From assembly GCA_015228815.1 (NCBI GenBank), contig JADGCV010000003.1, positions 1 through 64,000 on the forward strand: a DNA stretch of 64,000 nt, given 5' to 3'. The notes beneath the pieces were generated by a model. It did no database searches. It saw only the letters and a program-made list of their open reading frames with translations, and was not told where the DNA came from. The stretch is from Magnetococcales bacterium. GTDB taxonomy: Bacteria > Pseudomonadota > Magnetococcia > Magnetococcales > UBA8363. A program made the position numbers and the translations under genes. Below, piece after piece: positions 1 through 64,000 of this stretch (position 1 is the stretch's first letter; each line of letters opens with the position of its first letter).

Positions 1-3000
1 CTTCGAGGAAGAATTCGGAGAACATTTCGGTGACATCATCGACCTGTCCGTTGCCGTTGCGATCCATCACCAGGAAGGCGTCACCGGAGTCGATCCATCC
101 TGCCGCCATCAGATCGCCCTCGGGGGACATGGCGAAGGGTTGTGCCTGTGAAGGAAAGCGGGTCGCGGCAATGCCGTTGCCGTCAAGGTCGAACACGAGG
201 GGATCGACCAGCAGCGGCAGATAGAAGGAATAGGCGGCGCCGGCATCGGTCAGTTGCGAACCGGAGTTGTTTTGAAAGTTGACATACGGGGAACCAACGG
301 CGGCATAGTCACCGTAAATCGCAACGGAACTTCCGAATCGATCATCCGAGCTTGCGGTATCTGGAAGCAGTTGTGTGTATTCTGTCCAGGTGCCATTCGC
401 AGGTTTTTCGAAAACAAGGGCTGTTCCGGCGCCGTAATCATCGCCGTTGAGAGCGGATGGACCGCCCGCGACGATCTTCGTTCCTTGAATGGCGACCGAG
501 GTCCCCAGTCCGCCCTCGCCGCCGTCGAAAACATGGGTCAACGTCGCATGCGACCAGGTTCCCGATGATTGGCGTTCGAAAACATGGACCGAACCTGAAT
601 CGTAAGCGGTTTGGCTGGAACTGATGGCATGATCATCATAAGGGGCGCCGACGACGACCGTGTTGCCATCGATGGCCACGGACGTGCCGAAATGGTCAGA
701 GGATGCGCCATCGGGGGCGATCAACGTTTGAATTTCGGTCCAGGTACCATCGTTTTGCCGCTCGAAGACAAAGGCAGCTCCGGCATCGTTTCCGGACGCA
801 TCGTCATAATAGGGCATGCCCACGACCGCCAGATTGCCATCGATGGCGACGGAATTCCCAAAATAGCCTTCCAATTGAGTGACGGAAGGGTTCAGTCGGG
901 CCTCCTGAGTCCAGGTGCCCGCGACATTGTGAAAGATATAGGCAGCCCCGGTGTCATGATATCCGGTCCCCCCCGTTTCCCGATCCGCTCGTGGCGCGCC
1001 GACGATCACGTAATCGCCCGAAATGCCGACAGACTGGCCAAAACCGTCTTGAACGGCATTACCGATCGAGGTCAAACGAACCGTTTCCGACCAGGTCGTA
1101 TCATCATGAAGGTCGAAAATGTAAACCGCACCACCATCATTGGTATTAAGATTGTCATAACCAGGTGCCCCAATGACGGCGGTCGTGGCGTCAATGTCGA
1201 TCGAACTCCCGAAATAATCATATCCGGTGCCGGAACCTTGATGCAATTCGGCCATGGAGGACCATTGACCGTTTTCTCCAAGTCTGAAGGCGAAGACCTT
1301 TCCGGCGTCGTATTGCGATGAGTCGTTCGCTCCATTGCCATCCGCGTTCGGGGCACCCGTCAGCAGGAATTCCTGGTTCAGGGCGATACTCGATCCCGAG
1401 TGGTCCCAACTGTATTGGGATTCGTGGGTGAGTTTTTGCTGGGATGACGCAAGATTGATGGTGATCGTGACGGTATCGGTCGCCCCCCGGACATCGGTAA
1501 TCTCATAGGAAAAATTCATGGATCCCGGAGAAAGGGCGGACGGGTTTTGAATGATCCCGGAAACATGAGCCAGGTCCGCGACCTGAATGGTATTGCCGAC
1601 CTGGAGCGTGGTCCCATTGAGGGTGAAGGAAATGACCTCGGGATCGGGGAGCTCCCGGAGGGTGATGCTGATGACGTCGTTGTCGGCATCGGTAGGGGTA
1701 TGAAAATCGATCGGGCGCATCCGGATCCCGTTTGTGGTTCCGGGGATGAACCGGAGTCCGGAACCGAGAATGTCGATCCAGCCATTGTCATTGGTTCCCA
1801 GGGGTGCCGCCTGTTGCCAGTCCCATCCCAGGTGCAGGACGTGGCCACTGCCGTATGGAATCGCGGTTACCGTGCTCAATGTTTGTCCATTGTCGCCGGT
1901 GGTGGTGTATTCGTAAAGGCTGAGCGCCTCCGCGGGAAGGGATGCGGTCGCCAGGCCCACGGTGTCGGCATTGGGTGGAATTCCCGTGCTGTTGTTGGCG
2001 AAAACGGTTCCCTGGGCGTCGCTGCCCATGAAAATCGTGGCGTCGCCATCGTGAAGCACGGTCCGGGTGGTTCCGAAATCGGTGGCCCCGGACAAGGGGT
2101 TGATGCTTGTGTGCAGGGTATAATCGCGATTGCCGAAGGTGGGATCGTAGGAGGTATTCGAACTTAAATTCATGGGGTCATTGTAGTAAACCGATACCGC
2201 GACATAATAGATGCCCGAGGAGGGGATCGTGTATTCCAGATAGGAATCATAGCTATGGACGCTTCCGGTACCTCCATAGGAAGTGCTGTTGTCATCATTG
2301 TAGGTCATCCGGTTCCCGGTCGCGTCATAGATCCAGACCATGGTATCGACATCGTTCATGGCATGGTCGATGTCAAGAATCAGTCTTTCTCCGGCATTCA
2401 GGGAAAACTTGTAGAAATCGACATCGGTCCTGGCGGAAAGATACCCCTGGATCTTGACGGAAGGAAGCGCCTGGTTTCCCAATTCCGGGTCCGCGGCATA
2501 CCCGAACTTGTTGCGGGCGATATTCTGGGCGTTGGCGATGGTGCCATCGGAGATCAGGGTGTTGGAGACGACGGCGGTCAGATTCCAATCAAAAATATCG
2601 TTGAGATGGGCAGAGTCGTACATCGACACGAGTATGCCGCCGTTGTGGACAAAATTGGCGATGACCGACTGGGCATCCTCGGACAGGGTGAGCGCGGACA
2701 CTTCAAGATGGGGAATGACCAGGGCATTTTTTCCCGCCAAGGCCGTGGTGAGTTCCGCGGCGGTGAATCCGGTAAAGGTCGAAACATGATGGTCAAGGTG
2801 CGACAGGGTTGCCTGAACCGTGTCCGATTCCGCATCGGCGGTACCACCGGTATCGACATGGGATGGATTGTCGAACACGGCGATTTCGAGGGGCGTCGGT
2901 TGCAAGATATGGGTAATATCGATGGTGATCGTCTGGTCCGCGCCACCGTCCGGGGGGGTATTGGGCGGTATGTTCAGGGTCAGGGTCGCGGGACTGTCGG

Positions 3001-6000
3001 AAAAGCCGCCTGCGTCGCCCGCCTTGAAGGAAAAGGTGGCATAACCAGCGCCCGAACCGTTGGTCGCCGCGGTGAACACCAGTTTTCCCGCGGCAATGTC
3101 GGCAGCGGTGACATCCTGGGTGGAATTGATGAGACTGCCGTCCAGTCGCAGCGACCCACTGCCGGGGGATGGGGTGATGCGGATCCGCGACAGGGGATCG
3201 TTTTCGGGATCGATAAAAATGAAATCGCTCGTTTGGAAAATATAGGGGGTATTGAACGGGGTCGTCACCGTCGTGTCAAAGGAGACGGGGAGGTCGTTGA
3301 CCGGCAGGACATTCACCCTCAGGGAATAGGCCGTGGTCGAAAACGACACCGGGTCGCCGACGGTGAAGCCAAGGACGGCATAGGCGGTACCATGGCCGTT
3401 GGCTCCTGGGGTGTAGACCAGTTTTCCCGCGTTGATGGCGCTGGCGGAAATGACCTGGCCCGCGGTAACCGCCACGCCATCGAGACGCAGATGACCGGGG
3501 CTGCTCATGGTGATGGCCACCTGTTCATCGCCGTCGATGATGGAAAGACCGAAGTCGGAACTGCGAAAGGTGATGGAGGTATCCTCGTTGGTGGTGACCG
3601 TTGTGTTGGCCCCGACCGGGGTGTCGTTGACCGGAGTGACATTCAAGGTCAGGGTGTACCGGGTCGGGAAGAAGGATGTGTCATCGCCGACGGTGAATTC
3701 CAGACGGGCATAACCATCGCCGTGGGCGTTGGCGGCGGGGGTATAGGACAGGCTGCCGGCATTCAGGGCGGCGACCGCGATGGTGTGCGTGCCGGTCACT
3801 TCCACGCCGTTCAAGCGCAAAACGCCCGCGCGGGACGAGGAATCGACACCAACAGTCACCAGTTCATCCCCATCGACACCGACGATACCGAAGTCCTGGC
3901 TGGTGAACACACGGGTGGAATCCTCGGCCAGGGTCACGGTGCCACTGGTTGCTGTCGGGGTATCGTTGACGGGGCGGACATTCAACGTCAGGGTGTTGGA
4001 CCGGGTCGAAAAGTCCTGGCCGTCACCGACATGGAACGTGAAGCGGGCCAGACCGTCGCCATGGGCGTTGGCGGTCGGGGTGAAGCGGACCAGTCCGGCG
4101 TTGAGTTCGCCGATCGAGACTTCCTGCATCGCGGAGAATGGATTGTCCCTCAGGGTCAGGGTACCGCCGCTGTTGTTGCCAACGATCCGAACGGCCATCA
4201 ATTGTGCGCTGTCGATGTCGGAAAAGCCGAAATCGCTGGCTGAAAACACATAGGGAACGTCTTCATCGGTGGCAATGGTGCGGTCGCTGCCCGTGGGCGG
4301 GTCATTGATCGCGGCAATGTTCAAGGTCAGGGTGTTCGCGGCGGTTGAAAAATCGCTGCCGTCACCGACCTCAAACCGCATCGTGACCGTCCCATGGACA
4401 TCCTGCGCCGGGACATAACGGACAAGACCGGCGTTCAATGCCGCCACGGAAATTTCCCGTCCCGAAGTGATCCGGTCTCCATCGAATGTGACATACCCGG
4501 AAGCAGGCAGTTCGGTCAAACGAATCGCCGCCAGCTCATCCCCGTCCAGGTCATGAAACCCGAAATCATCCTTCCTCAAGGTCAGCGGACCATCCTCGCT
4601 CAGAGAGACGCTGTTGTCGATCCCCTCGGGACGGTCGTTGGTCGGGTGGACATCCAGCCAGATGGAAAATTCCGTGGATTCATACTGGAGTTGCTCCTTG
4701 ACCTGGACCTGGAATTTGAAATGGTCGAAATCTTCCCCGTTATGGTTTTCACTCGGGATATAAGAAAGTCTTCCGGAACCGATGTCATCCAGATCGATTT
4801 CCTGACCGATCGTGACCACATCGTCGCCGAGCATCAGGGTTCCCGAGGCGACATTCCGTGAAATCTTGATCCGTTCCAGATTTTGCAGATCATCGGCGTC
4901 CAGACCCATCTCAAGGAAGGTGAACGAATGTCCACTGTCCTCGTTCAACGCGATGTCCCAGCGCGTTTGTGCCGAGGGAATGAAAACGAATGGCGGCGGC
5001 GCGGGTGGCTCCGGGGGTGGCTCCGGAGTCGGTTCCGGGATTGGCTCCGGGATTGGCTCCGGAGTCGGTTCCGGGATTGGCTCTGGAATCGGTTCCGGGA
5101 TTGGCTCTGGAGTCGGTTCCGGGATTGGCTCTGGAGTCGGTTCCGGGATTGGCTCTGGAGTTGGTTCCGGGGTTGGCTCTGGAGTCGGTTCCGGGGTTGG
5201 TTCTGGCTCAATCTGGGGATCCAACAGGGAGGGAATATCGGTGGGGGCTTGTGGTTGTGTGGGGACCAACAATTCGGGCACAAGTTCCGGGATGGCGGTG
5301 AATTCGTTTCCTCCAACCAGCTCGGCGAGGGAAATCGGATTTTCGCCGGGGGTTGTCGGCAGCAGATCGCCAATGGCCTCCTGAACGACCTCGGTCCCTT
5401 CAAAGGCGCCACCGGCGCCGAGGAGATCGGCCAGATTGCCTACATCCACGATTCCAGGAATGTTTGCAGTGGGTTCGGTGGTCCTTCCCGGCCCGTCGGT
5501 GGCCGGTCCATCCGCCGCCGGGTCGATGGATTCATCCACTCCATCCCGCTCATTGGCTGTTTCCTGGGGTTCCGCGGTAGCCTCTTCGGTGGGATCCTCA
5601 TCGATCCCTTCTTCCCCCTGGGCTTCTGTTTGTTCCCTGGGCGCGGCATCGCCCGTTGGGGTTTCCGGGGCTGCCTCGTTGGCGTTTCCCTGGGGACGGT
5701 CTGACTGCGGGGTTTCGTTGGTCCCCTGGTTTTCCTGGTTGTTGTCGTTGCCCCGTTCCTCCTTGGCCTTGTCGATGTCCAACTGGTTGTTCAATCGGTT
5801 GACGAAACTGTCGGGGGCCTTGAAGACCGGAGTCGGGGCGCCGGCGCCGAATTGGACCTGGGTGGCGGTATTGGGTTCGGTCAGGGTGACGGTTGCCTGT
5901 CCCGTGGCATCGGAGATGTCGAGAATGCCCGAGGTGTGAACGACGGTCGTCGAACCATCGTCGCCGACCTCGCCCGAGAGTTCGCTGCCGCGAATGCCGA

Positions 6001-6736
6001 TGACGGCGGTCGGGGTCTTGATGGTGGAGTGTCGTCCTGCGTTCAGACCGGAAATGCCGCCGCTTTCGAAACTGAAAATGCCCTTGGTGACCGTCGCCTC
6101 GAAACCGCCCTGTTTGGCCTCGGGATTGTAGATGAACTTGTCGAGGACTGCCTGGGCCCCTTCGCCGAGTTGAAAGGTCGTGCCATCGGGGAAGGCCAGT
6201 TTGACCAGGCCTCCTTTTTTCGTGACCAGCACATCGCCCTTGTAGACGGGATCACCTTCCTTGAGGGGCCGTTCCACGCCGTCGGCCCCCTTGGCCAGGA
6301 CCTCGCCCAGGAGTTGCCCGACCTTGCCGATGGCGGCGGATGCCCCGGCGGGGGGCGTCGCCTCCGGGGGCGCCGTTGCCCCGGAAGCGGCCTCGGTCGT
6401 GTTCGCCGCGACCATCGTCGGTCCCGCGACCACCGTGCCCGCCTGGGCGGGATCGACCACCAGCAGGGCGTGGATCGTTTCTGGCATCAACAGGGCGCCG
6501 TTGGGGGCCTTGAGGATCGGCTGGATGGCGGCGTCGAAATATCCTTCCAGGGTCAGGGCGTTGCCATCGGCGGTCGCGATCACCAGATCCCCCCCCTGGC
6601 GCATGTACCGTCCACCCAGGAGGGTTTCCACGTCCGGAAGAATGATTTCATCCGCCAGAGGGGAAAGATCGACCTCATTCCAGACGGCATCGTCGGCGGG
6701 GGGGGAAACATTCAGGGAAGGGGAATGAATGCTCAT
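1..6736 (-). CDS. Giant FecR-domain/cadherin-repeat/FG-GAP surface protein, C-terminus cut by window edge
   Basis: An open frame of at least 2245 codons starts at ATG 6736 and is still open at base 1. Residues ~135-295 form a FecR-like module, which also resembles the N-terminal retention module of LapA-type adhesins, with [10 protein letters not shown] and [12 protein letters not shown] motifs. A Glu/Pro repeat linker follows at ~508-575. Residues ~610-1280 are tandem cadherin-like repeats (DGDEQV, PVNDTP). A PPC-like domain lies at ~1430-1510 ([15 protein letters not shown]). Residues ~1780-2160 are FG-GAP beta-propeller repeats (FGSSVAI, VVVGAP). The last part has EF-hand-like loops ([11 protein letters not shown]), as often seen near the end of type I-secreted proteins. 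No Sec signal is visible, so type I export is inferred; no transporter genes are in the window. The ribosome-binding site is weak. It is paralogous to the next gene, with near-identical N-terminal DNA. The likely role is a cell-surface adhesin. Confidence 0.85.
5010..5211 (-). repeat. 12-bp tandem repeat coding Pro-Glu-Pro-x linker
   Basis: Variants of a 12-base unit (GGCTCCGGGATT and similar on the plus strand) repeat about 16 times in phase with the minus-strand reading frame. They encode PEPT/PEPI units. This is a rigid, acidic, extended linker between the FecR-like module and the cadherin-like repeats, and its copy number could vary by slippage without breaking the frame. Confidence 0.85.
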
Positions 6737-6916
6737 GGCACATCCAGAAGGTAAACGTGTCGTTGATTATTGGAGTCGCAATGTTTCAACCCCAATTTTA
6801 TCATGACAGATGTCCATCTTACCAATGGAATCGTATCGATAAACGATGAACAAGCAATCATAAACTCTTCGTGATTGTTCGTTTTACGCACATGTCATGA
6901 ATTTGATTCAGTGATG
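6737..6916. other. Spacer between the two giant paralogues with an imperfect inverted repeat
   Basis: This 180-base AT-rich gap separates the stop of the upstream paralogue (transcribed leftward from 13432) from the start of the next. It contains an imperfect dyad with arms 6848-6860 and 6872-6880 (GAACAAGCAATCA / TGATTGTTC). On the minus strand no T tract follows the dyad, so it is a poor intrinsic terminator. The two genes may be co-transcribed or separately promoted; no convincing promoter was seen. Confidence 0.35.
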
Positions 6917-9900
6917 TTACCCGTTGATTGGCACGGAGAAGTCAAGGACATCAACCATCGGCAAACCATGATGCTCTGGTGATGGGTCCACCGCCAGTCG
7001 GGATGTGTCCAACGATTCCATGAGCGCCCATGGGTGTGCGTTCGATTCCAAGGTCGCTGTCGGTTCCATCGTCAGGGATTCCCAAACGCCATGGTCGGGG
7101 AGAAGAACGATTCCCGGCGGCGGTGACCCATCATTCGTGGTGTACATCTCCATAAGTCCAATCAACTCCTGCGCGAAGGCCTCGACGGGATCCTGAATGG
7201 TTTCGGGAGGGGCCAGGGCATTTGTTTCCGTGGTCGCGTCATGGGGAGGGGACGCGGTCGTCGCCCCCGATCGATAGGAAAAATGAACCTCGGCCATGGT
7301 TCCGGTCGTCCCGTCGTCCCTTGCAAATCCTGCCAGGGCGCTCAAGGTGTTGCCGGAAAGGTCGGAAACGGAAGGATTCGCGACCGGATCGAGGTCCAGG
7401 GCGGTGATGCCGTGGGCATCGAGACGCGAAAGGGTGCCGTCGGCGGTCCACACCTTAAGATCGTAAAAACCCATATCGTTGGCGTCGATGCGCTGGTCGC
7501 CATTGTCGTCCAGGGTCGCCAGCGACGCCAGACTGCCCTGGCTTCCGGGGGCGAAGTATTCCGAGAACACTTCGCGAATGTCATCGATGGTTCCGTTGCC
7601 ATTCCGGTCCAGTACCAGCAGTCCATCCTTGCCGCCGACCCACCCTGTCCGATCGGGGGTGCCGTCGGCGTTCATGTCGAAAAGGTGGGGATCGTCGATC
7701 ATGGAGGTCAATTCGATGCCCAGACCGTCGAGATCCAGGACCAGTGGATCGCCCCCCCATTGAGCGATACTCGCCAGAACGCTCCCGGAATCGCGATTGT
7801 CGAGGCTGGTATAATAGGAAAAGGTTGCCGAGGCCCCTGGGACGAGGGATCCCACGTCGAACGTGATCGAGATCCCCTGGTCCGCGGTATGAATGGTGCC
7901 TGCCACCGGGGCCGATTCGTAGACCCCGGGGTCGAAAAGATTGATGATCGTGAACCCGTCGTTGCCGTATCCCGCCGTGACCGGGCCACTGTAACTGTAG
8001 GGAAAGGCCGCGACCTGGGCGCGGGCATCGTCGGAGTAATACAGGACCGCCGCTTGGGTCTCTGTCAATTCATGATAATTATCATTGGGAAGGCTCAAGG
8101 CCTGAACCATCGATTTGTCCGCCTGCTGATGGACGATGGTATTGATGGTCGTAAAGCTGCCGTTCAAGTATTCGGTATTGTCGGGATCGAAACTGCGCAT
8201 GTAGCGCACCGAATCCAGGGTTGTGTCGCCCAGGTTGGTCAGGGTGACGACATTGCGGAAAAAAAGGGCATCGACACTGAAACAGATCGATTGTTGAATC
8301 TGAAGGACATCGTTGAATGTTCCATCGATGACGGCGGAGAGGGTGCTTCCCGAAGAGGTGTCGGTGATGGCGGTGATGGCAATGTCCGAATCCCATTGCA
8401 GCAGGGAATTGGTGCCGATATGGGGGACTGAATCATCGTAGTAGCCGACGGTCCAGCGTTCCTCGGGGGTTCCCGGAAGAAAAAAATCGATCGCCGCATC
8501 GAGCCCCTGGTTGAAACCATCATGATCGAAGGTCATGCCGATGCGGTTGTCGGCGGTAGTACCATAAAAGCCCAAGGGTTTGCTTCCGCCGGTGCCGAAG
8601 GAACCCAGGGAGGAGATGCCCAGTTCGATATAATCACCTCCGAGGAACACTTCACCAGCGACGGTGGCGTGATGGACTCCTGCCAGGGAGGCCGCAGGTT
8701 CAATGTTCAGGGCGAAGGTTTCGATATTCAGGTCGTTGTCACCGTCGGACACGGAAAATGTAAAGTGGTCCTCGGTGCTTCCATCGGCGGAATGGTTGTA
8801 CCACAGGATTCCGTCATCGATGTCTTCCTGGGTGAAGGTTCCACTCGGGGTCAGGATTATTCCCCCTTTGGTCAGGGTGCCGTGGGTTGGCGTGGTGGAC
8901 AGGGTGTAGACCAGGGCATCGGCGGGGGTGTCCGAATCGACCACCAACAATCGTGAAGCGGAGATGACGGCGTGGCCGCCATCGAACAGGGTGACTCCGG
9001 CATTGGTTTCCAGTGTCGGGGGAAGATTGTAATGAAGGAGGAATTCCTGTCCGGTGACGGCACTTTCCTCGTCCTGCACGGTGAAGGTGAACAGGTCATC
9101 ATTATCGATCATGTTGGGATCGAGGATGCCCGAATGGGTGTAGCCGAGCCGATTCTGGTCGATCTGCGCCTGGGTGAAGTGGTCGCCGATGGCCAGGAGG
9201 TTGCCGTCCAGGGTCAGGTTGCCGTGGGTGGGCGTTGACGTCAGGGTGTAAAGCAGCGCGGTCGTTGGGGAATCCTTGTCGAGCGCGCCAAGATGCGAAG
9301 GGGAGATCGCAACCGTGGCGCCACTGGCGAAGGTGATCCCAAGGTTGCTGCCGATCGTGGGCAGATCGTTGCTGGCCAGGACGATGAGGTCGAGCGCGGT
9401 CGCGCCGCTCTTGTCGCCATCGAAAACGGTCATGAAAAATTGTTCGCTGGCCGTGGTGGTCAGGCCGTTGATCGCCTCTTCGTCGGGGATCAAAAGGTAG
9501 GTCCCGAGGACGGAATCAAGATGAAGACGGCCAAGGGTTCCCACCATGAGCCGGTCGAAGGTCAGGCCATCGATGGTCGTGCTGGCGTCGATGCCGCCCT
9601 GGATGCCGTAGCGCAACGGGCTGCCCTCGGCATCCGTTCCGACCAGGACGCCGGAGATCGAAACGAATGTGTCGGTGGCGGGGGTATCGACGAGTTCGAT
9701 GGCGGCGAGCGACCCCAGGATGGGCGCATCGTTGTCGATGGCGGTGATGTTGATGACGAGGGGGGTGGTTCGGGTCTCGTGACCATCGGAAACGGTCAGG
9801 ACAAACGGTTCGGAGGTGCTGGTGGCGATGCCGTTGATCGCTCCGGGGACATGAACGTAGGCGCCGGTCGTGCTGTCAAGGTGCAGGTTGCCGTAGGTTC

Positions 9901-12900
9901 CCGTCTTCCGTGTATCGTAGGGGAGGCCGTCGATGTGTGCCACATGATGTTCGCCATCGACGATCCCGAATGTCAGGGGGGCACCCTCGGGATCCGAGGC
10001 GGTCAGGGTGCCGGTGGTGTTGGCGAAAAGATCGGTACCGAGGGTGTCGGAATAACCGATGACTCCGGGAGGGACGATCACGGGGTGATCATTCGCGGCG
10101 GCGAGGTCGATGACGAGAAGGGTCGTGGCATCGAGGCTGCCGTCGGAAACGGTCAGGGTGAAGCTTTCGCTGACATCGTGAACCATCGGGTTGAGGTCGC
10201 CGGGAACGTGAACATAGGCCCCGGTCTGCCCGTTCAGGTACAAGGTTCCGAGGGTTCCCTCCTTCATCACGGTGTAGTTCCGGGAATCCAGAATGAAGAG
10301 GCCGTTTTCGCCACCGCTGATGCCATAGGTCAGGGGTTCGCCCTCCGGGTCGGTCGCCGTCAGGGCGCCGGTGACCGGAATGAACCGATCGGGGGCGGGA
10401 GAATCGGTATGATGGATCGGCAGGGGGGCGACGATTTCCGGTGGCGCATCGACGGCCAGGCGATCGGGTTCGCTGACCGGGTTGGTCGGACCGCTCGGCG
10501 CCCGTTCCAGGGTACCCCAGGCGTCGGTGAAGGAGGCGATGACGCGGATGACGTGACCCAGATGGGCCGACGTCAGGAGGAGCGTATCCTGGGTGGCCCC
10601 TTCGAGGTCGAGGCCATCCGCCTGCCATTGATAATGAACCGTTCCCAGGCCATCCGCGTCGGTCAGGGAATGGGTGGCGCTCAGGGTTTCGCCCATGGTG
10701 GCGATGCCGTTGATGACAACCGATCCGGTGGGAGAACGGTTCAGATGAACCACCGGCCCAAAATCGGGACTGGTGGCCTCTTCTTCGGTACCATGGCCAT
10801 CGGTATACCGGGCGCGGACGCTCAGTTCATGGCCGGCAAGGTCATCGGTCAGGACAAGGCTGTCGCCGGTCGCCCCTGCGATCGCCGTTTCGCCACGCCA
10901 CCACTGGTAGGCCATGGCCCCCAATCCGTCGGCATCGGACAGGCTATTGACCACCGTCACCGTCGCCCCGGTGACGGCAGTCCCGGAAATCATGATCGAT
11001 CCCGTCGGTCCATGATTGACGTGGGGGATGGCGAGGCTCAGGGTATTGGCGGTCGTGGCATGGTCCGTGCCGTCGTTGACCAGAAAACCAACGTGGACGG
11101 TGGTGTCGGTGACCGTGGCGGCGTAAAGCAATTTCCCGGTGGCGATGTCCGTGGCGGAAACCTCCGTTCCCACTGCGACCGCCTGGCCATCGAGGAGGAG
11201 GTGGCCTGTCTCCGGAAGCGCGACGATCCGCACCGAGATCATGGCGTCGCCGTCCGGGTCCGAAAAGCCGAAATCGCCGATGGCGAAGGTTCGGGACCCA
11301 ATGACCTCCACGGCTTGATCCCCTCCCGTGGGAAGATCGTTGACCGGGCGGACATCCAGCCAGACCGAATAGCCGGTGGCGCGAACGTCCGTTTCTCCGG
11401 CAACCCGAATCTGGAAGGAAAAGGTGTCGTCATTCTCGCCATGACGGTTGTCTCCAGGCTGGTAGGCGAATGACCCTGCCTGGATCCTGTCGATGGCGAT
11501 TTCGTCTCCGATGGCCACGGTCTGGCCGTCAAGCAACAATTGCCCCGACGCGACGCCACTCAGGATACGGATGCGGGTGAGATGCTCAAGATCGATGTCA
11601 TCCAAACCCAGTTCCAGGGGAGAAAAAACGTGCCGGGTATCCTCGATGGCCGCGACCTGCCAACGGGTTTGCGCCGGGGGGGTATAGACGGGTGGTGTCA
11701 CCGGTGGCGGTTCGGGCACAGGTTCGGGGATTGGTTCCGGAACCGGTTCGGGCAGGGGCGTCGGTTCGGGGACGGGTTCGGGGACTGGCTCGGGAGTGGG
11801 TTCGGGGACGGGTTCCGGGGTCGGCTCGGGTTCCGGTTGTTGCCCAGGTTCCGGGGTCGGCTCGGGTTCCGGTTCGGTGTCGGGGGTGGGATCCAGAATC
11901 GTGCCCAGGTCGTTGGCGGGTGATGTCGAAGCGGGAATGAACGGTTCCGGAACCGGTTCCGGGGATGCGGTGAATTCCGTGCCACCCAGAAGACCGGCCA
12001 GATCGAGCGGATCGTTTCCCGATGCGGTCAGCGGCAGGTCACCGATGGCCTCGGTGGCGATCGTTTCCCCTTCGAAGGTCCCGCCGGCGCCGAGAAGATC
12101 GGCCAGATTGCCAAGATCGGCCAACCCCGTGAACGACGTGGTGGGATCGGTTCCAGGTTGTGTGGAGTTTTGGGCAGTCGGACTTTCACCAGGGGCGTCC
12201 GGGACATCCTCGACCCCTTCCGGCTCGTTGGCCGCATCTTGGGGGTCGGCGGGGTCGTCATCGACCCCTTCATCGCCCTGGGCTTCCGTTTGTTCCCTGG
12301 GGGCGGCATCGCCCGCGGGGGTTTCCGGGGCGGCATCGCTGGCGTTGCCCTGGGGGCGGTCCGAGGATTGGGTTTCGTTGGTCCCCTGGTTTTCCTGATT
12401 GTTCTCGTTGCCCCGTTCCTCCCTGGCCTTGTCGATGTCCAACTGGCCGTTCAAGCGGTTGAGAAAGGCGTCGGGGGCCTTGAAGACCGGGGTCGGAGCG
12501 CCGGCGCCGAACTGCACCTGGGTCGCGGTGTTGGGTTCGATGAGGGTGACCGTTCCCTGACCTTTGGCGTCGGAGATGTCGAGAATGCCCGAAGTATGGA
12601 CCACGGTTGTCGAGCCGTCGTCGCCGACTTCGCCCGAGAGTTCGCTGCCGCGGATGCCGATGACGGCGGTGGGGGTTTTGATGGTGGAATGACGGCCTGC
12701 GTTCAGGCCCGAAATGGCGCCGCTTTGAAAACTGAAAATGCCCCTGGTGACCGTCGCCTCGAAGCCCCCTTGTTTGGCCTCGGGGTTGTAGATGAACTTG
12801 TCGAGAATCGCCTGGGCCCCTTCGCCCAGTTGGAAGGTGGTGCCATCGCCGAAGGTCAGTTTGACCAGTCCCCCTTTTTTGGTTTGCAGTACGTCGCCCT

Positions 12901-13432
12901 TGAAAACAAGATCTCCTTCCTTGAGGGGACGCTCCACCCCGTCGGCCCCCTTGACCAGGACCGCTCCCAGGAGTTGCCCGACCTTGCCGATGGCAAGGGG
13001 GACGGCGGAGGAAGAATCTGCCGCGGCGGCAGTTGTTGCCGGGGACTCTGGCGTCGCGGCGGAAGCGCCGCCCTCCGGGCCGACCATCGTCGGACCGGCA
13101 ACCAGGGTCGATGCCGGGGGGGATGGGGCCACCAGAAGCGAGGATACCGTCTCGGGCATCAGCAGGGCGCCGTTGGGCGCCCTGAGGACAGGCGGTTGAA
13201 GAAATGTGAAATATCCTTCCACGATAACAGGTTGACCACTCGGGGCCGTGATGACCAGATCGTCCCCCTGGCGGCTGTAGCGGCCATCCAGAAGCGTCGC
13301 GACATCGGCAAGGATGATTTCCGTTTCCAAGCCGGAATCAGACAAAATGGCATCGGACCGCGCTGCGTCGATGTCGGGGGGCGGGACGGTGGCGGCGGTT
13401 GGCCAATCGTTTGAAAGGGGTCTGGTGATCAT
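6917..13432 (-). CDS. Giant FecR-domain/cadherin-repeat surface protein (2171 aa)
   Basis: This protein is probably a secreted, surface-anchored adhesin. The start ATG at 13432 is preceded by GGGAG at good spacing. Residues ~147-320 are the FecR/retention-like module, with long stretches almost identical to its downstream paralogue. A low-complexity acidic region ([20 protein letters not shown]) comes next, then a PEPx linker at ~517-577. Residues ~610-1590 hold many cadherin-like/VCBS-type repeats ([21 protein letters not shown]). Residues ~1595-1895 form a beta-rich module I do not recognise, in the place where the paralogue has FG-GAP repeats. Residues ~1895-2050 carry [19 protein letters not shown] and [10 protein letters not shown] calcium loops, typical of the region before type I secretion signals. 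No Sec signal or sortase motif is seen. Secretion route and ligand are inferred. Confidence 0.88.
11700..11880 (-). repeat. Degenerate PEPx-coding tandem repeat
   Basis: Imperfect 12-base units (GGTTCGGGGACG and variants) encode PEP-rich sequence ([11 protein letters not shown]) in the second giant protein. It sits at the same domain boundary as the repeat at 5010-5211 but is more diverged. Confidence 0.8.
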
Positions 13433-13774
13433 TGACGTACTCCCGGACGATCGATGGGGACGTTGTCAAGAGAGGCGATTGCAATAATACGGCCATACTG
13501 CAATTATCCGCGATCCTGATAAAATCTGGAAGTGTTTTTTTAATTTTTACGCGAGAACGACTGTGATTTGGCGTCCCGCCCCCGGAAATTCGTCCCCAGG
13601 CCGGTTGGCGGCGAATGGCCCGGATCTGAATGGTTGTCGATCAACTTTGTGGCGATTCGCGCCCGAGGGGGACTGAAACTGTTTTTCCCGGTTTTTCCCG
13701 ATACGGTATTATGATACGTTCGCCGATGGAATTGATGGTCGGGACAACGGGCATTGGTGGGTGGGTGGAGGGCC
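13433..13774. other. Divergent intergenic region between the adhesin gene and the cytochrome gene
   Basis: This 342-base region separates a leftward from a rightward gene and must hold both promoters. It contains an AT-rich patch at about 13518-13550 and a direct repeat of GTTTTTCCCG at 13681-13700, just upstream of TATTATGAT (13707-13715), a possible -10 element for the cytochrome gene. I see no matching -35 element, no RNA gene and no credible small ORF. Confidence 0.4.
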
Positions 13775-14911
13775 ATGAAATTTTCGACGGTTGTTTTCGC
13801 GGGTGTGTTGTTTTGTCTTTCGTGGACGTTGTCCGTGTGGGCCGCCCCGCTCCGGACCGACAGTGCCCCCAGTCTTCTCAAGACCCCCTCGGAGGCCTGT
13901 GAAACCTGTCACAAGGCGATCCATGGACAGTGGCGGCAATCGGCGCATGGAAAATCCGGGTCCCCATCAACGCTCTATCAGGCGTTGCGGCGGACCGATG
14001 GGGCGTGTGACGCCTGTCATTTCCCTGCGGCGCGCGAGAAGGAAATTTTTGAAAACGATGGCGCCATTCCCTGCGTGTTCTGCCATACCCTTGAATCGTA
14101 CCGTCACGAAGGGAAGGAGATCGGGCTTGCCGCTTATCGGACGAACGAGCGTGTCATCCAGGGACCGAACGGCGCCTGGATGGGGGCGAAGGGGGCGGTT
14201 CCTCCGGGCAGTGGCGATCAGGAACCGGCCAGCAATCCATTTTTCCACAATGCCAATCCGGAGGTGTTTCGCACTGCGGTAGCGTGTCAGGGATGTCATG
14301 ATCCGAAGAAAAAAGGCGACCCGAATGCCTTTCCCGTGGCGTGCCAGAACTGCCATATGCCGGTCGCCGATGGATTTGCCGATCATGCGACCCCGGCGGG
14401 AAAGGTGTTGCGGATGGTCAAGCGGGGGGCGATGCTCCAGGTCCAGGCGCGTCCGGATGGAAAGGACCTGGACATCAAGGTCCGGCTGACCAATCTTTTG
14501 CCGCATCCCTTTCCCAACGGCGGTCCCTTTGCCATGGGATTGCTGCGCCTGACGCTTCTGGATTCGCGGGGTGCCGTGTTGTGGGAAAATGTCGCGAAAA
14601 ATAAAATGGATCAGGATCCAAAGGCGGTGCTGGCGCTGACGGGAGCGGATGAACTGGGGCATCCGGCCCCGCCGAAGGGGTTGGTGACCGAACCCGCCGG
14701 GGACAGCCGCCTCAAGGTGGGGGAAGCCAGGACCCTGGTCTATCGGCTGCGGCAACCGGATGTGGCGCTGGTTCGGGCGGAAATCATCATCCTGCCATTG
14801 GCGCCGGATTGGTTGGAAAAGCTCCCCGAGGGCAAGAGGGAACTGCCCAAGGGGCTCTTGGCGGCTCGGAGCGAAGTCAGGCTTGTGTCTGGTGAAGCGG
14901 CGGCGCCCTGA
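13775..14911 (+). CDS. Periplasmic pentahaem c-type cytochrome (c554-like)
   Basis: The predicted protein of 378 residues has a Sec signal peptide (MKFSTVVFAGVLFCLSWTLS, cleavage near VWA-AP). Five CXXCH haem-binding motifs lie in its first ~200 residues: CETCH, CDACH, CVFCH, CQGCH and CQNCH. The motif pattern and spacing resemble the cytochrome c554/multihaem nitrite-reductase-like superfamily. The C-terminal ~170 residues lack haem motifs and look like a beta-rich domain. The internal ATG at 13775 is chosen because GGTGGAGGG precedes it and the signal peptide begins there. It is probably a soluble or membrane-associated periplasmic electron carrier. A second multihaem cytochrome follows about 100 bases later. 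Substrate and partner are unknown. Confidence 0.8.
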   Translation: MKFSTVVFAGVLFCLSWTLSVWAAPLRTDSAPSLLKTPSEACETCHKAIHGQWRQSAHGKSGSPSTLYQALRRTDGACDACHFPAAREKEIFENDGAIPCVFCHTLESYRHEGKEIGLAAYRTNERVIQGPNGAWMGAKGAVPPGSGDQEPASNPFFHNANPEVFRTAVACQGCHDPKKKGDPNAFPVACQNCHMPVADGFADHATPAGKVLRMVKRGAMLQVQARPDGKDLDIKVRLTNLLPHPFPNGGPFAMGLLRLTLLDSRGAVLWENVAKNKMDQDPKAVLALTGADELGHPAPPKGLVTEPAGDSRLKVGEARTLVYRLRQPDVALVRAEIIILPLAPDWLEKLPEGKRELPKGLLAARSEVRLVSGEAAAP

Positions 14912-15017
14912 TGCGTCAGGGCGCGGGGGTTCGTCATTGGCGGCAGTGTCGGGTGGTGGTCCGGGATGCGATTGGCTACCGGGGCGATGTCAACGAGTTG
15001 TTTTCCGGGGAAGCGTT

Positions 15018-16031
15018 ATGATCGGGAGTAAAATGGGACGATGGTTGTCGTGGGTCCTGATGGTGCTGGTGGGGGTGTGGGCGGTTGAAGGTTTCGGGGG
15101 GGAGTTTCCGGATCCGGCGAAATTTTCCGGTCCCGATGCCTGTGGCAACGAGTGTCACAAGGAGGAGGTGGCAATCTGGAAGGAAACCCGGCATGCCCTG
15201 ACCTTCAAGGAGATGGAGACGAGCGAAAAGGGCAAGGAAATTGCCGGAAAAATGGCGGTGACCCGGCCCAAAAACGCCGATGAGTGCGCTTTTTGTCACT
15301 TTACGCGAATGGTTGTCGATAACAAAACCCAGGTCACGGCTGGTCCCACCTGCGAATCGTGCCACGGCGCGGGGCGGGATTGGATCAAGATTCATGGCGA
15401 CTATGGCGGAAAAGAGGTCAAGAAGGGGGATGAAACCCCGGAACACAAGGCCATGCGCCTGGAGCAGTCGGCGAAGGGGGGATTGATTCCACCGGGTGAT
15501 CTGTATTTGTGGGTGCGCAATTGTTATTCCTGTCACCTGGGGCACGACGAAAAACTGGTCAATGTCGGCGGGCACACGGCGGGGAGCAACATTGAGCTGG
15601 TCTCCTGGACCCAGGGAAAACCGGGAAAGGCGGGATCGATCCGCCATAATGTCTTCTACTCCAAGGACAACAAGCCCGCTTCCGTCGAACGGAGACGTTT
15701 GATTTATGTGGTCGGGTTGATGACCGAGATCGAATTCGGTTTGCGCGCCATCGGCAAGGCGACGCAGAAGGATGTCTTCGCCACCAAAATGGCCCGCCGG
15801 GTCAAAACCGCCTGGGACAAGTTGCAATCGGTGTCGCAGACGATTGACATCAAGGAGGTCAAGTCTCTTCTCGGGGCGGTTCCCGCCATCGAAAAGGAAC
15901 TCAAACTCAACAATGGCGCGTCGCTCAACAAGATGGCCGATTCCGTCGGGACGGCGACGAAAACCGTGGCCCGGACCTATGACGGGACTGCGTGGGCGGC
16001 GGTTGATGGGATGATTCCCTATTCTCCCTGA
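15018..16031 (+). CDS. Periplasmic multihaem cytochrome c with an atypical CX3CH site
   Basis: A protein of 337 residues with an N-terminal signal sequence (hydrophobic ~10-23). It has three standard haem motifs (CAFCH, CESCH, CYSCH) and one CGNECH at residues 42-47, a CX3CH spacing. The c554-like arrangement suggests a tetrahaem electron-transfer protein if the CX3CH site is used. The C-terminal ~120 residues are helical and haem-free. Two starts are possible: ATG 15018 after GGGGAAG, or ATG 15033 after GGGAG; both give a signal peptide. The adjacent pentahaem cytochrome gene points to a shared periplasmic redox role. The exact reaction is not deducible. Confidence 0.75.
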   Translation: MIGSKMGRWLSWVLMVLVGVWAVEGFGGEFPDPAKFSGPDACGNECHKEEVAIWKETRHALTFKEMETSEKGKEIAGKMAVTRPKNADECAFCHFTRMVVDNKTQVTAGPTCESCHGAGRDWIKIHGDYGGKEVKKGDETPEHKAMRLEQSAKGGLIPPGDLYLWVRNCYSCHLGHDEKLVNVGGHTAGSNIELVSWTQGKPGKAGSIRHNVFYSKDNKPASVERRRLIYVVGLMTEIEFGLRAIGKATQKDVFATKMARRVKTAWDKLQSVSQTIDIKEVKSLLGAVPAIEKELKLNNGASLNKMADSVGTATKTVARTYDGTAWAAVDGMIPYSP

Positions 16032-16086
16032 TGGCTGGTCTTGTGGTACGCTGTTGCCGTCATCAATTTTGCTCGGAGATTTCGTC

Positions 16087-16395
16087 ATGACCGCCATCAC
16101 TTTTGACACGCTCAAGTTTGTTCGCCGACTCCGAGATGCCGGAGTGGAAGAGAAGCAGGCCGAGGCGTTATCCGAGGCTCTTCGAGAAATCCAAGACACG
16201 CAATTGAAGGACTTGGCGACCAAGGGGGATACCCAGGAAATCAAGCGTGACATCAAGGAATTGGAGATGCGTATTGATTCCAGACTAGAGAAGGACCTTG
16301 CGTCGATTCGTGCCGACATATTGCTCATCAAGTGGATGCTGGCCCTGGTGATCACGGCAACCGTGCTCCCTGCCCTGAAATCGCTGATTGGGTAG
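16087..16395 (+). CDS. Small coiled-coil protein with C-terminal membrane segment (DUF1640/CCDC90-like)
   Basis: The 102-residue product starts MTAITFDTLKFVRRLRDAG, matching the typical opening of the DUF1640/CCDC90-like family. A charged heptad-rich coiled coil runs from ~25 to 80 (QLKDLATKGD, IKRDIKELEMRI), and a hydrophobic tail follows (LIKWMLALVITATVLPAL). The start is set by GGAG seven bases upstream; an earlier in-frame ATG at 16054 would overlap untranslated sequence. These proteins are common in proteobacteria, often in several copies, and their function is not settled. It is an inner-membrane-anchored coiled-coil protein with no clear tie to its neighbours. Confidence 0.65.
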   Translation: MTAITFDTLKFVRRLRDAGVEEKQAEALSEALREIQDTQLKDLATKGDTQEIKRDIKELEMRIDSRLEKDLASIRADILLIKWMLALVITATVLPALKSLIG

Positions 16396-16516
16396 GTCAA
16401 GACGTTAAGGTCAGGTTGCGTCTTCGTTTCACTCGATGTTCAAGTTTTTTTGTTCTTGGCACGCAACTATTTGAAAAGATTTAAATCAGAGAGGGATCTG
16501 AATCGTTACGGAGAGG

Positions 16517-17081
16517 GTGAACGATTATGTTTCTGACAGACTCTTGGTTTACAAACAATCGACATGGAAATTGATCAACTTGGAAAAAGAGGGCAAAACC
16601 TATTGGCACCGCCTGGTCGGCGAAACATTGAAAGTGTTGCTGGAGCCTGTTGGCATTGAGGTGCGCGTGGAAGTTCCTGTCGTTCCTGCCCTACCTGTAG
16701 CAGATCTTTCTCTGTGGCATTTGGCAAAATTGTTGTCGGTTTATGGAGATTGAAAATGAAAAGTTCATTGAATAGTCCAGAGATGGAAGGAATCACGCCG
16801 GAGTACGTCATGCAACTTGGAAAAGAATGGCTTGATTTTCTGGTGGACACAACACCGGAGAAAGAACTTTTTTCGCTGCCGAAATTTGAGCATCGTTTGG
16901 CTCGGGAACGTCAAAAAGAGGCTGCGTCAATGCTGACCCGCCAGTTACAGCGACGCTTTGGCAATTTGCCCTCATGGGCCAATAAAAAATAGCCAAAGCA
17001 GATCTGTCCTCTCTGGAGGAATGGAGCCTTCGCATCTTCGATGTCCAGTCACTGGATGACGTTTTCTTGGACAAAGTGTGA
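16517..17081 (+). pseudogene. Decayed Rpn/PD-(D/E)XK-type gene with DUF4351 C-terminus
   Basis: Two short frames look like pieces of one former gene. The first (GTG 16517 to 16753) contains TYWHRLVGETLKVLLEPVG and VRVEVPVV, which I read as the N-terminal start of a nuclease-like family. The second (16714-16992, best start ATG 16756) contains VVGLWRLK, then RQKEAASMLTRQLQRRFG, the DUF4351 signature, and stops at TAG 16990-16992. One added base in the A6 run just before that stop would continue the frame as IAKADLSSLEEWSLRIFD to TGA 17081, completing a normal DUF4351 ending. The middle of the gene is missing. Family assignment of the first piece is tentative; the DUF4351 match and the frameshift are clear. 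Confidence 0.6.
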
Positions 17082-17211
17082 TGCGACTGCCCCACATTTT
17101 GCGGGAGAGGGGAAAAAGTCCGGGGGGGCTGAACGGTTCGTGTTGCGACATGGTGAACGTTTCCATGTGTGTTTGCCAAGGGATCCGGTATTGACTTCGT
17201 GAGGTTGACGC

Positions 17212-18477
17212 ATGACTTTGGTGGAATTGCCCGATCCATCCCAGTTGTTCTGGTTGGCTGGTTTCATTTTCGTCGCGGTCGTCGCGGTCCAGGGTGGACT
17301 TTCCGTGGTGTCGCTCCTGGCCCGGCAGCGGTTGCAGTCGCGGCTGTCGCGGGAGGAACTGCGGCTGCTTGAACGCCAGGTGCGTCTGACCTCGGAGCGG
17401 CTTCAGGGGCGGATCGACATGCAACGTTCCGTCTGGTCGGGATTGCGCAAATTTCGCGTCGTCAAAAAGCAACCCGAGGGGCGTGACCTGGTCTCCTTTC
17501 ATCTCAAGCCGGAGGATGGGGGGGCGCTGCCCGGTTATCATCCGGGGCAGTTCTTGACGTTCCAGGTCTGGCCCAACAAGGGGGGCAAGTCGGTGACCCG
17601 GTGTTATTCCCTGTCCGGTTCACCCCTGGAGACCGATCATTACCGCGTGACCATCAAGCGTGTCGCATCGGGGATGGAGGGCAGGCCGGGACTGGTATCC
17701 AATTATTTCATCGATCATCTCAACGAGGGGGATACCGTCGATGTCCGCGCCCCATCGGGCCATTTCTATTTCGATGACACCCGACCGGGGCCGGTCGTTC
17801 TCATCAGTGGTGGTGTCGGCATCACTCCGGTCTATTCGATGCTTCTCGTTTTGGCCAGGGCGGCCATTCCCAGGGAGACCTGGTTTTTCCACGGCGTCAG
17901 AAACGGTGAACAACACATCTGGAAAAACGATCTGGCCACCCTGACCGCCGCCCGTGAACACATCCGTCTTCATGTCTGCTACAGCCAGCCCGATCCCCAG
18001 GATCGGGAAGGGATTGACTATCAGCATCGGGGGCATGTGGACATCGCGCTGCTCAAGCAACTTCTGCCATCGAACAATTTTGATTTCTACATTTGCGGCC
18101 CCGCCGCCATGATGAATGCCCTCGTCGCCGACCTCAAGGGGTGGGGGGTCCCGGAGGGGCGCGTTCATTTCGAAACCTTCAACCCCGCCAGCGCTCCACA
18201 TGCCGCGGCGGGGACGGTCGCGGCGAAAAAGGTCCGTTTTCTCCGTTCAGCCAAGGAGGCCGCCTGGCCCGAGGAAGGGCAGACCCTTCTTGCCCTTGCC
18301 GAGGCGCACAAGGTTCCCATGGACAGCGGCTGCCGGGTCGGGCATTGCGGCGCCTGCAAAACGGTGTTGAAACAGGGGGAGGTCGCCTACCAGACCGAGC
18401 CGTGTACCCCACCCGAACCGGGAACGGTCCTGGCGTGTGTCGCCATACCCAGGAGCGACCTTGAAGTGGATGCCTGA
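17212..18477 (+). CDS. Membrane-anchored FAD/NAD(P)H reductase with C-terminal 2Fe-2S ferredoxin domain
   Basis: A 421-residue protein with an N-terminal membrane segment (~12-38), a charged helical linker, then a ferredoxin-NADP-reductase-type module. RCYSLSGSP is the FAD-binding RxYS motif, GGVGITP is the NAD(P)-binding loop, and CGPAAMM lies near the end of the module. The C-terminal domain has CRVGHCGAC plus a distant Cys, the pattern of a plant-type [2Fe-2S] cluster. It should move electrons between NAD(P)H, FAD and the 2Fe-2S centre at the cytoplasmic face of the membrane. One base separates its stop from the next gene's ATG, and it opens a four-gene redox operon, so its partners are probably the Fe-S and cytochrome proteins downstream. 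Direction of flow is unknown. Confidence 0.85.
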   Translation: MTLVELPDPSQLFWLAGFIFVAVVAVQGGLSVVSLLARQRLQSRLSREELRLLERQVRLTSERLQGRIDMQRSVWSGLRKFRVVKKQPEGRDLVSFHLKPEDGGALPGYHPGQFLTFQVWPNKGGKSVTRCYSLSGSPLETDHYRVTIKRVASGMEGRPGLVSNYFIDHLNEGDTVDVRAPSGHFYFDDTRPGPVVLISGGVGITPVYSMLLVLARAAIPRETWFFHGVRNGEQHIWKNDLATLTAAREHIRLHVCYSQPDPQDREGIDYQHRGHVDIALLKQLLPSNNFDFYICGPAAMMNALVADLKGWGVPEGRVHFETFNPASAPHAAAGTVAAKKVRFLRSAKEAAWPEEGQTLLALAEAHKVPMDSGCRVGHCGACKTVLKQGEVAYQTEPCTPPEPGTVLACVAIPRSDLEVDA

Positions 18478-18478
18478 C

Positions 18479-20239
18479 ATGAATGCCCAACCCGTATCCC
18501 GGGGATCCGAAATGGCAGTGATGGAGGATGCCTTCGATCCTTTCATGACGCAGGAGACCCTGGAGCGAATCCTGTCGCAGGACCTGTTCGCGCGGATGGA
18601 TCCATCGACGTTTCCCCCTTCCAATTCCCTGCGGCAGATCATCCGGCGGCATACCCGGTTGCTGAGTTTTCCCAAGGGGGTCCTGGTGGTCCGTGCCGGG
18701 GCCTACGGCAATTCCGCCTTCTATACCGTTTCCGGTCGTTTGCGCATCGTTCTCCCACCCGGTCTGCCCGACGATATGCTGGGGCGCATGACCACCCGTC
18801 GCAAGGGAATCGGGGACCTGATGCAACTGTTGTGGCAACGTCCCCCTTCCTATCCCGAGGTGCGGCGGTTCATCGAGGAGGACGGGGGGGGGATCGGGAA
18901 ACTGTCGTCCATGGAGGACGATGGCGGGGTCCATATCCGCCTTCCCTCCCTGGAGGAGGCCTTGCGCGATTACAAGACGATCGAACTTCAACCCCACACC
19001 CTCTTTGGCGAGATCGGCGCCTTGACCCGTTTTCCCCGGAATGTCAGCGTCTTCACCGAGGAGGACTCGGAACTTGTCGATATTCGCTGGCAGGGGTTGC
19101 GCGATTTGCGAAAGTTTGACGAGGACTTCCGCCAGCGGCTCGACACCTTGTTCCGGGAACGTTCCATCAAGGCGTTCATCAAGGATTCCTATTTGTTTCA
19201 GCATCTGGATGCCGCGGCCCAGGACCGTCTGGAGAAGCACATCGTTTTCGAAACCCATGGCGATTTGGACTGGCGGGCGGAACATCGTCGGCTGTCGCTG
19301 CGTTCGGCGCGGGAACGGATCGAATCGGAGCCGCTGATCGCCCGCGAGCGGGAATGGGCCGACCATCTGATCATGATCGTCTCGGGGTTTGCCCGGATCA
19401 GCCAGCGCTTGAACCATGGACACAAAACAGTCGGATTCCTTGGTCGCAATCGCTATTTCGGCCTGCCCGAAGTGATCGGAAAAGGGACGGAGGGACAAAA
19501 GGAACGTTATGAATTTTCCCTCCGTGCCTTGGGATATGTTCATGCGCTGAAGGTGCCGACCGAGATCATGCGCTCCATGGTTCTTCCGGAAATGCCGGCG
19601 CATCTTTTGCCATCGAGAGGGGGAGGGCGGGGCAAACCGAAACGGCGGTTTTTCCCTTCGTGGGCCGGAATGTTTGGCAAACCTGGGGGGAGGGAAGGAT
19701 TGCAGGCGGGATTGCTTGAGTTTTTCGTCGAGCATCGGATCATCAATGGGACCGCGACCATGCTCATTCATCTGGAACGGTGCGTCCGTTGTGATGATTG
19801 CGTCGCGGTATGTGCCACGTTGCACCAGGGCAATCCGCGGTTTGTCCGTCATGGGCGACGTCACGGTTCGATCATGGTGGCGGCGGCCTGCATGCATTGT
19901 CAGGATCCGGTGTGCATGATCGGTTGTCCCACCGGAGCGATCCAGCGCGCCCCCGCCGGGGGGCAGGTGGTGGTGAACGAATCGATCTGCATTGGCTGTT
20001 CTTCCTGTGCCCAGAGCTGTCCCTACGAGGCCATCCGCATGGTGACCCTGCGTCGGGAGGATGGATCCATCATCGCCGACTCCGCCACTGGACTGCCAAG
20101 CCAGAAGGCGACCAAGTGCGATCTGTGCCTGGAATATCCCAGCGCCCCCCTGTGTCAACGCTCCTGTCCGCATGATGCCCTGTATCGGGCCGACATGCGC
20201 GATACCCGGGGCCTGCGTCGATGGATGGCCGACCGATGA
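18479..20239 (+). CDS. Cyclic-nucleotide-binding-domain protein fused to four-cluster [4Fe-4S] ferredoxin
   Basis: The 586-residue product has two cyclic-nucleotide-binding-like domains in its N-terminal two thirds. The first contains LVVRAGAYGNSAFYTVSGRL and HTLFGEIGAL; the second is more diverged. The C-terminal ~150 residues hold four cysteine clusters: CVRCDDCVAVC, CMHCQDPVCMIGCP, CIGCSSCAQSCP and CDLCLEYPSAPLCQRSCP. That is the DmsB/NrfC layout with four [4Fe-4S] clusters. No molybdopterin catalytic subunit is encoded nearby, so it may serve as a gated electron wire between the upstream reductase and the downstream membrane cytochrome. Start ATG 18479 follows the previous stop by one base; its end overlaps the next ATG (ATGA). 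Nucleotide binding is inferred. Confidence 0.82.
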   Translation: MNAQPVSRGSEMAVMEDAFDPFMTQETLERILSQDLFARMDPSTFPPSNSLRQIIRRHTRLLSFPKGVLVVRAGAYGNSAFYTVSGRLRIVLPPGLPDDMLGRMTTRRKGIGDLMQLLWQRPPSYPEVRRFIEEDGGGIGKLSSMEDDGGVHIRLPSLEEALRDYKTIELQPHTLFGEIGALTRFPRNVSVFTEEDSELVDIRWQGLRDLRKFDEDFRQRLDTLFRERSIKAFIKDSYLFQHLDAAAQDRLEKHIVFETHGDLDWRAEHRRLSLRSARERIESEPLIAREREWADHLIMIVSGFARISQRLNHGHKTVGFLGRNRYFGLPEVIGKGTEGQKERYEFSLRALGYVHALKVPTEIMRSMVLPEMPAHLLPSRGGGRGKPKRRFFPSWAGMFGKPGGREGLQAGLLEFFVEHRIINGTATMLIHLERCVRCDDCVAVCATLHQGNPRFVRHGRRHGSIMVAAACMHCQDPVCMIGCPTGAIQRAPAGGQVVVNESICIGCSSCAQSCPYEAIRMVTLRREDGSIIADSATGLPSQKATKCDLCLEYPSAPLCQRSCPHDALYRADMRDTRGLRRWMADR

Positions 20240-21057
20240 ATTCCCGTTTTTTCCTTGGTCTGTCGTTGGTGTTGACCGGAGCGACGGTGGCGGCGGTTTG
20301 GGTGAGCGAACGTTTGTTTTTGTCGTTTCTGGAAGTCCCCGCCTATGTGACCGGTTGGTTTCTCGTGGTGGCGCTGGCGCTGGTGACGACGCTCCCGGTG
20401 CGTAAGAAGATCATCGTCCCTTCGTTGGGATCGGTGTTTCTGTGGTATCGGATTCATCTGGTGTGCGGTTTGTTGTCGGTGGTGTTGTTTTTTCTCCATC
20501 TGCCGTGGCGGTTTCCCTCGGGTGGATTGGAAACAGTGTTGGCGGTATTGTTTGGTCTGCTGGCCTTGAGCGGTATCACGGGGTTCGTCATCATCCAGAT
20601 TTTTCCCCGGCGCCTTACCCTCAAGGGGGAAGAGGTCTTTCTGTCGCGCATCCCCGCCTTGAGGGAACAACTGCGGCGCGAGGTGGAACGGTTGGTGATG
20701 GAAAGCATCAACGAAAACGGTTCCACGACCCTGGCCAATTTTTATACGTCGCGTCTTTTCGATTATTTTTCGCGAACCCGTCACCTCTGGACCCATCGGA
20801 TCGCCTCGGGACGACCGCGCTTTGCCATTTTGACGGAGATGAACGATTTGATCCGGTATCTCAACGAACGGGAACGGGCCATTCTTGAAAAAATGATCGT
20901 TCTGGTGAAAAAAAAGGAGATTCTGGATGTCCACGAGGCGTTGCAGGGGGCTTTGCGGCGCTGGGTGATGTTCCATGCCCCGTTGACCTGGGCCTTGTGG
21001 CTGTTCATTGTTTTACATGTGATCATGGCGTATGGTTTTCGTGAAGGTGTGCCATGA
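20236..21057 (+). CDS. Integral membrane b-type cytochrome-like subunit
   Basis: A 273-residue protein with about five membrane segments (near residues 5-23, 34-53, 70-90, 95-120 and 240-265). Histidine pairs in segments 3 and 5 (WYRIHLVCG...FLHLPW and MFHAPLTW...VLHVIMAY) are spaced about 13-14 residues, as in dihaem b cytochromes. A ~110-residue charged loop lies between segments 4 and 5. The gene overlaps both neighbours by four bases (ATGA), which implies translational coupling. It probably takes electrons from the Fe-S protein on the cytoplasmic side and passes them across the membrane to the decahaem protein. A quinone-reactive role is an alternative. Confidence 0.75.
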   Translation: MNSRFFLGLSLVLTGATVAAVWVSERLFLSFLEVPAYVTGWFLVVALALVTTLPVRKKIIVPSLGSVFLWYRIHLVCGLLSVVLFFLHLPWRFPSGGLETVLAVLFGLLALSGITGFVIIQIFPRRLTLKGEEVFLSRIPALREQLRREVERLVMESINENGSTTLANFYTSRLFDYFSRTRHLWTHRIASGRPRFAILTEMNDLIRYLNERERAILEKMIVLVKKKEILDVHEALQGALRRWVMFHAPLTWALWLFIVLHVIMAYGFREGVP

Positions 21058-23381
21058 AATATTCCTTGCAACCGACCGGCTACAAGGAGAGCGATTATGA
21101 ACGGCCAACGCCCCGATGGGTGTGTGGCCGTCAGGCCCAGGGCCGTCCCTGCCGCCGCGGCCCCGACGACCGCGGGCAATGTTCGGCGCATGGCGCCTGC
21201 GATCCGGTGAAGCGGGGGGACCGGTGGCACTGCACCCGTCCCGAGACGGCTGGCGGACCTTGCGAAAACGGTCCGCTCCCGGATGGCTCGTGTGGCCAGC
21301 CCGAGCCGCCCTGTGTTCCGGTTTCCAGTCCGCGCGCCATTCTGGGTCGGGTGACCTGGATGGCCACCGGGCTTGCCCTGGCGGTCCTTCTTCTGTTCCT
21401 GAACGGTTCCCACCGCCTGGCACTGGTGGCCCCCGGAGACCTGAGTCCGCCGCATGCGGCGTTGAATTCCTGCGCCCGGTGTCACAGCGCTTTCGAGGGC
21501 GGGGTGGCCAACTGGCTGGTGGAAGGGATGGGGCGCGTCGTGCGCGGCAGGGATTCGGATCTTTGTCTCAAGTGTCACCCCAGGGTGGCCCAGGCCCGCT
21601 GGCCCCACAACCTGGAACCTTCTGCCCTGGTCCGTGTCGAAAGGGGATCACCGACCGGTACCGACGACATCCAGCCACACCCGAACGCCCATGCCGCTCC
21701 GACCTGTTCCGTCTGCCATCGGGAACATACCGGGGGGACCAAGGCCCCGATCATTCGCGATTCGATGTTGTGCAACAGTTGCCATCGGACCACCATTTCC
21801 GTCTTTGCGGTGGATCATCCTGAATTTTCCGCCTCCATTGAAGAGAAAGCGAGGGATGCGATCGGGGCGGGAGCGGCAGTGGGCGCAACGAGGGACAGGA
21901 AGTCTTCGATCAATTTTGACCATTCGAGCCATTTCAAAAGGCATTTCCAGGGGAAGCTCAAGGAGAAGGCGCCGACGCGCTGTGGCCAGTGTCATACGAT
22001 CGAGGCGCAAACGGGTCGGATGCTGCATGCCGGATTCAACGGCGCCTGTTCGTCCTGTCATATCGATCAGATTCGGGGGGAATTCCGGGCGGGATCCAAA
22101 GGGTTTCCCGTCATTGGGGTGCCGGGCCTCGATACACGACTGCTCGGGGCGCGGTCGTTGGCAACCGGTCAATGGCCGGATGCCGCGGAAGGGGAACCGA
22201 CACCCTTCATGCGCTGGATGTTGCGCGACGACGCGCGCTTCAATGCCGCGTGGGAGCGCTTGAAGGATCGGGACCTCCTGGAATTGAAAACTCTGTCGGC
22301 GGAGGAAGAGTCTGCTGTCGTGGATCTGGCCTGGGCGATCAAGAGACTCCTGGGTGATCTGGTCGCGGGGGGACATGCGGCCTGGGCTGAACGGTTTTTC
22401 GGGGAAGGGAAGGTTCCGCCGCCGGGGGATGAATGGGGGGCGATCAACGGTGGCTTGGAGGGGGATACGTTGAAGGGGGCGGTGGCGGCCTGGTTTCCCG
22501 ATCTTTCGGCGGAACTGCCGCGTCATGACCAGGGGCAGAGGGTCCTCTTTCCGGCGCCGGGAGGCGTGGTTTCGCGGGGAACGGGTGCGACAGCGGGGGA
22601 AAAACCGGTCTCCAGGGGGGGGGACGGCGGAGGAACGGCAGTCAAGGAGGAGGAAAGCCTTCTGCTGGTCGATGATGGCGCGGAATCCCTTCTGGAGGAA
22701 TCGCCCAAGGTTGCCGCGCCTGAGGCCTCGGGGGAGACAACGGTCGCGCAGCCAAAACCTATGATCGAGGAGGAGGGATTGTTGGACGGGGAATCGGAGA
22801 CGGTGCGGGAACCGGAGGGGGCCGTCGTGGCTGAGTCATCCCGGATGCTGGCGGTGAATGAGGAGGAGTGGAGTCGGGGTGGTGGTTGGTACCGGATGGG
22901 GTATTGGCTGTATTACCGACCGGGAGGGCATGACGATGAATTTTTGCGTTCCTGGTGGCGACGACTTCGATCGATGCCGGGGGCCGAACCATTGTTTGGG
23001 ATGCTGTCGGCGAAAGACGCCCCTGGGGTGTGTGGCAAGTGTCACATGGGTCTTCGGGGAAATCAAAGCGAAGCCGGAAAGGAAGAAAAGGTTTGGCCCG
23101 ATCGGAGACTTGATCGCCATTCCCTGACCCGGTTTTCCCACAAACCGCATCTTGATGCGTTGGCGAACAATTGTCAGGAATGTCACCTTCTGGGCGCCGC
23201 GGACGTGGAGGGTTCCACTGCGGCAACGGCATCTTTTCCGGCGCCTGCCCATGGTTTCATTCCGTTGCGGAAAAAATCCTGCCAGGCGTGCCATACCGCC
23301 CAACGCGCGGGAGAAAATTGTCTGCAATGCCATGCCTATCATGCGCGTCCACACCCGAGGGAAATGGGGCCTGAGTTTTGA
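21054..23381 (+). CDS. Membrane-anchored decahaem cytochrome c with Cys-rich cytoplasmic N-terminus
   Basis: This 775-residue protein starts with a basic, cysteine-rich region (Cys 24, 33, 43, 49, 60, 70, 80, 87), followed by one membrane helix at ~98-118. Ten CXXCH motifs come after the helix. Six lie in the first half (CARCH, CLKCH, CSVCH, CNSCH, CGQCH, CSSCH) and four near the C-terminus (CGKCH, CQECH, CQACH, CLQCH). Between them are ~350 haem-free residues, partly acidic and low in complexity. The topology places the haems in the periplasm and the cysteines in the cytoplasm, where they could bind a metal or an Fe-S cluster. It is the terminal gene of the redox operon, with a four-base overlap upstream, and probably acts as the periplasmic electron exit or entry. 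The acceptor is unknown. Confidence 0.82.
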   Translation: MKYSLQPTGYKESDYERPTPRWVCGRQAQGRPCRRGPDDRGQCSAHGACDPVKRGDRWHCTRPETAGGPCENGPLPDGSCGQPEPPCVPVSSPRAILGRVTWMATGLALAVLLLFLNGSHRLALVAPGDLSPPHAALNSCARCHSAFEGGVANWLVEGMGRVVRGRDSDLCLKCHPRVAQARWPHNLEPSALVRVERGSPTGTDDIQPHPNAHAAPTCSVCHREHTGGTKAPIIRDSMLCNSCHRTTISVFAVDHPEFSASIEEKARDAIGAGAAVGATRDRKSSINFDHSSHFKRHFQGKLKEKAPTRCGQCHTIEAQTGRMLHAGFNGACSSCHIDQIRGEFRAGSKGFPVIGVPGLDTRLLGARSLATGQWPDAAEGEPTPFMRWMLRDDARFNAAWERLKDRDLLELKTLSAEEESAVVDLAWAIKRLLGDLVAGGHAAWAERFFGEGKVPPPGDEWGAINGGLEGDTLKGAVAAWFPDLSAELPRHDQGQRVLFPAPGGVVSRGTGATAGEKPVSRGGDGGGTAVKEEESLLLVDDGAESLLEESPKVAAPEASGETTVAQPKPMIEEEGLLDGESETVREPEGAVVAESSRMLAVNEEEWSRGGGWYRMGYWLYYRPGGHDDEFLRSWWRRLRSMPGAEPLFGMLSAKDAPGVCGKCHMGLRGNQSEAGKEEKVWPDRRLDRHSLTRFSHKPHLDALANNCQECHLLGAADVEGSTAATASFPAPAHGFIPLRKKSCQACHTAQRAGENCLQCHAYHARPHPREMGPEF

Positions 23382-23382
23382 G

Positions 23383-25515
23383 ATGTCCATTATGGTCTCC
23401 TTCAAACGTGTTCTGTTGGGGTTGTTGGCGCTTGTGGCCGTGGTGACGCTGGTCTGGTGGCTGGCCCGTTCGTCGCTGGTCGTGCTTCCCGAGATCAAGG
23501 AACGTACAATTTCCGAAGGGAGAATCGTCCTTCGTTTTGGACACAACTCGCCCAGGGACAGCGCCTTGCACTTGGCGGCGCTGCGGTTTGCGGCGGAGGT
23601 GGAAGAAAAAAGCGGCGGCAGGGTCGTGGTCGGTGTGTATCCGTTCCAGGAACTGGGCAACGATGATCAAATGCTGGAGATGGCGCGACAGGGACGGCTC
23701 GATATTCTCCTGACGCCGACGGCCAAGATGAGTGTCGCGGTCCCGGCGATGCACTATGCCGACCTGCCGTTCTTCTTTCCTTCGCGGGAGGTGATGTATC
23801 GGGTCCTGGATGGCGAACCGGGACGGTTGCTGTTGGAAAAACTTCGTCTCATCGGCCTGGAAGGGGTGGCCTTCTGGGAAAACGGGTTCAAACAGTTCAC
23901 CGCCAATCGTCCCATCCGGTCGCCTGCCGATTTCAAGGGTCTGAAGATCCGGACCATGAAAAGCCGGATCATCATGCACCATTTCGAAGAAATGGGGGCG
24001 ATGCCCATTCTGATCGATTTTCACGCGACGCGCCAGGCCTTGGCCGACAAGGTGGTGGATGGCCAGGAAAATCCGCTGGTGGCCATCGTCGGCCTGAAAA
24101 TCCACGAGGTGCAATCCCACCTGACCCTGAGCAATCATGGTTATCTGGGTTATGTTCTTTCGATCAGCGCTGCGGTGTTTCGCAACCTGCCCGTGGAGGC
24201 GAGGACCCTGCTCAAGGAGACGGGACGGGATCTGGTCGCCTTCGAACGCGCCGAGACCCAACGTCGTGAGGTGATCTGGTTGGATACGATTCGCAAGGCG
24301 GGGGTTACGGTACATACCCTGACCGATGGGGAACGGGCGGAATTCATCCGTCAGGCGGCGCCGATTGCGAATCGGTTCGAAATGAGCATCGGCCCGGATA
24401 TTCTTTCCCGGATCGAGGAGGTGTTGTATTTCAGCAGGCCCGAGAGCGAGCGACAACAGGAGATCGTGATTGGCTTCGAGGGTGATCTTTCCAGCATCGG
24501 CATTCGTGGCAGCCAGGCGATCAAGAGTGGCGTCCTTCTGGCCATGAAGGAAATCAACGATCGCGGCGGCGTATTGGGCCGGAGGCTGACCTTGTTGCGC
24601 CGGGACGACAAGGGGATGCCCTCGTGTGGATTGGCCAATTTCAAGGAATTGGCGGTGATCCCCGAGGTGGTCGCGATCCTTGGTGGGACGTTTTGCAACG
24701 TGTCCGAGATCCAGGCCCGGGAGGCGCAACGGGTTGGCATTCCCTTTCTTGTCCCCTGGTCCACCGCGGCGGCGGTGGTGGAGCATGGAGAGAAACCGAA
24801 TTTTACGTTCAGGATTTCCGCCAACGATCGTCTGGCGGGTCCTTTTCTGGCCCGGGAAGCGCTCAAACGATTCGACCGGGTTGCGCTGGTTCTGGAAAAC
24901 TCGCTCTGGGGGCGGGGCAACTTCGAGTCGATGAGCCGGCATTTTTCCCGGGTTGGCGTCACCCCGGCGCATGTCGCCTGGATCAACCGCGGAGAAATCA
25001 TCGGACCGGCGATCCTGGAGGAGATCAGAAGTTCGGGGGCGCGTGGGATCATTCTGGTTTTGAATACGGTCGAAGGGGCGGCCCTGGTGCAAACCATGGT
25101 CCGGGACCTGGAGCGGGGAAAAAGGTCGTTGCCGATCATTGCCCATATGGGGATTGTCGGCGGCGATTTCTGGCCTCTGGTCGCCCCTCTGAACTCCGAA
25201 ATCGATCTTCAGGTGTTGCAAACGATGTCTTTTTCCGGCGATATGTCGGATCATTCCGCGGAAGCCCCCCCCTCGATCGGGATGGCGCATGCCTATGATC
25301 TGGTCCATCTTCTGGCCCAGGCGATCGCCAGGGCGCAAACCACCGAACGGGCCGCGGTACGGGAGGCCCTGGAACAACTGGAAAGCCATTCGGGGCTGGT
25401 CAAGAGGTATGCCCCGCCTTTTTCTCCGGAAGACCATGACGCCCTGACGGAACAGGATTATTTCCTGGCCCGGTTCGACCCTTGGGGACGTCTGGTCACG
25501 GTCGAATCTCCATGA
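23383..25515 (+). CDS. Tandem periplasmic binding protein fusion: DctP-type plus Leu/Ile/Val-type
   Basis: The 710-residue product has an N-terminal membrane anchor or uncleaved signal (~8-28). Residues ~40-335 are a TRAP DctP-type solute-binding domain: [13 protein letters not shown], then [11 protein letters not shown] with the carboxylate-binding Arg, and VVDGQENPL. Residues ~350-700 are a Peripla_BP_6 (branched-chain amino-acid type) domain: [20 protein letters not shown] and [12 protein letters not shown]. No permease genes are nearby. Its end overlaps the start of a giant hybrid kinase by four bases (ATGA), so it more likely senses ligands for that kinase than imports them. ATG 23392 is an alternative start. 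Ligands are unknown. Confidence 0.82.
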
Positions 25516-28500
25516 CGGACCGGCCAACGGATCGCGACATGAAAAAACAGGGCATCCGTACCAAACTGATCAAATACATCTCGCTGGTGATGGTGGTCGG
25601 CGTCGGGGTGTCCACGCTGTTCATTTCGTTGCTTTTGTATGGCCATCTGGAGCGGGAAAGGCGGGCCAACATGGCCAATCAGGCCTGGCATGAAATGCTC
25701 CGCCTGGAACAGCAGATCGGCCAACTCGTCGAAAATACCGAACGACTGACCGAGAATCATTTCATCATCAATGGATTGATCGATACCCAGGGACGCGAGA
25801 CCTATTTGCGCCGGACCGCCGACAATTTTGCCGCGGGCCGGGATGTGGTGTCGTTTTCTCTGGTCGATTTCGATGGTCGGCCTCTGTTCGTCAAGGGGGA
25901 GGGACCACCCGACTTCAATGCCTCCGAGGAACTGCGTCTGGCATTGGGGATGGGCAGTCCGGGGGTGTTTCTGACCCCTGCCGACCATCGGCTTCTGGTG
26001 GTGGCCCCGGTTCACTACTATCAGACCACCCAGGGGGCGGTGGTGGTGACCTTCGATCTGGAAAAAATTTCCAAACGCCTGCTGAAGAGCGAGGAGGGGA
26101 TGTACCATGCCCTGGTGGTCGATGGGAAGAACCTGTTTGTCTCCGATGAATCACCCGGGGTGGAATATCTGACCGAACGGGTGGTGGCCAACGGGGCCGC
26201 GCCATACATGATGCAACTTGACGCGGGGGTGGAGGTCGGGACGCCGGTCGATGCCTTTCTGTCGCCCATCCGCAAGGCGATCGCCCATTTCGTGTTGTTG
26301 GGGCTGGTGTTGCTGGTGGGGGCGGTGATTGCCTCCATCTGGCTCGGCAACAGCATCGCCCGACCGATTCTCCTGCTGAGCGATCGGGTGCGCCGGGCTG
26401 GCGTGGCCGAAGGGGAAAACTGTTATCCCGTGGGCAGTGACGATGAATTGGAACTCCTGGCCCTTGCCTTCGACGAACGGACGCGGGACCTGGGAAACAT
26501 TCAAAGGGAATTGGAACGCCGGGTCGAAAAGCGTACCGCGGAACTCAAACGCAGCGAAGAGACCCTCAATCGGGCGCAGAAGGTCGCCCGTCTGGGAAGC
26601 TGGCGTCTGGACAAGGGGAGCAGGCGTCTTTTCTGGTCCGAGGAGGTCTATCACCTGTTCGGCCTTCCCCCCGACACCTCCATGGATCCATCGTCTTTTT
26701 TCAAGTGCATTTTTCCCGACGATGTGGCGCGGGTGGAGCAGGCGTGGGCAGCCGCGTTCGCGGGGGTTGCCCCCTATGATGTCGAACACCGGGTGATCGT
26801 CCGGGGGGAGATCCGGTGGATGCGGGAATTGGCCGAATTCATCCGTGACGACCGGGGGGGGGTCACCGAGGTCATCGGCACGGTCCAGGACATCACCGAT
26901 CGTCATGCCGCCCAGGAGAGCATCCGTCTGTTGTCGCAGGCGATGGATCAGAGTTCCTCGGACATCGTGATCACCGACCGGGAGGGGCGCATCATCTACA
27001 TCAATCCCCGATGCATCGAATCGACCGGATATACCCGCGAAGAACTCATGCAGCAGAATCCGTGCCTGATCCAGTCGGGCAACACCCCCCTGGCGGTCTA
27101 TCAGGATCTTTGGGGGACCATCACCAGTGGCCAGACGTGGCGGGGAGAACTACAGAACAAAAGGAAGGATGGGACCCTGTTCTGGGAGTATGCGGTCATC
27201 TCCCCGGTTCGGGACAGCGATGGAACCATCACCCACTATCTGGCGATCAAGGATGACATCACCGAGCACAAACGATTGGAAGAGGAACGGCGGCAGGCCC
27301 TGGAGAAGGCGGAACTGGCCAGCCGTGCCAAATCGGAATTCCTGGCCAACATGAGTCATGAAATCCGGACGCCGATGAACGCCATCATCGGCCTGAGTCA
27401 CCTGTGCCTGCAAACCCGAATGTCCGCCAAACAGAAGGATTACATTCGCAAGGTCCACGGTTCCGCCACGTCGTTGTTGCGGATCATCAACGATATTCTC
27501 GATTTTTCGAAGATCGACGCCGGACGCCTCGAAATGGAATCCATCGCCTTCACCCTGGAGGAGGTGCTGGGCAACCTGTCTTCCATGATTGCCCTCAAGG
27601 CGCATGAGAAACAATTGGAATTTGTCATGAAGGCGGCGTCGGACATCCCTTCCGCCCTTGTCGGAGATCCGCTGCGCCTGGGACAGATTCTCGTCAACCT
27701 GACGGGAAACGCCATCAAGTTTACCCAGGAAGGGGAAGTTTCCGTCGCTGTCCGGGTACTGGAACGTCTGGAGGACGGGGTTCGATTGGAATTCGCCGTC
27801 CAGGATACCGGAATCGGCATGAACGAAGAACAGATTGGCCGATTGTTTCAGGCGTTCAGCCAGGCGGACACCTCGGTGACGCGCCGTTATGGCGGGACGG
27901 GTCTGGGGTTGGCGATCAGCAAACGCCTGATCGAGATGATGGGCGGAGGGATCACCGTGGAGAGTGTACCGGGTCGGGGAACCCGGTTCGTGTTCGATGG
28001 TGTCTTTGGAGTCGGTGGGCGGTCGTTGTCGTTCGACCATGCTTGCGCTCCGGATCTTGTCGGGAAACGGGTTTTGGTGGTCGATGACAGTATCAGTGCC
28101 TGCGAGGTCATGATGGAGCATCTGTCCGCCTTGAAATTCAGGGTGGACGGAGTTCATGGCGGCAGGGCCGCGATCGGAGCGGTTGCGGAGGCGATGAAGG
28201 CAGGGGATCCGTTCGACCTGGTGCTCATGGACCATCGGATGCCCGACCAGGATGGGATCACCACGGCGATGGAGTTGTGTCGCATGCCCGGATCGATTCC
28301 GGCGCCGAAGATCATCATCGCCACTGCCTATGGGGAGGAGGAGGTTGTCCGGCGCGCCACCCGGGAGGCGCATGTCGATGGATTCCTGGTCAAACCGGTC
28401 AGTCAGAGCCTGTTGTTCGAATCGATCATGGAGGTCTTCGGCAAGTCGGAGCATGGGGCGGACGATGAACCCCGTTTGACCGGGGAAGAAGAACGGTTGC

Positions 28501-29606
28501 GGTTTCCCGGGTTGGTGGGGGCGCACATTCTGTTGGCGGAGGACAATGAGATCAATCAACAGGTGGCGCGGGAATTGTTGGAACAGGCGGGAATGACGGT
28601 GGTCGTGGTGGCTCATGGCGACCTTGCCCTGAAACGGGTTCGGGAGGAATCCTTCGATGGGGTGCTGATGGATGTGCAGATGCCGTTCATGGATGGGCTG
28701 ACCGCAACCCGGGAGATTCGCAAGGACAAGAAATTGGCCGATCTTCCCATTCTGGCAATGACCGCCAACGCGATGGCGGGGGACCGCGAGGCGTGTCTTG
28801 CGGCGGGGATGCAGGACCATATCGCCAAACCGGTGGATCCCAGGGAACTGTATGCCACAATGGCCCGTTGGATTCGGTCCGGGGATCGGAGGGCGTCTTT
28901 GTCTTCCTCGCATGGTGATTGGGAAAAGCGGCGGGAGAGTGCTTTGGGTGTTCGATTGGCGGTGGATGAGGTCGGTTTTCCCGTTATTGCCGGTGTGAAT
29001 GTCGCCAGGGGGGTCGGGTACATGGGGGGCAATGTGAACGGCTACATCGAATTGCTGTCGCGCTTTCGCGCCAACCAGGAAGGGATCGTGGACGCCATTC
29101 GGGATGCTTGCGACAAGGGGGACCTGGAGACGGCGCAACGTCTGGCCCATTCTCTCAAAGGGGTGTCGGCGACCCTGGGGGCCGATTCCCTGGCGGCGCT
29201 GGCGGCCCGTCTTGAAGCGCTCTACAGGCATGGCGATCTTGGGGATGGGACAAATGAGGACCTTGAAAAGGTCGCGGGTGAATTGGCGGCTCTTTTGCGG
29301 GCGATCGATGTTTTTTTCGCGGATCGGGAATCGGTTCGGGTCGAGGCGGACCCTCGGGAGGGGCATGGACCCGGTTGTGGAGATCCCCAGGCCGGCATGG
29401 AGGAAACCCGGGCGCTTCTGGTGCGCATTGTCGGTGAATTGGAGGCGTTCGATGCCGCGGTCGAGACGTCGATGGAGCGGCTGAAGCGGCTGCCCCATTC
29501 GGAGGAGATGATCCGGGATATTGATCGGATCGCCGCCAGGGTGGCACAATACGAGTTTGAAGGGGCATTGGAAGAGGTCCGGCGGTGCATGGCGCGGATC
29601 GGATGA
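25512..29606 (+). CDS. Hybrid sensor histidine kinase (sensor-HAMP-PAS-PAS-kinase-REC-REC-HPt)
   Basis: A 1364-residue membrane kinase. Two membrane helices (~17-42 and ~257-280) flank a periplasmic sensor domain. HAMP and coiled-coil sequence follow, then a PAC-containing PAS domain and a second PAS ([17 protein letters not shown]). The HisKA motif is [13 protein letters not shown]; the ATPase has an N box (NLTGNAIKF) and G boxes ([15 protein letters not shown]). Two receivers follow (LVVDDS with [17 protein letters not shown] with [11 protein letters not shown]), then an HPt domain ([13 protein letters not shown]). It can therefore run an internal His-Asp-His relay. Overlap with the binding-protein fusion suggests that protein is its periplasmic ligand receptor. 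The final output protein is not identified. Confidence 0.92.
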
Positions 29607-29610
29607 GGTC

Positions 29611-30783
29611 GTGTCCGGGAAAGAACAGAATTGGCGGGGTGCGACGCTGGGGATGATCGAGGAACCGGTTGCGGAAAAAAAAGGGGTGATCCTGCTGGTC
29701 GATGATCAACCCGAAAGCATTTTTCGGGTCAAGTCGGCCCTTGAGCACCATTTTTCGCTGCGGATCGCGACCCGGGGCGAATTGGCGCTGCGGATCGCCG
29801 AACAGGGGGGCATCGATCTGGTATTGCTCGATGTTCTCATGCCGGGGATGGACGGCTACGAGGTATGCTGCCGTCTCCAGGGAAATCCGGCGACCGCGGA
29901 TCTTCCGATCGTCTTTCTGACCTCCAAGGAGGACCAGGAGGATGAGATCATCGGTCTGAGGCTTGGGGCGGTCGATTTCATCCGCAAGTCGGGCCATCCC
30001 TGGATTGTACAACTCCGCTGCGCCACCATTGTCGCCCATCGGCAGGCAAGAAAAGAATTGGACAGGAAAAACATGGAATTGCAACAGGCGTTGATGGTTC
30101 GGGAAAACATGGAGCGTCTGTTTCAACACGACCTCAAGGGGCCATTGACGGGGATCATCGGCGTGCCGCAAATTTTGATGGAGGCGGATAATCTTACCGA
30201 GGGACAAAGAACCCTCCTTGGGGCCATGGAAAAAAGTGGCTATGCGATGCTGGAAATGATCAACCGTTCTCTTGATCTGTACAAGATGGAAAACGGGACC
30301 TATCCCTTGCAACCGGAGGAATTCGACCTGTTGGAGGTGTTGGAACGGATCGTCGCCGACCTGAAACGGCACGTCAGGTCGAAGGGACTCGACGTTCGCA
30401 TCGAGTGTGCCGAGCGGAATGATCCCGATCCGAGTGGGGCGTTTCTGGTGATCGGTGAGCGGATGTTGTGCCATCCATTGTTTTTCAACTTGATCCTGAA
30501 TGCCATCGAGGCCTCGGTCACACCGGGGGAGATTCATATCCTTCTTTCTCGTGGCCAGGGGGAGGGAAGGATCGGAATTACCAACAGTGGCGAGGTTCCC
30601 GAACCCATTCGCGATCGCTTTTTCGAGAAATACGTGACCTGGGGCAAGAAGGGGGGGACTGGATTGGGGACCTATTCCGCATGGTTGTCGGCCAGGACCC
30701 AGAAGGGGCGGATCGAACTGGATACCCGTCGTCCTGGAGAAACGTCGGTGACCGTGATTCTGCCGATGTCTCTGGTCGCGTAA
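29611..30783 (+). CDS. Receiver domain fused to histidine kinase (REC-HisKA-HATPase)
   Basis: The protein starts with a receiver domain (LLVDDQPES, phospho-acceptor in LLDVLMPGMDGYEV, conserved FLTS). A coiled linker follows, then a HisKA-like helix (QHDLKGPLTGIIG) and an ATPase domain (NLILNAIEAS, GGTGLGTYSA). There are no membrane segments, so it is cytoplasmic. GTG 29611 is taken as the start because GAGG lies just upstream; ATG 29653 is the alternative and loses only 14 residues. It follows the giant hybrid kinase by four bases and may receive phosphate from that kinase's HPt domain. Its target is unknown. Confidence 0.85.
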   Translation: MSGKEQNWRGATLGMIEEPVAEKKGVILLVDDQPESIFRVKSALEHHFSLRIATRGELALRIAEQGGIDLVLLDVLMPGMDGYEVCCRLQGNPATADLPIVFLTSKEDQEDEIIGLRLGAVDFIRKSGHPWIVQLRCATIVAHRQARKELDRKNMELQQALMVRENMERLFQHDLKGPLTGIIGVPQILMEADNLTEGQRTLLGAMEKSGYAMLEMINRSLDLYKMENGTYPLQPEEFDLLEVLERIVADLKRHVRSKGLDVRIECAERNDPDPSGAFLVIGERMLCHPLFFNLILNAIEASVTPGEIHILLSRGQGEGRIGITNSGEVPEPIRDRFFEKYVTWGKKGGTGLGTYSAWLSARTQKGRIELDTRRPGETSVTVILPMSLVA

Positions 30784-30895
30784 TCATCGAGGCGCATGGG
30801 GATTTGAATCATTCCCTTTGCCTTTTGCATTTTCCAGGATTATGGTCACCCTGGAACGGGTTTCATGAACCAATTTTTTGCCTGATGAGGCCTTC

Positions 30896-32247
30896 ATGCC
30901 TTTTATTCCCCATACGGATGAGGACATCCGGGAGATGCTTTCGACCATCGGCGTGGATGGTTTGGATTCATTGTTCGATGAGATCGATCCGGAGCTGCGC
31001 GGTAAACCGCTCGATCTTCCTCCTCCGCTCGCCGAATGGGACGTGGTGCGTCTGATGCGGGAACGGGCGTCACGGGATGCGGGAATGGTTTCCTTCCTGG
31101 GTGCCGGGGCGTATGCCCACCACATTCCCGCCGTAGTCTGGCAGTTGGCCTCGCGGGGCGAATTTTATACCGCCTACACCCCCTATCAGGCGGAAGCGAG
31201 CCAGGGAACGTTACAGATTCTCTATGAATTTCAGACGATGATGGCTTCCCTTACGGGGATGGATGTTTCCAATGCCTCCCTTTATGATGGCGCCAGCGCC
31301 TTGGCGGAGGCGGTGCTCATGGCGGTTCGCCTTCGGGGGGGGGCGGGTGGTCGGAGGGTCTTGATACCCGCCACCGTGAATCCCCGTTATCTGGAAACGG
31401 TCCGGGCCCTGGTGCGTTACCAGGGGATCGAGGTGATACCGGTGCCGTTTTGTGTCGCGGATGGTCATATTGTTCCCGAGGCCCTTGCGCCATGGGAGGG
31501 TGAAGGGTATGCGGCGCTGGTTGTTCCCCAGCCCAATTTTTTCGGCGTGTTGGAAGAGGTGGATGCCTTGACGACGCGGGCCCAGGGATCGGGGGCGCTG
31601 GTGATCGGCCTGGTCAATCCCGTGGCCCTGGGAATGCTGGCGCCGCCCGGGTCCTGGGGTGAAAAGGGGGCCGATATTGCCTGTGGCGAGGGGCAACCTT
31701 TTGGCGCTCCGTTGACCTCGGGGGGGCCGGGGTTTGGATTTTTATGCTGTCGTTCGGCGCACATCCGGCAGATGCCGGGTCGCATCGTCGGTCGGACGAC
31801 CGATCGGGAGGGGCATTCCGGATTTGTGCTGACGCTACAGGCGCGGGAACAACACATACGCCGTTCCCGAGCCACATCAAACATTTGCACCAGTCAGGGG
31901 TTGATGGCGATTGCAGCGGCGATTCACCTGTCGCTTCTGGGACCCGAGGGATTGCGAAACACGGCCCGGACGTGTCATGCCAACACCGTTGAACTGATGA
32001 ATCTTCTGTTGCAGGTTCCAGGGGTGACCCGGGTTTTTTCGCGGCCTTTTTTTCATGAGGTGGCGCTGCGGCTGCCAGGGCCGGTGTCCGGGATTCTCGA
32101 ACGGCTTCGGGGGATGGGGGTCGTTGCGGGCCATTCATTGGAGCGGGCATATCCCATGTTGGAAAATACCCTTCTTGTCTGCGCCACCGAAACGGTGGGG
32201 CGAGGGGAGATGGAACGGTTTCGGGATGCATTGCGGGAGGTCCTGTC

Positions 32248-32251
<4 letters not shown>
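30896..32251 (+). CDS. gcvPA: Glycine dehydrogenase (decarboxylating) subunit 1
   Basis: This is the N-terminal half of the split P-protein of the glycine cleavage system, 451 residues long, normal for the two-gene form. The characteristic opening is [19 protein letters not shown], and [14 protein letters not shown] plus [11 protein letters not shown] are typical GcvPA motifs. The P-protein uses PLP to decarboxylate glycine and passes the aminomethyl group to lipoyl-GcvH. The start is set by GATGAGG before ATG 30896. It overlaps gcvPB by four bases (ATGA), which supports equimolar production. Other glycine-cleavage genes (gcvT, gcvH) are not in the window. Confidence 0.95.
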
Positions 32252-35053
<2,802 letters not shown>

Positions 35054-35116
35054 TCGTCCAGGCTGCCTGAAGGTATTGAAGGTTTGAGCGCCGCCGTGGC
35101 GCTCTGAAGACCGATC

Positions 35117-35150
35117 ACGCCCCCCGGATTTATGGGGGGCGTTTTTTTTT
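35117..35150 (+). terminator. Intrinsic terminator after enolase
   Basis: A perfect 9-bp GC-rich stem (ACGCCCCCC / GGGGGGCGT) with an 8-base loop runs directly into a T tract of nine. It ends the gcvPA-gcvPB-eno transcript and marks the left edge of the AT-rich pilus block. Confidence 0.93.
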
Positions 35151-35494
35151 GGGGGGGGAATAAGGCAAGACGGGCAAAAGGAAAGGTCAGATAAATTTTT
35201 TGCGATACGCGAATTGCTGTCTATAATTGATAGATTATGATTGATATATAGAATATTACATTATATAAATTCACATGTTATTTAATGATAAAGATTAAAT
35301 TTGCCGAAATGCACCCGATTCGCAATGAAAATCATTAAGAAAATTCACTCTGGTGAAATAACCAATAAAATATAATATTTCATATGTAAAAACAAATCGT
35401 ATATAATTTTATTTATTATTAAGAACAGTAAACGCCTATGAAATTTGCGGGCATGCAAAAACAAATAATTATATTAATAATATAAAATTATTGA

Positions 35495-35523
35495 TTGACA
35501 CAGACTCCGTGTATGCGTAGGAT
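35495..35523 (+). promoter_or_regulatory. Sigma70-type promoter for the pilus operon
   Basis: A perfect -35 box TTGACA (35495-35500), a 17-base spacer and TAGGAT (35518-35523; four of six -10 consensus bases). Transcription would start near 35530, giving a ~260-base leader before the secretin ATG. A second TTGACT at 35545 lacks a matching -10. Confidence 0.5.
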
Positions 35524-35606
35524 TCTGATCATTGGTATGATTTCTTGACTAAAATTCAGTTTATCGTGATCGTACACGTTTTTGGATCTCTATCGATGAT
35601 CTGATC

Positions 35607-35631
35607 TGACTTGTGATAATATTACAGGTCA
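35607..35631 (+). promoter_or_regulatory. 25-bp palindromic operator candidate
   Basis: The arms TGACTTGTGATA and TATTACAGGTCA are complementary around a central A except for two G-T type mismatches. It contains a TGTGA-N5-TTACA core that recalls CRP-family half-sites, but the spacing is one base short of the CRP consensus. It lies ~85 bases downstream of the candidate -10, where a bound dimer could block transcription. The regulator is unknown. Confidence 0.45.
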
Positions 35632-35790
35632 TAATTATATGTTCATGGATATCCGCACGATGCGGGCGCTGTGATGGCTCAGGAGATGGAGGATCTGTTT
35701 CTCCATGATGATTGAGTAGGGGTATGAGCTGTTTTGGTCTATCGGTTCGGTAAATTTTCGCTGGGATCTATTTTCCTTGAACGTGATGAA

Positions 35791-38103
35791 ATGAAATCAA
35801 ATTCCAAATCAGAATCGCATGATGGGACTGCACCGGGTACGGATCCATCGATCGGGGGTGGCTTGGGGCGATTGACCTGGGTCAAGATGATGCTGTACAT
35901 GGGATTGTTGTCGATCTTTCTGCTGGTCTCGATTCATTCGATCGGAGAAACCCGACCGGAATTGAATCCAACGGAACCTAACAATGGCACTTCGATACTC
36001 ATGGATGACATCAAGACATTTTCTGCTGAAAAATTGAGTAACACAGTGGTCGATGGTTCAGATCAAAATGCTTCTGGGCAAAATATTCCTTGGAACGATT
36101 CTCAGGCCAATCGTAAGACTGGAAGGGTATCGTACACGGAGCTTGGATCACTCCTGTGGCAGTTGCTTTCTGGCAACACCATAAGCGGTGTGACTGTCTA
36201 CATTGAAAACAAACTGATGGAAGGTGATGGTCTAGGTACATCCTTGGATGAGCGGGTCTTTTACGAGATACGGGAATTAACGGTGAAGGAGGCTTTCGAG
36301 AGACTTATTAAAAGACATCATTTGACCTACATGTACGATGGCAAACAGAACAGAATCGACATCGCCAGGGAACAGGTGTACGCGATTGCGGGAAAAAAAG
36401 AGGCTCAGGGAAAAAAAGAGGCCCAGGGAAACGAGAAGATCGTGGCTGTACCAAAGGATGATAATAAGGTACTTGTCCGCACGTTTCTTTTCCCTGGAAC
36501 GACTGAAAAATTGAAGGTTTTGCTCCTTGGAATGAGAATACGGATGGATCGGATTGTGTCTCAGGTGGTTGATGAGAGAACGGTCGTGTTCCAGGGGCCT
36601 GCATCAATAATTGATGATATTGAAAATATTATTAATGGCCTTAGAGAGAGGGAGGAAGAAGAGTTCGAAGCGGACAGGGAGGCCAGAAAGGAGGTGGCTG
36701 CCAGAGAGAACAAGCTAATTGAAGTACCAGAAAATGACATTGAAAAGAAAAGAAAGTCCAAGAAACAAGCTAGTGATCAATGTGACAGTGATTCAACGCA
36801 ATCACCAGGATCTGTTGTATTCTGGCAAAGTGATACTGTGTGCGGATTCAAAAAAGAGGTCTTGCTCCGAAAAGCGGTTGCCGACACGATCCTTGATTCT
36901 GTTCAGAGTATGATCGACAAGGTTTATCGTAATGTGGAGGTTAAGGGAGCGGAGCAAAAGGAACCGACAGATGTCAAAGAAACGGAAAAGGTCGATTCCA
37001 CGACAGACTCGAAATCTACCTCGATCACATTTCAGCTTGCCCCACCACTTCCGGGAAAGAATGATCCCGTGTTTCCCTTAGTTGTAAGGTCTCCGGCAGT
37101 CAATGGATTCATCGTATACGCGATGAATATCGATCATATTATTGCAATAGAGACGTTGATCAATAATTTGGATCATCCGGCTCAGTTGGTTGAGATTGAG
37201 GTGATGATTGTGGAGGCGCAGAAAAATCTTTTGCGTTCTCTGGGCACCAAATTGGGCGGAAGCGCCTATCCCAGTGTCATTAATCAGGACACAACCAACA
37301 CCTCTAATATTTCCAACTTGTTTAGCCACGACACCGGGGAACATGCCAGCATGGTTTCTCCTCTGACCAGTGGGGCCTCCCTGGGGTTTCTTTATCAAGG
37401 ATCGCGCAATTTATTGGATTCGACTCTGTCGGCATTTGCCCGCGACAACCTCCTGGAACAGGTGGCATCGCCCAAGGTCGTTGTTCTCAACGGAAGGCCG
37501 GCGGTGATCAAGAGTACCGACCAACAAAGTTTTAGGGTTGAAGGCAACGCATTAAGCAATCCTCCGTCCAGCGACAGTTATCAAACAGTGGATACAGGTG
37601 TTGAGATCAATATCACTCCAACCGTGATCGTTGGCAATCAACAATCAGATAAAAATAATTTTGTTCAGTTGAAGATTCATGCGGTAAACAGTTCGGTCAA
37701 TCCACAGACCATTGCATCATTTTCAAAAAATGCGCAAACAATGGACAGTACCGTGATTGTTCCGGTGAATTCGACGTTCATTATCGGGGGACTTTTCAAG
37801 ACGGTTCGGGAGGAAGGAGAGACCGGCGTTCCCTATCTGAAGGAAATTCCCATTCTTGGGGGGTTGTTCAGGGAAAATAAATCCGAGGATCGAACCAGGG
37901 AGACCATTTTTTTCATTACGCCCCGTTCTCATTCTATCAGTCTTGAAGATACTCCCCAGAGAGGTTTGGCTGCCCTCAGTGGAGGAGCGGAAATGGGGGC
38001 TTATGTGCGGCGGAAAAAAGACGAGATTGCTCGGGATCAAAAGAACGTAATCGAAAACAGCAGACTGCTCACAATCGTCAATCCGTGGAAAGAAGATGAA
38101 TAG
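35791..38103 (+). CDS. Type IV pilus/type II-like secretin
   Basis: The outer-membrane secretin of the pilus system, 770 residues. A hydrophobic segment at ~30-50 is preceded by ~30 polar residues, a long n-region for a signal peptide. Residues ~120-200 resemble a secretin/TonB short N-terminal domain, followed by N-domain-like sequence with charged low-complexity inserts (KKEAQGKKEAQG). The C-terminal ~300 residues are the secretin fold: VEIEVMIVEAQKN, VASPKVVVLNGRPAVIKS, VDTGVEINITPTV and the signature VPYLKEIPILGGLFR. It should form the multimeric gate for the pilus. ATG 35791 is preferred; an in-frame TTG at 35734 is possible, and neither has a strong ribosome site. First gene of the pilus locus. 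Confidence 0.88.
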   Translation: MKSNSKSESHDGTAPGTDPSIGGGLGRLTWVKMMLYMGLLSIFLLVSIHSIGETRPELNPTEPNNGTSILMDDIKTFSAEKLSNTVVDGSDQNASGQNIPWNDSQANRKTGRVSYTELGSLLWQLLSGNTISGVTVYIENKLMEGDGLGTSLDERVFYEIRELTVKEAFERLIKRHHLTYMYDGKQNRIDIAREQVYAIAGKKEAQGKKEAQGNEKIVAVPKDDNKVLVRTFLFPGTTEKLKVLLLGMRIRMDRIVSQVVDERTVVFQGPASIIDDIENIINGLREREEEEFEADREARKEVAARENKLIEVPENDIEKKRKSKKQASDQCDSDSTQSPGSVVFWQSDTVCGFKKEVLLRKAVADTILDSVQSMIDKVYRNVEVKGAEQKEPTDVKETEKVDSTTDSKSTSITFQLAPPLPGKNDPVFPLVVRSPAVNGFIVYAMNIDHIIAIETLINNLDHPAQLVEIEVMIVEAQKNLLRSLGTKLGGSAYPSVINQDTTNTSNISNLFSHDTGEHASMVSPLTSGASLGFLYQGSRNLLDSTLSAFARDNLLEQVASPKVVVLNGRPAVIKSTDQQSFRVEGNALSNPPSSDSYQTVDTGVEINITPTVIVGNQQSDKNNFVQLKIHAVNSSVNPQTIASFSKNAQTMDSTVIVPVNSTFIIGGLFKTVREEGETGVPYLKEIPILGGLFRENKSEDRTRETIFFITPRSHSISLEDTPQRGLAALSGGAEMGAYVRRKKDEIARDQKNVIENSRLLTIVNPWKEDE

Positions 38104-38140
38104 CATTTTTTTTTATTTAATTGGTGATCGGGAGCAAGGA

Positions 38141-38950
38141 ATGGGAATGAATAATCGCGGAAAGAATACTTGCTTGATCTTTACATGGATTCTCTCTCTT
38201 GTGGTTCTTGTTTTGTTCGGTTGCGGTATTCCTGCGGTCGAAATTACACCAGATGTTCAACAGGACGATACAAAAGAAGTCGTTTCTGTCGATACAGGCG
38301 TTCCGGTATGGACTGTTGGTGAAAGATGGGAGTACAGCGATGGTTATGTACTGGAGGTTGAGAGTATTTCTAGGCCGGACGGAAGTTCCCTGGGAGATCA
38401 TGAATCCTATCCACCCGAGGAGCGGTTGACTCGGTTCAAGGTGACCCCGCCTTATGGATTTCCTCAGGAGTCATGGAGCGATTTCTGGATGGTTTGCAAG
38501 GGATTTTTTAAAGTGGAGTCGAAGTTTGGTGACGAGCATCGAAAAAATGTCTTTCTCTCCGAGAAGCTGGATAAACTGTTTCCGTTGGCTGTTGGAAAGG
38601 TCATTAACTATGATCGCGAATTTTTACGGAACAGAGAACTCATTAAACATCGCAGTTCCTGGCGGGTGACCGGATATCAACCAAAAGTGACGGTCGCAGA
38701 CCATGATTATGGTTGTTGGATACTTGAGTGGAATACCGATTCCCTTCAGAGTAATTGGAGCGGGCATGAAACTTGGTGGTATTGTCCCGAGATCAATAAT
38801 TATGCGCGGATGGAATTCCGTTACGGTGATAATGAGGTAGCTACGCGGGTTTTGATCAAATACCATCATCCTTATAAGCGTGATAAGAAGGCGAGTATTC
38901 CCGAAACAGTTGGGACAATGGCTCTTCCTATGGAACCGAACAGAAACTGA
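38141..38950 (+). CDS. Predicted lipoprotein of the pilus locus
   Basis: An N-terminal signal with lipobox VLFGC gives a lipid-anchored protein of ~240 mature residues. It contains WTVGERWEYSDGYVLEV and repeated Trp/Tyr-rich strands, suggesting a beta-rich fold; I do not recognise the family. It directly follows the secretin gene, so a pilotin or secretin-accessory role is plausible but inferred. ATG 38141 (GGGAG seven bases upstream) and ATG 38147 (AAGGA) are equally good starts. Confidence 0.65.
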   Translation: MGMNNRGKNTCLIFTWILSLVVLVLFGCGIPAVEITPDVQQDDTKEVVSVDTGVPVWTVGERWEYSDGYVLEVESISRPDGSSLGDHESYPPEERLTRFKVTPPYGFPQESWSDFWMVCKGFFKVESKFGDEHRKNVFLSEKLDKLFPLAVGKVINYDREFLRNRELIKHRSSWRVTGYQPKVTVADHDYGCWILEWNTDSLQSNWSGHETWWYCPEINNYARMEFRYGDNEVATRVLIKYHHPYKRDKKASIPETVGTMALPMEPNRN

Positions 38951-38976
38951 TTCTAACGATATGAAGGAGACAGATC

Positions 38977-39552
38977 ATGAAGAGGAAGGGAAGGGTTGGT
39001 TGGTCTGGGGGTGAGGAAGGTTTTACACTGATTGAGCTTATGGTTGTTGTGACCATTATTGCGATTTTGTCTGCCATTGGACTTCCCAGGCTGAATAACT
39101 ATGTTCGAACAAGTACGGCGACTGAAGCTTTAGAAGTTGCAGGCAGGATCGTTAGGGCGATTCATGGGTATGTGGATGCGCAAACCAGTACCTCCATCGA
39201 TCAGTTGAATGTTCTCTTTCAACCGGGGAACAAGGGTAATCTTAACGGTGATACCCCGGATAAGGAAATTTCCAGTTTGATTCCGCATTTGACGGCTCCT
39301 CGCGGTGTCAAGTTCCAGTATGAGATCAATGCCGTCGTGCAGGATAACCGCGATGTTTGGATTTGTATTCGGGCCTGGGAAAAAGAGGCGGGTGCGGATT
39401 CCAATGCCTATGTTCTCTACTCGGGAGCGGAATCCAGCAATCCTCTGTGGCAGGGACACGCTTTTTTGGCCAAGTTTGTGGATGTGACCATTACTGCGAC
39501 ACCCGGCGGCAACTGTGACGCCAATGGTGGGGCGGTAGCGGATCAGGATTGA
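38977..39552 (+). CDS. Type IV prepilin-like protein
   Basis: A 191-residue protein with a prepilin peptidase site EEG-FTLIELMVVVTIIAILS, including Glu at mature position 5. The short basic leader and the hydrophobic helix continuing into NYVRTSTATEA are typical of major pilins. An excellent ribosome site (GAAGGAGA) precedes the ATG, better than in the other pilin genes, which suits high expression. It is the best candidate for the major pilin of this system. Two Cys residues occur in the mature part (WICIRAW, GGNCDAN) and could form a loop disulfide. Confidence 0.85.
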   Translation: MKRKGRVGWSGGEEGFTLIELMVVVTIIAILSAIGLPRLNNYVRTSTATEALEVAGRIVRAIHGYVDAQTSTSIDQLNVLFQPGNKGNLNGDTPDKEISSLIPHLTAPRGVKFQYEINAVVQDNRDVWICIRAWEKEAGADSNAYVLYSGAESSNPLWQGHAFLAKFVDVTITATPGGNCDANGGAVADQD

Positions 39553-39587
39553 TTGAGGATGTTGGAACGTAAAGAGTGATTTTTGTC

Positions 39588-42101
39588 ATGAGTGAGAGTC
39601 ATCTTCTGGTAACCTATCACCTGATCGACGGCAGCCAAAAGCGATCATTCGTGCCTATGGGGGATGCCAGGTCGTTTGTTCTCGGTGGCTTGGGCTCCTT
39701 GAGTCCGAAATGCAACGATATCACATTGGATCACCCGGAATTGCCACTTCCTTCTCGGCTTTGCCTCCTGTCGCGGCACATGAAGAAAGATGAAACAAAT
39801 GAGATGATTTGGGAAGTTTTCGATCTGGTGCCCAAGGGGGAGTATGGAACTGCCAGGTGCTTTCTGGAAAAGAAGGGACATTCTCCGGTACGGGTTGGTT
39901 ATGAACCCCTCAAGGTGGAAAAGGACGATAAAATTGTCATTCGGTTTCCGCACCGTGAAGCGGGGAGTACTTTGCCTGTCCCTGTCATCGAACTGAAAAC
40001 GCTTCATGGCGGATCTGAAGACAATGTGACCGCTTCCTCTTTAGGTGATACCAAGACCGATGATCAGAGGACCAAGTCTGGGGACTCGGTTAATTACCCA
40101 TGGTTGATCAACGATCTCCAACGGGAAAATCTGTTGCCCGAGAAGATTGGTAGGCGGTTATACGAAGTTTTTCACTTATTGCGACAACAAAAAAATGGTG
40201 AAAAAGTTTCCTTCTTCAAACAGGATAAGAGAGAAGCGGCTCTGTATGAAGCATTCAAAAATCTGGACGCAATAATCGCGAAAACCTACGGAGTTTCTTC
40301 CGCATGGTTATTCGAGAACGGGGATCAGGGTGAACATCTGAGGGAAAATGTCGTCCATGGTATCGTGCCCGATCTAACGTCTTTTTTCCGTTTCATTATG
40401 CGTTTACTTCAGCGATATGGTCTAGGTGATGTTCGAGCCAGCATCAACCAATGGGCTGGATGGAAATTCGGAATGCCGCTTTACAGGAACGGGGAGGGGG
40501 AAAAAAAAGGGGTTATCCAAGGCGGCGCGGGTTCCGGCCAAAAATCGGGGAATGTAAAAAATAGTACTCAACCAGTAAAACTTTGGGGGAAGATTGTCTA
40601 TGAGAGGACAAATCTAAAATATTGGGACAAATATCCACACGATGTTCTGGACCGATTCGGGATTATTCCCCTGACTGCGAGTATTCACCGAGACCGGATC
40701 TATTGGGCGGTTCTGGACCCGTTTGATCTGGGGTGGCGGGTTTTCCTGGATGCGTTGCGGCAGCCCAATGAATCGGAGTATTTGAATATGATCGATATCG
40801 TTGATTACGATCGTTTCATGAAGGATATGGGCACACGTCAGAATGAACGGCGAGCTCCGGAGAATGAGGTATCGGTGGATGATGGAAGCCAGGCGGTGCA
40901 GTACGAAGCCATCCCGGCCCGAATGCAAAAAATGTTGCAAGATGCCCAGGATCAAAGGGCCTCCGATATCCACATTGAGGCGGACGAGGACAAGAGCATT
41001 GTTCGTTTTCGGGTTGATGGCGTATTGCACAACTATGCCGACTACAGCAAGGAGACTCACAACGCCATTATTTCCCATTTCAAGGTCCGGACCCAGATGG
41101 ATGTCACCGAGAAGCGTCGGCCCCAGGATGGGCGTTTGAATTTGTCTGGGACCGACATTCGTGCCTCCACCTATCCGACCGTCAAGGGAGAGAAATTTGT
41201 TCTGAGGTTGTTGGATCAGGAGAGCATTGTCACGTCCACCGACCGTCTGGGCATGCTCCCGTTTGATTTGCAGCTTCTGCGAACCAACATCCACGGTCCC
41301 AATGGTTTGATCCTTATCTGTGGTCCCACGGGTTCGGGGAAGACAACGACCCTCTATGCCTGCCTTTCAGAGTTGAACAAGACCGACAGCAATATCATGA
41401 CCATTGAGGAACCGGTGGAATACCGGCTGCATGGAATCAACCAGATGCAGGTGAGAACCGATATTGATCTGACCTTTGAGAAGGGTTTACGGACCATTCT
41501 CAGGCAGGATCCCGACATCATCATGGTAGGGGAAATCCGCGATCAGAACACGGCAAGAACGGCCATTCAGGCGGCCATGACCGGGCATCTTGTGCTTTCC
41601 ACCATTCATACCAACTCTGCGCCACAGGCGGTTGGCAGGCTGCTGGAAATGGGTGTGGAACCCTACATGATCACCTCTGCCTTGAATCTTACAGTGTCGC
41701 AAAGATTGGTGCGCCGGGTGTGCCCTTCCTGCCGCAAATTGATCTCCGGCGCGGAAATCAGGAAAAAAATTGAAGGTGATGGTTTTGACTATCGCCGTTT
41801 TACCCAGACCCTTGGAATGGAAATCCCGCAAAATGATCATTTTTATACTGCGGATCCGAATGGTTGTTCCCAGTGTTTCAATCGTGGCTACCGGGGCCGC
41901 ATGGCCATTTTCGAAACCTTCAATATGAGCCGGGAGGTACGCGATCGTATCCACGCCAACGTAACCGATTCCGAGGATTTGTGGCTGGCTGCGCGCGGAG
42001 CGAAATGGCGGGAAAAGACCCTTTGGGCACATGCGCGGCATTTATTGATGCGGCAAGGGGTGACGACATTTGAAGAAATCATCCGGATCATGGGACTATA
42101 G
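39588..42101 (+). CDS. PilB/GspE-family pilus extension ATPase with FHA-like N-terminus
   Basis: The 837-residue cytoplasmic motor of the pilus. The C-terminal half has Walker A (GPTGSGKTTT, ~578-586), an Asp box (TIEEPVEYRLHG), Walker B (ILRQDPDIIMVGEIRD), a His box (GHLVLSTIHTN), and the zinc-binding CPSC and CSQC pairs of GspE proteins. Residues ~340-420 match a T2SSE/MshEN N-domain (DRFGIIPL). The first ~130 residues look like a degenerate FHA domain (CNDITLDHPELPLPSRLCLL, WEVFDL, VEKDDKIVI), which would be unusual. About 200 residues between are unassigned. ATG 39588 is chosen; GTG 39576 is possible. No PilT-like retraction ATPase is present in the window. Confidence 0.9.
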   Translation: MSESHLLVTYHLIDGSQKRSFVPMGDARSFVLGGLGSLSPKCNDITLDHPELPLPSRLCLLSRHMKKDETNEMIWEVFDLVPKGEYGTARCFLEKKGHSPVRVGYEPLKVEKDDKIVIRFPHREAGSTLPVPVIELKTLHGGSEDNVTASSLGDTKTDDQRTKSGDSVNYPWLINDLQRENLLPEKIGRRLYEVFHLLRQQKNGEKVSFFKQDKREAALYEAFKNLDAIIAKTYGVSSAWLFENGDQGEHLRENVVHGIVPDLTSFFRFIMRLLQRYGLGDVRASINQWAGWKFGMPLYRNGEGEKKGVIQGGAGSGQKSGNVKNSTQPVKLWGKIVYERTNLKYWDKYPHDVLDRFGIIPLTASIHRDRIYWAVLDPFDLGWRVFLDALRQPNESEYLNMIDIVDYDRFMKDMGTRQNERRAPENEVSVDDGSQAVQYEAIPARMQKMLQDAQDQRASDIHIEADEDKSIVRFRVDGVLHNYADYSKETHNAIISHFKVRTQMDVTEKRRPQDGRLNLSGTDIRASTYPTVKGEKFVLRLLDQESIVTSTDRLGMLPFDLQLLRTNIHGPNGLILICGPTGSGKTTTLYACLSELNKTDSNIMTIEEPVEYRLHGINQMQVRTDIDLTFEKGLRTILRQDPDIIMVGEIRDQNTARTAIQAAMTGHLVLSTIHTNSAPQAVGRLLEMGVEPYMITSALNLTVSQRLVRRVCPSCRKLISGAEIRKKIEGDGFDYRRFTQTLGMEIPQNDHFYTADPNGCSQCFNRGYRGRMAIFETFNMSREVRDRIHANVTDSEDLWLAARGAKWREKTLWAHARHLLMRQGVTTFEEIIRIMGL

Positions 42102-42105
42102 GACC

Positions 42106-43149
42106 ATGGCCGACATCAGTCCTCGATCTTTGTTGTTCTTTACCCGGCAGTTTTCCTCAATGGTCAACAGTCATCTTAGTTTGCGGCAGATTCTGGAAAC
42201 CATGGCCAAGGACCTGAGCACTGACAAGAAAATGAGGCCAATTTTGAAATGTCTGTACGATGACCTGGATCGGGGCATGGATCTGGATCGGGCAATGGAA
42301 AAACATGGCGAGGTCTTTAATAGGGATTATATTTCCATTATTCGCTCTGGAGTGCAGTCCGGGCAGTTAGGTGTGGCCCTGGAGCATCTGACAAAGTACC
42401 TTTATAATGCGCATCAAAATCGCAGCAGGCTTCTTACCGCCATCTCCTATCCTATGTTTATCTTTGTTATATTTATAAGCATGTTTCATATTATGGTACT
42501 ATTTATCCTTCCAAGATTTGATCATATTTTCAAGGAATTTGATAAACCACTGCCGAAACTGACCCAGTGGGTTCTCGCGTTCAGCAATTTCTATCTTGAA
42601 CATTTTGGAATTATCATGACGGTATTAGCTCTTCCCGTCCTAATGTTTTTTACTACCCGGATGAGCCCGGGGGTGCGAATGTGGTGGGACATGCACAAAC
42701 TGAATTGGCTTTTACTGGGATCTCTGTGGCGACTGTCGGCGCTGCACCGTTTTTTAAGCAGCCTTGGCGTTCAGGTAAAAAATGGCATACTTATCGTGGA
42801 TGCGGTTCCTCTTGCCGGGAGTGCTGCCAATAATCTTTTCCTGGAGAGTATTTCTCGTCGGGTGCAAGAAAGTATCCAAAACGGTGCTTCAGTAACGGAG
42901 TCTTTTTCTCCCCACGCTATTTTTCAAGGGGTTGCCCTTCAAATGATTCGCGCAGCCGAGGAAAGTGACTCGATGGCCGATCCGTTGCTTTCAACCGCGG
43001 AGCATTTTAACGAATTGCTTCAGAGCCGATTGCAAATCATTACCGAATTGGTGACACCAATTTTGACCATCATTCTTGGGATGATCATTACCGGGATGCT
43101 TGTTGCTGCCTTTTTGCCCGTATTCGAGTTGGGAGGATTGCAGTCATGA
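42106..43149 (+). CDS. PilC/GspF-family inner-membrane platform protein
   Basis: A 347-residue protein with the two-repeat T2SSF fold. LFFTRQFSSMVNSHLSLRQIL opens the first repeat, and LHRFLSSLGVQVKNGILIVDA opens the second. Membrane helices lie near residues ~118-145, ~165-190 and ~315-340. It anchors the extension ATPase to the growing pilus base. It starts five bases after the ATPase gene and overlaps the following cyclase gene by four bases (ATGA). Confidence 0.9.
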   Translation: MADISPRSLLFFTRQFSSMVNSHLSLRQILETMAKDLSTDKKMRPILKCLYDDLDRGMDLDRAMEKHGEVFNRDYISIIRSGVQSGQLGVALEHLTKYLYNAHQNRSRLLTAISYPMFIFVIFISMFHIMVLFILPRFDHIFKEFDKPLPKLTQWVLAFSNFYLEHFGIIMTVLALPVLMFFTTRMSPGVRMWWDMHKLNWLLLGSLWRLSALHRFLSSLGVQVKNGILIVDAVPLAGSAANNLFLESISRRVQESIQNGASVTESFSPHAIFQGVALQMIRAAEESDSMADPLLSTAEHFNELLQSRLQIITELVTPILTIILGMIITGMLVAAFLPVFELGGLQS

Positions 43150-46100
43150 CCCTTCTACCGAAACGAAATCCTTGGACTTTGCCTGGTTGGGGGCTGTTTT
43201 TCGATCCAGAGCCGTTTAAATCCGAGGAAATACCTATAATCAGGGATGGGGTGGTCGGCGTGGTACATTGCCTGTCCTGGAATCGTGAAGGAACTTTGCT
43301 GGCTGTTGCTACTGATGAAGGTCTTTTCCTAAAAAAAGTAGAGACTGGTTGTGCGAATTCTTCTAGCTCGGATGACCCGTCGTGGAAACCGGTCCTTTCT
43401 GGGACCTTTAGTACCATTGTTTTTGGTAATGACAATCGCCTCATCCTGGTAGATCGCCGGGGGATGATTCTTCCCTGCCTGGTTCTCGATGACCTGAAGA
43501 TTCAGGTTGGCAAGGCGTTGATGTGGAATTCGGGAGGAAGTTGGCTGCCGAGTTTTTCCGATGATGCAAAACTATTGGTCGCTCCTGCCGATGGTGGTGG
43601 TATTGGCCTTTATTTTCCCTATGGATCAGAGACGGATTGGAAACTGTTGCCAGAGCCTAATAGACCGTTTGAACAGGCGGTCATCTCCCCGAATAAAAAA
43701 TGGTTGGCCTACTCTCAGACCTTCGATAATGGTTCCAGGGTCTTTGTTTTGCCCATTCCCTTTGATGATGGGGAGGAATGGTGGGTGAATGGTGTCATAT
43801 GTCAAAAGGATCTGAATTTAGGTTATGGTTTTTCCGTATCCTGTCTGGTGTTTAATGGGGATGCGACCGTTTTGTATGTTGGGGGAACCAATCACCGGAT
43901 TATAACATTTGTCAACGATAAAGATGGGTGGGTTAGAAAAACAGAACGATATGGTGTGGGGGCTGGAAGGGTCCATGGAATCCATTTTTTTTGTGAAGAG
44001 AAGTATATGGTTTCCTCTTCTGATAATCGATCTCTATGCCTTTGGAATCGAGGTACGGATCGTTCTTCTGCGAAAGCGAGACCGGACTATGACGCTTATT
44101 GGGTTGTCAGCTATGCTGCTGGAGAACAGATAGGTAGGATGGCCTTTCATCCCAAGGATCCCTGTCTGGTCGCGCATCATGTGGAAGAATACAAAATCAG
44201 CCATTTCTTGATTGATTTAAATGATATTGCATCCAGGAAAAAGTTTACCAAGTTGCAAACCTTTAAGGTACTCTTTATCGGCATGGAGTCTTTGACGTCA
44301 ACACTATTTAATAAATTCATGAAATCCGGAAATTCATCATCTAATGATTCAGGAGATAGTCTTGGAAATGTTAATATAATTAGAATCGAGAATACAGACG
44401 ATCATTGGAAAGAATTGTTCTCCAGGTGGGGCAAGGATGCAGATGTGTGGCGTGAAATATTTCTTTGCCGACTTCCAAAATTGGATAAAACTTCTTCCCA
44501 TGGTTCTATCGGGGAGTTACTTCTGAATGTTTACATGCAGAACACCGATTTGCTGGTCTACGTGACCGATACTCCAATATCTGACCAGATCCAGACTGGA
44601 GCCGGTAGCGTTTCCAGAAACTTGCAACGTTGGGTCAGATTGCTTAAAAATGCGGCTCCAAGAAGGGGCAATAAAAATGATGAATCTAATGCAAAGATAC
44701 CCTGGTTATTGGTGACGAAGGAAGGTGGAAATTCTGGGGCGAATGATTTGCTTTCATCCTGGGGATGCCAGGGTGTGGTAAACGTTGACTTCCATAAGCA
44801 TTCCGATTGGAGTATGCAAACAGTAAGGGAAAAGATTGTTACTTCCTTGAGGGCTTCGACTACAGAAAATATCAGGGTTAGAAATAGTTCATTTCCCATT
44901 TTTCGGGGTCTCATGAGAGAAAAATTCCATTCTGGAAGACGAATTTTTTCAACCGAGGAATTTATAATGGAGGCCAGCAGAATAACACCTGGGACGGAGC
45001 AGTTTAGAATCAATGAACTGACAAAACATTTTAAAAGTTTTCGCCTTCCTGCCACTCAAAGCGGATGGATGGCAACAGCGCCAGACAAAGATCAAATATT
45101 GATCAATCGGTGTGTACTTGATGCGATGTTGGTGCATCTTTTGAAGAGCGCAGTAGACAATAGACATAAGGATGGTACTGTACTTTGGAACGAATGGTTG
45201 GAGAGTCTCGAGCGGGACTCTGATGGACTTGTTTCACAAGCGTATCACTTGGCACTGCAGGATTGGGTCTGGAGTTTGTGTGAACGGGAAAAGGTGGCCG
45301 CGACGTTTGAGGAGGTCAAGGAAAATGAGACGTTGCTCCACCCCAAAAAGTTCGTCTTTCCCTCCTTGGCCAGTGGGCACACATTTCCTCCAGGGGGATA
45401 CCTGCCTGCGCCTCAAGTGACCTATTATTTTTCTGCATCTGAAGATGACCTCTTTCATCATCTTGTTTTTGCGATGAAAAGATCTTTTACTATTAACAAG
45501 ATTGATGCCCTCTGGCAGAGAGGTCTGATGTTTACCACACCTGGTGGTGAAAAGCGGACTGTTGGGTTTTACTTCGGCACATATCAAAGACGGCGCGAAT
45601 ATTGTGAGGAACAAAATGGAGGTCTTGTCGAACTCAACTTATTTTGCATGGATGAGAACATACCACCTTCCATGTGGCAGCAGTTCCAGGAAAAGGTCGA
45701 GACACTGCTTCGCCGTTGGGTTTACGATTCTATGAGTGACGTGGAAGCAAATGGAGGGAGTATCGCTCGACGTGTTGCAAGATTTTTCTGTACAAACAGA
45801 GACTGTAGTTCCGAGGGGTTGGATCGTGGTAAAGCTAAAGATCTTCGTGAGAAAAATAATTTGCGGGCAAAGTGTGGCTGTGGTGCATCGATTCGATTGG
45901 ATCTTATTGAAAATATTGAAGAATTCGAGAAGACTATCCTTCGAGAAGATTCCAAAGCCGAACTTGGTAATGGTGGGCCTGATTTCTTTACTTGGTTGAT
46001 GAGTGATACAAATTTCGCTTTCGATTATCCTCAGTGCGATCAGTTGACGGTGGTATTTACTGATATTAAAGGTTCGATGAATCTCCTGAAGGAGCGGAAG

Positions 46101-46625
46101 GAGGCTGGGTGGTACCAGGCATTGAAAAAGCATTTTGCACAGGCTAATGCCTTGGTCCAGCCAAATCATGGGTATATGGTCAAGAATATGGGTGATGGAT
46201 TTATTCTGCTGTTTGCCGATGCTTATGATGCGCTTAACTATAGTTATCAACTCCAACAAAAGACTGGTGACTCTGGAATAAAAATTCGGGCATCGTTACA
46301 TAATGGTCCGATTTTTATCGATACCGAAATTAAAGACATCTTCGGGGTGAATGTTGGCTTGACGGCCCGGATCATGGAACTCCACAAGGGAGCGGTTATT
46401 TTGGCCAGCGATGTGGTTGTGGACCTCCTCAAGCAACGCAAGGAATTCGTGGAAAATTATTCCGCTGTTCTCATTGCCTCTGTAGACCGATCGGGAAACC
46501 AGTTCTCTCTTGTTGCGGATCAGTATTCTAATGGTGAATCTGAGAAAGTCGGAAAGGGGGTAAGAGTTGATCCTGAGCAGTTAACGGATGGAATCAAGGT
46601 TTATGTGATTGAAAGGATAAAATAA
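43146..46625 (+). CDS. WD40/Roc-COR-like/zinc-ribbon/class III adenylate cyclase protein
   Basis: An 1159-residue soluble protein. Residues ~30-365 form a beta-propeller with WD40-like strands (VHCLSWNREGTLLAVATDEG, VSCLVFNGDATVLYVGG, NRSLCLWNRG). Residues ~370-570 look like a Roc-type GTPase whose P-loop is degenerate (KVLFIGMESLTS) and whose NKxD equivalent reads VTKEG. Residues ~585-860 resemble COR (ILINRCVLDAMLVHLL, LHPKKFVFPSLAS, IDALWQRGLMF). C882, C887, C910 and C912 make a zinc-ribbon-like site. Residues ~965-1095 are a class III cyclase: metal Asp 973 and 1017, adenine-specifying Lys 1013 and Asp 1064, Arg 1075; the usual transition-state Asn is Gly 1071. It is translationally coupled to the platform gene, so it probably makes cAMP in response to pilus or nucleotide state. 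That link is inferred. Confidence 0.75.
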   Translation: MTLLPKRNPWTLPGWGLFFDPEPFKSEEIPIIRDGVVGVVHCLSWNREGTLLAVATDEGLFLKKVETGCANSSSSDDPSWKPVLSGTFSTIVFGNDNRLILVDRRGMILPCLVLDDLKIQVGKALMWNSGGSWLPSFSDDAKLLVAPADGGGIGLYFPYGSETDWKLLPEPNRPFEQAVISPNKKWLAYSQTFDNGSRVFVLPIPFDDGEEWWVNGVICQKDLNLGYGFSVSCLVFNGDATVLYVGGTNHRIITFVNDKDGWVRKTERYGVGAGRVHGIHFFCEEKYMVSSSDNRSLCLWNRGTDRSSAKARPDYDAYWVVSYAAGEQIGRMAFHPKDPCLVAHHVEEYKISHFLIDLNDIASRKKFTKLQTFKVLFIGMESLTSTLFNKFMKSGNSSSNDSGDSLGNVNIIRIENTDDHWKELFSRWGKDADVWREIFLCRLPKLDKTSSHGSIGELLLNVYMQNTDLLVYVTDTPISDQIQTGAGSVSRNLQRWVRLLKNAAPRRGNKNDESNAKIPWLLVTKEGGNSGANDLLSSWGCQGVVNVDFHKHSDWSMQTVREKIVTSLRASTTENIRVRNSSFPIFRGLMREKFHSGRRIFSTEEFIMEASRITPGTEQFRINELTKHFKSFRLPATQSGWMATAPDKDQILINRCVLDAMLVHLLKSAVDNRHKDGTVLWNEWLESLERDSDGLVSQAYHLALQDWVWSLCEREKVAATFEEVKENETLLHPKKFVFPSLASGHTFPPGGYLPAPQVTYYFSASEDDLFHHLVFAMKRSFTINKIDALWQRGLMFTTPGGEKRTVGFYFGTYQRRREYCEEQNGGLVELNLFCMDENIPPSMWQQFQEKVETLLRRWVYDSMSDVEANGGSIARRVARFFCTNRDCSSEGLDRGKAKDLREKNNLRAKCGCGASIRLDLIENIEEFEKTILREDSKAELGNGGPDFFTWLMSDTNFAFDYPQCDQLTVVFTDIKGSMNLLKERKEAGWYQALKKHFAQANALVQPNHGYMVKNMGDGFILLFADAYDALNYSYQLQQKTGDSGIKIRASLHNGPIFIDTEIKDIFGVNVGLTARIMELHKGAVILASDVVVDLLKQRKEFVENYSAVLIASVDRSGNQFSLVADQYSNGESEKVGKGVRVDPEQLTDGIKVYVIERIK

Positions 46626-46692
46626 TAAGTTTATTTATCTTGTTTGTTTCAGTTTCACAGTTAACATAAGAGATAATCTGAGTGAGGTTTAT

Positions 46693-47331
46693 GTGAAGAG
46701 CGGTTCCGGGAACGGATTTACATTGGTCGAATTGATGATGGTGGTCGTGATTATCGGGATTTTGGGTCTTCTGAGCCTTCCAAATCTAAGACCATATATT
46801 TTACGTGGAAATCTTCAATCGGCGCTTCCCTACCTGATGGAGATTTCCGCCAAGGAGCGATCCTTTTACCAGATGAATGGATCCTATTATCTCTCACCGA
46901 ATAATGATGAGCAGGACCTGGAGGATACCCTGGGTGTAGACCTGAGTGGGGCTGGCGATTTCTGTTTTCTGGTTCGAGTGGGTGATGGAAATTATATCAG
47001 TTCTTCGGGAGATAGCGCGAGCGGTGAGGAGGGGAGGGCAAAATTTGAGGTGTGGGCGCTTCTGCGGGATGATTCCTATTCTGGACTGACGCCGGAAAAC
47101 GACAGTGTGACTTCCTTCAACATGGCGGGAGTTTCTTGCATCACCGCCGATGAAAAAATTCACGCCACTGGATTTGTCGGCGTCGATGGTGGTGATGTCG
47201 GGGGGGAAGGCCGAATTCTTTCGCTTCGCTATCCCCAACCGGCGTTCGGATTGGATCCTGCCAAACGGGCCGGGCGTAGCACTGATTTGCATTGGGAAAA
47301 CGGAGTTACCTTTCATGACGCCCTGTTCTGA
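46693..47331 (+). CDS. Prepilin-like protein (FimT/GspH position)
   Basis: A 212-residue protein with cleavage motif GNG-FTLVELMMVVVIIGILG and Glu at mature position 5. GTG is the start, with GAGG five bases upstream. The globular part contains two Cys (GDFCFLV, GVSCITA). It is the first of four consecutive prepilin-like genes in the usual fimT-pilV-pilW-pilX order of minor pilins. It probably helps initiate pilus assembly or sits at the tip. It could instead be a second major pilin, judging by its helix. Confidence 0.8.
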   Translation: MKSGSGNGFTLVELMMVVVIIGILGLLSLPNLRPYILRGNLQSALPYLMEISAKERSFYQMNGSYYLSPNNDEQDLEDTLGVDLSGAGDFCFLVRVGDGNYISSSGDSASGEEGRAKFEVWALLRDDSYSGLTPENDSVTSFNMAGVSCITADEKIHATGFVGVDGGDVGGEGRILSLRYPQPAFGLDPAKRAGRSTDLHWENGVTFHDALF

Positions 47332-47989
47332 CATGTATTGGAGAAAGCATGGGGGTGACCGTCGGTCCAGACCCGAGGGACATTGGTTGCGGAGGGGGCA
47401 ATGTGGTTTTTCCTTGGTGGAAGTGATGATGGGGACCGTCCTGCTTTCTTTTTTTGTCATCGGAGTATCGGAGTTTTGGTCGGTATTGAAGGGACGGCTT
47501 GTTCGAAACAGCATTCGCCAGCAGGCTGTGTTTGTCCTTCATGGCCAGATGGAACGTTTAACCGCTATTTACCGGGAGGACGATGGAACTTATCGGACTT
47601 ATGGTGGGACTACCGGCTACAATGCCCATCATCCCGATTCGGAGCATTCCATTTTGACCGACAGTGATAACGAACTGGTTACAGATCAAGTGAACGACTT
47701 TATATTGGGAGTTGTCTTTTATTTGGATATGGGGGTGCCCGGTCGATCCTCCTCGGATCGAAATGTGGTCTGGATTGATCAGGAGCATGGCGTGGCAGGC
47801 ACTGTGAGCTGGGTGCTGACCAATGTTGGTCAGGCCAACTGTTTTCCCGGAGTGAATTGTCAGAAGTTGCAATTATTTTTAGACTATCCCTATTGGGTCG
47901 AAACAACCGGACCGGTTTTACAACTGCGTCCCTCCCCGGACGGTATCGATACGTTGCGTCTTGACACACTGATTGGACAGTGGTCATGA
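47315..47989 (+). CDS. PilV-like minor prepilin
   Basis: The motif QCG-FSLVEVMMGTVLLSFFVIG follows a longer basic leader (RKHGGDRRSRPEG), as in PilV-type minor pilins. ATG 47315 is preferred because GGAG lies nine bases upstream; it overlaps the preceding gene by 17 bases. ATG 47333 would avoid the overlap but has no ribosome site. Two Cys occur late in the protein (ANCFPGVNC). A tip-complex role alongside the neighbouring minor pilins is inferred from order. Confidence 0.78.
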   Translation: MTPCSDMYWRKHGGDRRSRPEGHWLRRGQCGFSLVEVMMGTVLLSFFVIGVSEFWSVLKGRLVRNSIRQQAVFVLHGQMERLTAIYREDDGTYRTYGGTTGYNAHHPDSEHSILTDSDNELVTDQVNDFILGVVFYLDMGVPGRSSSDRNVVWIDQEHGVAGTVSWVLTNVGQANCFPGVNCQKLQLFLDYPYWVETTGPVLQLRPSPDGIDTLRLDTLIGQWS

Positions 47990-48627
47990 GCGGCGTTGTG
48001 TCTGGAAGGTTAATTGTGTACAGGTCGTCTGGATTTGGCCTGCGGCAATCCGGGTCTACACTGGTGGAGTTGATGGTCGCCTCTTTCATTTCTTTGCTGA
48101 TTGGCATGGTCGTGATTCAGACCGTTTTTCAAATCGAAAAGATGGTTACCTTGTTTTTGGCGACCACCCGGATGAATCAGGAAGCGCGTGAAATATTTTT
48201 TCTTCTTCTTTCAGGGGGCAGGGAAGGCGTTCTCTATTTTCCAGGCATTCACGGTCATGAAAGTGATCCTACGGGCAGGGACCTGAGTCATGTCGGAGGG
48301 CGTATCTGGCTGGGAAATTGGGGAAATGGAACCGGAATATTTGAAGGTGGGGTCACCCCCTACGACATTGTTTGCCAGAAGGAAGGTGATCCTCTACCAC
48401 AATGTTTAGCGGGAGGTGAACATATCGTGGGTGAAGGGATGGTCCTTGATTTCAATACATCGCAATCTTTGGCGGTTCGTGGCCGGACTGTTGATGTCTC
48501 CTACCGGATATTCGAACCCAATCTGGTACCCCGTGGAATCTATGATTCCTATCATCAACCTGATTATATGGTACGGTTCTGGACTTCCGTGGGTCTGATG
48601 CTTGCTCAAGCTCCGGGTAGCCCATGA
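47986..48627 (+). CDS. PilW-like minor prepilin
   Basis: The 213-residue product has a prepilin-type segment RQSGSTLVELMVASFISLLI. The residue after the conserved Gly is Ser rather than Phe, a known variation in PilW-type proteins. Its start overlaps the previous stop (ATGA) and its end overlaps the next start (ATGA). Position and length match PilW in minor-pilin operons. Confidence 0.75.
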   Translation: MSGVVSGRLIVYRSSGFGLRQSGSTLVELMVASFISLLIGMVVIQTVFQIEKMVTLFLATTRMNQEAREIFFLLLSGGREGVLYFPGIHGHESDPTGRDLSHVGGRIWLGNWGNGTGIFEGGVTPYDIVCQKEGDPLPQCLAGGEHIVGEGMVLDFNTSQSLAVRGRTVDVSYRIFEPNLVPRGIYDSYHQPDYMVRFWTSVGLMLAQAPGSP

Positions 48628-49247
48628 TAAGTCATGTACCTGTGCATGCCCATAAGATCGCCGGGAGGAATGCGGGAGGTGTGCTTATGATGATACTGGT
48701 CGTCATAACCGCGACGATCGGATTGATCGCCTATTTATTTGATCATCTGCTCTATTTGGAGACCATGGCCGTTGAGACGTCTTTGGCCCGAGTGCGGATC
48801 TATTGGGCCATGGCGGGACAGGGAAATTATTTTCTGAGCCGTCTGAAATGGCGCGTCGGAACACTTGACGAAGCGAGCACTCCTCAATTTTCAGCCGTTC
48901 AAACTGCTTTGGCAACGTTTGATTTTGATCAACAGGTTCCTTCGGAGTGTGCAACTGCCATTGATGCTGCTATGATCATTCGCTGTATATGGGATGAAGT
49001 GGCTCCATATGAGGCGCAAAATATTCTTGTCTGGGATTATGGACCGGGATATCGACTTCCAATCCAGGTTTCAAGAGGGAACGGCGTGGGCGACATACTT
49101 TTTTCCCTGGCGCAAGGTGCGGCAGGCGACAATGGGCCAATTTTACAGTCTCGACTGATCGCAGGCAACGGGTTGCAGGTGTCTTTTGCACTGGATGGTG
49201 CCAATGGACAATCTGCATCGGTTCGATTGACGGAATTTCGGGAATGA
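48624..49247 (+). CDS. PilX-like minor pilin
   Basis: A 207-residue protein with a short basic N-terminus, NAGGVLMMILVVITATIGLI as the hydrophobic helix, and no Glu at the expected position 5. This is typical of PilX/GspK-like members that sit at the tip. It overlaps the pilW-like gene by four bases. The C-terminal part is unremarkable, with two Cys (SECATAIDAAMIIRC). Confidence 0.68.
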   Translation: MISHVPVHAHKIAGRNAGGVLMMILVVITATIGLIAYLFDHLLYLETMAVETSLARVRIYWAMAGQGNYFLSRLKWRVGTLDEASTPQFSAVQTALATFDFDQQVPSECATAIDAAMIIRCIWDEVAPYEAQNILVWDYGPGYRLPIQVSRGNGVGDILFSLAQGAAGDNGPILQSRLIAGNGLQVSFALDGANGQSASVRLTEFRE

Positions 49248-49251
49248 TGGC

Positions 49252-51243
49252 ATGTCACAACAAGTGAACGCTACTGAGAAAAAACAGCAAGAAGGGCTAC
49301 GGGGGGCGCCGTCATATGGTTATAATAATCAGTTACGGGAGAGAATGGCTCATTTCCAGAAGAAATTTATTTTAATTCTATCAAGAAATACGAATCCCTC
49401 ACCAAGGCTCGCAAGTGGGGATGTGATTCTGATACTGAATTCCTGGGGTTGGTTGCAGTTTGGTCCAGGGGATCGTGTAGAAAAGAATGTTTTTACCATA
49501 AGTGATATTAATAAATTAAAAGAACATAAAAATGAGAAAGGTGGAAATATCTTTCAGAAATCTGTCGAGCGATCGCGGCAACAGAATGAGGCTGTCCAAT
49601 TGCAAGCTATTCGTAAGGCCCTTTCTGATTGGTGGAATCATCCTGGCACCAACGAAAATTCTCAAAATTTTAATAATCTATATTTGGTGTTGGGTGATAT
49701 AAGCAGTATTATTACAATGCCTGTAGAGAACAATTTTGTTCGCCGCGGGAATTGGATCCGAACGAATTATCGAATTCCCAAGGCCCTTTCCTGCCCGTTG
49801 GCCACCGATTTCCCTGGCTCTTACGCCTGTGTGCGGAAAAAAGTTTTCGACGATTTTTATTCCAGCGCGGGCCTGGGTTTCATGGAGTTATTCAGTAGGA
49901 AGATTGCCGGGGTTTTCCCCATGGATAACCTCCTTGTGCATCACAAAAATGTTAAAGAACGATTAAGCGATAAGTTTCCAGTCGTGATTTTAAATCTGGA
50001 AGGGCGAAGAACCCGTATATTTTTGATTGAACATGGAAAATTGGAATGCATTGCTTTTGATGTTACATTTGGTGTTATGGATATTGTCTTGGATTTGGGA
50101 TGCCTTGATAATCTTGAGGAGTGTGTCAAGAGCCTGTTGCCCATCGACCAGGACGAGTTGTTGCGGCTGATGCACTCTTACCCGGTTCCCAGATTGGCGA
50201 TACAAAGATTCTTTTCCAATCTGTTGGGATCACTACGTCTTGTTCTGGAACAGTATAGCCTGCAAGAAGGAAGGTCTCTTCCTAAAGAGACAAAGTTCTT
50301 CCTTGCCGGAGGTTTTTCCCTCTCCATGGGGGGAAATACCGATAAAGATTGGAAATTTTTTTTAGAGTTGGGGAAGAGGGTGGTTCAGATTCTCGGATTC
50401 GATCCGGAAGTGCTTCCTTTCGTTGATGGCGTTACGAATCCGTTTTCTTTCTCCGCGAAAGAGATGCAAAGAATTGGTGGAATTTATTTTGCCAAACCTG
50501 ACCTCCGGCAGGTTCCTGGGAAGGACGATGATGAAGAAATAGAGAAATATTACTCTGAAAAAGATTTATATTATTCTGGGAACACCCCGGCTAATCATAC
50601 CCCGTTGAGAATTGCCACTGCATTCCCGGAATCTTTCATAAGTATTCAGACTACTCCCAAGCCACCCCCGGCTGTTTCTGGTCCAGAGAAGTTTCCCATG
50701 TCGATACAGAAAAATTTATTGTTCGGTGGTCTTGTAGTGGTGTCGGTTGTCATGTTTTTATTATTTCGTTGGCACTATAATAGTGTCTATGATGAAATAT
50801 ATAATACATACAAAGAAGCATCAAAAGTTAATGAAAAGCATTCTGATGAACTTAATGAATACAGATCTTATTATGGATCATCTTTGAGCAGTCGATTGTT
50901 TCGCCTGATTGGAGGAGATGAACGGATCAATCTTAAGCGCCTCCATGTCAAAAAATTGGAGAAGGGAAAGTACAAGATGACTTTGGAAGGAACTTTTCTC
51001 AATGAGCTTCAAGGCGATGGAACAAAAAAAGAATTTAACGGAATTAGTATGAAACCAGATAAAAACGAGGACGCGAAAACCTGGAGTGGAAGTTTCAAAG
51101 AATATTTGCGCCGCCTATTTATGTCCACAGAGTTTGTGAACTATACGATCGATGAGTTGAAAATCGTGGAGCAGGATCATAAGGGATATGGTTTTATCGT
51201 TACGATTATAGAGAGTAATATTCACAAAAGAATCGATCTATAA
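49252..51243 (+). CDS. PilM-PilN-like fusion (pilus alignment subcomplex)
   Basis: The 663-residue protein has a cytoplasmic N-terminal part with features of the actin-like PilM fold. VVILNLEGRRTRIFLIEHGKL is a phosphate-1-like strand pair, and LRLVLEQYSLQEG followed by KFFLAGGFSLSMGG resembles the phosphate-2 region. A single membrane helix lies at ~489-508 (LLFGGLVVVSVVMFLLF), preceded by basic residues. The ~150-residue C-terminus would be periplasmic and resembles PilN in size and topology. In most type IV pilus systems PilM and PilN are separate proteins that bind each other, so a natural fusion fits. No similarity was verified by search. Confidence 0.6.
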   Translation: MSQQVNATEKKQQEGLRGAPSYGYNNQLRERMAHFQKKFILILSRNTNPSPRLASGDVILILNSWGWLQFGPGDRVEKNVFTISDINKLKEHKNEKGGNIFQKSVERSRQQNEAVQLQAIRKALSDWWNHPGTNENSQNFNNLYLVLGDISSIITMPVENNFVRRGNWIRTNYRIPKALSCPLATDFPGSYACVRKKVFDDFYSSAGLGFMELFSRKIAGVFPMDNLLVHHKNVKERLSDKFPVVILNLEGRRTRIFLIEHGKLECIAFDVTFGVMDIVLDLGCLDNLEECVKSLLPIDQDELLRLMHSYPVPRLAIQRFFSNLLGSLRLVLEQYSLQEGRSLPKETKFFLAGGFSLSMGGNTDKDWKFFLELGKRVVQILGFDPEVLPFVDGVTNPFSFSAKEMQRIGGIYFAKPDLRQVPGKDDDEEIEKYYSEKDLYYSGNTPANHTPLRIATAFPESFISIQTTPKPPPAVSGPEKFPMSIQKNLLFGGLVVVSVVMFLLFRWHYNSVYDEIYNTYKEASKVNEKHSDELNEYRSYYGSSLSSRLFRLIGGDERINLKRLHVKKLEKGKYKMTLEGTFLNELQGDGTKKEFNGISMKPDKNEDAKTWSGSFKEYLRRLFMSTEFVNYTIDELKIVEQDHKGYGFIVTIIESNIHKRIDL

Positions 51244-51270
51244 AATATATTAATCAAGGAGACCCTTTCT

Positions 51271-52377
51271 ATGATTTCGATTGATGATGTAAAGATGCAC
51301 GTCAAGCATCCAAGGAGGTTTTTTGAATTAAATACAGTCCCTGCATTTGTTGTTATGTTATTCATTATTTGGATATGCGGGATTTCTTTGCTTACGAACT
51401 TTTTCAAAATTGACTCCATAAGGGAATCGCTTGATAGGGAACTTTGTTCTGGGACTCAGTATGGTTTTATCTTTATGAAGGACCAGAAAGATTCGTCCCA
51501 AGATGATCAAACAACCCTGCTGATCCAAAGTGTAAAGACGGCGGCGAATAGCGCGCGTATCAATGAATTAAAGAATCTTAGGGTTTTCGTTAAGGGAAAA
51601 AACAAGGAGATGATTGAGGTAAACTATATTGGAACATTTGAAAAATTTTTCCTGATGGTGAAAGAGTTGGAACGCTCAGGCCATCAACTTTCCGATGCAT
51701 CGCTTGAGTTGGTTAACGAAGAGGGTAATATCGACGCACTTGCGATAAAATTTTCATTGCAACGGGCCAATTTCCCCACATTTCACATCCGAGACGATTT
51801 CGAAAAAGTTCCAAATGATTTACGTGAATTCATTGATCCTTCGGCTGAAAATATAGAGAAAGGCTTTCTCCCTCAGTATACAAGTGAAAAATGCACGTTT
51901 GACCTTGAAAAATTAAAGTATGCAGATGGTTCCTTTCCAAAGGGCAGTGTGCCAAGCGTATTTGGTACTCTATTCTCTGAATTGGCCAAGGTTGCAACAT
52001 TCAATAAGAGCCAGAAGAAATTCTACGCTTCAATTGCAGGCAGCTCCGAGGAAAAACGGTCAGACGTCCCTGTAGAGTTCAGGAATCCATTTCACGAATA
52101 TATCAGGTATATGGGCGAGAATTACCTGAAAATTCCTGGTTATTATAAATTAGATCGGTTGGAAATCATTGATGATAAAGGTCAGGTTGACATCAATGGT
52201 GTGACCTACCGCACCGGTGAACGGTTCCCACGAAATGCCTTCCACAAGAATGGAACCGCCTTTTCAAACCTGGGTTCCCTTCTGGTTTATTCCATAGATC
52301 CGAAAGGACATGTTCTTTTTCGCCAGGATAATGTTTATCCCGATTATCTGCTGCTTCCTCCCCTTGATGTGCTATAA
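51271..52377 (+). CDS. PilO-like alignment protein with extended periplasmic C-terminus
   Basis: A 368-residue bitopic protein with a short cytoplasmic N-terminus, one membrane helix (~24-46, VVMLFIIWICGISLL) and a large periplasmic region. IEVNYIGTFEKFFLMVKELE resembles PilO's ferredoxin-like core. The ~190 C-terminal residues (residues ~180 onward) are extra and might supply the PilP function, since the GVTYRTGERFP and GHVLFR strands recall PilP-like beta domains. AAGGAG precedes the ATG. Last gene of the pilus block. Confidence 0.58.
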   Translation: MISIDDVKMHVKHPRRFFELNTVPAFVVMLFIIWICGISLLTNFFKIDSIRESLDRELCSGTQYGFIFMKDQKDSSQDDQTTLLIQSVKTAANSARINELKNLRVFVKGKNKEMIEVNYIGTFEKFFLMVKELERSGHQLSDASLELVNEEGNIDALAIKFSLQRANFPTFHIRDDFEKVPNDLREFIDPSAENIEKGFLPQYTSEKCTFDLEKLKYADGSFPKGSVPSVFGTLFSELAKVATFNKSQKKFYASIAGSSEEKRSDVPVEFRNPFHEYIRYMGENYLKIPGYYKLDRLEIIDDKGQVDINGVTYRTGERFPRNAFHKNGTAFSNLGSLLVYSIDPKGHVLFRQDNVYPDYLLLPPLDVL

Positions 52378-52417
52378 GTGATGTCATGTAAAAGATTTAG
52401 AGGAATGGTTTTTTGAT

Positions 52418-52445
52418 AATATTTACACATGTAAAATATTTTTAA
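52418..52445 (+). terminator. Possible AT-rich terminator at the end of the pilus locus
   Basis: A dyad AATATTTACA / TGTAAAATATT (one bulge) runs into TTTTT. The stem is entirely weak pairs apart from one or two G-C pairs, so it may be a poor terminator. It is the only hairpin with a T tract between the PilO-like gene and recQ. Confidence 0.35.
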
Positions 52446-52609
52446 CGTCGGAGTGTCGAATGATATAAATAAACAATAATTTATAATCACTCAATCCTTG
52501 GCACGCTTTCTGCGCTTTCATCAACAGTTGCCGCCACCATGGGTGGTGGAGGCGAGGGGTGAGGTGGGTTCGTCTCTTGGTGAAATCGGGCTGTCGTGGG
52601 AGAAGGGCG

Positions 52610-52786
52610 ATGATTCATGCGCTGTGGTCGGGGGTGCGTAGACTGGTCATTGGGGGGGTGGTGTTATTGTTACTGATGGTTTATGGCGATCGTTATTTAC
52701 CGGAGGGGATCCGATTTTTACATCGGGTGGATGATCGCGCCTCGGGTTTGGTTTATGATCGGACGCTGGGTGAACCGATCCCTTGA
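52610..52786 (+). CDS. Small membrane protein (58 aa)
   Basis: A short ORF with a strong ribosome site (GGGAGAAGGG) starts MIHALWSGVRRLVIGG and has one hydrophobic helix (~12-24, VIGGVVLLLLMVY), then a polar C-terminus. No family is recognised. It lies 42 bases upstream of recQ on the same strand, and GC content is back to the high-GC background, so it belongs to the recQ unit rather than the pilus locus. It might be spurious. Confidence 0.45.
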   Translation: MIHALWSGVRRLVIGGVVLLLLMVYGDRYLPEGIRFLHRVDDRASGLVYDRTLGEPIP

Positions 52787-52828
52787 CCGCGTCGAGCGCA
52801 TCAAGGTGAAACTGCGGGAGGGGCCTGT

Positions 52829-54688
52829 TTGACTTTGACGGAACCAGAGATTTCCGGTGACGATTCCGATCCCGCCATGGCGGTGCTGCGGCGCTATTTC
52901 GGCTATGAGCGGTTTCGCGGGTTTCAGCGGGAGATCATCAAGCATGTGATGCAGGGGGGCGATGCGCTGGTGATCATGCCCACGGGCGGCGGGAAATCGC
53001 TTTGTTTCCAGATTCCAGCGCTGCTTCGACCTGGGGTGGGGGTGGTGATTTCCCCATTGATTGCCCTCATGCAGGACCAGGTGGGGGCGTTGCGCCAGAA
53101 TGGAATCCGGGCGGCGTTCGTCAATTCGAGCCTCAGTGGGGCGGAGGTTTTCGAGGTCGTCAATCAGGTTCGGGGAGGAGAACTGGATCTCCTGTACATG
53201 GCCCCGGAACGGATCCTCCTTGAATCTTCTCTCGACCTCCTGGGCCGCATCCCCCTGGCCCTGTTCGCCATCGACGAGGCCCACTGCGTTTCCCAGTGGG
53301 GACATGATTTTCGTCCCCATTACCTGGGACTTGACATCCTGGCGGATCGTTTCCCGGGAGTTCCTCGCCTGGCCTTGACGGCTACCGCCGATCCGCCAAC
53401 CCGTTCCGAGATCCTGGCGCGACTGCGGATGGAAGGGGCGCGCCCGTTCATCGCCCGGTTCGACCGACCCAACATTCGCTATCGGGTCACGGTCAAAAAC
53501 GATCCCAAGCGGCAATTATTGCGCTTCCTGGAAAAGGAACATCCCCTCGATGCCGGAATCGTTTATTGTCTTTCCCGGGCCCGGGTCGAGGAGACTGCCG
53601 ATTGGTTGGTGGATAACGGTTTTCCCGCGCTTCCCTATCATGCGGGCCTGGACAACGAGGTACGCCGCCGGAACCAGCAGCGGTTCCTTTTCGAAAACGG
53701 CACGATCATGGTGGCGACCATCGCCTTTGGCATGGGAATCGACAAACCCGATGTCCGCTTCGTCGCCCATCTTGATATGCCCAAAAGCCTCGAAGCCTAT
53801 TATCAGGAAACAGGACGGGCGGGACGCGATGGCCTTCCCGCCAACGCCTTTCTGACCTATGGGCTTGAAGATGTCGTCCTGTTGCGGCAATTCATCGAAG
53901 GATCCCAGGCGGAGGACCGGATCAAACGAATCGCCCTGCGCAAACTGGAGTCGATGATCGGTTACTGTGAAACGGTCCATTGCCGCCGCCGGGTGGTTCT
54001 CGGATATTTCGGGGACGACGCTCCGGAAAACTGCAACAATTGTGATACCTGCCTTGATCCGGTAGCAACCTGGGATGGACTGGTGGTGGCCCAGAAGGCC
54101 TTGTCGTGTGTCTTTCGGACGGGACAGAAGTTTGGCGTATCGCATCTGGTCGATGTCCTGACCGGCAAGAAGAACGAAAAGGTGCTGCGGTTCGGTCATG
54201 ACAAGGTGAGTACCTTCGGTATTGGCAAGGAATTGAACGCCAGTCAGTGGCGTTCGGTCTTTCGCCAGTTGCTGGCGGGAAAGTATCTTGAAATCGATTT
54301 CGAGGGACATGGATCGTTGCGTCTGTGTGAATCGAGCCGTCCTATTTTGCGCGGAGCGCAGCCAATCGTATTTCGCAAGGATGTCATTTCGCCAAAACTG
54401 GCCGCCAGGGAAAAGGTCAAACCGTTGGAGCGTGAACGTTCGCGAACGGAAGGGTTTGCCACGGTGCGGCAGGGGGAATTGTTCGAGGCGCTGCGGTCGA
54501 TGCGCAGTGAACTGGCCAAGGAACAAAACATTCCACCCTACGTCATCTTTCATGATGCGACGCTGCGCCAGATCATCGAGGCAATGCCCACGACACTGGA
54601 GGAGCTGGGCCGGGTCCAGGGCGTGGGATCGCGAAAGCTGAAAAATTATGGCGAGCGCGTGCTGCGTCTCGTGATGGAGCATTTATGA
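52829..54688 (+). CDS. recQ: ATP-dependent DNA helicase RecQ
   Basis: A 619-residue 3'-5' helicase of the usual bacterial RecQ length. It has motif 0 ([14 protein letters not shown]), Walker A ([12 protein letters not shown]), the DEAH box with aromatic loop ([15 protein letters not shown]), motif VI ([10 protein letters not shown]), an RQC zinc site (C-rich CRRR..., CNNCDTC) and a C-terminal HRDC domain. It acts in recombination repair and restart of stalled forks. TTG 52829 is the likely start (GGGAGGGG upstream); ATG 52877 would remove 16 residues before the core. Confidence 0.95.
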
Positions 54689-54710
54689 TTTTAAGAAAAG
54701 GATGAAATTC

Positions 54711-55673
54711 ATGACTGGCGACATCAAGGATTTTGGTCACGGAATCACCCGTATCGATACCCATTATATCCGTCCAGGCCTCGCCGGTTCCTGGCTGGTG
54801 ATCGAGAATGGTCGGGCCGCCCTGATCGAGACGGGTCCCGAACTGGCCGTCCCGCGAATACTCGATGCCCTTGCCCGAAAGGGAATTTCCAGGGAAAACG
54901 TCGAGGCGGTCATGGTGACGCATGTCCACCTCGATCATGCCGGGGGGGCGGGATTGTTGCTGCAACATCTGCCCAACGCACGTCTCTACGTTCATCCCAA
55001 GGGGGCGCGGCATCTGATCGATCCTTCCAGGCTCCTGGCCAGCGCCAGAACGGTCTATGGCGAGGAACGGTTTTCCATGATCCTTGGCGGATTGACCCCT
55101 GCTCCCGCCGCTCGGACAGTGACGCCTGCCGATGGAGAACGTTTTTTCCTCTCGGGGCGGGAGATGGTGTTCCTGCATACACCTGGACATGCCAACCATC
55201 ACCTGGTGGTCTGGGATCCGACGAGCCGTGGTATTTTCTCGGGGGATGCCCTGGGCATTTCCTATCGGGAACTCGATGGACCGGGCGGGCGGTTTCTGTT
55301 TCCGGCGACGACTCCGGTGCAACTCGATCCCAGGGCGAATCTGGAATCGATCGACCGGATGATTGCCTTGAAGCCCGAACGTCTGCACCTGACCCATTTT
55401 GATTCCATCCCTTTCGAAGGGTCCCTGATGACGGACCTGAAACAGCAGTTGCAGGAATACACCGAACGGGCGTGGAGCATTCGTGCCGATCTCTTGCCCG
55501 ACAAGGAATCCCGATTGCTCGAAGAGATTCGCTCCTTGAGTCGGGAACGGTTGGAGGCCATCGGTTGTCCCTTGAGCAGGGAACAACAGGCGGATGTCCT
55601 GGCGATGGATTGGGAAATCAATGTCCAGGGATTGAACAACTGGCTTGACCGGGTCGAGGACGACCTTGAATGA
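54711..55673 (+). CDS. Metallo-beta-lactamase-fold hydrolase
   Basis: A 320-residue protein with the metal-binding HVHLDHAGG motif, a later His (HTPGHANHH) and Asp (GDALG), the pattern of dinuclear metal hydrolases of the glyoxalase II/MBL superfamily. The ~90-residue C-terminus is helical. Start 54711 is supported by AGGATGA; ATG 54702 is too close to the ribosome site. It is translationally coupled (ATGA overlap) to a flavoprotein gene, so the two probably act on a common metabolite. Substrate unknown. Confidence 0.8.
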   Translation: MTGDIKDFGHGITRIDTHYIRPGLAGSWLVIENGRAALIETGPELAVPRILDALARKGISRENVEAVMVTHVHLDHAGGAGLLLQHLPNARLYVHPKGARHLIDPSRLLASARTVYGEERFSMILGGLTPAPAARTVTPADGERFFLSGREMVFLHTPGHANHHLVVWDPTSRGIFSGDALGISYRELDGPGGRFLFPATTPVQLDPRANLESIDRMIALKPERLHLTHFDSIPFEGSLMTDLKQQLQEYTERAWSIRADLLPDKESRLLEEIRSLSRERLEAIGCPLSREQQADVLAMDWEINVQGLNNWLDRVEDDLE

Positions 55674-57013
55674 TCGAACTTGTACCCCATTCGCGGGTTG
55701 GGATCATCGGTGGCGGACCGGCGGGTTCGATGACTGCCTATTTCCTCATGGATCTGGCACGGAGAATCGACCTTCGGATCGATGTGGACGTGTTCGAACC
55801 CCGGGATTTTACCCAGACCGGACCGCCGGGATGCAACATGTGCGGTGGGGTGGTCTCGGAATCGCTGGTTCAGAAGTTGGCCATCTCGGGGATTCATCTG
55901 CCCAACGATGTCCTGATGGATACCATCGATGCCTATACGTTGCATACCGATCATGGCAACGCCCGCATCCGGGCCAACCGCGAGGAAATGCGCATCGCCT
56001 GTATCTTTCGCGGCGGCGGTCCCCGAGGGGCGGAACACCAAAAACCGCTGCCCTGGCGTGCGTTCGATCATTATCTTCTGGAACTGGCGCGGCAACACGG
56101 GGTCAACCATATTTCCGCGCGGGTCAAACAACTGGATTGGGATGGAGACCGGCCCCGGGTGACCTGGGGTGACGGAGAATGCCGAACCTACGACCTGGTG
56201 GTGGGGGCAGTGGGATTGAATGGTTCGGGAATGTCGTTGTTCGAGGCACTGGGGTTCGGCTACAAACCGCCGCGACATACCCGTGCCTACATTGCCGAAC
56301 TCTATCTGGGATCGCGGGAGGTGGGACGGCTCCTGGGCAAGTCGATGCACATCTTCCTCCTGAATATTCCCCGGCTGAAATTTCTCGCCCTGACCCCCAA
56401 GGGTCCCTATGCCACACTGGTGGTCCTGGGCGATGAGATCGACAAGGAAATGCTCGACCGGATTTTCCAGGCCCCCGAGGTGGCCCGGTGTCTGCCTCCG
56501 GGATGGCGGATTCCGGTTCAGACCTGTCATTGTCAGCCGCGGATTCACATCGGTCCCCCGCGTCACCCCTTTGCCGACCGGATTGTCCTGGTGGGTGATT
56601 GCAGTTCATCGCGCCTTTTCAAGGATGGTATCGGCGCTGCGTACAAACTGGCCAAGGCGTGTGCCTATACCGCCGTTGTCCATGGAATTTCACGACAGGC
56701 CTTCCAACGGTATTTCGCTCCCGCCTGCCGGGAACTGGATCATGACAACTTTCTCGGACGCATCATGTTCGCCCTGGACCGACTCTTGCGTCCCGTGGCC
56801 ATCATCCAGGATACCCTCCTGGACTGTGTCCGCCAGGAACAGAGCGATCCGGAAAATCCAAAAAAACTCAGCGGCGCCCTGTGGGATACCTTCACCGGCA
56901 GCGCTTCGTATCGTACTATTATTACCAGTGTAATCGATCCTGGGGTTGTCAGGCGGTTTGTCGTGTCCTTCCTGCGGCGATTGTCGGGACGCGGGGCACG
57001 GATGAAGGTGTGA
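55670..57013 (+). CDS. Geranylgeranyl-reductase-like FAD oxidoreductase
   Basis: A 447-residue flavoprotein with dinucleotide-binding GIIGGGPAGSMTAY, the conserved GCNMCGGVVSESL that recalls the C-GG motif of geranylgeranyl reductases, and the late FAD motif VLVGDCSSSRLFKDGI. Members reduce isoprenoid chains or hydroxylate/halogenate aromatic substrates. The C-terminal ~90 residues are helical, with a basic tail that may contact the membrane. It follows the MBL-fold gene by overlap. The actual substrate is not evident; a menaquinone- or lipid-modifying role is one possibility. Confidence 0.72.
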   Translation: MIELVPHSRVGIIGGGPAGSMTAYFLMDLARRIDLRIDVDVFEPRDFTQTGPPGCNMCGGVVSESLVQKLAISGIHLPNDVLMDTIDAYTLHTDHGNARIRANREEMRIACIFRGGGPRGAEHQKPLPWRAFDHYLLELARQHGVNHISARVKQLDWDGDRPRVTWGDGECRTYDLVVGAVGLNGSGMSLFEALGFGYKPPRHTRAYIAELYLGSREVGRLLGKSMHIFLLNIPRLKFLALTPKGPYATLVVLGDEIDKEMLDRIFQAPEVARCLPPGWRIPVQTCHCQPRIHIGPPRHPFADRIVLVGDCSSSRLFKDGIGAAYKLAKACAYTAVVHGISRQAFQRYFAPACRELDHDNFLGRIMFALDRLLRPVAIIQDTLLDCVRQEQSDPENPKKLSGALWDTFTGSASYRTIITSVIDPGVVRRFVVSFLRRLSGRGARMKV

Positions 57014-57049
57014 CCGGGGGTCGCGACTCCAATCGAAGGTGAACGGCGC

Positions 57050-57469
57050 ATGTTGTTCAACAGAAACAAACCTTCTCTGGGCAAGACCTTTCAGAACGGG
57101 GAGATCATCGTCAAACAGCACGATCCTCCCGGTTCGATGTTCATCATCCTGGAAGGCCGCGTCGAAATATGGGTCGATGACGGCGACAAGGAACCTTTTT
57201 TGGTGGCGGTCCTGGAGAAGGATAACGTTTTTGGTGGAATTTCGCTCTACGATAATTCGCCAAGGATTTCCACCGCTCGTGCTCTCGGACGGGTGCGTCT
57301 CCTTTCAGTGGACAAGCGGGGCTTTTTGCAATGGTTGGGGGAAGATCCGACCTTTGCTTTGCGGATTCTGCTGAAAATGTCCGAACGGATCCGGACCCTG
57401 ATCGGGCAATTGGTCTCGTTGCGGCGGGAGGTGCGGGAACTCAGGCAGAAGGTGGCGAGAATCCGTTGA
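57050..57469 (+). CDS. Single-domain cyclic-nucleotide-binding protein without HTH
   Basis: A 139-residue protein consisting of one CNB fold: PPGSMFIILEGRVEIWVDDG, a phosphate-cassette-like region (FGGISLYDNSPRISTARAL), and a terminal helix that extends into a basic coiled coil (REVRELRQKV). It lacks the helix-turn-helix of Crp/Fnr regulators, so it is unlikely to bind DNA itself and may act as a cAMP-dependent switch on a partner. GAAGGTG lies eight bases before the ATG. A sensor kinase gene follows 169 bases later. Confidence 0.75.
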   Translation: MLFNRNKPSLGKTFQNGEIIVKQHDPPGSMFIILEGRVEIWVDDGDKEPFLVAVLEKDNVFGGISLYDNSPRISTARALGRVRLLSVDKRGFLQWLGEDPTFALRILLKMSERIRTLIGQLVSLRREVRELRQKVARIR

Positions 57470-57638
57470 GGCTCATGGCACTACCGAAACTTTGACGGTA
57501 TACTGCGGTTCGCCGGGGACAGGCCCTGGTTTTGTTTTTGTGTTTTATCGGGATCGATCGTTTTTTTGGGCTGCGGCGTTGCTGCCGTGTCGATGCGTTT
57601 TTCTCAATGGGGGATCGGGCAACGAAGGCAGTTGTGAC

Positions 57639-59573
57639 ATGGAAACCGAACTTCGCGTCTTGATCGTCGATGACAATCCCGTGGAACGTAAGCTCCTGGC
57701 GGGTTTGTTGGGCAAGGTCCGGCCATGGCGGATCGTCACCACCACCTGCGCGACGGGGGGAGAGGCAAACTCCTGTGTGCGCGGCCAGTTGCCCGATGTG
57801 GCATTCGTCGATTTTCGCCTCCAGGGAGAACTGGGGACCGATCTGATCCGGGGCCTCAAGGAGGCGGGTTGCCGTTCGGGGATGGTCCTCTTTACCGGTC
57901 AGGCGGGGGAGGTGGCGCTTCTTGAAGCGTTGCGCGCCGGGGCCGATGATTATCTGAGCAAGGATGACCTGAGCATCGAGGCGGTCAGCCGGGTGATCCA
58001 TAATACCCTGGCCAAGGTCAAGGCGGCCCGGGACCTCGATGCCGCTCTCCATGAATTGAGCGAGGCGCGGGACAGTCTGGAAATCCGGGTCCGTGAACGG
58101 ACCATGGAGCTTCAGGCGGAACGGGAAAAGCTGCTTGCCATCACCGCGACCGCGCACGATCCGATCATCATGATCGATCACGAAGCCCGGATCACCTTTT
58201 GGAACCCCGCCGCCGAACGTATTTTCGGCTATTCCCAGGAGGAAATCATGGGCAAGGAGGTGTTTTGCCTGCTTCCCTCCTCGACTTTCAAGCGGGGATT
58301 GATGAACACTTTCGCCCAGTTCAGGGAAACGGGAACCGGGGCCCTGGTGGGAAAGGTGAGCGAGTTCACGGTCAAGAAAAAAGATGGCAAGTGCCTGACC
58401 GTTGCCGCGTCCATCGCCCGTTTTCAACATCAGGAGGGGTGGAACGCGGTGGTCATCCCGCGGGACATCACCCAGTATCGTCGCAATGAATCGATCCTGC
58501 GCCGGGCCAAGGAAGAGGCGGAGCGTTCGACCCGCCTCAAGGACCAGTTTGTCTCCCTGGTGGCCCATGACCTGAGGGGGCCATTCACGACCATCCTTGG
58601 TTTCCTCGAATTGATGGAAAAGGACAAGGAAAATCCCCTGAGCGACAAGCAGAAGGGATTTTTGCGCTGGGTGGTGGACAGTTGCCAGAAAATGTTGCGC
58701 ATGATCGACGAGTTGCTCAACATCAGCCGTCTGAAGACCGGAAAGATCACCCTGGAACCCGGATTCATCAACCTTCGCTTTCTGGGCGACAAGGTGTTTG
58801 CCAATCTGGGGCCCCTGGCGGCGAAGAAGGGGATTGCCCTGGTCAACGAGGTCGGCGAAACAACCCGTATTTATGCCGATGCCAACCTGTTGGGCGAAGT
58901 GGTACAGAATCTGGTTTCCAATGCCATCAAGTTTTCTTCCCGTGGCGATACGATCACCTTGTTCAGCCCCGAAAACCAGCCGACCGCGCTGGCAGTCCGG
59001 GATACCGGCGTCGGCATCGCCCGCGAGCAGATGAAAAACCTGTTCAAACTGGAAGAAAAAACTTCCACCATCGGCACCGCGGGAGAATCAGGGACCGGTT
59101 TTGGCCTTCCGTTCAGCATGGACATCGTCAAAGCCCATGGGGGTACGTTGACGGTCGAATCGACGCTTGGGGAGGGGAGCGTTTTTTGTGTCACCCTGCC
59201 CGAGGTGGTCCCGCGAATCCTGGTGGTGGACGACGATCCCGATTCCAGGGAACTGTTTCGTCATTACCTTCGGAAGGAGGGGGTTCTGCTTGAACTTTCC
59301 GACAACGGTCCCGAGGGGTTGGCGATGCTCAACGCCCATCGGTATCACCTGGTGATCTGCGACATTCAAATGCCCGGGATGAATGGTTTCGAGTTTCTCG
59401 AAAAAATGAATGCCGATCCCAAACTTAAATCGATTCCCGCCATTTTGATCACCTCCGACGAAAGCATGGCGACGCGGCAACGGGCGTTCCAGATGGGGGC
59501 CTACGATTTCATCACCAAGCCGATGGCCTCCCAGGATCTGGTTCCCAGGTTGCGGCGTTTTCTGGGGGTGTAG
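57639..59573 (+). CDS. Receiver-PAS-histidine kinase-receiver protein
   Basis: A 644-residue cytoplasmic protein. The first receiver (LIVDDNPVERK, FVDFRLQGELG) is followed by a coiled linker and PAS (DPIIMIDHEARITFWNPAAERIFGY). HisKA is VAHDLRGPFTTILGF, ATPase motifs are NLVSNAIKFSS, DTGVGI and GTGFGLPFS, and the second receiver is LVVDDDPDS with ICDIQMPGMNGFEF. Such proteins relay signals between response regulators and have no DNA-binding output. The upstream in-frame ATG at 57492 is rejected: the N-terminal 49 residues have no homology and no ribosome site. No membrane segment is seen. Confidence 0.9.
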   Translation: METELRVLIVDDNPVERKLLAGLLGKVRPWRIVTTTCATGGEANSCVRGQLPDVAFVDFRLQGELGTDLIRGLKEAGCRSGMVLFTGQAGEVALLEALRAGADDYLSKDDLSIEAVSRVIHNTLAKVKAARDLDAALHELSEARDSLEIRVRERTMELQAEREKLLAITATAHDPIIMIDHEARITFWNPAAERIFGYSQEEIMGKEVFCLLPSSTFKRGLMNTFAQFRETGTGALVGKVSEFTVKKKDGKCLTVAASIARFQHQEGWNAVVIPRDITQYRRNESILRRAKEEAERSTRLKDQFVSLVAHDLRGPFTTILGFLELMEKDKENPLSDKQKGFLRWVVDSCQKMLRMIDELLNISRLKTGKITLEPGFINLRFLGDKVFANLGPLAAKKGIALVNEVGETTRIYADANLLGEVVQNLVSNAIKFSSRGDTITLFSPENQPTALAVRDTGVGIAREQMKNLFKLEEKTSTIGTAGESGTGFGLPFSMDIVKAHGGTLTVESTLGEGSVFCVTLPEVVPRILVVDDDPDSRELFRHYLRKEGVLLELSDNGPEGLAMLNAHRYHLVICDIQMPGMNGFEFLEKMNADPKLKSIPAILITSDESMATRQRAFQMGAYDFITKPMASQDLVPRLRRFLGV

Positions 59574-59655
59574 GGACATGATTGCAAAGTCGGCGCGACG
59601 TGCGTGAAGGACTCGAACTGCGAAGAATGGTCACCAAAATGGGCGGGATGATCCA

Positions 59656-60648
59656 TCAATATTTTTTCGGTTGTCCGAACCCTCCTCCGGTACGACGGTT
59701 GATTGGCTTGCGTTTTTTTTCTGGTGGGAGGGGTTCGGTGTCATCGACCTCTTCGGAAGCGATGGGGGGGGGGGGGGAGGATTCCGGAAACAGGGCATCC
59801 AGGCGTTGCAGGAGGCGTTCGATCTGGTATTCGGGGGCCTTTCGGGAAATCCTGATCTGACGTACACCGGTGATCGCGGCGATTTCGCCCTCGGTCAGAC
59901 CCGCTTCGGCCATGGTGGCGATTGCCTCGGAGCGCAGGTCGTCGAAGGCGATCCGTTTGAGTCTGGCCTTGGCGGTGACCTTCTTGAAGACGCGGTCGAG
60001 GGCGTAGGGTTTGCGATCACCGAAACGGCTGGGTTCGCCATAAAAAATCCATTCGGTCTCCTCGGGGCGGTCTTCCAGGTCCAGGGCGCGTTGAAACAAT
60101 AGGACCGCGGTCCGGGTGAGGGGAAGTTGCCGTGGGGCGTTGCGTTGCAGGCGGGGGACATGGCAGATCCGGCGTCTCGGATCGACGGCGTCGCATTTGA
60201 GGGCGAGGATTTCTCCTTTGCGCAGGCCTGTCTCCAGGACGATCCGGACGACGAGTCCGAGAATGGGATTGGTGTAGTGGTCACAGGCCGCCACAAGCCG
60301 CAGGCGTTCTCCGGGGGCGAGTCTGGTGGTGCGATCAGGACCCGGGCCATGTTCTGCCAGGGCGTGGACAGGGTTTCCCTCCAGGGGGAGGTTCCAATGG
60401 GCGAGGGCGACCCGGAACAGGTCCCGAAGGAGTTCGGTATCCTTGGAAACGGTGGTGGGGCTGGCTTCTTTCAGGCGTTGCTCGCGATAGCGGTCGAGGA
60501 CGAGGGGCGAGACATCGATCAACGGTTGCTCCGGGTCCATGCGGTCGAGGATGATGCGGGCGAGCCGTACATCCCGATCGTGTCCCTGGGGCGATTTTTT
60601 CAGGGAGATTTCCTCGATATATCGATCAAGCGCCTCTTGAAGGGTCAT
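59656..60648 (-). CDS. Divergent tyrosine recombinase/integrase
   Basis: A 330-residue protein with a SAM-like N-terminal domain (LQEALDRYIEEI, residues ~1-90) and a catalytic domain. TGLRKGEILAL contains the first catalytic Arg, and a Tyr lies in APEYQIERLL at the usual place. The normal HxLRH box reads FDDLRSEAIATMAEAG, so its His is replaced by Asp; the third-box His is replaced as well (TGVRQIRIS). It may be inactive or use altered chemistry. It is encoded opposite to its neighbours. A 14-base homopolymer lies in its 3' part. No att sites or tRNA were identified nearby. Confidence 0.7.
   Translation of the reverse strand: MTLQEALDRYIEEISLKKSPQGHDRDVRLARIILDRMDPEQPLIDVSPLVLDRYREQRLKEASPTTVSKDTELLRDLFRVALAHWNLPLEGNPVHALAEHGPGPDRTTRLAPGERLRLVAACDHYTNPILGLVVRIVLETGLRKGEILALKCDAVDPRRRICHVPRLQRNAPRQLPLTRTAVLLFQRALDLEDRPEETEWIFYGEPSRFGDRKPYALDRVFKKVTAKARLKRIAFDDLRSEAIATMAEAGLTEGEIAAITGVRQIRISRKAPEYQIERLLQRLDALFPESSPPPPIASEEVDDTEPLPPEKKRKPINRRTGGGFGQPKKY
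59764..59777 (-). repeat. Homopolymer of 14 G (C on coding strand) inside the integrase gene
   Basis: Fourteen consecutive G on the plus strand encode a proline run in the C-terminal ~40 residues of the recombinase. A tract of this length is prone to slipped-strand mutation, which would change the C-terminal reading frame. Confidence 0.9.
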
Positions 60649-60847
60649 GTTGGGCCATCGCTGGAGGAACGGGAACGTGTTGACGAGGAAAAAGTTGTTC
60701 CATGGATTTCCTGGGGGGCATGCGTGACTTTTTCCCGAGGTGGAGCGTGTTTGTTTTCCTTCCCACTAGATAGCTCATGAGGGGGGGGCGGTACAATCGA
60801 AATCGATCCATGCGGCGCTTCCGGGGGAGCGGACAAGGGACCAGGAA

Positions 60848-61639
60848 ATGAAGGCGATCAAACGTCGTTTTTTTTCACGAATGGGATTTTCTTTCATGGA
60901 CGGGTCGGAAGAACCCGATCGGACGGGATGGTTCTTCGATTGGCCGCCGGTGGGGGGCAGGGGGTCGTGTTCCGGCTTCACCCTGTTGGAAATGGCCATG
61001 GTCTTGTTGATTCTCGGATTGTTGCTGGGTGGCATGCTCGGGCCTCTGTCCCAGCGTCAGGAGGTCAACCGGCGTCAGGAGGGAGAGGCGTTGTTGCGCG
61101 AGGTCCATGATACCCTGATGGGATTCGTCATGACGCATGGTTATTTTCCTTGTCCCGATGGGGATGGCGATGGTCGGGAGGATCGCAAGGACATGGGCTG
61201 CGACGGGTCGATGGTGATTGCGGGGGATGTTTTTCTCGGTCAACTGCCGCATGTGACCCTCGGGGTGGGCCGTATGGATCCCTGGAACAACCGTTTGCGG
61301 TATGCGGTCGATGCGGCGTTCGTCGATGGCGGTACCAGCCCACTGCCCCCTTTTTCCGGCAAGGATCGGGGACGCATCGCGGTGACGAACGGCATCGATC
61401 AGACTCCGGTGGTTGTGGTCAGTCATGGTGGCAATGGCCTGGGGGCCGTGAATGCCGTCAATCTTCTCCAGGGGCCGGCAACAAGCCTTTCGGAACGGGA
61501 AAACAGCGATCGTGACGCCCGGTTTGTCCTCGATGAGTATCGGGAAGACCCGGAGCATGCGTTTGACGACCTGTTGACCTGGATTTCTCCCAACCTGCTT
61601 GCCCTGCGCATGACCCAGGTCGGAAAACCCTTGCGATGA
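60848..61639 (+). CDS. Orphan prepilin/pseudopilin-like protein
   Basis: A 263-residue protein with a long basic leader (~40 residues), cleavage site SCSG-FTLLEMAMVLLILGLLLG and Glu at mature position 5. The mature part (YFPCPDGDGDG, MDPWNNRLRYAVD, VVVVSHGGNG) resembles pseudopilins in the GspG/GspH group, with a calcium-loop-like DGDGDG segment. No other assembly genes are adjacent, so it may be a minor pilin of the locus at 35.8-52.4 kb or of another system elsewhere. GGGA precedes the ATG. Confidence 0.75.
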   Translation: MKAIKRRFFSRMGFSFMDGSEEPDRTGWFFDWPPVGGRGSCSGFTLLEMAMVLLILGLLLGGMLGPLSQRQEVNRRQEGEALLREVHDTLMGFVMTHGYFPCPDGDGDGREDRKDMGCDGSMVIAGDVFLGQLPHVTLGVGRMDPWNNRLRYAVDAAFVDGGTSPLPPFSGKDRGRIAVTNGIDQTPVVVVSHGGNGLGAVNAVNLLQGPATSLSERENSDRDARFVLDEYREDPEHAFDDLLTWISPNLLALRMTQVGKPLR

Positions 61640-61668
61640 GCAGGGAAGGTCGAATCTTTGTCTCGATA

Positions 61669-61692
61669 ATGACAAAGACCTTGGTTTGTCAT
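61669..61692 (+). other. Perfect 8-bp hairpin between the orphan pilin gene and gltB
   Basis: ATGACAAA and TTTGTCAT pair exactly around an 8-base loop. No T run follows, so it is either an inefficient terminator for the pilin gene or an operator near the gltB promoter, which starts 20 bases downstream. Confidence 0.4.
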
Positions 61693-61711
61693 GAATAATT
61701 GATTCATACCG

Positions 61712-61740
61712 TTGTGAGCGGCGGCAATCGCGGGTATAGT
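61712..61740 (+). promoter_or_regulatory. Sigma70-like promoter for gltB
   Basis: TTGTGA (four of six -35 bases), a 17-base spacer and TATAGT (five of six -10 bases). It would give a ~50-base leader before the gltB ATG. Confidence 0.5.
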
Positions 61741-61798
61741 GCGCGGTTGTGATTCGCAAGCAATGTTTCCATCTTTCCAATCAAGCAGGGACGGCAGA

Positions 61799-64000
61799 AT
61801 GAAATTTCCCGGAATGCCCAACAAAACCGGCCTCTACGATCCCCGATTCGAACACGACGCCTGCGGCATCGGCTTCGTCGCTCAGATCAATGGAACCCCA
61901 TCCCACGACATCATCGAGACCGGCCTCGGGGTCCTGATCAACATGACCCATCGTGGCGCCACCGGATCCGATCCCCTCACCGGCGACGGCGCGGGAATCA
62001 TGATCCAGATGCCCGATGCCTTCATGCGGCAGGAGTGCCGTGAACTGGGGATCGATCTGCCGCCGTTCGGCGACTACGGCGTCGGAACCATTTTTCTTCC
62101 CAAGGATACCCTCCTCAGGGAATCCTGCTGCCGTCTGGTGGAAAACACCATCGCCGAGGAAGGACAGATGTTCCTGGGATGGCGTGATGTCCCGGTGAGC
62201 GTCGATGCCCGTATCGGGTACACTTCGAAAGCCTCCGAACCGGCCATCCGCCAGGTCATCGTCGGCGTCCGCAATCGTCCTGGCAATGCCGACGAACTGT
62301 GGCTCGAACGCAAACTGTTCATCATCCGCCGCCGCATCGAAAAACAGGTGCTGGGATACGGTCCCGAAGAGGTGAAGGCGTTTCACATTTGCAGTCTCTC
62401 CTCCCGGACCATGCTCTACAAGGGGATGTTCCTGGCCGACCAGTTGGGCGATTATTTTCCCGATCTCAGGGAACCCGCCATGGTTTCCGCCTTCGCCATG
62501 GTCCACCATCGGTACTCGACCAACACCTTTCCCACCTGGCATCTGGCCCATCCCTTCCGGATGATCTGCCACAACGGCGAAATCAACACGCTCCGAGGCA
62601 ACATCAACTGGATGCGGGCACGCGAGGCGTCGCTTTCGTCGGATCTTTTCGGCAGCGACATCAACAAGCTGTTTCCCATCGTCCCGGAGGGAATCTCCGA
62701 TTCCGCCTCCTTCGATCGGGCGGTGGAATTTCTGACCATCAGCGGTCGGTCGTTGCCTCATGCCATGATGATGATGATTCCGGAGGCCTGGGAAAATCAT
62801 AAACAGATGGATGCCGACCGGCGCGCCTTTTATGAATTCAACGCCTCCATCATGGAACCCTGGGACGGACCCGCGGCGGTTGCATTTGCCGACGGGCGCT
62901 ACATCGGGGCGACCCTGGATCGCAACGGTCTTCGTCCCGCCCGCTACATCGTCACCAAGGGGGGCCAGTGCATCATGGCGTCCGAGGCGGGGACAGTCTT
63001 TGTCCCGCCGGAGGAAGAACTCTATTCCTGGCGTCTGCAACCGGGGCGGATGTTTGTCATCGACCTGAAACGGGGATGCATCATCGACGATCATGAAATC
63101 AAGTCGGAGATTATCGGCGCCAAGCCCTACCGCCAATGGGTCGAAAACGGCCTGCAACGGCTGGAGAATCTTCCGGCAGGGGGGACCGAGGCGACCGAAT
63201 CGGAACCCTTGCATCTGCGCCAGCTCGCCCTGGGCTATACCGAGGAGGATCTGAGCGTCCTCATGGCCCCCATGGGGCTGAATGGCGAGGAGCCGATCGG
63301 CTCCATGGGCAACGATGCCGCCCTTGCGGTCTTGTCGGATCGACCGGTCGCTTTGTTTGCCTATTTCAAACAGCTGTTTGCCCAGGTGACCAATCCCCCC
63401 ATCGACCCGATCCGCGAGGAACTGGTCATGAGCCTCAACATGCAGTTGGGGCCGGTGGGCAATCTCCTGGACGAAACCCCGGAACACATGAACCGCATTG
63501 CCCTGGCGCAACCGATCCTCACCAACGCCGATCTGGAAAAGATTCGCGCCGTGCGGACCAAGGGGTTGCTGGCGGCAACCTTTTCCACCCTGTTTTCCAA
63601 GGCCCAGGGGGCCATCGGCATGCGGCGGGCCCTTTCGGACCTGTTCAACCAGATTTCCCAGGCCCTGGCCCAGGGGGTCAACCTGATCATTCTGAGCGAT
63701 CGCGGAATCAACGCCGAGATGCTCTCGATCCCCATTCTTCTGGCCACCTCCGCCGTCCATCACAATCTGATCCGCGCCGGCGACCGCAACAAGGCCAGCA
63801 TCATCGTCGAATCGGCGGAAGTGCGCGAGGTCAATCATTTTTCCCTTCTGGTGGGGTACGGGGCCAACGCCATCAATCCCTACATGGCGTTCGAGACCCT
63901 GGCCGATCTGTGCGAGAAAAAATTATTCTTTGGCGATCTTCCGGCCAAGACGGTGCAATACAATTATGTCAAGGCGATCAACAAGGGGATGTTGAAGGTT
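61799..64000 (+). CDS. gltB: Glutamate synthase large subunit, truncated by window end
   Basis: The first 734 codons of GltB are present. The start ATG follows a short peptide that is normally removed to expose the catalytic Cys (Cys22 in DACGIGFV). The GATase type 2 domain shows HRYSTNTFPTW, the glutamine-site motif HNGEINTLRGN, and DRNGLRPARY. The central domain begins with GSMGNDAALAVLSD and continues with NPPIDPIREELVMSL; the FMN and 3Fe-4S domains lie beyond the window. The enzyme makes two glutamates from glutamine and 2-oxoglutarate with NADPH, in ammonium assimilation. Confidence 0.97.
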   Translation, partial: MKFPGMPNKTGLYDPRFEHDACGIGFVAQINGTPSHDIIETGLGVLINMTHRGATGSDPLTGDGAGIMIQMPDAFMRQECRELGIDLPPFGDYGVGTIFLPKDTLLRESCCRLVENTIAEEGQMFLGWRDVPVSVDARIGYTSKASEPAIRQVIVGVRNRPGNADELWLERKLFIIRRRIEKQVLGYGPEEVKAFHICSLSSRTMLYKGMFLADQLGDYFPDLREPAMVSAFAMVHHRYSTNTFPTWHLAHPFRMICHNGEINTLRGNINWMRAREASLSSDLFGSDINKLFPIVPEGISDSASFDRAVEFLTISGRSLPHAMMMMIPEAWENHKQMDADRRAFYEFNASIMEPWDGPAAVAFADGRYIGATLDRNGLRPARYIVTKGGQCIMASEAGTVFVPPEEELYSWRLQPGRMFVIDLKRGCIIDDHEIKSEIIGAKPYRQWVENGLQRLENLPAGGTEATESEPLHLRQLALGYTEEDLSVLMAPMGLNGEEPIGSMGNDAALAVLSDRPVALFAYFKQLFAQVTNPPIDPIREELVMSLNMQLGPVGNLLDETPEHMNRIALAQPILTNADLEKIRAVRTKGLLAATFSTLFSKAQGAIGMRRALSDLFNQISQALAQGVNLIILSDRGINAEMLSIPILLATSAVHHNLIRAGDRNKASIIVESAEVREVNHFSLLVGYGANAINPYMAFETLADLCEKKLFFGDLPAKTVQYNYVKAINKGMLKV

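Follow-up and report, generated by a model that had tools for sequence, protein, structure and literature searches.

A type IV pilus operon in Magnetococcales contains a gene for a WD40/pseudo-Roc protein with a class III cyclase domain, a plausible local source of cAMP

The pilus operon and its cyclase gene

The window analysed here is a stretch of 64,000 nucleotides from a Magnetococcales bacterium (assembly GCA_015228815.1, contig JADGCV010000003.1, positions 1 to 64,000, forward strand). It contains a type IV pilus operon (Table 1) in which a secretin gene is followed by a 284-aa gene, a pilin gene, the genes of a PilB-type ATPase and a PilC-type protein, the gene of a large protein designated P0001, several prepilin-like genes and two further large genes. 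The 1159-aa open reading frame of P0001 was confirmed at 43146-46625 on the plus strand. Its ATG start codon shares an ATGA (43146-43149) with the stop codon of the T2SSF/PilC gene, and genes for N-methyl pilins lie 3' of it on the same strand. The location, the coupling to the pilC-like gene and the same-strand pilin genes downstream, as described in an earlier sequence-only reading of this DNA, were therefore all borne out. A strong terminator-like stem was found 5' of the operon, at 35117-35142, and none of comparable strength was detected from pilC to the first pilin gene. The 284-aa gene had no NCBIfam or Pfam match, and a Pfam search with the N-terminal 417 aa of PilB likewise returned none.

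Table 1. Features of the pilus operon and of the P0001 gene (window coordinates)
Feature	Coordinates	Strand	Basis or remark
Secretin, PilQ-like	35734..38103	+	NCBIfam TIGR02515, E 1.6e-35
Conserved pilus-operon gene, 284 aa	38096..38950	+	Homologs at matching position in related pilus loci
Pilin-like gene	38977..39552	+	TIGR02532; synteny; a kinase-FGE gene comes next in related loci
PilB/GspE-type ATPase	39576..42101	+	PF00437, E 1e-119; N-terminal extension of ~440 aa
PilC/GspF-type inner-membrane protein	42070..43149	+	PF00482, E 1.6e-43
Ribosome-binding site GGGAGG	43131..43136	+	Read from sequence; nine bases 5' of the P0001 gene ATG
WD40/pseudo-Roc/COR-position/zinc ribbon/class III cyclase gene, 1159 aa (P0001)	43146..46625	+	
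Beta-propeller region, residues 1-365	43146..44240	+	PF00400, 29.9 bits (cut-off 27)
Pseudo-Roc region, residues 366-578	44241..44879	+	Alignment to intact Roc of P0004; collinear profile
COR-position region, residues 579-872	44880..45761	+	C-terminal half common to WD40-Roc scaffold proteins
Zinc-ribbon-like segment	45762..45920	+	C882, C887, C910, C912
Class III nucleotidyl cyclase domain, residues 965-1105	46038..46460	+	PF00211; Ma1120 match; ortholog 64% identical
Prepilin-like gene mp1	46693..47331	+	PF07963, TIGR02532
Prepilin-like gene mp2	47315..47989	+	PF07963 on ORF 47150-47989; start site inferred
Prepilin-like gene mp3	47980..48627	+	PF07963 slightly below cut-off; synteny
Minor-pilin-position gene mp4	48624..49247	+	Synteny; no significant family
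663-aa gene, probably PilM/PilN-like by position	49252..51243	+	DCbin2 ortholog; no family match
368-aa gene, probably PilO/PilP-like by position	51271..52377	+	DCbin2 ortholog; no significant family match

Domain architecture of P0001

The sequence-only reading had assigned a beta-propeller, a zinc-ribbon-like site and a class III cyclase to P0001, and profile searches and comparison with related proteins support all three, the cyclase assignment being secure. The WD40 match exceeds the cut-off when the N-terminal 365 aa are searched in isolation, while the whole protein scores 23.4 bits, below it; about seven blade-like repeats can be recognized by eye, the per-blade WD40 profile test being weak. 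The four cysteines of the zinc-ribbon-like segment are conserved in P0003, the ortholog described below, and C887, C910 and C912 align with cysteines of a more distant relative, P0004. In the cyclase domain, PF00211 matched P0001 with 35.1 bits against a cut-off of 21.9, and phmmer retrieved Ma1120, a class III adenylyl cyclase of Mycobacterium avium (PDB 4WP8, 4WP9), with an E-value of 4e-10 for P0001 and 2.4e-11 for the isolated cyclase domain, of which it is the nearest solved relative.

The metal-binding Asp pair (D973 and D1017), the adenine-type pair (K1013/D1064) and the transition-state Arg (R1075) are all kept in P0001, and the adenine-specifying Lys and Asp and the Arg are shared with Ma1120. 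The position of the transition-state Asn is occupied by Gly in P0001 (G1071) and P0003, and by Asn in P0004. Ma1120 also carries a small residue there (A164), and it was demonstrated that this enzyme is an active adenylyl cyclase whose activity is lowered by the A164N substitution (PMC4215837). Since the metal Asp residues, the adenine-type pair and the Arg are retained, and since Ma1120 is active with Ala at the Asn position, the enzyme is probably active, with cAMP as its probable product. The likeness between the two proteins is confined to the cyclase domain, as Ma1120 has no match to the propeller, Roc or zinc ribbon.

The region between propeller and zinc ribbon had been described as Roc-like and COR-like. 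For the Roc part, no Pfam match was obtained in P0001 or P0003, and the nucleotide-binding motifs G1, G3 and G4, which read GDSGVGKS, DLAG and NDRG in P0004, are replaced by GMESLTST, RLPK and TKEG in P0001. The segment from Roc to zinc ribbon of P0001 and its ortholog is nevertheless collinear with that of a family of intact-Roc scaffold proteins (hhalign E 9e-8 over 418 columns), with a score of 65.7 against a shuffle maximum of 22.8, although the Roc part by itself is weak (24.3 versus 20.3 for shuffles). Since the three motifs are lost and collinear homology to intact-Roc relatives is found, the segment is, as judged from these alignments, a pseudo-GTPase.

The COR assignment fared less well. 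The COR-position region aligns with the scaffold proteins (hhalign E 6e-7), and these relatives weakly resemble genuine COR (score 30.9, shuffle maximum 18.3) and, over Roc plus the following region, match PF16095-positive Roco proteins (E 5.7e-15). P0001 itself has no Pfam COR match, and comparison of its region with genuine COR gave an hhalign E of 0.14 and nothing above shuffles, so that a COR identity is weakly supported. According to a 2019 review, all prokaryotic Roco proteins then known were of the LRR type (PMC6337361). Like bacterial Roco and LRRK2-type proteins, the relatives of P0001 possess a Roc followed by a COR-position region, but P0001 differs in its WD40 rather than LRR N-terminus, its cyclase output, its lost GTP motifs and its weak COR when taken alone. 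A PIN_5 match in the middle region of P0001 fell below the cut-off and was taken as chance, and an AlphaFold2 model of the full protein, with one ortholog in the input, had a mean pLDDT of 32.

Ortholog, distribution and scaffold relatives

The pilus operon of Magnetococcales bacterium DCbin2, whose genome is 78% complete, encodes P0003, 52% identical to P0001, at the corresponding position. Of the eight genomes of the genus, only the window genome and that of DCbin2 were found to carry the gene, and their operons are syntenic throughout. Conservation between the two proteins is highest in the cyclase (64% identity), and dN was lower than dS in every domain where both were computable, in a pairwise comparison with partly saturated dS. 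Among 48 genomes of the class, one further relative was found, P0004 in the genome G021, and a scan of genome contigs with two peptide patterns matched DCbin2 only. The sequence-only reading had named a chance insertion as the explanation if every orthologous pilus locus lacked the gene. The DCbin2 ortholog speaks against this, while more distant homologous pilus operons do lack a P0001-type gene. The signature of purifying selection and the shared slot in a second species lead to the rejection of a chance insertion.

P0004 has a canonical WD40 propeller, an intact Roc (PF08477, 1.6e-13), a COR-position region, a zinc ribbon and a cyclase in the same order as P0001, and its gene lies outside any pilus locus. 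This G021 gene (L012:8645-11851), encoding WD40, intact Roc, zinc ribbon and cyclase, has genes for a phage-type integrase and a DUF927 protein in its neighbourhood. In cyanobacteria, the order of propeller, Roc, linker and zinc ribbon recurs in Calothrix BAZ36750.1, with a TIR-like C-terminal end, and in Nostoc WP_256874761.1, with a metallophosphoesterase and CHAT at the C-terminus; both are plasmid-borne. These proteins share with P0001 the domain order and a C-terminal place in which the effector can be exchanged. They differ from it in their intact GTPase and their location outside pilus operons and, in cyanobacteria, in their effectors. The relatives with TIR and metallophosphoesterase-CHAT effectors matched PADLOC, whereas the PADLOC anti-phage profiles gave no match for P0001 or P0003. 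A search of plasmids with P0001 retrieved cyclase domains only, the scaffold profile had no match in viral contigs, and a COR-zinc-ribbon profile detected only the three known genes in a sample of 399 genomes of the phylum.

Signalling genes in homologous pilus operons

The mp1 pilin was found in 15 of the 48 class genomes, which indicates that this family of pilus operons is wider than the distribution of P0001. Among the loci with a readable pilin-pilB junction, to which the survey was limited, most carry a kinase-FGE gene, in which a Ser/Thr kinase is fused to an FGE-sulfatase domain. Such genes are present at this junction in G004, G005, G027 and G032 (L043:3437-5008; L044:11568-13118; L067:6634-9027; L068:3847-5409). 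In G011 the pair is split between one gene for a kinase and another for an FGE-TIR protein (L066:10547-11983), in G041 the junction holds FGE only, and in G006 (locus L045) it holds none of these and no cyclase either. Additionally, PilB carries an FHA domain at the loci L043, L045, L067 and L068, detected by Pfam in G004, G027 and G006, with G032 in the same alignable FHA set; this domain could be a reader of the kinase-FGE protein. The possibility that the N-terminus of the window PilB is a degenerate FHA was left unproven, as the profile test was negative (best hhalign E 0.07).

No kinase was found at the pilin-pilB junction in the window or in DCbin2, and the rest of the window genome yielded no full-length kinase-FGE gene. 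The window has its cyclase gene in the pilC-mp1 interval, where several other loci have gspA/gspB (G004, the G005-mp1 cluster, G006, G018 and G032, and partially G016 and G021). Like P0001, kinase-FGE is a large cytosolic signalling gene within the same operon family, but it differs in its Ser/Thr kinase chemistry, in the FHA-carrying PilB of some loci and in its location. Kinase and cyclase may thus be alternative ways to wire signalling into the same pilus machine. Because L045 has neither at the pilin-pilB junction, and because the cyclase occupies the pilC-mp1 interval and not the kinase slot, a swap of kinase for cyclase is a parsimonious reading rather than a demonstrated event.

cAMP signalling in the window genome

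Besides P0001, the window genome encodes three further class III cyclases, and 29 cNMP-binding domain matches were detected in it. At L052:4304-8663, the gene of a further pilB-type ATPase and that of a cNMP-binding protein overlap, next to a gene whose product combines FHA with two cNMP-binding domains. Given the number of matches and this overlap, cAMP control of pilus motors is conceivable in this organism, which shows nothing for the P0001 locus itself. A cNMP-binding domain is also encoded in a 151-aa frame of the window (57083-57340), roughly 5 kb 3' of the pilus operon. In Pseudomonas aeruginosa, cAMP is linked to type IV pili via PilG and CyaB (PMC11656802). The Pil-Chp/CyaB system resembles the present locus in that cAMP from an adenylyl cyclase is tied to pilus function, but activation of CyaB runs via the chemosensory regulator PilG, while the P0001 cyclase is encoded inside the pilus operon and comes with its own propeller and pseudo-GTPase.

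Proposed function and alternative explanations

The most likely reading is that P0001 is a cytosolic signalling protein built on an effector-swapping, Roco-like WD40-Roc scaffold, that its output domain is a class III adenylyl cyclase, and that it was recruited to the type IV pilus operon to supply cAMP locally; a probability of about 0.5 is assigned to this reading. With the Asp pair, K1013/D1064 and Arg kept, it is plausible that the pilus locus has its own cAMP source. That this source reports the assembly state of the pilus, as the sequence-only reading suggested, is speculative. The propeller would dock on the cytoplasmic side of the pilus, with PilB, PilC or the PilM-like protein as conceivable partners, and the degenerate Roc/COR-position segment would not switch with GTP but might hold or bring together two subunits. 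Class III cyclase domains are active only as dimers. The docked state could alter the pairing of the cyclase domains, so that cAMP would be made near the pilus and would act via some of the many cNMP-binding proteins of the genome. A dimerizing role of the Roc/COR segment is as weakly supported as COR itself, and the tie of P0001 to the pilus, physical or regulatory, is read from gene position in two genomes. A bolder and rather doubtful version is that of an operon with a built-in second-messenger source, in which the condition of the pilus base is read by the propeller, the Roco-derived pseudo-GTPase gates the cyclase and the kinase/FHA circuit of sister operons has been replaced. Were this so, a multidomain cyclase encoded in the operon, and not a separate chemosensory pathway, would tie cAMP signalling to the pilus machine. 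A Roco-like scaffold would then have retained its output after loss of the GTPase switch, and a single pilus operon family would use either a kinase or a cyclase.

The company kept by the scaffold relatives, whose TIR and metallophosphoesterase-CHAT proteins match PADLOC and whose genes are plasmid-borne or have an integrase as neighbour, would fit a role in conflict with invaders, and the sister operon at L066 holds an FGE-TIR gene. Moreover, cNMP cyclase, TIR and calcineurin-type domains have been described in conflict systems, where effectors are paired with NTPases (PMC7159879). P0001 could accordingly be an anti-invader WD40-Roc/effector protein settled in the operon, watching the pilus as a route or receptor and using cAMP or another nucleotide as a danger signal, not to regulate the pilus. 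This is considered unlikely, since PADLOC matches neither P0001 nor P0003, the Roc switch is dead, and both copies occupy the same slot with conserved cyclase and propeller, unlike fast-diversifying effectors.

A little less probable again is a catalytically dead cyclase, P0001 then acting at the pilus base as an adaptor, either structural or nucleotide-binding. The Gly in place of the transition-state Asn in both orthologs would fit such a role, and the degenerate Roc part shows that catalytic loss is tolerated, but the other catalytic residues are kept in what is the most conserved part of the protein, and the Asn is common in class III cyclases but not universal, Ma1120 being active with Ala and less active with A164N. 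Improbable to a greater degree is an active cyclase that is a mere passenger, co-transcribed with pilus genes and serving unrelated, cell-wide cAMP pathways. The absence of the gene from more distant operons and the presence of other cyclases and many cNMP-binding proteins are in line with it, whereas the overlap with pilC and the position kept in DCbin2 at 52% identity are not.

Additional observations

A search of the assembly returned no SSU rRNA. In the window, a 2171-aa open reading frame lies on the minus strand at 6917-13432. Genes for a trypsin-like peptidase and an AAA ATPase come after the pilus operon of DCbin2 (L046:18867-21315).
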